Made by a program: the position numbers and the translations under genes. From Branchiostoma floridae (lineage: Eukaryota > Chordata > Leptocardii > Amphioxiformes > Branchiostomatidae): a DNA stretch of 64,000 nucleotides. This document shows positions 1 through 64,000 of the stretch, one piece after another. Numbering within the stretch: position 1 is the first letter of the stretch; every line of letters begins with the position of its first letter. The DNA lies in the NCBI RefSeq assembly GCF_000003815.2, contig NC_049996.1, forward strand, positions 9,973,844 to 10,037,843, given 5' to 3'. Below the pieces are notes generated by a model. That model did not search any database and was not told where the DNA came from. It saw only the letters and a list, made by a program, of their open reading frames with translations.

Positions 1-3000
1 TCAGCATTTCAGTTTCTGATAGACAGAACTCCTATCAATACTTTGTCATTTCTATGACACTGGTCAAGTCCAAGACCTTTTATTCTTAGATTTCCCTTCC
101 TAATCAGAACACTGAACTTAGTGTCAAAATCCTAGACAAAGGAACTTGAAAATCTAGTTGTAATGTTGAAATCTTGATTGAGGACTTTTAGCCCTCTAGC
201 TGTTGGATACTTAATAGTATATAAACATTGCTTCATTTTTTTTATGTCAGTGCAACAAAACTGCAGTTTTGGGGATACCATTTTCTGCTATATGGCCTGA
301 CTGTTCCCCAAAGTACTCTTGCTTAAAAAGTTTTCATGATGCAACATTTTTTTTTGCAAACTTTCACTCTGGTGAGGTGTACCTTAATTCTATTCATTCT
401 AACTTGTTTTTGTACTATACTATTCCGCTTAGCTGGTCCAATGACCCGAGATGTTGCTTTGGCTGAGACAGCCTGGGTGTTTTTCTGTGTATATTCTCAT
501 TATGTAGGTCAGCCACAATCTTAACCAATGTGACTGTATTATCAAATGTACTAAGATTACTTCAATTTTTCCTAAACTTGGTATGTTTTATAAAGACAAA
601 ATGCCCATGTCTTGCCTGACTACTTAAGGTGAAAAAATTTCCAGATCATTCCTTTGTGTAACAAAGTGGGCTCCCTGGCTACATTACGGTTGTGTAGAAA
701 AATTGGCAGATGATGACATCTTTCATTGAAGTATTCTACTTGAGCTACATTAAAAGGCTACAGTTTGTGTTTGCAAGTCTTACTTACTCTGTGCATTCAG
801 TATGCTATATAACTTAACATCTACTCTACTCAATGACTCTAATATATTAACTTAAAGTTGCCATCAAGTTTCTTTGAAATGTCCTGAAAAGTCCTCCCTA
901 AAAGTTCTCTAAACTGCTATACCCCCCCCCCCTTTATGATTGCAATTCTAAGAAAATGTGTCCAAACCTACTACTTTTAATTTTGTTGATTCTGACATCA
1001 TCAAGCCAAACCCATGAGAAAAGTCATTGAGAATTCCTTCACTTTGGAAAGTGAACCCTTTCTTCATATGCCCAGGTTTCTACTTCCCATTGAACATTGT
1101 CTGAAAATTGGCATGGGTTTAAACTTAAGCTTTTTAATACTATTTCCTGTCTAACAAATTTGTAATGCTCTAATACATATTACTTTGTTTAAGACTTGAA
1201 TTTCCCAAAATGAGAAAATTAAAGCCTTATTCAGGAATAGACATGTTGTCATTAGTTTAATACATTCTATATGAATGTTCCTACCTTAGATTCACAGGTG
1301 CCCATTTCTAGATCTAAAGAGTAAGCTTCCTTTATATTTCTACAGTTCTCAGGTTATTTTTACTCACCTGTACCACCTGTCTTATCAATAACATCTTCTT
1401 CTCTTAGGGTGATTTACGTTTGTGTATACTGTGTATACTGGTTCTGAGACAATGAGTCTCTTTGTTCTTTTCAAGCCTCAAGAACTTATTCAGCACCACT
1501 TCTTCTTGTCAATAACTTCTTTTTTTAGGGTGATCTGAATATTCCTAACTTTGGTACAACGAGTCTCTTTGTTCTTAATGCTGAAGAATCACTTCAGTTA
1601 CATCTTCTTATAAATAACATCTTCTTTTGATCTGCATATTACCAGATTTGAGACAGTGAGGATCTTCTTTCTTTAGCTTTGTTATTTCACTGAACAAAAA
1701 ACATAGAGATGTTTGCTATTAAACATGCCTGAGACAATGCAGGTGTGTAAAGACTATTCTCTAAAGTAAGCCTTATAATATTGTGCTTAACTGTTGAGGT
1801 TGATCCAAGGATATGTCTTGTAACCCACTGTTCAGTTTTCAACATTATACTCAGTGTGTCTCTGTTTTTCATGATGACTTTAAAAAAAATTTCATCTTTT
1901 TTTGTCACTCCCTTGAGATTAAATCCAAAGAGTTCAAATGATTGTTATGATATATACTATATACATATTGCATTACTACGCTATAATCTCATGCTGAAAG
2001 ATTAAATTTCTGATTCAAATCATACTGGGGCTGTTTCAAAGTTTCAAAGTTCTTTTAGACTTAGGAAAAATTATTGAGTTCCTTCACTTTATTCTATGAC
2101 ATTTAAATGTACCAACCAAAGACACCTGTGACTATTTGATCACAAAGATGATCTCAGAGTTCACAGCTTTCACTAGACGCATGTACATGTACTTCATAGT
2201 CAAACTTTTGAAGGCTGGCCACATCCTCTAGCCATCTCTATAGCTATATTTATTCTCTAATCTTATGCTGAAAGATTGTGCCTTTCTGATACAAGGCATA
2301 CTGGGGCTTTTTCAAAGCTTCAAAAGTTTTTTCTAGACATAGACAATCATTGAGTCCCTTTGCTTTTCTAGTCTTACATTTGAGTGTACCCAATTTTAAC
2401 TCTACATTTGTGTAGTCTATTTCTACAGCGTGCCCAATGGCAAGTGAATTACCTCATCTGTACACCAGGAAGGTAAATGTAAAATTACTTCTTCCACAGA
2501 TGCTAAGCTAAGCACCTCCTCTTTCTTTCTGGTCTTTGTTTGGTTGATAATTACCACACTCTGTTTGAAATGCTAGGAGTGTGCAACCTAGCTTTTAAGA
2601 AGACCTACCCCATCTCTTTTTGATGTCTAACGCCTTTCACTAGTTTCAGACCTGCTTGCTTGTAAAGGTGTGAATGCATGCCTTGCATTTTAATACATAG
2701 TTATTAGACTTTTTAACAAAAATAAATACATAGATTTGAGAATGTTTAATGTCACACCCATTATCCGTCAACTTCATATGTGAATCAGAGGATTCTCAAA
2801 TAGCCAGAAGATGTCTCAGAAGGTTCTTACTGTCTAGAAAAGTCTTCATGTTGCTGATCTTATCTTTTTCATAGATTCTACTCACAATACTTCTTCAAAA
2901 TGTAAAACCAGACTAAGTTAACAATGACCACTGACTTTCCTTGCATCACCATTATAACAAACTAGGTCTGCTTGTTATGTATAATATATCTAACTAAGTC

Positions 3001-6000
3001 TGCTACAAAAGTCATGGCAATTTAAGCCATGTACATTAACTTATCATTATTACATATTGTATCTAGTTTTGGATATTGTGATGGGATTTCGTCATGAAAA
3101 GTGTAACTGAAGTCTGCAGGTTTTAGTTAATGAAACTTAATGGCACAAAAGTGGAACTACCTGTGGTGCAGAAACCTTTTATTTCCGGGAATGGCAGTTG
3201 GTATAGTATTTGGTAATGTTAATCATGAAACTCCTGATAGAACAGATCACAGTTCATTAGCCATATTGGATAACTTTTGTCAGGACTGTTAATTGAGGCT
3301 ATGTCATAAAACAAAGACATTTTTGGTCCTGTCCTTGGTGCTGATATCTCAGCTTTCTTATGCTGAAAAAGGTTTTATAGAGTTGTTACAATGTCAGTTA
3401 CTTATAAAGAAGGAATTTGATAGAACAAATGACATGTTGTTTTCTATACCTTCAGGTACAGCTATCGGCTTTGTTTATATTTCCTGTAAATACTAAGTTG
3501 ATAAAACTTGGACTTTTTTTGTTCACTGAAGCATGTCCAATTGTAAAGAATAATGCTTTTTCCAGATTATCTGGATTCTAAGTTTGTTGATGTACATGTA
3601 GATGGTTTGACACCTCTTCTCACCTTCTCTATTTGATGACCAAACATGTCAATTTGTTAAGTTTCTTTTATTTTCAATGGATTTAATTCACTATAAGATG
3701 CCTGAAGACTTGCCTTTTCTATTCCCTTCAGAGTCATGCTTAGTTTTTCTTCTTGAGGACATATTCTGCTCGTTTTATGTTTATTAACATCTCATTTCTT
3801 TCAAATGATTACATCATTGCTAAAACAGCACTCTTGGATTTTTATCTATGATGGAAAAGCATGTTGTCAATGATATCAGATGCAGTCTTGTCTGCTGGTA
3901 ACCATAGAATTACTGAGTTCCCTTTCTGGATTTTACAAGTGTATCATTACAATTTCTGAGAGTTTTACATCTTTTAAAAATACATTCTATTTTCAATTAT
4001 CCAGTCATCACTAAAACATCACTCTATCTGTATCTCACTATCTGTGATAGAAAAGAGTCATGTTAAACTTTTCTATGCTAGCAGATGCAGTTTTGCCATC
4101 TGCTGTCTTGGTACTACAAGATCGTCATGATAGACGATTTCCCTTTCTGGTTTTCACAAGTGTTGCTTAAGTCAACTCCATATGTACGACTTGTTGGATG
4201 GAGTATTACATTTTTCTTAAAATGATTCATAACAGGAAGATTCTGATCAACTGTAGTCTCTTTTGGATGGTCTTATTATTACTGAAAATTGCTCTTACTA
4301 ACAATTCATATCTGCATGTATGACAGCAAATGTATTATGTTACAGGTAGTAGATACCAGCTACTTCTTTGCTCCCAGCTTCCAAAAGATAACTTAAGACT
4401 TTCCTTTAAGTTTTTCAGAGTTCTACTTAGATAAACCGCAGTATTGATTGACAAGCTCCATACATTTACTGATCACTTGCAGTGATCTGTGTCTTTTGTA
4501 TTATTGCATCCCATTTTCTAAGCACTTTCCAGATCAGAATAGATTATATATATTCTGTACTTTTGTGAAGCCAACCTTGATTTATTAAATTCTTTGCTAT
4601 CTGTTACTCTAACACTATTCTAAGCTAATGAGAAGGCCGTGGTCTGACTACAGTACTAGCACAAAGCGATATTATGATGATTCTAACACTTCATGAGCTT
4701 CTAATGGTCTATTCTCTTTTTTAATACTTGGTACTACATAAATCAATGCGCTATCTTGAAGTTAGTTTTCGTCCTCAAAAATCTTGATTGACACCCTTAG
4801 ATCTACTAAAAGATACACAAACTCTCTACAAGAAATTAAAGTCTTTTTACCTTATTACTTAATAGTACTTCTTCTTGTTATCAATAACATCTTGTTTTGA
4901 TCTGAGTATTACCAGGTCTGAGACTGTGAACCTCTTTTTTCTGTAGCTTCATAATATTATGTTATTTCACTGAGTATAGATACATTGTTTTTCAACATGC
5001 TTCAGATAATGCAGGTTATAGATTCATTAACTAAATTTACATAGTATTACCTCTCTGCATGTGCTCTTTGAAACTGAATTATGGAAGAGACAACACTCCT
5101 ACTCCAAGCTGTCAGACTAAAACAAATGAAACTTTTGTTTCTACCTCTTGCTGTTCCGTGTCAGTTGTGCAGCACACTATTCAGATTTGTCACGCAAATC
5201 TCTGCAGTTGGTATATTTAGAGCCTCTCGCACACAGAAATACATGTTCTTGACTGTAATTGTCCACAACAACTAATAACCCTCAGAGTTTTTGTATTCAA
5301 TCTTACAATTAACTATCAGTCTCCCTGAAAATTATGTTTGATAAGTGGTTTACTTCTTCTGGTTTATAATGATCATAAGACCTTTATTAAACCTTGAATT
5401 GCTGTTGACCAGTGTTGTACCATCAGCAATCTTCTCCATCTGCTATGAAAGCATATCATCTGAATGCTGGATAAACGCCATGGCTAGCGAACTCCGACTT
5501 CACTTGAACTGAGGAATGGTTGTCATCCAAAAATGCCAGAGTTTGACTTTAACAATTCACTGATGGCGCAGATGTACATCTATCCAATTCCTTCCTCACA
5601 CTGCATTCTTTGAACTGGTTTATTCTTGAAAATTTCTTTCCCTTTCAGTCATACTAAGACGTTCTGAGATTGATTTTTCCTATTGTTGTGATATTGATGG
5701 TTGCCCAATCCTCTTGTGTACTCATGTACTACCTCGAGGTTACATTTCGCATTATCCTGACAGCACTTGGGCACAATATTTAGTCATACTCAGTTCTCAA
5801 AATCTTATTTTATGATTTCTTTAACTGCCAATATCCCATGCATTGACCAAATGAAATATCTTTCTCATTATATTTTCCCTCTCAGACTTTCCTGTTATTT
5901 CATTGTAATGTTTTTCTGTAACTTATCACATGATTTATTTCATCTATATTGAATCCTTGTGACTAATGCAAAAGACTGGTGCTCTTACATCAAAGAAATT

Positions 6001-7400
6001 CGGTTCCATTGTGTTGGAAGTTACAGTTAAAATTTGCCTTGAACTGTAAAATATGATATATATTTTAGATGGATTTAGAAAAAATGTGCATAACAAGACT
6101 TATTTAGAATCTAAAAGGAGAACATAACCCTGTAAGTATCTTTGTGTACTTTGCGTATTAGGGCAAGATGGTTGCAACAAATGTTGCACAATCCTTCTTG
6201 CATCAAAACTTTTAAATTCTCATATAAAAGTATATTCCGAAATCATATATTCTTGCTTTTTTAAAAATCCAGCAACGATTTTGAACTTCTAGATATTACT
6301 TTATTGAAAAGGCTATTTTCTAGAACAAAAATGCGCAGTCCGTCATTTTGCCAAAAAGCCATTTATTCTCCATAAAAGTTGTTCCAAAAGTTATTGACAT
6401 TGGTTTGTAATTCTTTCCACTTGATCATTGGTCTTCTAATTAAATGTTGAGGAGAGGGAAAAATTTTTAGAACAATAATCAATAGATGAGATAATGAAGA
6501 TGGCATAAATTCTTTTGTTTAGACATTTTTTTCTGTAAACACATTGCAAGTCATCATTGTTCAGTCCATACTATGCATCTTTTTCAACGCAATCATATCC
6601 ACATACTCAGATTTTGTTCAATCAGTTCCCATTGCCTAGTATGCAGGTTTGCCTCATAGCAACTTGCTCTTATGATAACTGTCAATTATGATAACTTTGT
6701 ACCCCGTACAACTGTTGTGCAATAAAGTTATTGTATGATAACTGTCAATGGAGCTCAGCTTGGCACTCATCTTAAGATAGTTTGAAAACTTTATGTTGTT
6801 CACATTATGTATATATCTTTGCTTAAGATAATTTTTGTTTTGGTGAAGAAAATTAATGATATACATGTCATTATCATACATTTTATGCTTTTGTCATATT
6901 ATTAAAAGCCAAATTACAATATTGTCAATAATATAGTGAATACAGAACTTTTTGACAGCTGTTTTTTTTAGTTTTAGTTTTCCACTACTTGTACATATAC
7001 TAGTCTAGTACTTTTGTGATAGAGATATTTCATAGATGTAATAGAGCTTGTTGTATCAAAATTAAATGACAATTAGGAATTGCTGCAATTTTCATTGTTA
7101 TTTTTTTGCATTGTATCATTTAAAAGGTGCTGCTCAATTGTGAATTGCATAAAATATTTGGCAATTCAATGGAATAAAAATCCTTTATCTGTGATTTTTG
7201 TCATGACTATTGCTGTCTGTAAGAAAATTGTGTAGTAATCTTACGGTCAAATGTTGCTAAGTGCATCAAATGTTATTTTCAGTGTAAGTTATGGTAAAAA
7301 GATTATTTGATATGAGATGATCAGAAACAGATATCACTGTAAAATGTGTATGTTTTTGTTGAAAATAAAAATAGACCCATTGATATATTTGTCTTTGTCA
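1..7400. other. Gene-free T-rich tract with degenerate internal repeats
   Basis: No reading frame here looks like a protein; all are short and compositionally random. The plus strand is clearly T-rich. Degenerate copies of the same text recur: about 1583-1745 resembles 4861-5015, 2010-2110 resembles 2255-2400, and 3800-3960 resembles 4000-4170. AATAAA-type signals occur near the right end (about 7364). It could be a long 3' UTR of a plus-strand gene left of the window, a long non-coding RNA, or decayed repeat DNA. The sequence alone does not decide. Confidence 0.45.
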
Positions 7401-7490
7401 TCACTGGTGTCATTTGACTGAATTCACGTTGTTAGATGGTTGTGAGAGGGACAAAATTTTGGGAGAAATACATCATCGAAGTGATATTGG

Positions 7491-7976
7491 CCCTGTCCTT
7501 GGTGCTGAAAATCTTACAATATTCACATAACAGTCTACAATTACATTATTCTTAACGCATCTAGACACAAAAATGAGATGGCGGGATTTTAAAATGCCGC
7601 TATTTGCTGCTCTCATTCTGCGCTCCTATTGCTAAAGTGTTCTATAATGTCTGTGATTTTCATGGATCAAAAGCGACTACTATCAGGTAAGGATATTATT
7701 GCAGGGCAAATCACGTCTAACAGCTGCAAAACTTACAAAGGTCGCTAGGGGCCCCCACTGACACGTGACGTGGTTGTGCCCAAATGAGTTCAGTGCGAAG
7801 TAGGAAACTTGGCTTTAAGAGTTCCCAGATACATAGATTCGTGTATATGTCCATTAAAAAACAAAGAGAAAGGAAGAAAGATGTAAATAATAACGAAAAA
7901 CAATAAAAGAGCTTACAATAAGGTCTATTTGTCATTGATTTGACTGTGTGGAAGGTGTTCAGCACCAAGGACAGGG
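7491..7976. mobile_element. Short element with 19-bp perfect terminal inverted repeats
   Basis: CCCTGTCCTTGGTGCTGAA at 7491-7509 is the exact reverse complement of 7958-7976, enclosing 486 bp with no convincing gene. This is the structure of a non-autonomous DNA transposon. I could not see a clean target-site duplication. Single copies of the same terminal sequence occur at 3328-3344 and 20091-20109. Confidence 0.5.
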
Positions 7977-8199
7977 ATGTTTTCCCCATGAGTGGATGGT
8001 GTTTACCATACGCTATTTTGTTAAAAAGTTATATTTTGAACATGTCTTTCTTTGTTAATTTGTCTGTCCGTTACATGTTACATGTCTGTCCGTCAAACAT
8101 TTGCTTTATTTTGTTTTTGTTTTGCATTTCTAACGTTTTTGCGAATGTAGGCGTGGCTATCTATTACCCATGTGGCCGTGCGAACCCGCGAACTCCAAG

Positions 8200-8834
8200 A
8201 TGGCGGCTGAACCTGGAGCGGAGGAACGTCTGATAAACTCCGTCCCTGGGAGACGGCAAACGGCTGGTTTGGGTGGTGAGAAGGGCGTACTTTGTTCTTT
8301 ATATTCTTGTGACCATTTCTTTCCAAACTTCCGTGGAAAGACTAAGTAACAACGCAGAAATATGACCCTAGTTTCTTAACCATTTTGGTGTGGCATACAC
8401 GAGGGAACACCTGAGTTAGATTGATTTGCATAATGATAACAACAATCAGGCGCACGTGCTTGTAGAATGTTTGTGCATAGCTCAAGATGATTCTGTTGTG
8501 AAAATACGAATAATCAAATTGGCGCCGTAACATTGTAAACTTTGGTAAACTTTCAAGATGTTATACAGTAAGCAGTTTCTTTTTCACATGTGTGTCAAAG
8601 TGTTATTCATTATTTTTCATACAAATCTGTGATAGTCAAATGTAGTTTAAATTACTGTCATCAATGTTTGATCCTTAGAGGCATAGGTCAGCGCTTAACG
8701 CGTTTTGATCATGATGAATGTCAAGTTGCATGAAAACTTGTTTGATTGTATTCTTCAGTGGATGAGTCATGGACTTACCTGGAAAGTAGAATTGGTCTAA
8801 GACACCAACCTCTGCTACCTGTCCTGTCTGACAG
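8200..8834 (+). CDS. First two coding exons of an unrecognised plus-strand gene
   Basis: An ATG at 8200 lies in the context CCAAGATGGCGGC, which is also a YY1-type initiator often found at the start codon of housekeeping genes. The exon runs to 8275 and ends in a strong donor (G|GTGAGA, phase 1). A second exon at 8759-8834 has a good acceptor (ATTCTTCAG), a consensus donor (AG|GTAAGT) and the matching phase. Together they encode about 50 residues, beginning MAAEPGAEERLINSVPGRR and continuing VDESWTYLESRIGLRHQ. I do not recognise the family. Downstream exons are uncertain: an acceptor at about 10847 keeps frame for only a few codons before a stop. A plus-strand AATAAA at about 13806 could mark the end. 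Confidence 0.55.
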
Positions 8835-9800
8835 GTAAGTGTAGAACACCATGTTCAGGTAAGGACAACATTCACATTGGGTCTGGTGTGCAAAATTGAC
8901 TTTATTCAAGGTGAAAATCAAGGCACTCTGGTCTTGCGAGGTTGAGAAGAGATCACTACACGTTCACATTCTAGATCTGGTACAGATTCCCAGATCTACT
9001 CTACTTTAAGAAAAATAAGTGCTGAAATGTTCAAGTGAGATGGAGTCTTTGATGGTATACGTTGATGGAAATGATTTAGAGTCATCATGAAATGTACAAT
9101 TGTTGCATCAATTCCTTGGTGTATCATTTTGATGCTTTTTAACATGCTTTTTTACATTTCTCTATGCTGTATGAATGAATAAGCCTGTTAATAATAACAG
9201 CTTTTACTGTGTAAGTTTCTTGAATATCTTTAAGAATCGTGACACTGGTTTCATGTTAAACTTTGTCTTTTATGTGTCATCATTGAGTCATTGACTGTAC
9301 AATTGGATACGCTCTTTACCATCCCCCCCCCCCCCCCCCAAACAGTTTTATGATTGTTGAAATGGATAGTCAATGTTTCATTTGTTCCATGTGTTGTATG
9401 TATGTACTAACCGGTCAGAACTGAGGTATGTCATTCCTGCTTCAGATGTGGTATTTGTTTCTTGCATACACGTATCAGTGTTTGTAGTCTTCTAATGATT
9501 CAAACTGAATGTCATTTGGATTGTTCTCATGTGACTTATGCTTTTGTAACTTGATCATTGTATTTTATTATTACACATTTTGACTGTTGTGTTATTTCCA
9601 TGCTGCCTCACTAACAATTGTCATGTTGCATGTTCTCTTTCTCTCAACCCAAAGCAGGTTTTAGAACTTAAAAACAAATTGTAAATATTATGAAATGTAT
9701 GTTGCATGTGCTGTAAATATTGTACATTTATTATATTGTATAGTTATGCAAATTTGGCTTTTTTCTGATTGTGTTTTTCCTTTACATAAACTCTGGTTTT
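8835..9800. other. No gene seen; intron-like sequence
   Basis: Probable intron or spacer of the preceding gene. The only obvious feature is a run of 17 C at 9323-9339. Confidence 0.4.
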
Positions 9801-9824
9801 AGGGAGTGAAAGCTGATACTGTGT

Positions 9825-9995
9825 ACCTGTCCATGTTCCTGTGGGACCTGTCCATGTTCCTGTGGGACCTGTCATGCATGTTCCAGGAGGACCTGTCCAT
9901 GTTCCTGTGTGTAATAACTGTGGGACCTGTCAGCTATCCTGTGTACCTGTCCATATTCCTGGAGGACCTGTCCATGTTCCTGTGTGCTGTGGGAT
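9825..9995 (+). repeat. Imperfect tandem repeat of about 21 bp
   Basis: The unit ACCTGTCCATGTTCCTGTGGG is repeated about seven times with small changes. Two overlapping frames stay open because the unit length is divisible by three, giving VHVPGGP-like and LSMFLWD-like peptides. An acceptor-like TTTTAG precedes it, but joining it to the exon ending at 8834 gives an early stop. I treat it as a minisatellite, not an exon. Confidence 0.6.
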
Positions 9996-10169
9996 CTGCC
10001 AGCTCAAGACAAGAGAACATCGGACTTGACAGTGAGTTGGCTTTTGATTTTGTGAATTCTTTCAGCCTCAGGAATGGGGTCTGCATGACGCAAGGCGTAA
10101 TCAGCTGCTTTAGTTTTGCGTAACTCAAAGTCGGGTAGCTCTGATCTAATGTTAAACGTGATCCGTGTG

Positions 10170-10560
10170 TTAGGCCTAGGAAAAAAAATGTTGTGTTTCC
10201 TGTTTCTGTCCTGAAACAATTAGGGTCGGTAGGTAGGGATTATCTTCTTTTTTTTCTTGTAATTGTTTTTAGGCTGGCCCAAACAATACATATTGCAATA
10301 CAGTCGAACAAAGTAAACTGAAGTGCATGAGGACACTTCTGTTTTAATGTCAAACTTTAATTTTGTGCACAATAGATACATTTATCCTTCATTAGATAGG
10401 ACAAGCAGTGTTTCTGCTTCAATAGGAAGCAGGCTGAACAAAAATTCTAACTGGAAACTGTGACTCCTCTGCCCACCCCAAAAAAAAGTCTAGGGTCGGC
10501 AGGTTTTTTTAGGGTAGGTAGGGAAACAGGAAACACAACATTTGTTTTCCTAGGCCTTAT
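10170..10560. mobile_element. Inverted-repeat element, about 390 bp
   Basis: The arm at about 10171-10207 (GGCCTAGGAAAA, then ATGTTGTGTTTCCTGTTTC) reappears as its reverse complement at about 10523-10557. The stretch AGGGTCGGYAGG also occurs just inside both ends. No protein is encoded. This is the structure of a MITE. Confidence 0.6.
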
Positions 10561-13500
10561 GCGTAAAGCCCCATGAAGCATAATACGTGACCTCTGCCGT
10601 CTGGAAGTTATTGGAACGCGTGATCGGGACATCTCATGCAGATCTCTAAAAATGACAAGGAAAAATCTTGGGAAAGGGCTTGCTTGTGGTCCTCTGAATT
10701 TTTACTTCCAAATACGTTATCACAAATTGAAATTTTTAAAAGACATTTATTCTGCAGCCCTACCAGTGATTCTTTGTCATTTCTGAAAGAGTTCACATTT
10801 CTTATACTAATATCTAGTTTAAGGTTGTGACTAATATTTTATTTCAGATATGGTGGAGAACACAGTACATTTTCCTATTGAGGGAGAGCACTTGTTATAT
10901 TGTCTGCTGTTTCAGTCTGTATGGCAATGGGGTGTATTTCAGCATATTTGTGCAATCAAACTATTTTTCCTGATATCCACATCATTATTTTGTGCATAAA
11001 CCCTTTTTTGATAGCCGTTTCCAAAATGAAAACAATTCTTTGTGTGACAAAATTGCAACTATGCATGAGAAGGCAATAATGGAAATGTTTTGGGACTTAT
11101 GCAGTGCAATGCAATGCAATTGTGTTGTACGCATGTTTATTAGATGGAACAAAAAGAGCAATTTTTTATCGATGGTGACTAAATGGATATGATTTGGCAC
11201 ATGTAACAATACAAAATGCAAAGCCACAAACTTCCTATTGACTAAGATGGTTCTAAGATTACAGAACACAAGTTGCACCAATTCAAAATAATCACAGGTA
11301 CAAAACTGTAATTCATATCTTCCCTTTTATTCAGTTGAAAAATGTATTACATTAGTAGATTGTATTACATTAGTAGATTGTATTACAATACGCTTGGCAT
11401 AGTATAACTAGAAATTGTTTTTAAAACCTATAGACTAATAAGAAATAACTACACAGTACCACAAGTCTTAAAAGTCTGACTCTCCTTTTCCTATGATATA
11501 ATTTACTATTCAACAATGTATTGATTTATATGATCATTATGAAAAATGTAAACATGAAGGATAGATAAAACATGTAATCAAGGCCAATAAGAACATAATT
11601 CATGTTCATGAAAACTGTGTATTGTTTAAGCTGCTTGTGCAGTCAAGATTCATCAATGGTAGACAATAACAGAAGTTGTAATCAGTGCATCTTAACCTCC
11701 GATTCACATCTCTTGTAGTAACTGTTGATTATATGCCTGAAGAATAGTTGAAATACAAAATTATTTGTTATGTTGAACGTTTCAAAACTAAATGGTGAAA
11801 GATAAATGAGTTTACACATCTCTTGTATTAACTGTTGATATGTCTGAAGGATAGGTGAAAGACAAAATTATTTGATAATGTTTAACTTTACAAATTAAAC
11901 TAAATGGTGAAAGGTGTAAATGAGTTTATTTGTTCAACTGTAAAAAGAAGTGAACCATATAAAGTGACCATGTCAGTGATGAAGTGGATTTCAGGAAAAT
12001 TGTTTGGTTACATAATGATTGTTGGAAATATGTTCCATTGCTTTACAGAAAATGGAAAAGACAATGTTGTGCTTTCTTTCTGTAGAGTGAAATGTACTAC
12101 AGGTAAGCTGTGTGTGATGTTGGAAAGAGAGGAATTGGGTCAAGGAATCAGCCAAACAAAGCACATCAATCTATTCTTTCCTCAAAAATTAATTAGGCTG
12201 AAATGTAGGCAATCCTCAGGTTTAGGATAGTTTAGATACCAGGTACTATAACTGACAGGTGCAGTTTGAGGTTAACATGTTTTAAACTCAGTTTTCCAGG
12301 CATTCATAATATGCAGTTTAGGTAGATAAGTTTATCTAAAAAGTAGTGTAGACAGTTGGGGTTTGAAGTTTGAGTTTTAAGTCAATTTTCAAGGCAATGC
12401 TGACAACTAGTTTCAGTAGAGACAACTGTTGTAGTTCAACACAATTGATGGTTAAGGCAGTTGTAGAGGAAGAATTATAATTGTAACAGCATAAATCTCA
12501 GGAAAGATCTAGACTTATAATTAAAAAGATTTGTGAATATTATTAAATTGATTTAGTTTTGTTTGGCTGAGTCCTGTAAGTCATGTAGTGAAAATCAGAC
12601 TTTGTTATCACTGTTTATGTACTTGTAGCAATACCAACCTCCTGTTGTAAAGTTTGGGACTCATCTCATGTTGATCTAGTAGAGTTTGACAGTGATGTGT
12701 TACACTGACAGACTTTATTTGATGAGTATGGGACAAGGCCTAGACTTTCTCAGCAGAAGGTTTGAATTGTCAGAGGTATGTAAACAGTGATTTAAAGAAA
12801 GTTTGATAGAGAGTTCATGACAAAACACAATTTCTCTCTTTCTGTATTTCTACTTCCTGGGCTTAGCCTGGAGGAGGAACTTCTGTCCCAGGGTTCTAAC
12901 TTACGCATTGCTCTGATTCTGTGAAGGAGTCCTGTTGACAAATAACTTGATTGTTTGTCGTCAGGACTTCTACGCTAACGGAGAGGGGCTTTGTGGATTT
13001 TTTTACCCTGGCCCAGAGGTTTTCTTCTCCAGGCTTCGACGCTAGGTTTGGTTGCTTGATGTCAGTATTCCTGGGAGATAGTGCGCATAATATACACGTT
13101 CTGAAAATAGTAAGGAGGTGGTTGGTTTGTGTGTATATATTTATATAATGTTTTTTATCTATTTATTAAGTATATATATATATAAGGTAAGTTAATTTGT
13201 TTATTTTATTTACGAACTTTTTTTTAAAATGTTTTTAATTCTAAGTTATTTACCTGATCAGTCATTGCCAAGGTATGCTGGTGTTTCGAAGCACCGGGTC
13301 TTCAGCTTAGCAAAGACCTCCCCTGGGGAGCACACTGTATGCATTGCTGACAGGAGTAAAATTATTCTAAGTGTCTCGAATGTAGTGGTCAATGTGAAAA
13401 GTTAAGTATGGTAAAGTGACTGCATGAAGGTGTGATGTACTACGTAAAATGTTGGCTAAGTGTTTGGGAAGCTGCTCTAATGTCAGGGTAAAGTGATCTT

Positions 13501-14400
13501 CTGTGAAAGTTGTTTAGTGTAGAGTGCTGCACTGTAAAAGTCCTAAACGTTAAAAATGAGTCAAGCAAAGTAATCTTCTACATGTGCTGACTGGGTATAA
13601 TGTATACTTGATGTTTTGTCTAAATCAGTGAAAGTTGAGTACATGTACTTGCTACTATGTGATGTAGGAAAGTGCTGGGAAATGTTGTGTTGCTAACTGA
13701 GTGGATCGTAGTCTTCTGCGGGGAAGTTGTTGCGATGTGGATGAGTCAGATGCTAAGTGACTGCTGGGTATAATGTTGGCAAGTGTTGGGAAATGTGTTG
13801 CTAAACAAATAAACTATACTCACAACTTCCCCGTGTCGTGTAGTGTTGTGTCTTCTCTCACTGGTTAAAAGCTGGCAAGTCTCCTTCCTTCAGTAAGCCA
13901 TGTGGAGAGAAAAACAAAGTCAGTATACTTTGGTCAGTATAAATCATTCCTTGTAAGAATTAAGCTCACAACAATCAAGTTTGCAATGCTATGTAAAAAT
14001 GAATACCAAACTACTGGTAATGCATCTAAGTTTGCAAAGATTTAATTTCGCGATAGCACCATGCACTGTTACAGTAGTATCTTACTGTTATAGAAAAATG
14101 TTCGCTGTGGTTTTAAATTTGCAGTGAAGCGGCCGCCGCAAAAACCGCGAACATTAAACCACTGCAAAAGTTTCTGCATTTACAGTATCAAACATTATGT
14201 CATACCTGGGCCACAATGACATTCTATCAGCAATAAAATGACACTCGTCTTATTGAAGTTACAATATTGACAACAACGAGTTTGTGTGAACTAATACGCA
14301 GTTTTGGGATGGCTGTTCTATGTCGAGTGTTTGTATTGATGGAGTTCTTACTGTACATGACAGGAAAAGGAATAAATATTAAATTGTATTTATCCACTGC
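10561..14400. other. No gene that I can support
   Basis: The reading frames here are short and carry no family features. At 12963 an acceptor-like GTCGTCAG is followed by a 26-codon frame (DFYANGEGLCGFFYPGPE) ending in a stop. It could be a last exon of the gene starting at 8200, but the link is not shown. Around 14101-14175 are short inverted segments built on TTCGCGG and GCAGTGAAGCGG, probably a small MITE remnant. Confidence 0.35.
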
Positions 14401-15300
14401 CTCACCTGTATATGCAACTCATCATGTCACTGTGTCTTCAAGTCAGCTGGTTATCAGCCTCTGGTCTAGTCTGGACAGCAGTCGCTCATCATCACAGGTT
14501 TGTCCCAGACAGCACAGGAATGTCAGAGCAGCTGGCAAGTTCAGAACACAACCTAATTACATCACAGGATAGTTAATACAAGCTACATGTTATAAGAATA
14601 GGCACTTACCTATTACATGTACTTTCAACTTGTGAAATGTTCACGAGTGCATGCACAGTGTGTGTACATCTGATATTTAGCCTCTAGCTAGCAGACTATA
14701 GAAATTCATTCAAAACTACATTCGAAAATGTTTTTTTTCTATGTGCTACTGGTTGTGTGTTATTTCCACAAAACTGTAAGACCTATAAGAAAGGAGAGTG
14801 CAGACAGTCAGGTATCATCTAAATAGTTGTCTCACCTGTAGATACTGTTATCTTGTTCCTGGGTCTTCAAACTACCTGGTCTGGTCCAATCCAGTCTTGT
14901 CAGGTTCAGACAGGAGTCCTCACTACTGCATCAGTCAGCAGCCACCTAACTGTATACAGTCAAACAGTCACAGTACATGTAAGTTACCCACTTGTCTCAA
15001 ACAACACTGAGAAAATGGTAGGTATTATGAAGAGTTCAGACTTTTCCTACCTGATATTCCTCTGGAGTCTTCAAATCACCTGGTCTGGTCATTTTCAGAC
15101 AGGAGTCCTCACTACTGCAGCAGTCAGCAGACACCTAACTATACAGACATTACAAGTTACACACTTGTCTGAAATAGTCCAAGTAAATGATAGCTAAAAT
15201 GCAGAATTGACATTTTTCTCACGTATTCTTTTTCTTGGGTCTTCAAATTTATCACCTGGTCTGATCCAATCTTGTCAGGCTCAGACAGGAATCATGAGTC
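14401..15300 (-). repeat. Cluster of duplicated mini-exon modules (left cluster)
   Basis: Four related modules read on the minus strand, each 60-90 bp and each ending in a splice-donor-like sequence: about 14406-14490, 14836-14925, 15051-15114 and 15223-15295. The two best preserved begin after a TGCAG acceptor with the frame SEDSCL and then continue (NLTRLDWTRPG in one, KMTRPGDLKTPEEYQ in the other). Two others have an in-frame stop in the homologous frame. They match the exon at 19486-19602 and the right cluster. They are best read as exons, live or dead, of the minus-strand gene that starts at 20713. Confidence 0.55.
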
Positions 15301-15891
15301 ACCTAACTGTATTCATTACACATTAGAATAAAAACATTGACAAGTGTTTTGAAAAGTTGCTCCAAAGTTGGTTAAGTGTGAAAATGTATGTGTAGAGCAA
15401 TGTAGAGGTGGTCCTTAGCCTTGGGGAAAGTCTGGTCAGTCTTATCCACAGTGAAAAACAGAATGCAGACGATTATGTTAGAGTTCAGTTAAGAATTTAA
15501 GTTACATACAGCACCAATAAAGTAGTCCTGCTTTTTTATTGAATGAGTTCAAATCTACATGATTAAACAGCCTTAATAATTGCCCTATATATTACATCTG
15601 CAGTCTAGTTTTTCTGCTCCAAATCCCCAATCAAAGATAAGTAATGGTAATTGTGTTAAGCCCTTACATGTAGCTCTACCAATCATTATGATAGCATTTG
15701 TTTTTCTCTAAGACATGATTGTGAGTACCTGCCAGGAACAGGTAAAGCTTTAGGGGTCATGACATCTGTTCATCATGTTAATTATGATCAATAATGGTAC
15801 ATGTATTTAGGAAACTAAATACTACATTATTTTAAAATGGTGATTATTATGTTTACTCAAAAGCCCATTACAACATTAAATATTGTAGTAG

Positions 15892-15914
15892 CAAGGAGGT
15901 TAAAAACCTCCTTG
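15892..15914. repeat. Perfect 10-bp-stem palindrome
   Basis: CAAGGAGGTT, then AAA, then AACCTCCTTG. A near-copy lies at about 16362-16385 (GAGGAGGTAAAACCTCCTTG). The pair encloses about 470 bp that includes a LINE 3' end. Confidence 0.6.
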
Positions 15915-15964
15915 GTAGTAGACATCTACACCTTTTAAAATCATGTTGTCCATTTCAGTCAGAA

Positions 15965-16037
15965 ACATTAGCTATGATGTTTATTAAACCCAGTTGGTAT
16001 GTATGTACAATAAAGGTCTTCATTCATTCATTCATTA
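15965..16037 (+). mobile_element. LINE 3' end fragment
   Basis: The last part reads GTACAATAAAGGTCTTCATT followed by CATT repeats. The same ending closes the truncated LINE at 60046-60073. Only the 3' tail is recognisable, so this is a strongly 5'-truncated insertion of the same family in the same orientation. Confidence 0.65.
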
Positions 16038-16049
16038 AAAACCCAGTGA

Positions 16050-17306
16050 ACTTTGACATGGCATAGTAGTCTGACTGACAAAAAGTGAACCGACAGGTTT
16101 AGACAAGTTTTTATCATGCAGATTAAATCACTGGTGCATCCGCTTTAGACTGCCTCTTACGCTGCTGACTCACAGTTGGGACTATTTTTCACAGAAGAAA
16201 TTCTGATCCCTGAGGAAGGTTTGCCAGGCAACATAGGAAGGTACAGTACTTTTCTTTCAATACAGGAATGCCTGTGCTACCAAGGCTAGTAAGAGCAGTT
16301 TTTTACACACTACCGGTAAAGGCCTTTTTACATTGAATGCTAAATCTTCTTTCAGTTAATAACGAGGAGGTAAAACCTCCTTGTTCTTAACTACAGAATA
16401 TTTTTCTCATAAGTTACTACAATTTACGTCAATTCAAAAGAATTGCTTATTTGAGTGAAAATTTAAGTATCATAGTATTACGTGTCAAGGAGAGGCATTA
16501 GTAATATGTAAGTGACCTGGTGAGTCTGAGTGCATTTCTGATGTTCATTTGGCTGATCGTCAATAGCTAAAATGTTACAGCCTGAGCATTTTCTTGACAC
16601 ATCGCAGGCACAAAACTGAAGGGACTCACTGAAATAGTGATTCTCTTTGTAGAAAGATAGCTCTGATATGTGGTCGAACAGGCATGGCTCTATTAGTTAC
16701 AGGAATTGCTAGTAATATAGACGCTTAAGCCTTAGGATTTCAGACCCAAACTACCTAAACGTCGCAATGGGACTCATATGTAACAGGTCACTGATCATAG
16801 TTACTGTAGTAAAAAGTAACAGTGGCATGCAGCTGGACGATGTATGCCCAAGGCACTGCCTTTAATTATCAACTTTCGGGTCACTGGACTTACACTAACA
16901 ATGCAATGATAAAGGGATTATATAAGATGTACAAGTCATTCTTAGGACAGAAAATAGCTTACATATACAACAAGAGTTCACATTTTGAGTCTTTGTAGAT
17001 TTAACTTTGTCTCATTGATTATGCAAATAAATCTGTAATTATCAGAATCTCTTTTATTTCTGATGGTTGTCTTTAGCAAAAAGAAATGCATTGCAAAGTC
17101 CTTTTATACAGCAGATTTCCATGTTTACTTTTTATCATGAATTATGCAAATGAATTTGGTATTAAAATAATCTAATATACATAGTGGTGCACACCTTAAA
17201 CTAGCTTATCACAAGTACGCAATTCCCACCATTTTGCTTGTTAATTGACTTTAAGGTTTTTTTTAATCATTACCTTACAGAGGAAACTGTTTCTATCTTT
17301 TTACAG
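16050..17306. other. Non-coding; probable upstream or intron sequence of GMDS
   Basis: No coding frame. It ends in a polypyrimidine tract and acceptor-like TTTTTACAG at 17298-17306 directly before the GMDS start. A second acceptor-like CCTTACAG ends at 17280. An upstream untranslated exon may therefore exist. Confidence 0.4.
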
Positions 17307-17313
17307 ATCAAGG

Positions 17314-18426
17314 ATGGAAAACAACAAGAGGCCCGAAGAAGTTGATGGCGAGTCAAAAGACAAACCGGGAAACAAAGTGGCCCTGATTACTGGCATCAGC
17401 GGACAGGACGGATCGTATCTGGCGGAGTTTCTACTAGAGAAGGGATACGAGGTCCACGGCATACTTCGAAGGGCCTCAACGTTTAACACAGGTCGGATTG
17501 TACATCTCTACGGCAATCCCCATACCCACACAGAATCCGGGAATTTCCACCTGCACTACGGAGACATGACTGACAGCACATGCCTCATGAAGGTCATCGC
17601 TGAGGTCCGCCCTGACGAGGTCTACAACCTGGCCGCGCAGAGTCACGTGAAAGTCTCGTTTGATCTCGCAGAATACACCGCAAACGTTGATGGTGTGGGC
17701 GTGCTACGAATTTTGGATGCCATACGGGCAACGGGCCTCTCAGACACCACCAAGTTCTATCAGGCATCGTCTAGTGAGATGTTTGGTTTGGTACAAGAGG
17801 TACCACAGAGAGAAACCACGCCATTTTACCCCAGATCCCCCTATGGAGCAGCCAAGCTGTACGCTTACTGGGTTGTGGTGAACTACAGGGAAGCCTACGA
17901 CATGTTTGCCTGTAACGGTATCCTCTTCAACCACGAGAGTCCGCGGAGGGGGGAAACGTTTGTCACCAGGAAGATCACCCGAGGGGTGGCCAAAATTCTG
18001 CTAGGTCAGCAAAACCACATTACACTGGGGAACCTGGATGCTAAAAGGGACTGGGGGCATGCAAAGGACTATGTCAAAGCCATGTGGCTGATGCTACAGC
18101 ATGAGAAACCAGAGGACTTTGTTATAGCCACAGGAACGTCATACAGCGTCAGGGAGTTTGTCGTTGCATCATTCAAGCATATCGGAGTAGATATCATATG
18201 GGAAGGTAACGGGCTGGAAGAGGTAGGCAAGGACAGATCAACTGGCACCGTACGGGTCAGAGTCTCCAAGAGATACTACAGGCCAGCAGAGGTGGAGTTC
18301 CTCCAAGGAGACAGCACAAAGGCCAGAAAAACACTCGGCTGGAAGCCGTCAGTTTCCTTTGAGGATCTTGTTGCTGAGATGGTGGATGCTGATATTGAGT
18401 TCATGAAAGCAAATCCTACTTCCTGA
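17314..18426 (+). CDS. GMDS: GDP-mannose 4,6-dehydratase, single-exon gene
   Basis: This enzyme converts GDP-D-mannose to GDP-4-keto-6-deoxymannose, the first step of de novo GDP-fucose synthesis in the cytosol. The protein is 370 aa, the usual length. It is a short-chain dehydrogenase/reductase: the NADP-binding TGISGQDG lies at residues 26-33, a Ser-Ser-Ser-Glu catalytic segment at about 152-155 (vertebrate enzymes have Ser-Thr-Ser-Glu), and the YxxxK pair at Tyr177 and Lys181 in [26 protein letters not shown] and [17 protein letters not shown] are family hallmarks. I chose the ATG at 17314 because the frame further upstream has no ATG and an acceptor-like site ends at 17306. The whole coding region is uninterrupted, whereas the human gene is split into many exons. 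No internal frame damage is visible and the coding region is richer in GC than its surroundings, so it looks functional. Confidence 0.95.
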
Positions 18427-19094
18427 TGCAAATTTAGGATTAAGTCATCCTGGTCTTAAAGCTAAATATGATTGTAGTTTACAAATAGGGGATCAGTATG
18501 ATTCATCACTTTACGAACTCAGATAAGGTTAGGGTCAGCGGTAAGGGTTTAAGTGTGGTGCTGAGTTTGTCTGATTAGCCATGTGCTGACCTGGTAAAGG
18601 GCTGAAGCGTCTGACATACAGTTGTACTGTATAGTCTTTTATTGGAAAATAGGTTTTGCTTAATTCCCTATCAATGTTTGTCCGACCAGCATACAGTATG
18701 TACATAGCAGTGTACTTTCTTAGAAATCAGGCAAAGATGCTACCATCCATTTTAAGGTGTAATTTTTTTTTTTCTTTTGAATTGTGGTGTGAGCAAAGAA
18801 GACAGGATAATGTCCCACATCTCTATCTGGATTTTGTCAAAGTGCAATGTAAAGAATTACATTCTAGTTAAGTTAAAAGGCCAACAACTGTCTGAAGACT
18901 CCACTATGGCCATAGTAGTTGCATTTTTGTATGGTGCTTAAATCTGCCATGCTTGTCATTCAAATTAACCCAGTCACAAAAGTGAATTGAAAAGTGTTAC
19001 TGATGATGCATTGTTTCTATTAAGTATAAGACCTTTGAGAGAATTAGAGAATTGTAGATTGCTCATTCAAATACATCTTGTAAATTATCAATTG
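18427..19094. other. GMDS downstream region, no gene seen
   Basis: Probable 3' UTR and spacer. The reading frames are short and featureless. Confidence 0.4.
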
Positions 19095-19404
19095 TCTCAC
19101 CTGTGCATTCTGTTATCTTGTCCTTTTGTCTTCAAATTACCTTGTCTGGTTTAGCTCAATGCAGTCTTGTCAGGTTCAGACAGGAGCCCTCACTACTGCA
19201 TCTGAGTCAGCAGACACTTAACTATACAGACACAAGAAGTTATATACATGTCTAAACAAACATGGAAATGGTGAGTAAAATTACAAAATTTGAATTTTCT
19301 CACCTAAATATTCCTCTTGAGGCTTCAAATTGTCTGTTCCAATCCAGTCTTGTCAGGTTCAGACAGGAGTCCTCACTACTGCAGCAGTCAGCAGTCATCT
19401 AACT
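19095..19404 (-). repeat. Duplicated mini-exon modules (right cluster)
   Basis: Two modules on the minus strand, about 19101-19195 and 19304-19378. Each starts after a TGCAG acceptor with TAGTGAGG and ends at a GTGAG donor. The second encodes SEDSCLNLTRLDWNRQ and onward; the first has a stop in the homologous frame (after RLH). They match the modules at 14.4-15.3 kb on the far side of GMDS. Confidence 0.55.
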
Positions 19405-19485
19405 ATACAGACATTAAATGTTACACACATGTCTCAAACAATGTCTCAAACAGTACACAAAATGCATGATTGAGATATTTCTCAC

Positions 19486-19602
19486 CTTGCCTGATACTCC
19501 TGTGTATGATCACCTGGTGCCTCTGTCATCACAAGTCTCATCTCATCAGGACAGGAGCACATGCACAGTGGACAGTCATCTTGCTCCATCTTCTTCCTAC
19601 AC
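19486..19602 (-). CDS. Cysteine-rich exon of an unrecognised minus-strand gene
   Basis: Minus-strand exon candidate with acceptor AATGCAAG and donor AAG|GTGAGA. It encodes CRKKMEQDDCPLCMCSCPDE and then MRLVMTEAPGDHTQEYQ. The CPLCMCSC spacing suggests metal binding or disulphides, but I do not recognise a family. Its second half aligns with the mini-exon modules, which therefore look like duplicates of this exon. The phase does not match the proposed first exon at 20635-20713 directly, so an exon may be missing between them, or the ATG at 19589 may be used. Confidence 0.5.
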
Positions 19603-20090
19603 CTTGCATTAAAAAAAAATACACCAGTTGGTCCAAAACACAAAAACTATAATTTCAACTGCTCATCCCTACAAATTCACACATACCGGTATTTATATAA
19701 CAAATAGTACACTAAAAGGTACCATTTTACAAGCCATTGAACAGTCAGAAAATGAACTGATTCTTAGGAAATTTTTCTATACATACCAAGCATACCTTAA
19801 GTCATACTTGAGCATGTAGCTCATGACTAAGCAACATGCTCAAGTCACAACTGTGGAACTGTGGAAGACTTCTATGGCAGAACTTCTGGGTCATGACAAT
19901 TACAACCAGGATCTAAGTCAAGATCGATAGAGAATGGAGGTTTTGGTTAGTTGTCATAAATATATTATAAAATCCTCATCATCTCAGCCTGGGAGGACTG
20001 TTTAGTACCTCAAGCCGACATCAAGCCATGATTAGATACAGTCTACAAGTTAGGACAGGAGGCAGAAGGTAATTCTGAAAGTTGTTTTGG

Positions 20091-20109
20091 CCCTGTCCTT
20101 GGTGCTGAA
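20091..20109 (+). repeat. Solo copy of the 19-bp terminal repeat
   Basis: CCCTGTCCTTGGTGCTGAA is identical to the end of the element at 7491-7976. No partner is seen nearby. Confidence 0.6.
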
Positions 20110-20634
20110 GATCACAACATGTTCTGTTATTGCACTATATAATCAAATGACCAACTCTAGTGTCTTTTCCAAGTAAAGACATGATAGATTAGAACAATTC
20201 CAATATGTAGAAACAATTTGGTTTTAGCCATACCCTCTCCTCGCCAAACTACTCTAAAACTCTTTAGCTTAAGCCATATTTTGACCATCATTATATCTGT
20301 ACACAGTATTTACACTCACACACACAACACATCATGTATAAACAACCGACATCAATTCCATGCATGCTAGGAAATTTTGCTCCATGTACAGAGCATAGCT
20401 TTTGTGCACGTATATGAAATACGTTTTAGATATCATTGCCAATCTCAAACTTCGAACCGTCAAGTTTGGATTGTTTGGATATGTGACTGTACTGTGCGCC
20501 AGTTTGGTCACACCATAATCAGCTGCGAGACCGGTGTTCAAGAGGGACTTTCTCTGCTATTATTCAATATTTCACCTAGTTCTACTCAGTATCAAGGCAA
20601 AAGAAGACGGGGAATAAAGTTATGGAACACTCAC

Positions 20635-20713
20635 CACCCAAAACGGAGGAGACGAGGCCTCCAAGCACGGATTTTACAACATCTTTCTCCAGTCCGCCAT
20701 GTGAAGCCGCCAT
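20635..20713 (-). CDS. First coding exon of an unrecognised minus-strand gene
   Basis: On the minus strand an ATG at 20713 sits in CAAGATGGCGGC, a YY1-type initiator plus start codon. It is followed by 26 open codons (MAASHGGLEKDVVKSVLGGL, then VSSVLG) and a strong donor, G|GTGAGTG, phase 1. The gene would run left towards the cysteine-rich exon at 19.5 kb and the repeated modules. I do not recognise the protein. If the modules down to 14.4 kb belong to it, GMDS is nested inside its intron on the opposite strand. Confidence 0.5.
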
Positions 20714-21047
20714 CTTGCGTTTCTTTCCCATGCACGGCGCCACCTGTTAATTTGGTTCTCATTGGTCCTCATTAGCTTGATTTGATTATGATTCAATTTG
20801 TTAAATACATGTGTAGAGTTTTCAATTGTTGATCAGATTTTATTGTAAAGCATTCCATAAACACGAGTGGACACAAAAATGTTCAGATGATTACATTATA
20901 AAAACAACAGCCACTTCAGACACCGTAGCTTTCTACATTTTGTATTACTAGCGACACTTTACCCTCTGTGTTTAACACGTTGATGGTTGCAAACAGACTG
21001 ACACCCAGCACAATCAACAGCTCACCCGAAAAAAAGATAACTTAAGG

Positions 21048-21285
21048 TGGACTTTCTCTGCACTTGCGGCACCGTTGCGGCACTGCGGGGTTCGTAGATG
21101 ACACAACGAATTAAAGAACGAATTTTCTTAGGTTTTGTGCATTTTCTTGTGTTCTAAGTCATACTTTTACGTATTATGTAACGTTAATACCTAAATCATT
21201 ACAAATTGCGAAAATAACAAAATAGTGCTGCGGTGAATGAACCCCGCAGTGCCACACCGGTGCCCCAAGTGCAATGAGAGTCCAA
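21048..21285. mobile_element. Inverted-repeat element with ~48-bp arms
   Basis: The left arm at about 21048-21093 (ending GGCACTGCGGGGTTC) is repeated as its reverse complement at about 21239-21285, with a few mismatches. The span is about 240 bp with no coding capacity. The structure is that of a MITE or foldback element. Confidence 0.65.
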
Positions 21286-22441
21286 CTTTTTGCGGCATGA
21301 CCAATGAGAGAGGCTCTGCACGTACGTTATTTGTTAGAAAATACAATTTCATTGACAATTTCAAGTTTTATTATGTATTTCTTTCCTCACGTTTTGGCCT
21401 GAAGTCGACGAGACTTTGGGATTAGGTCTATTGACTCTATTCAATAATTTCTACAAACAGAGGGCCACTATTTCAGAGACTAACAGCAATTTGTTGTTGT
21501 TTGTTCTACAGATTGTTACGAAGAGCGATAGAAACAACTTTTTCTACAACATACTCTACCAGACAGACGTAGAATTTAGGGTAGACCAGCCTTTTCAGTC
21601 TTTCACATCATTCTTTTATTGTCATATCCAGTAGGTAAATTGCTTCTACTTTTTACGTAATCGTATTCGTGCAACAAAAAATCAATCAGAATACGTCAGA
21701 AGACAATCTTTATTTCAATCAGTATGACGCTGTTAACAGATTAAAGTAGATATGTATGAGTCTAGCCAATAAGTTAAGCATATTAAACACATAAACGACA
21801 CATCAATAGTCATAGTTCTCGGACCTCAGCCTAATTTCTGAAACACGATTTTCAGATCAAATCTTTCTGCATGAGCCGAAAAGTCCTGCATCTTGTGATG
21901 TCTTAAAAAATATCTCAGACATATTTTAACACGAGATACCTGGTCACTAGGAGAAGCCAAATCGGCAAAACTTATCTGCTAAAACTGACGGAGTAAAAAT
22001 TCAAAATGAGAACAGACTCTTTGTGGACTAGAAGGAACGAAATTTCAGCTAACAGCTTGTTTTTAGTCCACACATATCGAGTTCTAACGTTAACGTTATT
22101 TAAAATTATCACTATGTTACGTAAGTACAGCAACCCTTTTGTTGATTTCAATTTACAGCAATGTCTTTTTTTGGCGAAAACCTAAGGATGGAGACAGTCA
22201 TAAATTACTTCCATGTGCCCCATGGGAAAAGGTGTCCTAACGACAGCTTTGAAACTTTACCGTTATGAATTCCAAAACTACGATTCTGCATTGCTCACAT
22301 CCATATCATCTATCATGTGTTCAAGGGCTCGATGGAAATAGCAAAAAGGGGAAATGATTTTGTGAGCAAGAGAGCTACTTCTGGACCTAAATCTCACATC
22401 ATCACGCAAAGATACGCACTGACATTTAAAAACATGCAAGA

Positions 22442-25135
22442 TCAATAGTGGGGGAATATACATTTGCTTATACACATGCCAAATATTGCCATGATTTCTG
22501 TTATGTCACCATCTCCGAACCTGAGGAGATGGTGACCGGTTCCGTTATACGCGTACACATGAATGTCCCAGTGGTCGGCCACAGACAGGTTTCCACCCCG
22601 CCCTACCGTGACCAGTCCGGGGTACCCGTCCCCCCAACCCTGCTGCATCCTGAAACCGTTCCGCACCCTGAATTTGCGAACAACCGTGCCGCTCACATGC
22701 CTAACCGTTACCAGTAAATAGTCAGAATAGAACGTTACTTTTACACGACGATCGCCAAGTGCTTCCACCAAAATGCCAAGGCATGTATTGGTAGGCAGGA
22801 AGGGATGTAATGTTGAAGTGTCAAGCTCCTTCTTTGTGTACCTCACAATTAGCCCTGTAGCAGATGGGTAACAGTTCCCAATGCCCCATAGGCGGCCCCT
22901 CCCGCCGATGGAAATGTCGTCGGGATCTATCGCCTCGCACTCAGTCTCTGACGCGATGGTGGAAAAACTGCGGAGGCCTCTTGGGTCCAGTATTATGACC
23001 CGCCTGTTTGAGGCGCCAGACATATATACCTCTTTGCTAGGCGACGCGACAACACTACATTGTTCACGGAGCATTATTCCCGCTTCATGTTTCTTTCCGC
23101 CTACGGCACTTGTTGTTTCTTCGACTTCGCCTTGTTCTTTTCCTGAGAAAGAGTAAAATAGAAATATTGATCAATCTAGTTTGTTCTAAAGTGTTTTGTG
23201 TAGTTTTTTTGTGTGTTTTTGTGTGTTTTTTTAACCAGGAGGAATATCATTTTTCTGAACTGGAACAATTTATTATGCACAAGCTGATAGCATGAGGTTG
23301 CTTTTTATCGATCATCTTGCATGTTCTAGACATGTGCGCCTGTGAAGTGCGCCTGTGTATTACCTTCAGTGCTGGTTGGTTGAGGTGACGTGTAGTCCAA
23401 ATTGGGTGACGTGTAGTCCACATGATGTGACGTGTAGTCCACACGAGGTGACGTGTAGTCCACAAGTTGGCTTCCATCCGTTTGGGCTGTGAAGGTGGGG
23501 TTCGGCCATGTCTGACACAAAAACGAAAGTGTCGTTGGCAAAAAAAGTAGTAAAAGTGATCTCACACCAACTGACCACTAAGTGCGATCACTAACCACTG
23601 GACTACCCAAGCTACACTTGAGAGTGGAAACAATGAGATATGAGATTCATAGGAATACATAAGAATACACAAAGTTACTACTACATGTATCAAAATATAA
23701 TAGATAAAAAAACGATATACGTAATGTTTTTGTGCAATCGAAGTATATAACTTCTCACCGTTGGTGTGAAACTGTGTTGTTTTCCTGGTATGAAGGTTGA
23801 AATGAAGAGAGCTGTAAGAACAAACAGTCCTGCCACGGCTACTCCCATGATGATGGCACTAGCGTGCCTTTGACCTGGAAAAGAAAAACGGAAGGCAAAG
23901 ATGAGAAGAATTCTTCTACAATACACCGACACAAAATGTGGTAGATGCTATCTTTCTCTCTCCTTCTACCCCTCTCTAGAAAATGATGTTAGTGGCGTTT
24001 TATATCGTTGGTGACAAAAACGTATTCTGTTGGTAGAAACCTGTGAGAATAGAAACTAAATCATCAGTACAAAACCCTTGTTGTAGCGTCTGGAGTTGAA
24101 CTCAACAATACAAACCATCCGACCATCGCCAGCGACGGTAATTGACATGCAGGTATAGATAGAGACACAATGTTTCACAGCGTTGTTTTAGCAGAGTGAA
24201 GTACCAGTAACTCAAATGGAAGAACCTTGTTAACATGTCTTACCTCCACCTGCCTGTGGTTGCCGAACATTTGGGACGTAGGCTGGGTTGAGCGGTGACG
24301 CGTTCCCACTGTACATGGGGTTGAGAATTGACCCTACGGTAGATGTTTGGTTTCCACTATGCCCTTTATCTTCGTCATAAGTAACGGCGTATGGTTGAAT
24401 GTTAAGGCATCCCCTTCTTCACCAGTTGTCCTTCTAATTCTATTACCGTATTGGTTATAAGCGACTGCGTATGGACGGATACAGTCGTCATCAGACATAA
24501 CTTCACTCTCTGTTCTGTTCTGTCGAGAGCTTTCTACATCCTCCGACTGTTGGGTGACAGTTTCTGTTTGAACTTCATCATGACCGATGTTTTCGGCTTC
24601 ACTGTCTGCACCACAGACCCCGACATCTCGCTTGTCCATACTGGTATCGTCGACATCTTGACCGCATTGATAGAAGGTAGACACTGCTTCTTTGTGACAG
24701 GCACCCCTCAGTTGGTATTGCACTACGCTTTCTACGTTATCAACTTCAGTAACGTAGATGTGTTGTGACGGAGGTTCTTCCGCTTCTGATGGACTGCCAC
24801 TCATGGAGTATGGCAAGTCTACGCTCTCTGCGTTCTCAACTTCAGTACTGTAGATTTGTTTTGACGAGTGTTTCTCCGCTTCTATGAGTGGATTATCAAC
24901 ATAAAGTGCTTGATTCTGTTCAGTTTGACCAACGTGTGTATAAGAACTACAGCTTACCGGTAGCGATGGACGGTCTCCAATGTTGTCAGGACTGAAACAC
25001 GGTTCGTCAGCCTGGTTAGAGTGTTCAAACGAAGCGTCGCTACGGACGTCCGGTAACGGGTCTTCCGTGTGGCCGGGCGAGGCGTCCGTTTGTGCCGCTA
25101 GACTGGACCGGTATGAGCGGCGCTGGGGCTGAACC
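22442..25135 (-). pseudogene. Left NHL membrane-protein copy, 3' part (broken)
   Basis: Four exons match the intact paralogue at 33557-37722: 22442-23142 (propeller), 23364-23511 (DYTSP repeat stalk), 23759-23874 (membrane span, IIMGVAVAGLFVLTALFIS) and 24244-25135 (cytoplasmic region). Splice sites and phases agree with the paralogue. Damage visible: the first exon is cut at 25135 by a LINE; a one-base deletion near 24400 shifts frame, so the stretch homologous to IQPYAVTYD is read as FNHTPLLMT; exons 1 and 2 of the paralogue are fused with no intron between them; and the last propeller segment is deleted, leaving the shared end IFPHY. The cytoplasmic part also carries an internal duplication of the NPLIEAE...TEVENAESV segment (about 24740-24905). 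Confidence 0.8.
23385..23470 (-). repeat. 21-bp coding minisatellite (VDYTSP units), left copy
   Basis: Four units of GTGGACTACACGTCACCTC type, each encoding a (V/L)DYTS motif, within the stalk exon. The intact paralogue has six. Confidence 0.8.
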
Positions 25136-25150
25136 AGATGGCGGCCGTGA
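25136..25150 (+). promoter_or_regulatory. YY1-like initiator at the LINE 5' end
   Basis: The element starts AGATGGCGGCCG, matching the YY1 core ATGGCGGC. Human L1 is known to use a YY1 site at its 5' end to set the transcription start. Here the role is inferred from position and motif only. Confidence 0.4.
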
Positions 25151-25298
25151 CTAGACGTGCGTCGCGTGCGCTCCGTCAGTAGATCAATTTAGAGCGGTTT
25201 ATATGTGTTGCGGAGTGATATATACAAGTTACGTAGATTTCCGTACCAGATAAGATCATAGAGTTTGATATTTGAAGACATCTAACGTGTTTATCGCC

Positions 25299-27533
25299 AT
25301 GGGACGACCAAAAAATGCGACGGAGCTTGGGACGCCGGAGCCGCCGACGGAGACAAAGAGATACAGGACCCGGTCCGGCAGTACCAAGCCGTGGAACACA
25401 CCGGCGAAGAACATTACGGAGTTTGAACAGATCACCGAGGATCACGCAGATGCCGGTAAGACCACGGTATGTAGTCTCAAATTCCGAACCTCACCCGATC
25501 GTGTACCTCTCTGGATAAATGCTAACAAAGCGCACTTCAACTCGTCCTTCGAACATGAGACGGGATTCAAGTTTGCATGGAAGAACAAGGATACACAGCT
25601 GTCAGTTACGGACCTAAGTAAGTCAGCAGACAACAACAAAGTGCTGACTGTACATTTCTACACTACTACTGGCACGGTTCTCATACATGGGAAGGGTGCA
25701 AAATGGTATGTTGATGACATTTTCCCCGAACTGAAAGAAGCTGTCAATAATGCAGCTAGCGCGTCCTCGGGACAAAATGGCCGACTTGACAATGAAGAAC
25801 CGGAAAATAGAACAATAGACAACAACACTGAAACAATGGTGCCTAATTCAGAGGATGGGTCGTCCGCCATGATGGCATCGGACAGTAATTGTCATGAAAA
25901 CCAAGCTAAATCAGACCAGACTGCAACAGATTTGACCGTAGAAAAGGAAAATCACGCAGAGAATACAACACCTAAGTCTGTAGCCTCACCCACAATCCGC
26001 AAGGTGTTAGGTGGACTTGAGAACATTATTCTGAGTCCCTTCACTAAGACACGTGAATCTACAGGAAAGGGTAAAGAAGCGAAATCTCAGCAGTCCAACC
26101 GATCCCGACGCTCTCTACTCAGCGGAAACAGCCCTAACGACCCACCACCGAGTACAGGATACACAAGCGCTGCTGCTGAGGCCATGTATACAACACTAGT
26201 AGATGAGATGAACAAGCTAAAGACTCTTGTCTACAACAACAAGGTGACAATGGACAAGCAAAGTAGACAAATCGATGACCTGCAGGCTAGCCTTCAGAAT
26301 AAGAAGAAGGTCACAGAGAAGCAAGCCCAGCAACTTGAAAAGATGGAGATTGAACTCCAGGAGCAACGCCAAACCACAAAAGACCTCGCTGACAGACTAA
26401 GCTCCCGGGAAACAGACTACGAAACGCTACAAGCCCAGCTTTTGTCATTGACAAACCATACTCCATGTACAGACATATCTGCCAAACCGACAGATACTAG
26501 TAAGGAATCTCGGAAGGACGACTGCAGAATCCAACGCTTGTACTCCGACGTTGTCTCTGGACAAGCAAATTCGGTAGATAGCACAATCACTACAGTACCA
26601 AAACGACCAGCCTCCCCTGCCCCCCAGATATCGGCTCCGGTTGACAATAAGTCTGGCGAAAACACCACACTTCCAGTCACGACCGAAAGTACATGTACAA
26701 CAGGCCCAGCAGGCGACAAGAAGGACGTCAGGATTTTCGCAGATTCCCTGTGGAACGACGTCAACCCTGACAAAATGTATAGAGACAAGCGCACTAAAAT
26801 TGACAAAACAACAACATTACCCAAAGCTGTTGAAAGGATCAGAATGTCACCAGACACCACCACTGAACTTGTAATCATACATGTTGGCTCCAATGACTTG
26901 GCTAACACTAAAACACGACCGGACAGTATTGATGTATGTGTGGAACAAACGCGTAAACTAGTCCAATCGGCTAAAGCAGCCTACCCGAACGCCAAAATCG
27001 CCATGTCCCAGGTACTACCAAGAGGGACAGACATGCGCTCTAAGCTAAACTCTAACATAGCAACGTACAACTCTGTCGTCGAGAAGACTTGCTGCGAAGA
27101 CGATCAGCTGATCCATGTAAGGCACCGGCTCCTATCAGAAGACAGGTCTCTATACAAGGCCGATGGCATACATTTAAGACCTGGCGCAGGGGTGAGTCTG
27201 ATGGTAGCAGACGTTAAACGCACGCTGCGCCACTACCAAGGACCTGGGACTGACAGACAACGCATGGAACCAACCAGACAGAACACAAAGCCAGTGAGGA
27301 AAACACCGACACTGCAGAACAACAAGCTACACATACAGCCGCCTCCCATGCGACCACCCTTCAACCCTGCTGGATGTCAGCCACCACCTTTCCCGTGGAA
27401 CCCAGTACCCCCGCCGCCTCCCAAGTGGAACAACGGAAACCAACGGGCTGGAGCGACATGGAGTGCGTCACAAGACAAACGTCACATGGCAGAGAAGCTC
27501 GTGAACATGTTGACGGACTTTCTGAGATACTGA
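25299..27533 (+). CDS. LINE ORF1 protein with SGNH esterase domain
   Basis: 744 aa from the first ATG, in a good context (GCCATGG). Reading in order: a basic, Pro/Thr-rich start; a conserved-looking domain at about 60-150 containing PLWINANKAHFN and VLIHGKGAKWYVDDIFPEL; an acidic, polar linker; a coiled coil at about 300-395 (heptads such as LVDEMNKLKTLVYNN); an SGNH/GDSL hydrolase domain at about 475-635; and a Pro-rich, basic tail. The SGNH blocks are visible: FADS near 478 (nucleophile Ser), GSND near 528 and DGIH near 621. Esterase-bearing ORF1 proteins are known in CR1-group LINEs. Their role, perhaps membrane or particle association, is unsettled. No CCHC knuckle is seen. Confidence 0.9.
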   Translation: MGRPKNATELGTPEPPTETKRYRTRSGSTKPWNTPAKNITEFEQITEDHADAGKTTVCSLKFRTSPDRVPLWINANKAHFNSSFEHETGFKFAWKNKDTQLSVTDLSKSADNNKVLTVHFYTTTGTVLIHGKGAKWYVDDIFPELKEAVNNAASASSGQNGRLDNEEPENRTIDNNTETMVPNSEDGSSAMMASDSNCHENQAKSDQTATDLTVEKENHAENTTPKSVASPTIRKVLGGLENIILSPFTKTRESTGKGKEAKSQQSNRSRRSLLSGNSPNDPPPSTGYTSAAAEAMYTTLVDEMNKLKTLVYNNKVTMDKQSRQIDDLQASLQNKKKVTEKQAQQLEKMEIELQEQRQTTKDLADRLSSRETDYETLQAQLLSLTNHTPCTDISAKPTDTSKESRKDDCRIQRLYSDVVSGQANSVDSTITTVPKRPASPAPQISAPVDNKSGENTTLPVTTESTCTTGPAGDKKDVRIFADSLWNDVNPDKMYRDKRTKIDKTTTLPKAVERIRMSPDTTTELVIIHVGSNDLANTKTRPDSIDVCVEQTRKLVQSAKAAYPNAKIAMSQVLPRGTDMRSKLNSNIATYNSVVEKTCCEDDQLIHVRHRLLSEDRSLYKADGIHLRPGAGVSLMVADVKRTLRHYQGPGTDRQRMEPTRQNTKPVRKTPTLQNNKLHIQPPPMRPPFNPAGCQPPPFPWNPVPPPPPKWNNGNQRAGATWSASQDKRHMAEKLVNMLTDFLRY

Positions 27534-27805
27534 CTTAGAAATGCACATTAGATGCATATCGGACTAATCTGACTGAATCAGGTAACTAAATATCCCTTTC
27601 TTATTTTTCGACGCCAAACTTTCTCAACTATAATAGCCTAATTTGGACCTGATCCTAAAAATATAGAATACATATGTATACCTACTTGTGTAATGCCCCA
27701 TTGTTACGTTAATTTTGTATTGATACACTCCGCTCATATGTAACCATGCTCTAACTATTGTCTGTGATACCTCCGGCTTCCTAATTCGGCACCTTTGACC
27801 CAAGA

Positions 27806-30800
27806 ATGTCTATCCAAAAGGTAGCACTTAAGTTCTGTTCTTGGAACGTTCAAGGTGGTCTTAGGAGGAAATGTCAAGATGAAGAGTTCGTTTCTAGATT
27901 AGAAGAATATGATTTTGTTTGCCTCCAGGAGACCTGGCTCAAGCCAGGGGAAAAATGTAGAATAGAATCTTTTAATTATTTTAGAAGTGATAGGGATGTA
28001 AAAAAGACTGCCAAAAGAAGTTCAGGCGGGATAGTCATTATGTTCAAAAACAAACTCACCAAAGGTCTTACAAAACTACCATCTAAACACAAAGATATCC
28101 TCTGGTGTAAGTTAGATAAGATATTCTTTGGCCTAGAGCAAGATCTGTTTGTCGGCTGTGTGTATTTCTCTCCGGAAAACTCATCAAACCCAGAAGCGAA
28201 AAACAATTCCCTATTTGATATTGTACAAGATGACATATGCAAATTCTCAAATCAAGGTAATGTCATGCTGCTTGGTGATTTTAACGCCAGAACAGCGTCC
28301 CTTCAGGAAACAGTAATTGAAGATGATTGTCTAAACCACGACTCCATAGATCTAAAAGACACGCCTCAGAGATCGAGTTACGACAAAACAATTAATAGAT
28401 ACGGTAATAATTTAATTGACCTTTGTTCGGCAGCCAATCTTAATATCCTAAATGGCCGGGTCGCAGGAGACTTATCCGGTAAATTTACCTGCCACAAGTA
28501 TAATGGTTCAAGTGTGGTTGATTACTTCATTGTTAGCTCGGAATTTCTATCCAAAGTTCAGTATTTGAAAGTGAATGATCTCTCTGTGTTTTCAGACCAT
28601 TGTTTGTTGTCTTGTTCTATTTCCACAAATTATTCACCGTACATTAAGCAGGTTCAAATCCCAACACATCCTCTGCCAAATAAGTACATCTGGGATGAAG
28701 ACTCAAAAGTGAAATTCTCAGACGCGCTCCATGATCCATCAACATTGAATGACATACAAAAGTTTATGGATAAGTCATTCTGCAACGTAGAGAGTGTAGT
28801 AGAGGAATTTGCTGGCATTATCACACGTGTGGCCGACAAATCTTTAAGAAAAATCACTTTCAGGAACAAAAGAAGAAAGAAAAAGAAAAGTAAGCCATGG
28901 TACACTCCATCATGCGCCTCGCTGAAACGCAAAATCAATAACTTAGCTTCCCAATTTTCAAAATGTCCGTGGAGACTTGATGTCCGCCATACGTATTTTT
29001 GCAATCTAAAAGTCTACAAGAAGAAAATCAAAACAGAAAAAAGGCTTTTCAACGAAAGACAATGGCACAAACTAAGCAAACTCAGTAAAGAAAATCCTCA
29101 AAAGTTCTGGAGAGAATTAAAGCTACAAAAGCAGGATGAAAGTGATCAACAAGACATTGATGATAACATTAACCCCGAAGAGTGGAGAACCCACTTTAAA
29201 AATTTAAATGACCTCATTGAAAGTAGCAAATCCGATAAAGACTTTCACCAACATGTCTACAATGTAAGGCCTGAACTTGTCCAGACAGCTACCAAAAGCA
29301 CTGAAGCACACTCTGTGAGTAGCGACCCTGCAGACAACATTACAGACAACATTATCCACACGCTAGAAAAACTTACAGAAAAACCTCTAGATTTCGACAT
29401 TTCAAATGAAGAAATTTTGGAGGGGCTGCGTAAATTAAAATGCAGCAAAGCGTGTGGAACAGACTCCGTCATTAATGAAATGCTGAAATATGCCAATACA
29501 AAACTTATACCACCATTGCGAAAACTCTTTAATATAGTCCTTAACTCTGGATATTTCCCACACCAATGGAGTCAGAGCATTCTTGTTCCCATATACAAAA
29601 GTGGCAATCCATCGAATCCTTCAAATTACAGAGGAATTGCCATTTCTAGCTGTGTCGGAAAGTTGTTCACATCAGTACTCAGCAACCGTTTACAGCACTT
29701 CTTAGAAAACAACAACATTTTGTCCCCCTTTCAGTCTGGATTTCGAAAGGACTTTCGGACCAGTGATAACATCTTTGTGCTGAAATCTCTCATTGATAAA
29801 CAGTTATCTGTACCCGGCGGAAAATTATACACATGCTTTGTAGACTTCAGGAAAGCCTTTGATTCTGTGTGGAGAAAAGGTTTATTCTTCAAAGTCTTAT
29901 CGTCGGGTATAGGTGGTAATTTCTTCAACATTATACAATCAATGTACGATAATATAGAATATTGTGTGAAAACGTCTCACGGCCTTTCAGATTACTTTAG
30001 ATCTTCTTGCGGTGTACGACAGGGATGCAATCTAAGCCCACTCCTTTTTAATCTATTTGTTAATGATCTTCCAGACAGATTGTCATCACCATTATGCGAC
30101 CCTGTAATACTAAACGATACCCCCATAAGTAGCCTTCTCTGGGCTGATGACCTTGTGCTCATCTCAAAATCGGAAACGGGTCTGAAGCATTGCCTAGAAA
30201 GACTAGATAAATTTTGTTCTACTTGGAAACTATCGATCAATAGAGAAAAAACTAAAGTTATGATATTTTCAAAAAATGGGCGAGCTAACTATAATAAACG
30301 CTCCCCCTTTCAGTCACAAGGACAACCTATAAATTTCACAAACTTTTACACTTACCTAGGAGTAGACATCACACCATCAGGATCATTTCACCGTGCCAAT
30401 AAACAACTCAGAGTAAAAGCTATGCGAGCATCCTTTAAACTTAAATCATTGCTAGCATCAAATCATAATCCCTCGATATCTCTTGCCCTGGATTTATTCC
30501 AAAGCCTAGTCAAGCCGATCTTGCTCTACTGCGGGGAAATACTTGGAACAAACGCTCAAAGCAAAGAGCTCATCCTTAAAGGAATAAAGGAATATCCGAA
30601 TGAAAGTGTTAGGGATACAGTTTCAAACATCATTGCCCCGATACTGGGACCGAATGTAAATATACTTAAGGCTATCCGTGTTGGCAGGAAATATGATACA
30701 TCATCTACCCGTCCTGTTCTTGTTCGATTTAAGAAGTATACTGACAAATTGAATATTACATATCAATCAGACGCCCTGAGAAATCAGAACGTAACACTAG

Positions 30801-31216
30801 AGCAGCCTAATATTTCCTACGAGATTCCTGATCTAGAACATGTACTGCTTAACTACTGTAAGGTATTACTTAGTGTTCCTAGAAGTTCTGTTAACGCTGC
30901 TGTACTGGGCGAGCTAGGTGTGTTTCCACTGTATATAGACACCCAGACACGACTGATTAAATATTGGCTTAGATTACACAATATGTCTAATGATAGAATT
31001 GTGAAAAAAGCGTACGACACTGCTGTTGCTCAAGAACATGAATGGATTACACATGTACAAGATATACTATGCAGACATGGTTTCCAAAATATTTGGCTAA
31101 ACCCTAATGTCGATGCCAAATATTTTGGAAACATGTTCAAGGAACGCCTAAAGGACACATATCTTTCGAACTGGAGACAAAAGATAAGAAACTTTAGTAA
31201 ACTGGCAACATATTAG
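27806..31216 (+). CDS. LINE ORF2: endonuclease and reverse transcriptase
   Basis: 1136 aa. The N-terminal APE-type endonuclease (about 8-275) shows SWNVQGG, LQETW, GDFNAR and SDHCLLS. The reverse transcriptase (about 560-850) shows YRGIAISSCVGK, VDFRKAFDSVW, GVRQGCNLSPLLFNLF and WADDLVLIS, so both catalytic Asp are present. There is no RNase H. This layout is typical of the CR1/L2 group. The frame ends at TAG (31214-31216) in KLATY. The truncated LINE at 59.2 kb continues past the equivalent point (KLRSYRLFKSTY) for about 130 residues, including a CxxC...EDEHHF...C zinc motif. The C-terminal domain is therefore lost to a stop here, or lies out of frame in the adjacent gap. Confidence 0.92.
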   Translation: MSIQKVALKFCSWNVQGGLRRKCQDEEFVSRLEEYDFVCLQETWLKPGEKCRIESFNYFRSDRDVKKTAKRSSGGIVIMFKNKLTKGLTKLPSKHKDILWCKLDKIFFGLEQDLFVGCVYFSPENSSNPEAKNNSLFDIVQDDICKFSNQGNVMLLGDFNARTASLQETVIEDDCLNHDSIDLKDTPQRSSYDKTINRYGNNLIDLCSAANLNILNGRVAGDLSGKFTCHKYNGSSVVDYFIVSSEFLSKVQYLKVNDLSVFSDHCLLSCSISTNYSPYIKQVQIPTHPLPNKYIWDEDSKVKFSDALHDPSTLNDIQKFMDKSFCNVESVVEEFAGIITRVADKSLRKITFRNKRRKKKKSKPWYTPSCASLKRKINNLASQFSKCPWRLDVRHTYFCNLKVYKKKIKTEKRLFNERQWHKLSKLSKENPQKFWRELKLQKQDESDQQDIDDNINPEEWRTHFKNLNDLIESSKSDKDFHQHVYNVRPELVQTATKSTEAHSVSSDPADNITDNIIHTLEKLTEKPLDFDISNEEILEGLRKLKCSKACGTDSVINEMLKYANTKLIPPLRKLFNIVLNSGYFPHQWSQSILVPIYKSGNPSNPSNYRGIAISSCVGKLFTSVLSNRLQHFLENNNILSPFQSGFRKDFRTSDNIFVLKSLIDKQLSVPGGKLYTCFVDFRKAFDSVWRKGLFFKVLSSGIGGNFFNIIQSMYDNIEYCVKTSHGLSDYFRSSCGVRQGCNLSPLLFNLFVNDLPDRLSSPLCDPVILNDTPISSLLWADDLVLISKSETGLKHCLERLDKFCSTWKLSINREKTKVMIFSKNGRANYNKRSPFQSQGQPINFTNFYTYLGVDITPSGSFHRANKQLRVKAMRASFKLKSLLASNHNPSISLALDLFQSLVKPILLYCGEILGTNAQSKELILKGIKEYPNESVRDTVSNIIAPILGPNVNILKAIRVGRKYDTSSTRPVLVRFKKYTDKLNITYQSDALRNQNVTLEQPNISYEIPDLEHVLLNYCKVLLSVPRSSVNAAVLGELGVFPLYIDTQTRLIKYWLRLHNMSNDRIVKKAYDTAVAQEHEWITHVQDILCRHGFQNIWLNPNVDAKYFGNMFKERLKDTYLSNWRQKIRNFSKLATY

Positions 31217-31237
31217 ACGAAAATTTTTGGGTGAAGC

Positions 31238-31551
31238 NNNNNNNNNNNNNNNNNNNNNNNNNNNNNNNNNNNNNNNNNNNNNNNNNNNNNNNNNNNNNNN
31301 NNNNNNNNNNNNNNNNNNNNNNNNNNNNNNNNNNNNNNNNNNNNNNNNNNNNNNNNNNNNNNNNNNNNNNNNNNNNNNNNNNNNNNNNNNNNNNNNNNNN
31401 NNNNNNNNNNNNNNNNNNNNNNNNNNNNNNNNNNNNNNNNNNNNNNNNNNNNNNNNNNNNNNNNNNNNNNNNNNNNNNNNNNNNNNNNNNNNNNNNNNNN
31501 NNNNNNNNNNNNNNNNNNNNNNNNNNNNNNNNNNNNNNNNNNNNNNNNNNN
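31238..31551. other. Assembly gap (314 N)
   Basis: Run of N inside the LINE 3' region. Reading frames across it are meaningless. Confidence 0.99.
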
Positions 31552-31750
31552 AATATATATATAATGCTATGCAAAGAGAAAGTCGTGCTTGAAGTTTATC
31601 AATGTAAAATACACTATGCCGCCTTATTTTCTATTATGTTAGATTAGTATACTCATGTAGATAGTTCGTAGTTGCTAGTAATACATTTTACTTGCCATAC
31701 ATTGTACCTGATACAATCGTTGTGCAATAAACTTGACTTGACTTGACTTG

Positions 31751-31882
31751 TTGAACCACAGGTTCTGGTGTAGAGTCGGGGCAGTCACGGACATGAGACA
31801 GGTCTGCGTGTGCGGCCTGCATGTTGGTGGGTATGTCATAGCCGGTGCCACAGTCAGAGTCGTCAGTTGTTATTGGATCCAT
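31751..31882 (-). pseudogene. Left NHL membrane-protein copy, 5' part of exon 1
   Basis: ATG at 31882. The protein start (MDPITTDDSDCGTG...) matches the intact paralogue's start nearly residue for residue until 31751, where the LINE begins. It continues on the other side of the LINE at 25135. Any transcript from here would read into the antisense strand of the LINE. Confidence 0.85.
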
Positions 31883-32430
31883 AATAACTGAGTCAGAGCG
31901 TCTACGGAGCTAACCTGCTAACCACCCACCGGAAGCTTCCCGATAAGTCTACGGTGATGGGAGTGTTGGCCTCCCGTCCAGGCCTATTGGCGCACGCCGG
32001 GGAATTTACGCTACAGAGAAGATCGGATCTACACTAGCACACTTCTAGTGGTGAAGCTCGGGACAAGAGAATGCCAGTCATACTGTTTGTTATGTGGTGC
32101 TGTGATATAAGTGCTGCTAAAGCCTACTTGAAGCCCTGTATATATGCAGTTGTACAATCTAATAGGCCAGCAGACATTCATTCAATGCAATTATATTACA
32201 AGCTAAATATATTCGTATTCATTAGTCCAGCTTAATAGATTCATATTAGTCTGGCCAATTTTAAATACCTTAGTATAAACACAGATTAAATGCATTATAA
32301 AACCAATTGATGTTATATGGTTTTATGTTTATTGCAAGGTTTTGGACAACAAATTGTAATTGCCTATAGATGAATGATGCGATATATTTTCAGCTGATGT
32401 AAAACCTTCTTTACGAATGCTGTGATGATT
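31883..32430 (-). promoter_or_regulatory. Promoter/5' UTR region of the left NHL copy
   Basis: Similar along most of its length to 37723-38390 upstream of the intact copy, including a TATA-like tract (minus-strand CATATATACAGG, about 32139-32151) at the matching position. The control region was duplicated with the gene and survives after the coding part was broken. Confidence 0.45.
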
Positions 32431-33556
32431 ATGTCATCATACTATCAGATAGATGTATTGACAGTAACAACAACACAATGTAATGTACACAAATGTTTAT
32501 TATACAGTATGTATCAGATTCACAATTTTTACCTTGCGCCCTCTAGATTTTACTGATCTGATAAAGGGGTCGGCATTGGTGTCTTTTTAACTCATTCATC
32601 TTGTATGTTGTTGACGTGTGTCTTATCAAAAGACATCAGTGGGCAATCCTTACTTCAATCAGGATGATGCTATATACAAATTTAAAAATCTGTATGAGTC
32701 TAGCCAATAAATAAAACACATACAAGACACATCAATAATCATCATTCTCTGACCTACATTCTGGAATTGATTCCATCATAGACCAAAATTGGCCTGCGTC
32801 TTGTGATGTCTTGAAAACGTCTCAAGACGGCATATTTCAAGACGCGATGCCGTCTACTGAACAAGCCAAATCCACGAAACTCGTCCGGTGAAACGGGCGT
32901 AATAGAATATACAAATTTAAAACGAGAACAGGCGTTTTGTGTGAACACAAGGAATGGCAAATAGCTGACAGTATCAGTATGTTAATGTAGGCACATGTCA
33001 AGATCTAACAATCTTACATTTCGTCTCTACGTTACCAAAACGATATTTTATCGATTTACAGTAATAAAATCGTTTGTGTCATGCTTGCCATTTTGGACAC
33101 GCCACAGGAACGTTGTCGAATGGCGTTGACGAAACCCCCTGCTACAATTCTATATTGTAATCCATCATCATTTGCCATGTTTTGAAGTTTTCAGAGGAAA
33201 TTGAGAAAGAAAAAAAGAGAAAAAGGGAATTAAGAGATGATGAAAACTACTTCCAGGTGTATACATTATGCATAAGAGCTCTTAAAAGAATCCACCAAAT
33301 TCTATCTTAATATCTCCACGTTTACAGACAAAAAGAAAACTAGTACTCTCCTTTTAGCGTCGCAAAACCCACACATGACAGAAAAAGTGGGATCTGTCTC
33401 AGAAAAAGAAGTCAAACCCAAAAAGTAACATCTTTAAGTTAGACTTGAGTAGTCGCTTTTTCTTTTGTCACCTGCAATTAGCCCTCTGGCGAGAATTTGC
33501 AATTAACTTTAAACTTTTATATTTCACCACCTAAAGATAGATAACTGTTTGTATGA
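32431..33556. other. 3' flank of the right NHL copy
   Basis: No gene. 32640-32760 is clearly similar to 21695-21850 downstream of the left copy, including GTATGAGTCTAGCCAATAA. It marks the duplicated 3' UTR and the left boundary of the second unit. Confidence 0.5.
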
Positions 33557-36500
33557 TCAGTAATGTGGGAATATGGTGACCGTGCCGTTGTCATTATTAG
33601 TTACCACTAGCTGTCCACCCGGCGCTACTGCTACACTGTCAGCTCTGTGCAAGCCAGACGCGACCCGGCGAACGTACCGCCCGTCCTCGGTAAACAGTTC
33701 CACCTTCCCTCCTGGCCCGTCGGCTACAAGAACGTTACCGGAACTGTCCGTACACATCCCCGTGATTTTTCTCAGCAAATCGCCTCCAAACCTGAACAGG
33801 CAATGGCCGTTTTCGTTAAACGCGTATATATGATTAACTCTGCGATCGGACACAAAAAAGGTTTCAGTCCGTCCTACAGTGACCAGTCCACCGTAAGCCA
33901 CACCCGGCCCCATTCTGAACGTGTGAACAACAGTGCCGTTAAACTGCAGAACCGAAAGAAATGAAGAGGTAATGAAACGCTCTACTACTACGACACGACT
34001 GCGAAATGAGTCCACCGCCATGCTATGGAAGATATGTCCAGGCGGGTGTAATGTTGTTATGTGATGTCCCGTTTCTGTGTACCGAACAATGCGCTTTACA
34101 AGAGTCTGAAAACAGACCCCTATCACCCACAGATGGCCCTTCCCGTCGATAGAAACGTCTTCCGGAGCTATCGTCTCGCCTTTGTACTCTGGTGTCGTAA
34201 TCGGGAATTTCCGGAGGTAGACGCCCTTCATACTGAACACTTGAACCCCCCTGGCGTCAGCTACAAATATCTCGTTGCTAGGCGACACTACAACACCACC
34301 TAGCTCATCGAACATACCCGGTTCTTGTCCCTTTCCACCAAACACAATTATCGTCTGTTTCACCTCTTCGGTTTCTTTTCCTGAGAAAGAGAAAAATCAA
34401 AATATCGATCAATCTACTGTGAAGAGCGTTTCTTTAGCTTAGCATTTATAGTAGGAAAAAGCATCATTTGAACTGGCGTCGGGCGCTCCTACCAAGGTTT
34501 AAGGGCTGGTATCTCTGGTGATACGGAATACACCGTGTTTTATTCTATATGTACATGTTGCTGGGTTTGGACATTTGCTATCTATTCTAATGCGTGTGCG
34601 AAGTACATTGGTGTATTCCTTACCTTCAATAGTGCTGGTTGGTTGCGGTGACGTGTAATCCACAATAGGTGACGTGTAGTTCACCTGAGGTGACGTGTAG
34701 TCCACATGAGGTGGTGACGTGTAGTGCACATGCGGTGACGTGTAGTCCACACGAGGTGACGTGTAGTCCACATGTTGGCTTCCGTCCGTTTGAGCTGTGA
34801 AGGTGGGGTCCGGCAATGCCTGACACAAAAAAGAAAGCGTCGTTTACTTACTTGAAAAACCTGGGTAAAAAAGTGACCTCGAACAGGTTCAGCTTAGCAA
34901 CGAGACGTCTAGGTCCGGGGTAGGGGCGCTAACGCCATTTACTACGCACGCTACACTTGAGAATAGTGTAAAAGTACATCAATACACAACGTTACTGCTA
35001 TATATTGTTATGATATGTTATGTTATGTTATGTTATGTATCCGAATACAAATAACAATTACAAGTGGTACTGATGTTTGATTTGTTTACTATCGAAATGT
35101 ACAACTCACCGTTTGGGTGAAACTATCTTGCTTCCCTGTCCCTGCTCCCAAGAAGAAAGCTATAGAGATAATCAGTACTACATGTAGTACTGCAACAGCT
35201 ACACCTAAAATAATGAGGACGCTGACATTCGTTTGGCCTGGAAAGCAAAAAGGAAAAAAAACGGAGGTAAATAAAGCTTGTTCCAACTAGTTTACAACGT
35301 TACTCGAGGTGAACATAAGACAGACCAAGCCTGGGAAAGAATGGACTGGATGTATAGTCCTGTGGTTTACCAGCATTTCATTTCCCCCCTCGCGTATTAG
35401 TTTGTTGTCTCCAGCGGATTTCATCCATAGAATTAAGTCAGTGTGGTCTTATCTGATTGAAAAAGCATTGTGTTCCACGTCACTTGAGGATTACAGACAT
35501 TAAGTAACAAGAAAGGCAGTACTGCAAGCAAACACATGATATTGGCTACAAACTACTGCTCCATTTATATATTCTTATTCAGTCACATCCACATATATGG
35601 TGACCATCCCCTCTGTCCTACCACTTGCTACATGATGTAATCGAACTTCTACACATCCAGTAACCACGGTGACTGCCGCCTGGTCCAGGTCAGTCACCTT
35701 ATTTATTCGGAGAAGAAGAAGGGGGAGAAGAAAAGGGAGAAGAAACGGATCAAAAACAAAATTAGGTTCCTGAATTCGAAGGTTAACATAACTACGTTGA
35801 AGAACCTTATAAACGTATCTTACCTCTACCTGCCATTGGTTGTGCAGCATTTGGGACGTACACGGGGTTGGGAAGTAACGCGTTACCACTGTACATGGGG
35901 TTGGGAAGTAACGCGTTCCCGCTGTGCATGGGGTCGGGACGTCGTTCTTTTGCAGAAGCTATATCTAAAACATAAAACGTTTGGCCGTTATTAACGTCTA
36001 TATATATGGGTAATACTCGTCATGTCTTCTCTCGGTATAGTACTGTTAGCAGCCGGCAGGACATACAGTTGTATATTGCTACCTTTTCCCTATGTTAATT
36101 TCAGTGTATTTCGAAATCATGTTGTTTGTAACGGTTACTATGTTTATGTATGCATATGTACTCAGGGGCACCTGAAAAGCAGGCAGTAGCCTGAGTGTGT
36201 TTTCCTGATTAAATAACTAAATAAATGGATGGAAATGGACGGTATCACAGTGGTCAGATAGCGTTGGTTTATGTACTACGGGAAAGACATTTGCTATTGA
36301 TGGTCAAAATAGGGATCTAAGTAGTCCCACATTTTTGTCTTGCCAAATTTTGTCCGGGCACTGCCGGATGCCCCTCGGTTCTCAAAGGAGTAGGCCATGG
36401 CGTCCATTTGTTACCGGGTCCCGGGTTCATTTTAATTCCGACTTAAATTCAACCCGGTGCCCAACCGGGCCAAACATATCCCGGGAGTCGCAAGGTGTCC

Positions 36501-37722
36501 CACGGGGCCACGTCAGGGTCACGCCTTTAAATAAGTGTCAAAAACAGCCCGTGAACTGCCCAACAGTAGTCTCTACCAGACTGTGGGTCGCTGGAAAACC
36601 ATAGAAATGAAACAGAGGAGTAAGCCGGCCAGAGGAGTAAAGCCGGCTATACTCCTCTGTTTTACAGCGACTCGGAGTCTGGTAGAGACTAGCCCAACAG
36701 GACCCCTTTTTCCAATGCAGACTAAGCTTAATGATGGCTTCGTCACGAAAAGGGACACCTATTCGTTTTCATAAAGGATAATTGCCACATCAAATTTGTA
36801 TAATGTAATGATTCATCAGTTACTGATCAGTATGCTGTAAGTGGGTAGAATGTAACTTACCGGAACTGGTGTTGACTTGTCCACAGACACTCTGGAAGCT
36901 GTCGGCAGAGTGGTTTTCATAATGCCCTTCGCCTTCGTCATAAGTAACGGCGTATGGTTGGATGTCACAGGCATCTTCGTCACTTGTCCCTCTATGACCG
37001 TACTGGTTATAAGCGACTGCGTATGGACGGATACACTCGTCATCAGACGTAACTTCACTCTCTGTTCTGTTCTGACTAGAGCTTTCTACATCCTCCGACT
37101 GTTGGACGACAGTTTCTGTTTGAACTTCATCGTTTTCGGCTTTGCTGTCTGCATCACTGTCTTTGACATCTTGCCTGTCCGTACTGGAATCGTCGACATC
37201 TCGGTCGCATTGATAGCAGGTGGACAGTGCTTCTTTGTGACAGGAACCCCTCTGCTGGTATGCGTATTGCACTACGCTCTCTGCGTTCTCAACTTCAGTA
37301 CCGTAGATATGTTTTGACGGGGATTCTTCTGCTTCTACGAGTGGATTATCAACATAAAGCGCTTGATTATGTTCAGTGTCACTGACTTTATAAGAACTAC
37401 AGCTTACCGGTTGCGATGGGCGGTCTCCAAGGTTGTTAGGACTGATACACGGTCCTTCATCCTGGATAGAATGTTCAAACGAAGCGTCGTTACGGACGTC
37501 CGGTAACGGGTCTTCTGTGTGGCTGGGCGAGGCGTCCGTTTGTCCCGCTAGACTGGACCGGTATGAGCGGCGCTGGGGCTGAACCTCATGTTGAACCACA
37601 GGTTCTGGTGTAGAGTCAGGGCAGTCACGGACATGAGACAGGTCTGTGTGTGCGTCCTGTATGTTGGTGTGTATGTCAATCCCGGTGCCACAGTCAGAGT
37701 CGTCAGTTGTTATTGGATCCAT
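33557..37722 (-). CDS. Single-pass membrane protein with DYTSP-repeat stalk and NHL-type propeller
   Basis: Five exons with matching phases: 36861-37722, 35824-35964, 35110-35237, 34624-34819 and 33557-34380, giving 716 aa. No signal peptide. Residues 1-287 are acidic, Ser/Thr-rich and tyrosine-bearing (IRPYAVAYNQYG, IQPYAVTYDEG, and HYENH, which fits a pYxN Grb2-type site). Exon 2 carries a tandem PNPMYSGNALL-type repeat with two NPxY motifs (NPMY, NPVY). Exon 3 is a membrane span (VLIILGVAVAVLHVVLIISI). Exon 4 encodes six (V/H)xYTSP units. Exon 5 is an NHL-like six-bladed-type propeller (FGGKGQEPGMFDELGG..., FVADARGVQVF..., VLVADGPGGKVEL...). NxS/T sequons after the span (NYT, NGT) suggest that the propeller is outside the cell, a type II layout. 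NHL propellers bind proteins or RNA in TRIM2/3-like proteins. The function here is unknown; a receptor or adhesion role is inference. Confidence 0.85.
34640..34775 (-). repeat. 21-bp coding minisatellite (VDYTSP units), right copy
   Basis: Six units, one with an extra Pro codon. Copy number differs from the left paralogue (four), as expected of a length-variable stalk. Confidence 0.8.
36567..36691. mobile_element. MITE with 16-bp TIRs and a perfect 9-bp target duplication
   Basis: TAGTCTCTACCAGACT at 36567-36582 is the exact reverse complement of 36676-36691. GCCCAACAG flanks it directly on both sides (36558-36566 and 36692-36700). The interior is nearly palindromic (AACAGAGGAGTA / TACTCCTCTGTT). 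It lies in intron 1 of the intact NHL gene. A 9-bp duplication is typical of Mutator-like elements. Confidence 0.85.
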
Positions 37723-38129
37723 GAAATCTGAGTCTTCAGGGGTGGTTAGCAGCCCTTATCTGCTAACCACCCCACCGGGAGCACCCCGGTAACTCTACGG
37801 TGATGGGAGTGTTGCCCTCCCGTCCAGGCCCATTAGCGCACGTTGGGGAATTGTTATGTGGTGTTTCAGTTACGTTTACTTCGCTCTCGGGAAGACCGGA
37901 GAGATAGGCTGTCAGAAAAATAGCTTATGCATAGTGAGAACGGTGCCTGGACTAAAAGTCCTATGTTGGACCAGTCCAGAAAAAATCAGTGGACCGGATG
38001 CTGGACTGATTTGAAAATGAACAGATTATTCCGTCTGCTACAGAGCCGAACCACTCTTCCTATGTTGACAACGTCAGTCGTGCTGGTTCGTGGTGCTGTG
38101 ATATATTGAGTGCTGCTAAGGCCTGCTTG

Positions 38130-38160
38130 TAAACCTGTATATAAATACAGTTGCGGAACA
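38130..38160 (-). promoter_or_regulatory. TATA-like promoter of the intact NHL membrane gene
   Basis: On the minus strand GTATTTATATAC lies at 38138-38149, about 415 bases before the ATG. The corresponding position upstream of the left copy is also TATA-like, and the surrounding sequence is shared. The transcription start is inferred. Confidence 0.4.
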
Positions 38161-38389
38161 ATCAAATACGTCAGCAGACAATCATTCCACGAAATTTACA
38201 AGCGGATTGTTCAGCTAAATAGATTCATACTGGTCTGGACAATTTTCAAAACCTCATACGATGCAAATCAAATGCATTGTTAAAACAATTAATGTCTAAT
38301 GGTTCTGGTTTTGGACAACGGATTGTAATTGCCTATAGATGCATAATGCAATGTATTTTCACTTGATTTAAAACCTGCATTACAAATGC

Positions 38390-39300
38390 CAGTACAGATA
38401 GAACAAATAGTTGAAAATATCGTTCTTGTAATAACACTCTTCATATATCAGGATGTTGCGCGTCTGGCATTATTCTACACCTATTTCTATTATTTCTATT
38501 GAAAATGGTATGATAAATTGAATCGGTTTGTTCCTCTCCTCAAACATTTTATTCCTCAAACTACTAGTACCCTCCAGAAGCTTACTAGACTTAAAGTATC
38601 AAGAGTTCACATACCTTTAATGAAGCACTTGAGAGATGTTCTTGTAGTGAAATGGACCATAGCATTGTCTTGAGTTTCGCTCTGAGTGTCGTCCATTAAC
38701 AAGTTTTGACAGACAATGCTGACGGGATTATGACGCTGATCGGCACAAAGGAAGCGACGAGTTTTCAGCCATTTTAGCTAAATAATGTAGAAAATTGTAG
38801 TAGTTCTAATATACTTCCTGAAATTGTAATCAGACTTCTGGGTCAAAAAGAATGTCAACGACTTTCGTTTTTTTTATTGCTTACAAAATAGATGTGCTAC
38901 GCCTAAAGGGCAACCGCCAGGCAATCCCTGGTCATGGCCCATTGAAATTAATGTACTGTACACAAAAAAGCACAGAAAGTCAGTTCCAATAACTAACCTT
39001 GCTGGCGTTACTGGCATACAAACTTACCCTCATATGAAAGCCCGTAATCCCAGCTGTATCAAAAGCCCACTGTCATTGGAAATCTTATGGCAGAATTTCT
39101 GGAAAAATACCACCAAAACCCTCCCACCCCCTCAAACGCATAACCACCAAGTGAAGAAGCCCTTGCACAACCAGGAATTAGTTCCACTAGTAACAACACT
39201 AGTAACAACAAAAAACAGCCATAATCAGAAAGTAGAAACCCTCCCCTGTCACATCCATCTCAAAACTGCCTGAATGACCCAGAACTAGCCATCAATTTGC
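38390..39300. other. No gene seen
   Basis: Spacer between the duplicated NHL unit and the HNMT-like gene. Homology to the left duplicate fades after about 38390. Confidence 0.4.
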
Positions 39301-39305
39301 AAGGC

Positions 39306-39457
39306 GGATGGCCGGATCTAATCTCGAACCAGATCCACGGTGCGTAATGTATAGTATCAAACTCCCCGTTTGACTCCCTTAGCCGGCTATATTCCCTGGC
39401 CAGCTTTGATACTATCTTATGGCACCGTAGGATCTGCTTGGAGATTAGGCCGGATCC
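39306..39457. mobile_element. Foldback element, about 150 bp
   Basis: The two halves are imperfect inverted copies: GGAT..CCGG..CTAATCTC, CAGATCC, ACGGTGC and ATAGTATCAAA on the left return in reverse complement on the right. The centre, AGCCGGCTATA, resembles the centre of the 36.6-kb MITE. Confidence 0.65.
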
Positions 39458-39519
39458 CCTGAAGGCAAAACAAACAAAAGAAGCAAAGGGTGAACATCTG
39501 GTGACCTAAGAGCGACATC

Positions 39520-42500
39520 ATGGCAGGTATGTGTACGTGTGTTTTTAGAACATACGTTCAGTTGAATCTTATTGTATCGCATGAGAGGTAGGCTTTGGAA
39601 CTCGATTTGACGAAACGCGAGACACGAATAGCGCCATACAGGCTAGGGGTGAAACGAGAGTTCTCGATTTTCCCCCTGGAAGCGGTAACGCAAAGCATAA
39701 TACAAAACCCGCATTGACAACCAGTTAGGAATTTGTCCAACCATCATGGGCGCAAAAATGAGACTTTATGGCTGTATTCTTACTTACATTCATCAAAAGT
39801 AGATATAATAAGTTATGTACATACTGAACATAAAGCTATGTCGCGAACTGTGCACGTTTACGAAATGACACAAAACTACCCAACATTGAGTGTTCACCCG
39901 ACAAGTTTGCTAATGGGTAATTATATGTCACACCACGACAGGACATGCGAATGTGGGAAGGCTGAACCACAACTTTCCAGATCGGTATCTGGCACGTTGG
40001 CAAGCCTGGATGGCGGCGACAGAGATGAAGACATACGAGTCGGTTTATGGACCAGTGGTTCCGGACGTTACCCTGTGTGAGCCGGGAGCCGACTTGCGAG
40101 TGCTGGGCATTGGGAGTGGCTCAGGTTTGCCCGCCATCGTGACCTTTAACGCCAGTACATGTATANNNNNNNNNNNNNNNNNNNNNNNNNNNNNNNNNNN
40201 NNNNNNNNNNNNNNNNNNNNNNNNNNNNNNNNNNNNNNNNNNNNNNNNNNNNNNNNNNNNNNNNNGGCTCGAAATACCACCTGCATATGTAGGTTAGTCC
40301 AGGTAAAATTGGAGCTGTGCAGGTATTTCTGGTGTCTACTTGCACCTAAACTGCACTGGTCCATGTACTGGGTTTTATACATAAACGTCATATGATGTAG
40401 GTGACGTGGATTGTCATTAGCAGCCTTGAATGTTACCACTACCACGCACCTAGCGCCTATTAAGCAATATGCTGTATAAAAGAAAAAATAGTAATGGTTC
40501 CTGAACAATTTTAGTATGATATATACTTCATAAACTTTGAGTGGTGCAGGTAATTTTCAACGTTACCTAAGATATGCAGAAAAAAGTCTTTCGAGCCATG
40601 CATTGAGTAGGTTTCTCACAACAACACGCCTAACTGCGCTAAGAATATACGTCATCTTTGCCAATTGATATATCTGTGCGTCAATTTTCCCATGCGGTGA
40701 CACTGACGTGTGACGCACAGGTAAAATATGTGACTTATGCTGTATGCAAACAAAATGGCCTCGCCTGGAATATTACATTCTCTGTTTCAATTTGGCCTAA
40801 ATCAGATACAAGATAGATAAAAGATAACTTGATTGGAAATCAATTTCCTTGCCACTAAATCACAAACGAATGTAGACTGATTAAAAACTCATCAAAGAGA
40901 TTTACTAGGATTATGACATTTTGTGCCTATTTGTAAATTTGTGAGAACTTTTAAAAGAATTGCGACAAAGTGCGCTGATTTGCGACAATTTACGAATGCC
41001 TGGCGCCATTTGACGCAATCAAATGATCTAGATTTACGCAGAAGAGTCAGACAGACATAAACTACGTTTACTACTGTCGTGTTAACATACAAAGTTGTCA
41101 ACAAAATGTATTCTTGCCATTTTATTGAAGGTTATTTTAACACCCTACCACATTTGACGTTCTAAAAGCGATTTGGAAGAAGGTAGGCTTGGTCAAGAAC
41201 TTAGTCCGAGACCAGAATCAAAAGACGACAGTGTCACTGACGAAAGATAGGGGACCTGAAACGTCTGACCGTTTCCAAAATATCCAGTTGCTTGAGTAAC
41301 TGCTTTTTGGCGTATCTTATTATTTTGATGTCTATCATCATCGACGACATTCAAACGTTGCAACATTTGATATAGCCTTTATTCCGGTTCCTTTATAGGT
41401 GATGTTGACAGCGTCATTTTGAAAAGTCTCCTACAGCGCCACAACAGTGTGTACAGCAGGGTTGTGGAACCGTCGAAACAAATGATTGACAAATACAAGG
41501 TGACAAGATTCTGTACTCCATGGAGATCACAGGGGGAGGGGGCGAGATCGCTGTTCATTTCCGTAAAAGGCTGTTTGCCATTTCAAATGGTCGATGTTAC
41601 TCGGATCGCTGACCGGTCGGTGCCATATCCGAGCGTATCATGTCTTGAGGGGGGGGGGGGGTTGTTGGTGTGAGAAACGTATTTTTAAAAGCAACATTTC
41701 AATTACAAATGTTCGTCGTGAAAAACGTTGCAAAATTATGTGCCCGGTGTTGATGTTTGCATTTTCTTAGAGTGTACCGTTCTGCGATATGACTTAGACC
41801 ATTTAGACCAAAAGGCAACAACAGTTTACGAGACGGAAATTACCTCAGGTATCGTGAACAGTGTGAATGATTGAATATATATGGGCAGTAGCCACATCGT
41901 GCTAGACATAGAAAAAGCATATGCATTTCCCTTCGCTTTATCACAAGGATGACCCCATTTAAAATGCTTAATCAGTCGCTTTGTTAAAAAAATGTGTCCA
42001 AAATTGACATCGACATGACGGTGAATCCTGCAGTCACTGGTGCGTGAAGACACGAGCCTCGGCACTATTGAGTTCGACTGNNNNNNNNNNNNNNNNNNNN
42101 NNNNNNNNNNNNNNNNNNNNNNNNNNNNNNNNNNNNNNNNNNNNNNNNNNNNNNNNNNNNNNNNNNNNNNNNNNNNNNNNNNNNNNNNNNNNNNNNNNNN
42201 NNNNNNNNNNNNNNNNNNNNNNNNNNNNNNNNNNNNNNNNNNNNNNNNNNNNNNNNNNNNNNNNNNNNNNNNNNNNNNNNNNNNNNNNNNNNNNNNNNNN
42301 NNNNNNNNNNNNNNNNNNNNNNNNNNNNNNNNNNNNNNNNNNNNNNNNNNNNNNNNNNNNNNNNNNNNTCACCGATAACAGTGACTGGGGGAAACTCCAG
42401 TACAAGATGTGGGTTGAGTTCGGCCAAGGTGACCGTTTGAAGACGCCATTTCGTTTAGCCTGTGGACGTCAAACAGTGGCTCGAAGCGAGGGGCATCGAT

Positions 42501-42728
42501 TACGTCACTTCCGGTGATGAAATCAACATCAACGTGAGAGAGTGTTTTAAGGAGGGCCCCGAGACGGGAAGGTTGATTCTCGACTTCCTGACGACAACAC
42601 CTGACGTGTCAGCTCATCCGGAGATAAAATCTATGGCCTTGGAGCACATCCGATGTAATTCTTCGGTGACCGATGAACAGATGATCTTTAAAGGCATTGA
42701 TGAAGTCATCGCTTTCACAAAGAAGTAA
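39520..42728 (+). CDS. Histamine N-methyltransferase-like protein (interrupted by gaps)
   Basis: Exons read by splice signal, phase and family resemblance: 39520-39526 (ATGGCAG|GT), 39942-40124, 41399-41499, 42034-42080 (runs into a gap) and 42369-42728 (emerges from the gap). HNMT transfers a methyl group from S-adenosylmethionine to the histamine ring. Visible: the N-terminal helix (NFPDRYLARWQAW), the SAM-binding glycine motif RVLGIGSGSGDVD, split by an intron after the second Ser, then RVVEPSKQMIDKYK, then LVREDTSLGTIEFD, then SDWGKLQYKMW and ILDFLTTTPDVSA. All align in order with vertebrate HNMT. The last exon has a one-base frame break at about 42459 (LA|VDVKQWL), so it is either a sequencing error beside the gap or a dead gene. 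The substrate need not be histamine. Confidence 0.82.
40166..40265. other. Assembly gap (100 N)
   Basis: A run of exactly 100 N, the usual placeholder for unknown size, in an intron of the HNMT-like gene. Confidence 0.99.
42081..42368. other. Assembly gap (288 N)
   Basis: Hides the end of exon 4, probably one intron, and the start of the last exon of the HNMT-like gene. Confidence 0.99.
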
Positions 42729-45700
42729 TGCTACTGTAATAAGCATATGTTTTGCAGTGCTGATATTTTGCTAGTATTTGCTTTGCTGGTGAGAACAAGT
42801 GTATTGTTTACTGGAGAGTAAAGTTCTTGTGACACCACACAAACCAAGACGTTGCTAGTCTGTGATGACGTATTATCATAGCTTTTAAGCCTAATTTTAT
42901 GATACCATGCTGAGATATCAGGTCAGAGATGTTTTCTTTCCCATAACGTAGTAAACGTGTGTGGCTTGTTAAACGATGAAAAAAAAACGAGCACAGACTT
43001 CTATGTAGTTCTTATATGATTATAAAAACTGACATAACTTTTTAGAATTGGCGAAAAGCGATACACCGCGGAATGTGTCTACAGAATCAAGCCAGTGCTG
43101 ACGTACCCACATTAGGCTTTTACAGGACAGGAGCCGACAGATAATTGACCCGTTTATGGCCACTGAGGGACGGAACTGCAGTCATTAACAAATCCACAAG
43201 GGGACGCTGGTCGAATCTGCTTAGCAGCGCTGCCATATGCTTACATATGTAAGGCATCTTGTGGCTGTAATACTATTGCGCTTTGTAAAAAAAAAGATGA
43301 AAGTATTGTTTAGTTTCTGTGAGTTTTTAATTTCTATTGAATGTTTCTATCCGATTCACATTAAGTTTGTCAGATTAATTTCTGACCAAAAAAAAGGAAC
43401 AGCAGTGTTTATGCTATTCTTCCTTACTAGTATATGAGCCTATAGAACTATGGTGTTTACATTTAAACAATGATTCTAAAGGCTACCAAAACAGCTAAAT
43501 ATTTTTGTCGCTGCTATGAGCGTTATCTAAACCATCTGCATGGATATCGTAGATCTACATGTTTTTTTCTGATGTTGATGTCGTCGAAAATACAGGCAAC
43601 ATCCGTAAAAGGTCTACTTTGTGACACTTGGGGTGAAATAGTCCTACCTTCATTATATGTATTTCAAAATGAATTTGACCAATCACAGTCAAGGACTTCG
43701 AATGTCGACCAATGGCGAAGCGATACGTTTTCGCGCGTTCGCGCATCAAGACTTCATCGTCTGTGACTGTGAGCTTATCATCTACTTGGCCGACAGATAT
43801 CACGGTTTTAACACGTGTAAACTAGTCATATCACTTACAAAAATAAACACTGCGTAAAATATAAGTCCCCCAGGCCTTCAAAATATAAATGTTGATGCCA
43901 CACCCTAAAACAAAGGCTGTATATCATTTTCTGCATATAAATCAGGTGTCCACTAGGGATGCGGATAGAAGAACCATCAGATAAATATGTGCGGGTTAGA
44001 CCTGGGCAGAAAAAGCCCATGGACAGGGCTGTCCGTTATAGAAGATGAGCTGTGATTCTTTCTTCGTTAGTCGTCTTACAATCGGGACATATCCTTGGGA
44101 TTTTGCAAGGCCTGAAGACGCTGTTTCAAGATCATTTTCAGACCAAGAAGACGCTACAAGCCAGCCAATTAAGGTAAGCGTTGATATCAATTACATCCTC
44201 TAGTAGAGAAATTAGGTTCCTTCATCGCATGGCATTTGGCTCAAAACAAGACCAAGGTATCACCGTTCATTATCGACTATCGAGAAAACAACGAAATTTT
44301 ACCCAAGAAACAGATACTTCGATAGACCGTTTGTTAATCCGTCGAAGGCAAAACTGTTCTTCCATACTAAGCGGTGTCCAATATGGCGGACGGTGGGCCT
44401 AAGTCGTTCTTGATTTGATGACCATATAGGAATGACGACATGGATCTATAGACCATTTTTATTTAGACATTAACCTCTTTATGTGCACGAAAAAGATCGG
44501 TAAACACATCTATAAGTATCATAGGATACACCGGAAAACTAGATACCCAACAGTCAACATCTGTGGCAAAAATTGACGTTCACAACGTCCAATAAAATGA
44601 TAAATCAGAAGGGACTCAATATAGTATTTTGAAGTAGGCAATTGGCAATGTTACGAGCAAAAGAAGTAGCTCGTTTCACATCCTAAAAAGGATAGAAAAT
44701 GTAAGTGGGTTTCTGTGTGTGAGGCATCTTGATGATAATGTATGCTGACTGCACAGTTGGATGTTTGACACGTACTTCAGTATCAGATCTATCTGCGTGA
44801 TGTGACGTCTAAGTCGGGACGTCACCAGGGGAGGGAGGGCCTTGGGACACTGACCTCATGCATGTAGCATCTTTAATGTCTTCATCAACATTTTCCAATG
44901 TCTGTAAAATTATTTCTGTCATGATATCTTCTTTATTTTCTGTATTGGCGACCTACTATTTTTACATAAATTTGTGTAGTGTGCCATTTTTCTTTGGCAA
45001 CCACCACAAAATCTATTTTTCTGTGGCAGCGTTATCGAGACCTAGATCGATTTGTTTCGACTGAAAGCAAGCAATATATTGCCCTGTAATGCCTCATTTT
45101 ATAGACAAAAATAATTCTGTTTTACGAAATGTTCTACAAACATTAAAAGTGATGCACACTGCCCATAAATACGCCCTTTAATGACCAAGATAGTCACTTG
45201 TCCTAGCTACTAGTATATAGTCGACAAGCGTTAGATCCCATCCAGCTCCATGTTCAATACGTGCTTGTGCATTTAGAGGAGTGGAGCAGACTACTGGCGC
45301 TGACCTTCCGCCATGTTGCATTTTTGCGGTCACACATGAGACATTCATGATCAACACTTACAAAACATTCATAGTATGAGTTTGAGATATCCATTCAAAG
45401 TTGTTCAAAAGATACAGTCTACTTACCTTTACTCAGAAAACATTAATCCTCAAACCACAAAGACAGCAAAGATCTGTACATCTTGCATAGCCATAGATGT
45501 GAATTTTCCAGAACCAATGCAAATCAGTTAGTTTTACAAATCAGCTATCTAGTCTGAACTTCATCTTGCCGATCTCAGCACAAATTTCAAGTCTCATCAT
45601 GTTGTTAGTGATATCATGTCTGAAGATGCTTGGATTACGGTTTCCCTAAATTGGAGTCTTGGGAAACATATGTCCCCAAACTACCTTAACGCTGATTAAC

Positions 45701-47655
45701 GCTGTAGTAGGGGACGGTTCTGGCCAGGTACGGAAGATTGCTCTTTCTGACCTGGCACGTAATTTGTCCAGGAAAGTGACTATCAAATCTATTCTATGAT
45801 GAATGATTGTTTCATTAGTGAAGCTCCTTTTCGAATAGAATATATTATGAAGTAGGGGTGATCATCTTGATTATTTCTCCTCTTGTCACGAAAAAGTTCT
45901 CAGGGGGATCACAGAGGGTTTACCCGTAGGGCACCAAGGGCATTGTCACATGGGGGAAATAGGCTATCGTATCAGTAATGTTCCTATAGTGCGGATACAT
46001 ATGATAAACGCTTAACAAGACTGAAGACACATTATTTTGTATTTACAGGGGTCGTGCTTTAAAGACACTGTTTCCACATATTGAGTGGACAACTCAGTTA
46101 GGTCTTGATTCATGAAGGTTATTGGATTGAAGGCGAATTTCCCTCCTATTTACAACAAAATGTTTTGCCAGGGGCTATAGAAATAAAATGAAAAGATACG
46201 ATATTGCCGCCGTGGGTGCTGTAGTCGAGGGTAAAGTAGGGTGTCGGACTGAGTTGTGAAAATTCATCATATTTTATGGTTCGTTGAAGGATCTGGTCCA
46301 CGTACAATGGAATTGTCAGGAAAACAGGAGCACACGATCATTGTCCAATGTCATGGAAAAACCTACACCGATTCAGTACATATGTCAGAGATGAGCCAAA
46401 GGACATAAATAGAATTGATCAATGTGCTGTTATTGATTTTACGATGAAATATACTGTACGTTTTGATCCACAGACCATCTGTCTATATTTGGCTGGCTTC
46501 GAATCCTCATTTGGACTCCCTTTCATTCAGATGCCTCTCAACGTCGGACAGCTGAGTAAAAATGGAAACATTTTCTGTCAATATTGTATCTGAGATTTAA
46601 CCACATTCTGTGGTGCTCAATACCAGGGTTCCCGTCTTCTACAGATATTCATATTGACGAAGCAAACTCTTCCGCCATATTTGAAGAGCTAGATATTACA
46701 TCAACCCAAACCATGAGACAATAAACCATTGACCGAACACCGCATTCCGTTTAAGTACTGACAGTGTTATAGATGTGTCTAAACAATGAGTCACTGTCTT
46801 AAAGAATTTTCTTAATCCGAAAAGACTAAGAAGATCAAATATGAATCTACATACACAAAAATATGATGAATGGTCATATATTTGCAATATCAATTTAGAT
46901 ATTCACGATACGTGATTTTAAATACGAACGAAATATGATTCATACGTGTCTGGGATGATCTTCAAAGCGCATTGCTGAGCATCTACAAACATTTTCGAGG
47001 ACAAAACAGTTAAGAGTAGCTGGCAAACAAAACCATTCAAAACCAACCAGAGAAGAGTTACAGGATCTTGATGAAGCTTTGACCATCTACATCAACGCAG
47101 CACTACAAAATCCCGGCGTTAATCCATCTCTACATCTGCTTGGTAGTCGTAAATTGTTCCTCAACCTCCGGCCCCTGTCATAGACACTCTCGTCATAACT
47201 TTATGTTATTATAGAAATTCTATACAAACGTATTGTATTATTGTTACAATATCGACCATCAGAGTCCATCTTTGCGACCCTCCGTGCCCCAATGACCACC
47301 TCGAAGTTTTCCTATTGGCTCATCCTCGCTCTTTATGACACATTCATAATGATGAAATAATATCCAGAAAGATAGATACGGTGGGTTGTGATCTGCTGAA
47401 TTATGTAAGGCCACAGCGTAAACACAATCTAATAACGGCCTGATGTCGGGATGTGGAATCGATGAGAGGTGAAGTTGCATCTTCGTGTGGTTCGATCTGG
47501 TCAACGTGGAGACGCTGGTTCATAACTGTCTGGGCTTAGTTAGTGTGTAATACATCACGGTATGCGCACTTTGAACCGTTCATGCAGATTTTATATGAGA
47601 TCATTGTAGTTTGTATCTTCTCACGAACGATTCCAATGAATTATCTCGATTATTG
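42729..47655. other. No gene that I can support
   Basis: Frames are short and featureless. A minus-strand frame at about 43996-44190 looks slightly protein-like (NDLETASSGLAKSQGYVP) but has no family features or clear splice partners. Confidence 0.35.
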
Positions 47656-47690
47656 TCATCATCATCATCATCATCATCAACAACAACAAC
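47656..47690. repeat. Microsatellite (TCA)n(ACA)n
   Basis: About eight TCA units followed directly by about four ACA units. Confidence 0.9.
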
Positions 47691-47715
47691 ATTGATATCA
47701 AATGCATTCAAAGAC

Positions 47716-47912
47716 TAGCCTGGGTACCATCAGGAAAGTAGTTTGCTCCGGCGTTCATTATATACTATATACCGTCGCTTCTAGCTCTGACATTCACTAT
47801 ACAATATATATATATATACAGTTGCTTCTCTGTGTTTCCGTCTGGTATGTCTCCAGACGGATAGCAGAAGCGAACATAGGAGCGAACTACTATCCGGATG
47901 GTACCCAGGCTA
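47716..47912. mobile_element. MITE with ~40-bp TIRs and a perfect 9-bp target duplication
   Basis: TAGCCTGGGTACCATC starts the left end, and its reverse complement (with GGATGGTACCCAGGCTA) ends the right. Arms of about 40 bp match with a few mismatches. TTCAAAGAC flanks both sides exactly (47707-47715 and 47913-47921). The interior is AT-rich and non-coding. Like the element at 36567, it has 9-bp duplications and TAG...CTA ends. Confidence 0.85.
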
Positions 47913-47921
47913 TTCAAAGAC

Positions 47922-49300
47922 ATAATTATGTCATATTCTAAACATTCCCCGCCAATTATTTTTTGCGTATCGTCCTATCACTTATGCTGTCCATTTTCTG
48001 TTGAGGACCATTAAAATGACAAAGAACACAATAGACAGCTCTATATCTGGAACCAATCATGGTTGAACTTGAAACTGTGTGCGGTTCACAGCGGTCATCT
48101 TGCAGACATGGGCTGATAATTGTCTGGGTTTGGTACATCTGGTATCCGTCATGATGTGCGCTTTGAACCATGTATGTAGAGAGTGAATATGAAATAAATG
48201 TATTCTTTAATCTGTTTTACAGACACTGTCCTATTACACTACGTTTGTACTCGCTACAGAGAAACTGATGTATCAAAACTAATAACCACGGAAGGTAGAG
48301 CGTAGTAAGAGCAACTTGTCGTGTGGCAAGATGAGCGAGGCAATTATAATGACCACGAAGTGCTTATGACCGCATTAAATATTAAACGTATTTCGGGTAT
48401 TTCTTTTGTAACCGATAACAATGGAAACGATTATGAAACCTACAGAAAACGAATGTCATTTCCATCGCTCCTTTTATAATCATCTTTTTTTCTTCAGTTT
48501 TGTTTACTTGGAAAGTATCAGGAAAATTGTTTTGGTGAGTACGTTTTTATCTGTATTTTCTGTTATTCTAATTACAGTTCACAACCACCTGTATAAGCAC
48601 CTGTTTGAACAGGACAGGAAAAACAGTAACATTGGAATGGCGAAAAATTGTTTTTAATTTTCTTCAAAACGTTAAAAGAGATATCCCGTGTTCTAGGTAC
48701 GTATCTGTTGGAGAGTACGTAAAGAGTGTTACACCAGAGCATGAGGTGCCAGAGAGTTTGGGATCAAGAAAATTTAAACATTGCCCCCCTCCCCCTTGAA
48801 GTTGCTGGTCTAAAACTATAAAACTACATCGACTGAGTAAAGATCATTGAGCTATCGGATACATACCTTGTTGTGTATACTGTTGATTTCTGGCTGTTGA
48901 TAGCGCCGTGGTCACACACAACAAGTTGGGAACGTGGATGTCACTCAGAAGATGGGACATGGCCATATTGTGGACTAAGACGAATTTATTGTGGGAGGGG
49001 GCGGGTAGGATTTAATGTCCACAAAACACACCAATTTCATTTTCGCACACCCTCGTATCAGCCTACCAAAGGGCGGTAAAATTGTACAGGATTTTATATC
49101 TTATCACTTTCCTTCTGCGTAGGTATTTCTGGGGGATTCTAAGCAATAATAAGTGATATGAAGTACCACCTGTATTCAAATACATAATCAATTGTACTAT
49201 AGTTATCTGTTGATTTTTTTTTGCTTCCCTGTTGGTGTACACTTTAAATGATTTTTGTCACCCGTAAACCACACAAGTTTGAAAAAAGAAAATACGCATT
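47922..49300. other. No gene seen
   Basis: Only short reading frames. None shows domain-like features or splice support. Confidence 0.35.
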
Positions 49301-49301
49301 A

Positions 49302-50531
49302 TACACTCAGCACAAAAAGTTTGGAATATCAACTTCGGTTGATCATATTTATGTCGTTTCTGCATCAATTTCAATATATTATGTATGTATAGAAAGCTTG
49401 CATGACTTTCTTTCCAATGGTATCAAACTCATTATCATTGTAAACTCATGGAACATACACTAGGCCTGCTAACGTGAGTGGGTCACGAAAAAAAAGTGCC
49501 CAAATTCCCCCGTTTCTGTTCAAAACTGTATCGTCCGGTTGTTATGGCCGCGGGTGACAATGATTCAATCAATCCTTTTGTCACCTAACGTTTGGTATAC
49601 AGACCATCCAAGTTTCATTTTAGCATATCTGAGTAGAGTATTTTATGAGTGTAAATTCATGGAACGAGGACTAGGCCCGCTTATGTACAGTGGGTCCTAA
49701 AGATAAAGTGCCAAAATTACCCTACTAAAGTCAATCACTCCATTCTGCTCATTTTCTTCCGTCAGTATTGACTTGGAAATGAAGGCAAGCTGAATAAACA
49801 GGACACATCAATCAAAGCTACTATTACTCTTTATTTAAGCAAAAAAATCTGAACCATGGCAAGAGGTGATCAATCGAGTGCTAGCCATAAGCCGTAGGAA
49901 GGCTATACGACCCTAAGACTGTACTCCAGCATCCAATGGTCCTTGCTTTGTGTGGACTGGTGTTTTAATCTTGCAGAATGGAATTTGGTCCAATATTGAA
50001 GAGGTAGAATATTGCTACTGTCCCTATATCTCACCACATTGAAGTTGCCTGGAATGATGACGAGTCTTGTTTAACCCACACCATGACGCTGCCTCCACCA
50101 CCAAATGCCGAAAGTTACTCTTGTCGTGTCAGCGTGCGGTTCTCCTTGCCGCATCCACGCTTTGATTCTGCCATTAAACTATCGAAAGGGCAGATATACT
50201 CTACTCAAGTGTGCTAAAAACCTTGTATGTTCCGTATACCAAATGTGAGGTGAAAAGAGGATTGACTGAACCACTGACAGATGCGCCAAAACCAAAAGGA
50301 CAATACAGTGTTGAACAGAAGTAGGGGAATTTGGGCACTTTCTTTTCGTGACCCACTCACGTAAGCAGGCCTTGTGCTCGTTTCATGTGTTTACAATCAT
50401 AATAAGCTTGATACCATAGAAAAGGAAATCACACAAGCTTTCTATTGATATATAATGCATTGAAATTGATGCATAAATAACGGAAATATGATATACCAAA
50501 GTTGATATTCCAAACTTTTTGTGCCGAGTGT
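49302..50531 (-). mobile_element. Decayed Tc1/mariner-type transposon with long inverted repeats
   Basis: The ends TACACTCAGCACAAAAAGTT and its near reverse complement (50512-50531) start inverted repeats that can be followed for about 340 bp on each side (to about 49650 and from about 50190), with TA at both borders. Between them, the minus strand at about 49920-50130 keeps Tc1 transposase fragments in shifting frames: FGGGGSVMVW, then TRLVIIPGNFNVVRYRD, then a blurred QDNA-like region. The gene is dead from frameshifts and deletions. Confidence 0.8.
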
Positions 50532-52767
50532 ATATGCATGAAGTAATAATCACATTGCCCTATTTTGATATAACACTGACCTTCAGATACATGACCAGTC
50601 CAGATTGTAGATGACCGGTTCACGTATTCCATAATGTTAAATGGCACCTGACCCTGACCCAGTCCATATTTACTCATCATTCGGTTATTTCACACATTCT
50701 CTATCAGCGCTCCAATAAACTGTGAAATGGAAACTGGAATGAGTACTTTGAGCGATCGAAAATATGATACTTTCCTCATATCTATCCAGTACTGTTAGTA
50801 CGATTGTCTGGTGGTACAAAATGCAGGACAGACTGTTACAAATACAGCAAAAAATGCGTCTTCCCTGCATCAGGGTTTAAGAGAGATATGGAATTACAAG
50901 ATACTCTAGAGACAGACAGCCTAAGTGTGTACCCGTTTAGGAAATGTCCACTCCAAATCTTGAAGAATATACCTGCACTATAAATAGGGGAAAACAACGA
51001 CAAAAGCAATTGGATAGTTCAACCATGAATGTTTAAAAACTAGTATGTTCACCATTTGGCTATCTGCGTTCAGTAGTGGAAGGTGATAGCCCTCTGGGTA
51101 GTGAAGATGACTTGTTAGGGGCACAGGAAAGGCACAGCAGTCTAATTCCATCACTTAATGTCTTGCATTCACAAATAAACCCACCCCTAACCCATGATTA
51201 AAATTCACCCATCCGGCGTAGGTCACTCTAACTCCCGTCCCAGAGGTACTTAACCCAGCATGCAATGCCTCTTCATTAAGTTTCCGCAATTTTTCATAGA
51301 TTTCAAACATCCCTTCCAAATGAATCGCTCTACTTATAAATTCGATTGCTATTGATGTCAATTTGTCGCAACCTTTCGATTGAGGTCGTTAATCGCCCGA
51401 ATTGGATAGAATTCTCATACACTTTATCCTTTTGCAATATCACAGAGTATGTGAAAGACCAATGTTGCATATTTTAGACGTGCACTTTGATGTCTGATGC
51501 ACATCTACGCCCTGAGGATAGCTGACATGTTGCGGCCATCAACGATATTTGAATAAGCGATGGTAACGGTAATATGGAGACGTGAGTGGCCGGGTTGTGC
51601 TACATGATCCGCATCACTTCATCTATATCCCATCATTTCCCCCAGGACTCACACCACTACCCGCTGTACTAACATTACACCCCGGTTCAGCTGACATCGA
51701 TCATTTACTGAACAGCGAGAACATGTTAGAATAATGTTTCGTAAAAGAGATTCTTATTTCCTAAAAGGTTATCATTACATCGGCTTAGTTATCTAAAAAA
51801 ACAACACAAACGATGCTCGAAAATTGTTCATGTGTCACTGCAGCATAACGCAAACAACGCCTAAAGCGCTCGAGTTCGAATGTAATACTAAACACAAGTT
51901 AGAATCAATTTCTTCATTTTTTTCCGGATACGTACATTGCTATCTTATTCATTACACATCATATATGTAACCCAGAAGCTACAATAAAGATATTGAGAAA
52001 TAATAATATTGAGAAACTAGAGTTCGGGGACCTCATACCTCCATGAAATATTTATTGCTTTTTTGTGGATGGTATGTATGTTTATAGTCGGTTGTATTTG
52101 AGAGTAATGGTTATAAATGTTATGGGAAAGTAGTGGTGTATTTATTTAATGACACAGAGGATGTCCATCTGATTAGTAATAATTAAAATGTGACACTTAA
52201 TTGTGTAATGTGCGTTTAAGAGGTCAACGGCATATGGTAGCGTGGTGTTCCTTAAGCTTGATGTTTGGCATTTAAACTGTCTAAGGTTGTCAGCATTATT
52301 GAGGTTCGACTATGTGCCTCAGAGCGTTGTGGTGGGAGGAAGTTGGGAAACTCAGAAAGGAGAAGGGATGTGGCCAACTTTAGTCAGATGGTGATTTGAT
52401 TTTCCACCAATATGTCATAACATCAGCTGTTCACACGGTACAAAAATGAGATGCACACTTTCCTCTGATAGCCCCACATCAACTGTAAGATGAATACTTG
52501 GCGCCAACCCCATCTGCTAAAAAACAAGCACCATTGGCTACGAAAGAGACAACTAACAACTGTCCCTTGTCGTAACAAAATCAGAACATCTGTATCGCCC
52601 ATAAAACTTCTGACACCCAACCCATCTAAGATGAGAGGACCTAATGGCATTTTAATCACCATGTCACTCAAATCAGCAGTACAGTATGTGAGACATTCGT
52701 GTTAAGCATTATCGTTAAATGTACCTCAACTTCTTACAATTATACTTACGCTTCACATCTCCATGAT
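50532..52767. other. No gene that I can support
   Basis: Short frames only. The minus-strand frame 51155-51361 ends with a phrase-like tail (GTGVRVTYAGWVNFNHG), but nothing supports it as an exon. Confidence 0.35.
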
Positions 52768-53475
52768 ATCCTAAGCAGACATAAATAAAACTAATTATCA
52801 TATTCAGAAAACTTGGGGTTCCCCAAACAGCTGTCATACATTACAAATCACCTCACTATCTGCTTGGAGCTAAGCCCATTAACAAACACTTAAAGCACGA
52901 TGCCTGTTCCAATATATCGCAGATATAGGGGGGATTTCTGATATTATTACATCGATTATAACGACAGATACGGTGCCCAAAATCACATCGATTCGAGCTT
53001 TCATCACAGCCCACCAACACAACAAGTATGAAACCAATCCATCCAGCCGTTCTTGAGTAATCTTGTACACAGACAGAGACACATAACAGAAAATATAACC
53101 TACATGACATTTCATGGAGGTAACTACTGTGCCAACTATTACAAATATTTCAAACAGTCCTAAGCAGACATAAATAAAACTACTGGGGGTTCCCCAAACA
53201 GCTGTCACCTCACTGTCTGCTTGCAGCTAAGCCCATTAACAAACACATACAGCACGATGCCTGTACCAATATATCTCAAATATAGGGGTGATTTCTGATA
53301 TTATTACATCGATTATAACGACAGATACGGCTCCCAAGATCTCATCGATTTGAGCTTTCATCACACCCCACCAACACAACAAGTATGAAACCAATCCATC
53401 CAGCCGTTCTTGAGCAATCATCTACACAGACAGAGACACATAACAGAAAATATAACCTCCATTCCATGACATTTC
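52768..53475 (-). repeat. Tandem direct duplication carrying a membrane-protein-like frame
   Basis: Two units, about 52768-53157 and 53158-53475, start with CCTAAGCAGACATAAATAAA and share most of their length. On the minus strand the left unit holds an open frame of 109 aa (52879-53208) with two strongly hydrophobic stretches (FIYVCLGLFEIFVIVGTVV and VILGTVSVVIIDVIIS) around QERLDGLVSYLLCWWAVMKA. The right unit keeps only its last 61 codons open (to 53236), with a stop just before them. It may be exons of a multi-span membrane protein or a pseudogene. I do not recognise the family. Confidence 0.5.
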
Positions 53476-54235
53476 ATGGAGGTAATAATAATCCCCGAGG
53501 CAGATCATCAGTAGACCTGACAGGTTTGCCGGGAGGCTGAAATGTAATGTATCTGGGTCTGTTCCCCCATGAACAGTGGGAGAGAAGACGACTCGTACAT
53601 GTAGAGAACATGGCTGCAGGGTGAAATCCCACAGGAGTACGTCCTGTCAGCGTATAGAGGAATAGAGATGTTCAAAGAGTCTGATTTATCTACACCAATG
53701 GATGATTATTGTGGCTACAATTTGCACCATCTATTTGTAACCTTATCTGCCTACTTTAATTGATTAGGTCAGGTACATCCGTGTTTGCCCAAGCCAGGTA
53801 GATAAGCGCCATCTGGCGTGCCACAAAATATCTGCACTAACATCAACCGATTGGGCTATCAACTTTTCATGTACAGGACTAGAATACAATATCTAAGACG
53901 CATACACGCATACTTGTCCTTAACAGGGCAAAGCTGTATCATTGAATATATGTATAACCTGATGTTTATCTGTGAGTCTTTGAGGTAACGGTTAGATAAT
54001 CGTTGGAAAATCGTCTTCGAAAAGAAACGTTCACAATGTACCCCCAAGGAAAATGCGTTTTGAACGTAATCCTGGAAGAAAAACGTAAAGCAGCTGGACA
54101 TTATGAAGACAATAAAGCGTATTTTCTAGTGATTCTCAAAAGAATGCAAAATGTGAGACACAAACTCGAGCATGATAAATTCTTATATTTATAATGCCCA
54201 TTGCCATTTTGTTCTCTTTCAAAGGTGACGAAGTC

Positions 54236-56270
54236 ATGACGTCATTCAACATCAGAGTCCCGCGGACCGTGGATGACGTCAGCCTCCCCTGGTTACAACA
54301 GGTCCTCAACGCTCACAACTCCAGGGTCAACGTCACTGATGTCGTCATCACCGGACCCATGAGCCAGGCACAGGGCTCAATCAGCTCAATACTGGCTGTG
54401 GTCGCCAGGGGGACAGAGGACTCTAAGAACGAGCATTACGACCTGGCTGTTAAAATTACCAAAGTTGAAGAAGACGTTTCAAAGAAAGTTGTAACTTTAG
54501 AGGAAAGGGAGGTCTCGTTTTATTCCAGCGCAGTACCTGACTTGTATTCCGTTCTTCGTGTACAGAATTTAGATAGTAAACAAAGCATAGACACAGACCA
54601 TAATTGTTGTAAATGTCTCTTTTCTGTAGTGTCTTTACCGGTACCGATGTGCTATTTCGCAGCTAGTGACCAAAGTTCAATGATGTCAGTCAGAGTCCTT
54701 GAGAACTTAGAGTCTCGAGGGTTTGCCGTCAAACCCTTTCCGGAACCTTTTAGTCTAGAAGAAACAATAGTAGCTGTACGTGCGCTTGCACAAATCCATG
54801 GACTATCACACCTCATAGAGCATAGGACAGGTACACCTTTATCTGAGAGGTATAACTGGCTAAGGGACACGGCTAAAGAACGGGCGACTTCACGGCACCA
54901 TGAGCGGTACGCAGAAGGGGTGAAGGCGTTTGCCTCGGCGTTTCCAGAGCACACAGACCTGGCGGCGCGGCTGGGACGGCTGACGGCGGAGGTGCTGTTC
55001 AAGGGGCGGGAGGGCACGGCGGGAACTCCGAGGGTCCTGTGTCACGGTGACTGCTGGAACGATAACATCATGTTCAAGGTACTGGGAAAGTCATCAAACA
55101 TTCTTTTGAAATCAGTGAACTCAGTAGACCGCGCTAGCGCTGACCCTACTATGTAGAACTTATTTGATGGTTTCAGACCTCAAATGTATGGAACAGAACA
55201 CTCGCGCACAGGCCATATTTGGTTCAGAACCGAGCTCGATCGAACACCAGAGTGTATATCATCTGTAAGGCATTTACAAGAATCTTTTTAATATCGTTTA
55301 CAGCTATTTTTTAGGAAAATAACTGAAACTTTGTACAGAAAATGTAGACTGCCAGGTGATGCTGTAAAGAAAGATTCCTACAGAACGATTTGGTACATCA
55401 TTGTTGGATGTTTAACGAGAAAGTTGGCAACTGATTGATATCATATGGTTGATATAATATCATCCACAAAGCTATATTTCTAGACTTAGTACTCAAGAAA
55501 GATTCATTTTCTTCCTCCCCCACCTCCTCCCAAAAGTACGACCATGGCGTCCCTGTATCAGCGATGTTACTAGACTGGCAGCACGCCTGCTACAGACGGC
55601 CCACCTATGACCTGGCCTGCCTGCTGGTGTACACGACCACACGGGAACTCCGCCACACTCACACTGACGACATCCTGTACCACTATCATCAACAACTACA
55701 GCACACGCTGGGGACAAATGGTGAGATATATGGCATGGAAATATCCAGGCATCATTATTTGCGCTTCTACGGCATGTCTCCTCTTACAATAAAAAACGAG
55801 ATGCTAAAAATCTAGTCAAAGTGATCTGCCAAGAGTTGAACTATGGATAAAGAAGACACTCTTCGTTGTGTGTTTTAAAACCATAGATTCAGAATTATAT
55901 GCTAACTCTCATGATGATCTTATACAGGACATTATTAAATAAAAGAAGTCTAAGAATAGGACTTTCTCGTACATGGGACTGCCAAATAACGCAATTAGGT
56001 AGATATAGTGAAAAATATGTAAAAAAAATAAAAGTGATGGAAGAGTTTGCTACTTCTCCGTTTAACAGAGCTCAATTCTTTCATCTTTTCCTTATACCAG
56101 AAGACACCAGACTGAGGTCCTACACCCTAGCAGACCTGAGAGCGGACCTGCGAGCTGACTTCATCTGTCCCGTGGCGCGGTGGCTGATGGGATCGTGGGC
56201 CCACCCCCTTCATCAGTACCCCCAGCTGTTACAGTGTGTGGAGGACATCAGGGACTGGGGGGTGGTGTAG
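54236..56270 (+). CDS. EcKinase / CHK kinase-like protein
   Basis: Exons 54236-55078, 55537-55720 and 56101-56270 join in phase (0, then 1) to 398 aa. The ATG at 54236 lies 12 bases after an acceptor (TCTTTCAAAG), so a 5' UTR exon probably precedes it. The fold is that of aminoglycoside/choline-type kinases. VLCHGDCWNDNIMF is the Brenner loop with catalytic Asp and metal-binding Asn (around residue 270), and LLDWQHACYRRPTYDLA, coded by exon 2, is the metal-binding DxD-like block. EcKinases phosphorylate small molecules, including ecdysteroids in insects; the substrate here is unknown. A segment at 54558-54629 looks like a retained 72-bp intron (donor CGTGTAC, acceptor TTTTCTGTAG). Removing it keeps frame and gives SVLLSLPVPMCYF, closer to the family, and 374 aa. 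Confidence 0.82.
55191..55248 (+). repeat. Dispersed 58-bp repeat, copy 1
   Basis: GAACAGAACACTCGCGCACA and onward is nearly identical to 61685-61742 (four differences). It lies in intron 1 of the EcKinase gene. Confidence 0.75.
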
Positions 56271-59165
56271 GACGGGGTGTTGGAAAGAGGATGGGGCGAA
56301 AAAATTGTAGGACGCATAAAGATTTTGTTGGGGTTCGTGGACAACAGTGCACCAGGAATATGGCATACTAGAAGAGTCAATGGGAAATTATAAGGTCTTT
56401 TACCATTGCGATTTGAAGACAACTATGAAGAACATTTGGAAATTGCCAACTGCGAAACAGTGAACACACACCAGGGCAAACAAACAAATACACCAAATGA
56501 TTTGAATATATACTTCAGTTTACACTGAGGTAACGAAAGTAACATCGACATTCCTCCTCGTAGTGCTGTAGACATTCCAGGGACGGGCACAGAAATATTC
56601 AAGTTAAATCCTATCTCAAGTTTTCAACGTAGTAGTACCCCCCCCCCCCCCTTTCTCCCTCGCCAGAACCAAAAGGCCAGGTAAACTTGCAATTGAACCT
56701 GTCTACTTGATGCCCTAATTTATGTCTGAAGCCAGATATCGTCAATACATCGATCACCAATTAATAAAGACTCACAAAACACTGGTAAATCAAATCAGTC
56801 TTATGCTTAGCGTTGCCTACTCTTTTTGTACAACAGAAAAGAAATGCTCGCATACATACTCACAAAAGACGTTCAATAAGATGCCTGTAGAATGTAGATG
56901 TTTCATGCAGTCATGTTGAATAGGCAATGTAAGGTCCCTTGACTCCTGTTGGCGGCTTGCCTTCAAGTTCAAACAACAGGAGTCAATTGAGCTTATATAG
57001 GATATTCAATGTGTTTGTCTTCGCTGACATCTCAGGTGAATTGACATAAAAGAATAACACAAGCATGGTAATACTCTCATAGTCAACGTACGCAAAACCA
57101 GTCTTAAATGTAAATAGGCCCTTGACCTTAGGTATCGTTAACATTCTTTCCAATGTAACGTTACCTGATCATGCTGCCATGCATTGCTCACTTTACGGTA
57201 ACTCAACACTCGTGTTTTCGTCGGGGCGGTCCCGGGCTAGCTATTCAACAATCGTTGAACATTCCCTACCGTAGCCATGCAACCTTACCTTAGCATTGTT
57301 AAAAACAATTAAAGCATGTCGATGCAGAGACGTAAGATACTGGAAACAATACCGCATTCCATTAAGAAACGTCAATGTCGCAAAGACAACCCCTTGTTTT
57401 TGCACTGGTCTAAGACATGTTATTTCACTAGTTGACAGATCAAGCTGTAACGCGCCACCAGCTATAATCATGGCAATCGGTTACCGAAACAATTGTTATC
57501 TTACTGAAGTCCGTCACCAGCCGGTGTGCCAAGAAACATCGCCTCCACCTCAGACGAACGGGCCCGGAGACCCTCAACATTGTCACCCGGGGAATGCTTG
57601 TCTTCAGTGGCGTGACAGAAATCATTCCAGCGTCGTAAGACAGGTACATGCTAAATAAAACTTTCTGCTATAATGAAATATTACTTTTGCATGCTTCTAA
57701 GGAACATTTTTGACAGACATTTGAATAAAATTTTTTTGTATTCTAAGGTCTTTACTGTAAGCGACGTCCAACGACGGCCAGTTTGTCAGGAAACCGGCCA
57801 ATCTGGATGCGGCTTTTAAAGGTTAGTCAGTTAAAAGTCATCTTTAATCCAGGAGAAATATCCTTTTCATATTGCAATACTGTTAGAATGATTGGAATGA
57901 AAAAAACTTGATACTTGTCAGCTTAGAATATGAACAATATCATTTAAAATGTACATTTTGTATCGTTCAGAACCTGTAGAGGTGATGTCATGGCACCATA
58001 TCACACTTGGTCTAACTTGCCCTTTTTCCTTTCAAACATTTTGATTGGGTCTTTATCTATCATTCTTCCGCTCAGCAGCTTCGTCCAGAATCATAATAGT
58101 AGGCATACATAACTTTATAAGCCGAAATGTTTAAACTTCTGATGGCTATTTTTAGCACATTGTCATGTTGTCATTCTTTTTTTGTCTTTTGTTCAAAGAC
58201 AATCAAAAGCTCACAAAAGGTGATACTTGATCAGGCGTGCGAACGCTACGTCAAGCTCAACTATTCCCGAATACGTTTTGTTTCTTTGCCCGGGTCTTGG
58301 GCAGGAACAATACACTACCTGTGTTTACACATGTACATAGAGGAGTGTACGTTGCTGTGGAGGGGTTCATTTCAAACCGTGTTACTTGTTAACTTCCTGC
58401 ATGTTTGATTTATCCCGAACAACCGCACTTGGTGTTGCTTCTTAAAATTTTCTTCGTCCGACAATCTTAACACGAGAAGCGAAAACAGTCGGAATGTCGT
58501 CAGAATAACAATATTTTTGTATTTGCCTGCTTGGTATTCGTAGTGCATTCTCACTGCGTTCCAGATATTTCTGCCCATTCTTGAGACCGTTCCGAATGTT
58601 TTTGTCATGCTTAAAACTTTCTAAGGAATTCCAACATTATTCGAAACATTCTGATGTAGTGTGAATGTCTAGAAAGCACTACAAATACCCAGGAATAGAC
58701 AAAGAACAGTTATTTTGACGATATTTCGGTTCATTTCTTATCGTGTGAGGGGGAGGTCTGTTTAGAATTCCCACCCAAATGGGGCGCGAATTTTGCAAAT
58801 ACTTCATTCCGGCTGGTTCTACTTGATTCCAGCTGATTCGGTTTCGGTGTGAAGGCAGCGAACTTTGGCCTTTAGCCAAAGAAAATTGCCCTCTTAGCGA
58901 CCTTTCTAGTATTAAAAATATACTGCACCACACGTGTCTTTAAAAGTAACGTGACTTTCTTGAATATTTTACGAACCCTGCATCTGAACATGATTCCTGT
59001 GAAGGACAAAAATGTTCTGGGCATTGCCGAAATACTTTTATTTTGCGCATTTCGCTCGCGAAAGCAGAGAGTACTAAGTTTGGAGGCATGTTTCCATGAG
59101 CACCGAGTTTCATCTCATAGCACTTAAGAAGTTATCGTTGTGCCAGATAGTAGCGCTGTAGTGTA
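56271..59165. other. No gene that I can support
   Basis: Contains a 13-bp inverted repeat (TTGACTCCTGTTG at 56939-56951 and its complement at 56974-56986). The frame 57296-57658 is not domain-like. The rest is short frames. Confidence 0.35.
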
Positions 59166-60073
59166 GTCGACAAGTTGCGGAAAGCACAAGTGGCCTCGCC
59201 GCTAGAGCCGAGTTAGGGAGGTTCCCCATTCATTTGGAAGCCTCCCTAAATGCTATTAAACACTTAATTAGACTTCGCCAGAAAGTACCAGCAGACAGTT
59301 TCCAGTCAGACGCCCTCTCTTGCCAGATAGATTTAGACAAGGCTGGAGCCAAGTGTTGGGCTTCAGGAGTACGCCAGTCACTGGAGGAATGCGGTTATGG
59401 TTACATTTGGCATTGTCCTGTACAGCATAATACAAATTCGTCTCAAATTATCAATTCTATCAATCAGCGTCTGAAAGACATTTATTTTCAAACTTTTCTA
59501 AGAGCTACACAATGATAACAAAGGTGGATCCGCTAAAAACAAATTGAGATCTTACAGACTGTTCAAGTCCACTTATAATGTGGTACAATACCTGGATATT
59601 GACAATATTCGGCACAGGACGGCCGTCACAAAAGTACGAGTCAGTTGCCACAAATTACACATCGAAACCGGAAGACATAACCGCACTCCTCTAGAACAAC
59701 GAATATGTAAATACTGCAATCTAGATAAGTTAGAAGACGAACATCATTTTGTAGTAGAATGTAGTTTTTACAAGAAAGAGAGAGCTGAACTCTACAGACT
59801 AATAGAATCCATGTTCCACCACTTCATACAACTAAGTAATATAGACAAATTTATATTCCTTATGAATCTAGACAAACCTTTACTTATAAAGCATATCTGT
59901 TCTTACATTTTCAATATCACAAAGAAACGAGAAGAAGCCGAATGTACGCAGTAGAATACGATTCTTGAGTAGTGTAGATTCATTGTATCATTACATCATG
60001 TTATATCATTTATTGTGACCTGTACTGAACCCAGTGGGTATGAATGTACAATAAAGGTCTTCATTCATTCATT
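59166..60073 (+). mobile_element. 5'-truncated LINE (ORF2 C-terminus and 3' tail)
   Basis: A frame from about 59190 (GLAARAELGRFPIHLEA...) aligns with VLGELGVFPLYIDTQT of the full LINE ORF2. It stops at 59515, then continues in another frame at 59526-59954 (KLRSYRLFKSTY... and CKYCNLDKLEDEHHFVVEC), so at least one indel has shifted it. The second part shows the Cys/His motif typical of this ORF2 end. It closes with TGTACAATAAAGGTCTTCAT and CATT repeats, the same tail as 15965-16037. It is a dead fragment of a different subfamily from the 25-kb element, which ends in ACTTG repeats. Confidence 0.85.
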
Positions 60074-62046
60074 GAAGGGCAGTGTCAGGTGTCGTAGTGT
60101 TCATACTGCATGAAACTTGCGTGCAAGTCTCGTACAATCCGCTAGTCGGTGTTGTAATTGCCCCACAGCATTTGTGCATTGCCCACAATTCATAAATGGT
60201 CATCATTCGAAAAACTATGCAGCAACAACATAAAGTCGTGCCGGCAGAAAATGTTGAAAAGCATTAAGAACAACTTGCGCCACGTTTTGTGTACTTAAAG
60301 TAATGTGACTTCAAGTGAATATGTACGCTGTGATATAAGATTTATACTGTAGAAAAACAATGCGAAAAGTGGTTATTTGTTTAGGAAGTATTTAAAAAAA
60401 CATGGAACCATTTCAGTGTTTCTGTGTCTATTTTCAATCAATTAATTAATTAAGACATTTATGTCTGGAAAAATAAGGCACAACCAGGTAGACGTTTTAT
60501 CTAAAGCAGTCACCTTGAGTATGACATCACATTTATAGATATGAATTATTGATATGATTGCGTGCTTGTGCTGGCGTTACCACGTCATGTTATCATATCA
60601 TTTTATTAGTAACGGCAGTTTTATATAGCAGGCACAAAATTTCATAGGGGCCAGGCTAGCTCTTACAGGTAAGGGTGGCGATCTTGCTGTTGTTTAACGC
60701 ATTTAATATCTAATTCTAGGTGTTTTTGCTAAAACTCTTGTGTAAGGCGAAGTTGAGAAAAATGTCAATCCATCTTGTAACGGTTGAGAATTGTGCTGAG
60801 AGAAAAATTTTCATGTAACAACAGAAGGACAAATGGGAACCAGCTTTCATTAGGCGAGCAAGTTTGACCTGTTAGAAATTCTAGTGTTTGTTTATGTTCT
60901 AAGGTATCAAAACATTTCCCACTAAGCTAGAAAGCTGCAATTCTAGTTATGTGTACGTGTAGCTTTTTCTTGTAATGACTTTTTTATTGTGACATTGTAA
61001 AGAAATACTTAACGTTAGGGGCTTACTTTTCTTTTCAAATCCGCCATGGTCATTATGTGGTGTCAGTGTGCTGTAGTTGGATTTGTAGCGTTAACATATT
61101 GAGGTGTTTTGAGGTGTTATAATTTGCGTACTTCAACCTGCCGTCGCACGTGTGTTAATCAACAGAACTATCATGTTACACACCTTACTTACGTACGTGC
61201 AGCGACGTAGAACGTCAAACAACAGGAGGGGTGAAGGGGCGTGTGCAGGCTATTCACCCTGTTTGTGTAGGGCGCTAATAGACCTGGGAGTATTGCCTAG
61301 GTGACGGACTGATGTCACTCAGTTCTAGGAAGAGGAAGGTTTCCTTTTCGGAAAGGAAGTCGTTAAAACAGTAGATTTGGCGGACTGTAAGAATCTCTTG
61401 GAAACTTAAAGGTGTATGGATGTCTTCGGGGGCCTCCTTGAGGTGTTCTCGCTTTGGTGACCTTGACAAGGTTAAAGAGGTTTGTGTATCTTTGTGTTAG
61501 AAACGAGAACATTTTCGAGGTTTGTTTTGTAGATACGGAATTACAAATAGACTTCGCTTCCTGTATTGCGGGAGGGGATCTCCCTTGCTGTTCCCGTGTG
61601 TGTAATGAACTAAACATGACAAAACAATGCCCATATTTGTGCACCAGGAAGTTTGTGTCCTTCAAGTTGTATGACGAACGTATCGAACAGAACACTCGCG
61701 CACAGACCGTATTTGGTTCAGAACCAAGCTCTATCGAACACCGACCGTCGAATCGAATTCAGTTTCTGCCCTAATAACTGGCAGGCCCGCCATTTCTAAC
61801 GTTTGTTTGTTGTATGTGACCAGCTTTGGACACGCCCATTTGTAAGTTCAATGTCATAAATAACTGTTCAGCCTTGTTAATCTTGATTGTAATGGCATTC
61901 AAGTGCCTACGTGTTGGGGGTAAGTACATGTGGTAGAGAATTTTCGTTTACACACAACGGTTAACGGTCGTTAGACAATTTACAACAGCCATATATTTCA
62001 CCTTCAAGTGTCGTACTGGTAAAGCTTTGTTTGTTTCTTTCTACAG
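60074..62046. other. Upstream region of the LRR gene
   Basis: No gene. The frame at 61454-61774 includes the dispersed repeat below. An acceptor-like TTTCTTTCTACAG ends at 62046, so an upstream 5' UTR exon of the LRR gene may lie here. Confidence 0.35.
61685..61742 (+). repeat. Dispersed 58-bp repeat, copy 2
   Basis: Near-identical to 55191-55248. Both copies keep the same open frame, EQNTRAQxxFGSEPSSIEH. Confidence 0.75.
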
Positions 62047-62078
62047 TTTGTCATTTGAAGTGGACCAAGAGTGAAAGT

Positions 62079-62930
62079 ATGGCAGTAGTTCCAAACTTAG
62101 CGGAAGTCTTCCTACTTCTCACGGTGTTCATCGCGGTCTCCGCGGCTGACACCACCTGTCCCTCCCCCTGCACCTGTACTGACACTTACGGGGAACTAAC
62201 GGTCTCCTGTTCGGGACAGGGACTCACAGACATCCCCTCTAACATCCCCTCATCCGTGATGTGGCTAAACCTCCAGTACAACAACATTACAAGGGTCTCA
62301 CGCAGCAGTTTCCAGGGTCTACAGAACCTACATGGAGTCAACCTGGCAAACAACAACATCAAACACATCTCAACTTCCGCCTTCAGAAATCTTCAGCATC
62401 TACAAAACGTGGACATTTCCGGTAACCAGCTATCCACACTGTCAGAGGGAGTCTTCAACAAGTCCATCACAACAGCGAGACAAGATCAGAGAAACTTCTT
62501 CGTCTACATGGCAAACAATCCATGGAACTGTGACTGTAAATTAAAATGGTTGGCTGCGAAACTGAAAGATGGATCTCACGACTACAGTGATAGACTAGTA
62601 ACATGCAACCAACCCCAATATTTGACTGGAAAGGAGTTGAAAAATGTACCACTAGATCGTTTGGTTTGTGCACCAAACCTTGGAGCAGGCTTCAACGTAT
62701 TAGATAGGATGGACGCATTTACTACAACAACGCCTCTCCCCACTAGTAAACCGTCACTGAGGGAACCAGATAGATATCGGACTGACAAGATGTCGTTTAA
62801 CATAGCTCTGGGTACAGCAGGAGCTGTGATTGTGATTATTGTAGTCGGGGTAAAAATGCACGAGGTTTACAAAAATAAATGTTCACGTCGCCAACAGCCT
62901 GTTCTAGAAGATTTAGAAACACTGGTTTAA
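62079..62930 (+). CDS. Leucine-rich repeat single-pass membrane protein
   Basis: 283 aa from the ATG at 62079, 32 bases after an acceptor-like site. Signal peptide at about 1-23 (VFLLLTVFIAVSAA), a cysteine-rich LRR N-cap (CPSPCTCTDTYG...), three LRRs (MWLNLQYNNITRVSRSSF, LHGVNLANNNIKHISTSAF, LQNVDISGNQLSTLSEGVF), an LRR C-cap (NPWNCDCKLKWLAAKL), a Thr/Pro-rich stalk, a membrane span at about 240-260 (GTAGAVIVIIVVGV) and a 20-residue basic-to-acidic tail. It is a type I surface protein with a small LRR module like those of LRTM or GPIb-type proteins and of the many amphioxus LRR proteins. A ligand cannot be named. The coding region is in one exon. A plus-strand AATAAA at 63525-63530 is a likely end signal. 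Confidence 0.88.
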   Translation: MAVVPNLAEVFLLLTVFIAVSAADTTCPSPCTCTDTYGELTVSCSGQGLTDIPSNIPSSVMWLNLQYNNITRVSRSSFQGLQNLHGVNLANNNIKHISTSAFRNLQHLQNVDISGNQLSTLSEGVFNKSITTARQDQRNFFVYMANNPWNCDCKLKWLAAKLKDGSHDYSDRLVTCNQPQYLTGKELKNVPLDRLVCAPNLGAGFNVLDRMDAFTTTTPLPTSKPSLREPDRYRTDKMSFNIALGTAGAVIVIIVVGVKMHEVYKNKCSRRQQPVLEDLETLV

Positions 62931-63722
62931 CATGAGTAATTCAATGTATAGCAATAAGACTTGAACAAAGTCAAGTTGAATCGAAAACCGTATTACAATT
63001 GTATATAAAAATATCATGTGAGGTATTTTGTTGAAAAGTAGTTAGGGTATAATACTGTACAAAGTATATAGTTTGGTTTGAAACATTGTAAACGTTTTAG
63101 TAAATGCAATGTGCCCTGTAATGATTATATTTAATTTACTAGATCGTGGCTGCCTGAAAAAAGATACTACCTAACTTGCCTAAGCACTTTGTGACTTAAA
63201 GATGACAGTCAGGCATAGGAAAAGCACGTGTCTATATACATATAAATGTCCTAGACAGAGACCGGACACAGATAGTAGTATTGTTACATGTACGTGTGAC
63301 TGTATATGCACATGCAATTTTGTACTTTAATGCCATGTATATAACACCTGCCCAAAACTACACTGTGTATGTATGTAAATGTGTATTGAACTATGTACTT
63401 TCGTTTGACAGAGAATAACATATTCTTGTCTACTTGTATCAATAACAATTGCCACACAAGATACATTGTCACTCATAAACTTATTGTATTTATTTAAGTC
63501 CACTGCATGTACATACCACAAAAGAATAAAATGAAATGAAGTTTTGGAACAATTTAAAAATGTCTTCTAAACCTCCGTAAAGAACGGCAATGCACATCAA
63601 ACAAATATATAAAACCACTCATCCTTTTCTTATCAGTCATTAGCCTTAGTAATTTACAGTCAGAGTGTGTTTCTTTGTTAATACAAAGAGATAAAGCATG
63701 GTTCACACATAGATAAAGGAAA

Positions 63723-64000
63723 CTAGTCGTTGTTGGGCGACTCTTCCAGAAATCGATATATTTCTGGATCAAGAGGAGGCTGGAAAGATTTCAGTTGTTC
63801 CACTAACGTCGCAGCAGTAGCCAGCTCGCCGTTTTTGTTTCTCCAGGCGACCAGCATAGCAAAGATTTGCCCTCTCATGTCCCTGTCATTATCTCTAATA
63901 AACCTCTGTACTTCTGCCCTTGTTATACCAAGGTGAATGGCCAAACTTTCCCAGACTATCCCAAGATTTCCAGCCAATGTGTTTAACTGTGCCTCGGTGA
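63723..64000 (-). CDS. Death-domain protein, C-terminal exon (runs off the window)
   Basis: On the minus strand the frame is open from the window edge to a stop at 63723-63725. The about 91 residues (TEAQLNTLAGNLGIVWESLA, IHLGITRAEVQRFIRDN, GQIFAMLVAWRNKNGE, AATLVEQLK) have the six-helix pattern of a death domain, including the Trp of helix 2 and the MLxxW of helix 5. Death domains bind one another in apoptotic and innate immune signalling. The rest of the protein, and so its class, lies beyond 64000. A minus-strand AATAAA lies at 63489-63494. Confidence 0.8.
   Translation of the reverse strand, partial: TEAQLNTLAGNLGIVWESLAIHLGITRAEVQRFIRDNDRDMRGQIFAMLVAWRNKNGELATAATLVEQLKSFQPPLDPEIYRFLEESPNND

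Follow-up and report, generated by a model that had tools for sequence, protein, structure and literature searches.

A duplicated amphioxus gene family joining a tyrosine-motif tail and a predicted membrane span to an NHL propeller

NPxY is a known sorting signal, and tyrosine motifs of the NPxY or pY type bind PTB or SH2 domains. The LDL receptor (LDLR) is a type I protein with a YWTD propeller, while APMAP and the hemomucin-type, strictosidine-synthase-like proteins are single-pass type II proteins with a six-bladed propeller. Teneurins are described as type II membrane proteins that carry a six-bladed NHL propeller on the extracellular side (PMC6297184). A survey of TRIM proteins discusses Branchiostoma TRIMs with MATH domains, and a membrane NHL protein is not mentioned in its TRIM discussion (PMC3503706). 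In the open-access literature, we found no description of the NHL family reported here, and unnamed predictions may exist in annotation databases. The domains are known, but their arrangement and copy number were not found described. A first-pass annotation of this DNA had proposed an undescribed surface NHL receptor; for the family this agrees with the open-access literature, but an extracellular NHL propeller as such is already known from teneurins.

The gene studied here, g1, lies on the minus strand, from 37722 to 33557, of a 64,000-nucleotide window of the Branchiostoma floridae genome (NC_049996.1, positions 9,973,844 to 10,037,843). Rebuilt from the DNA, its five exons encode 716 amino acids with a single stop at the end, all four introns have a GT donor and an AG acceptor, and the end phases are 1, 1, 0 and 1, so that the phases agree throughout, as first annotated. 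An in-frame stop was found upstream of the start codon. The order of the domains is an acidic tail, two NPxY motifs, a membrane span, a YTSP stalk and an NHL propeller. Exon 1 (36861–37722) contains the start codon and a cytosolic-type tail with two PYAVxY motifs, ALYVDN and YEN, and exon 2 (35824–35964) encodes the juxtamembrane part with NPMY and NPVY. The first-pass annotation had placed a membrane span in g1 and named its absence as the result that would speak against the proposal; one strong span is predicted at residues 339–366 (approximately 35226–35143) in exon 3 (35110–35237), where the 19-residue Kyte-Doolittle mean is 3.05 and the next best value elsewhere is 1.23. Exon 4 (34624–34819) encodes the stalk of six YTSP-type units, which are read from the translation and seen as self-matches in the DNA (repeat at approximately 34774–34644). 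The proposed variation in stalk length is evident from five copies: six units in g1, four in its neighbour g2, five in the third copy on contig C18, and one each in the C7 locus and the C5 locus (the latter YSSP). Exon 5 (33557–34380) contains the propeller and the stop codon.

By sequence, the propeller is of the NHL type. Pfam NHL matches exon 5 in three stretches with 45.1 bits against a cut-off of 20, and SGL is also above its Pfam cut-off. In a phmmer search of exon 5 against the PDB, the matches are Brat (E 4e-17), TRIM2 (2e-16) and TRIM71 (7e-15), as well as the NHL domains of Thin and TRIM3. An AlphaFold2 model from two sequences is weak (mean pLDDT 57.3, pTM 0.64); the best Foldseek matches of this weak model are NHL structures at TM 0.62–0.67, with the TRIM2 NHL domain on top. 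A Pfam scan of the g1 exon 1 frame, with E up to 1, identified no family, and RING and B-box are absent there.

The host genome (513,431,437 bases) contains at least 150 NHL matches, 150 of 1680 candidates having been scored. The exon 1 tail has 43 matches, which were grouped as 22 loci spread over nine contigs; two of these loci are in the window. A propeller is present downstream on the same strand in 22 of 22 tail loci. In 21 of these the paired propeller is 2.2–5.4 kb downstream (20 were taken from the genome-wide propeller listing and the C5 one was placed separately), and the 22nd locus is g2, which was read directly. Propellers without a tail match are found at C258:33943 (52% identity, with a stop) and C9:17782039 (44% identity). 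Twelve loci were read, i.e., g1, g2 and ten fetched loci (L039–L048), the propeller of L047 being cut at the end of the fetched stretch. All twelve show the same order of NPxY, hydrophobic span (Kyte-Doolittle 2.42–3.35) and propeller, and the ten fetched loci have two to five NPxY in the exon-2 frame, a count that may include a non-exon stretch in L048. In a tree with 11 other NHL propellers from the genome, the twelve of the family group together as a single clade (100/99), and the nearest rows are L005 and L006, two span-less NHL genes, L006 being from a large cluster on C17. The twelve also form one clade against 21 other NHL propellers (100/97), in a tree where the order of the groups is not settled. 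This is a genome-wide, duplicated family with a tail-span-propeller architecture, in line with the expansion by duplication first suggested from g1, and g1 is a real gene and an intact member of this multi-copy membrane-protein family.

The neighbour g2, also on the minus strand, is an interrupted copy. Its exon 1 starts at 31882, and the first piece (31749–31882, from the DNA alignment to g1) is broken within codon 45 by a LINE on the plus strand (about 25136–31748, as deduced from where the g2 alignment stops, with an N run at 31238–31551). The LINE has frames between stops of 754 and 1143 amino acids, the second with RVT_1 and an endonuclease domain. The sequence resumes at 25135 with the second piece (24243–25135), which is continuous with exon 2, lacks intron 1, contains NPMY and NPAY, and has a frameshift besides the insertion. 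Exon 3 (23759–23874) encodes the membrane span, exon 4 (23364–23511) a stalk of four units, and exon 5 (22442–23142) a short propeller in an open frame, without an NHL match in the Pfam scan. The short propeller and the absent intron 1 were considered as private decay of g2; this was ruled out, as both features are also present at the C7 and C5 loci, and the g2 propeller groups with the C7 and C5 propellers (100/100).

The divergence between copies is mosaic. At the DNA level, g1 and g2 are 88% identical in exons 1–2 (805 of 913 aligned bases) and 62% identical in exon 5 (413 of 667), while introns 2–4 align in short blocks only. Between a long and a short propeller, the synonymous divergence of exon 1 and exon 5 is 0.143 and 0.787 for g1-g2, 0.194 and 0.790 for g1-L040, 0.230 and 0.822 for g1-L041, 0.092 and 0.732 for g2-L039, 0.139 and 0.672 for L039-L040, and 0.177 and 0.748 for L039-L041. 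Within a type the contrast is milder, with 0.036 and 0.102 for g1-L039, 0.165 and 0.266 for g2-L040, 0.227 and 0.405 for g2-L041, and 0.313 and 0.487 for L040-L041. As exon 1 is far less diverged than exon 5 between the types, it appears that the tails were homogenised, or that propeller exons were swapped, among copies.

The propellers are constrained, with dN/dS of 0.50–0.70 in 10 of 10 pairs, and show no overall signal of positive selection. In close copies the exon-1 dN/dS is near neutral, 0.77–1.05 in three pairs and about 0.6–1.1 in ten, so no strong constraint on the whole tail is seen in these copies. These values also bear on the idea that g1 has decayed or was joined wrongly, with exon 5 being part of another transcript, or that the family consists mostly of pseudogenes. 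Damage is present in several members: g2 is broken by the LINE and the frameshift, stops are found inside the tail matches at C16:14733553 and C6:1325141 and inside the propeller match at C11:7880787, and the tail of the C7 locus is read in two frames. However, the reading frame of g1 is uninterrupted and its splice sites are intact, its exon order recurs on nine contigs, and propeller dN/dS is below 1 in every pair, making decay or mis-joining very improbable.

Two orientations in the membrane have to be compared. In a type II orientation the tail would be cytosolic and the propeller luminal or extracellular. In the opposite topology, a cytosolic TRIM-NHL-like propeller would bring an RNA- or substrate-binding module to the membrane and the acidic tail would be luminal; all solved close relatives agree with this, as they are TRIM/Brat-type NHL domains. 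From g1 alone the topology cannot be read: it has three sequons on either side of the span (not counting one that crosses the border), which rules out the g1 sequon count as a proof, and the argument needs the family. The cysteines of g1, ten in the tail versus three in the C-terminal part, and the three tail sequons would rather fit a luminal tail. The N-terminus, on the other hand, is hydrophilic, without any hydrophobic or signal-peptide-like stretch, and the NPxY and tyrosine motifs sit on the N side, both against a luminal tail. The two 15-residue flanks of the g1 span contain one Lys/Arg each; acids are absent from the N-side flank and number two in the C-side flank. In 4 of 12 family loci the N side of the span has the more positive net charge, and the other 8 are tied; among the other spanned NHL loci, described below, the N side is the more positive one in 7 of 8, with one tie. 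Taken together, the charge points to N-in in 11 of 20 loci, is tied in 9 and is reversed in none, which also argues against the opposite topology.

The sequons of the family propellers point in the same direction. They number 37 versus 19.1 ± 4.0 in shuffles (P 0.001, which is too strong because the rows are related). The corresponding counts are 5 versus 7.9 in seven span-less NHL genes, 2 versus 6.0 in four spanned genes of a RING-type cluster on C15, and 9 versus 20.1, a depletion, in ten further multi-exon NHL loci. The C15 cluster and the ten loci rule out sequon enrichment as a mark of all spanned NHL proteins, and the poverty of the ten would suit a cytosolic propeller. Two sites recur in the family, N-G-T/S in 10 of 12 members and N-x-T in 9 of 11 (absent from g1 and L039). 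Both are absent from 11 RING, coiled-coil and other NHL rows, a difference that argues against the cytosolic propeller; in the ten further loci the first is found in two and the second in four. Tail sequons are slightly above shuffles, 68 versus 54.3 in 20 loci (P 0.027, again too strong for related rows), and 31 versus 27.8 in the 11 loci with a propeller seen. We regard the type II orientation as highly probable from these predictions and the opposite one as quite improbable. Type II had at first been suggested from the propeller sequons of g1, an argument that fails for this gene on its own and has to rest on the family.

The two NPxY motifs noticed at first on the N-terminal side of g1 are well above chance, with 0.058 expected and two reached in 0.17% of 20,000 shuffles. 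The pYxN-type site proposed together with them has to be given up: the single YxN is at chance level (0.80 expected), and the YEN tyrosine 268 is poorly kept in the closest copies of g1, being matched in 0.11 of the other family rows, which rules it out as a conserved site. The tail had also been called tyrosine-rich. The amount is moderate (15 of 338 residues in the N-terminal region, 4.4%), but of the residue types that the g1 tail contains at least twice, tyrosine is the best conserved by mean column identity (0.57). Tyrosines 140 and 155 are shared by 0.95 of the other rows. Motifs were counted in 20 tail segments, g2 excluded, which are cut at the ends of the BLAST matches so that some C-terminal motifs are lost; as the rows are related, the counts overstate significance. 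With shared descent thus included, PYA[VA] is found 38 times versus 0.16 in shuffles, LYx[DEK] 23 versus 1.65 and YEN 7 versus 1.6, while YxN overall is found 13 times versus 16.6. ITIM-like sites (2 versus 6.9) and YxxPhi sites (17 versus 35.7) were rejected as candidates, since both are below shuffles in the family and none is present in the g1 tail.

These motifs also bear on where a type II protein would reside. It could stay in the ER, Golgi or endosomes, with tail motifs for sorting and the propeller acting on luminal cargo. The sorting role of NPxY agrees with this, and no feature was found that separates the plasma membrane from internal membranes. However, there are many pY-type motifs besides NPxY, the length of the YTSP stalk varies, and YxxPhi sorting motifs are fewer than in shuffles. 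We therefore consider residence in internal membranes unlikely.

Outside the clade, the matches listed include another 37 rows whose propeller frame measures 270–345 amino acids (counted by eye, two unpaired ones omitted). Ten of these, hand-picked, were read. An upstream span is present in eight (L053–L058, L060 and L062), none was seen in L059, and L061 is unreadable due to an N run. PYAVxY tails are found in L060 and L062, with NPMY in L060 and the variant NPNVMY in L062, and YEN occurs nine times in L054 and ten times in L056. Since eight of ten are spanned, some with tyrosine motifs, it looks as if membrane-anchored NHL proteins with tyrosine-motif tails are more numerous than the 22 loci.

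We suggest that g1 belongs, as an intact copy, to an expanded family of NHL receptors that cross the membrane once in type II orientation and dock adaptors on their tails, a reading that we find reasonably probable. At the family level this agrees with the interpretation of the first-pass annotation; surface location, ligand, tail phosphorylation and signalling are putative. The N-terminal tail of about 340 residues would be in the cytosol and the C-terminal propeller would be presented on its stalk in the lumen or outside the cell, where it may bind a protein or glycan partner. The repeated juxtamembrane NPxY motifs could bring in adaptors with PTB domains, leading to uptake or signalling, and phosphorylation of the conserved tail tyrosines (PYAVxY, ALYVDN, and YEN in some members) could allow SH2 adaptors to dock. 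As the propellers diverge while the tails stay alike, varied recognition heads would feed one common signalling tail. More speculatively, the genome may encode several dozen NHL receptors of type II, whose propellers vary and whose few shared phosphotyrosine tails are kept similar through gene conversion. They would make up an undescribed system for innate recognition or cell identity in which NHL heads replace Ig or LRR; we mention this as a tentative possibility. If the receptor reading is true, the NHL domain, whose study has centred on RNA and substrate binding in cytosolic ubiquitin ligases, becomes the extracellular head that does the recognising in a multi-copy family, joined to tails that consist of NPxY and pY-type sites. 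The family would then offer a concrete case in which to study how receptors that carry an unusual head domain are diversified in a chordate genome.

Compared with the known systems, the propeller family is the same as in the TRIM-NHL proteins (TRIM2, TRIM3, TRIM71 and Brat; TRIM subfamily C), both by sequence and by Foldseek of the weak model, and these proteins are the likely source of the g1 propeller. They differ in that exon 1 of g1 has no RING or B-box match and that g1 has a span, an NPxY exon and a stalk. The APMAP and hemomucin-type proteins have a propeller of another family, and we know of no tyrosine tail like that of g1 in them. Teneurins are type II proteins with an NHL propeller outside the cytosol, an arrangement that is favoured for g1 as well. 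In teneurins, however, a YD-repeat/Rhs part follows the propeller, while g1 stops directly after it, at 33557, leaving no room for such a part, and the Pfam scan of g1 exons 1 and 5 identified no EGF match. The LDL receptor family differs in that exon 5 of g1 has no match to the YWTD model in the Pfam scan, its N-terminus is not signal-peptide-like and the order is reversed. In the way it would work, g1 is nevertheless similar to this family, with a propeller outside, a single span, and two NPxY motifs beside the span on what is presumably the cytosolic side.

Intron 1 of the studied gene, g1, contains an inverted repeat (36567–36691; 66% over 140 columns), which is possibly the relic of a small transposon. 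A LINE occupies 25136–31748, within exon 1 of the neighbouring NHL gene copy g2. Of its two long open frames, the first contains a GDSL-lipase-like domain, while endonuclease and reverse transcriptase lie in the second; judged by eye, no clear target-site duplication is present at this element.

Elsewhere in the window, GDP-mannose 4,6-dehydratase is encoded in a single unbroken frame at 17245–18426 (E 4e-157), and this gene looks intronless. An ecdysteroid-kinase-like frame is found at 54179–55156 and a leucine-rich-repeat frame with LRRNT at 61965–62930.

On contig C17 of the host genome, NHL matches in long open frames are densely clustered between 18.3 and 18.97 Mb, and neither RING nor B-box nor span is seen in L006, the sole member of this cluster that was read. 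Three single-exon NHL genes, L007, L051 and L052, are located on C15 (20.70–20.716 Mb), each with a hydrophobic span immediately ahead of the propeller (mean Kyte-Doolittle hydrophobicity 2.23, 2.82 and 2.51, respectively); the span values of the adjoining loci L050 and L049 are weaker, 1.87 and 1.32. L007 and L051 also contain RING and B-box domains according to Pfam, and may encode membrane-spanning TRIM-NHL ligases. The N-terminus of L052 is masked.

In locus L062, a Thr/Ser-rich frame (positions 2328–2837 of the locus) is placed between the span and the propeller, and possibly represents a mucin-like stalk. Tandem arrays of YEN or YDN occur in tail frames upstream of a span and NHL propeller at L054 (C19, 11.23 Mb), L056 (C12, 17.29 Mb) and L057 (C204), with 9, 10 and 5 copies, respectively, within a single frame; such motifs are of the Grb2-SH2 type.
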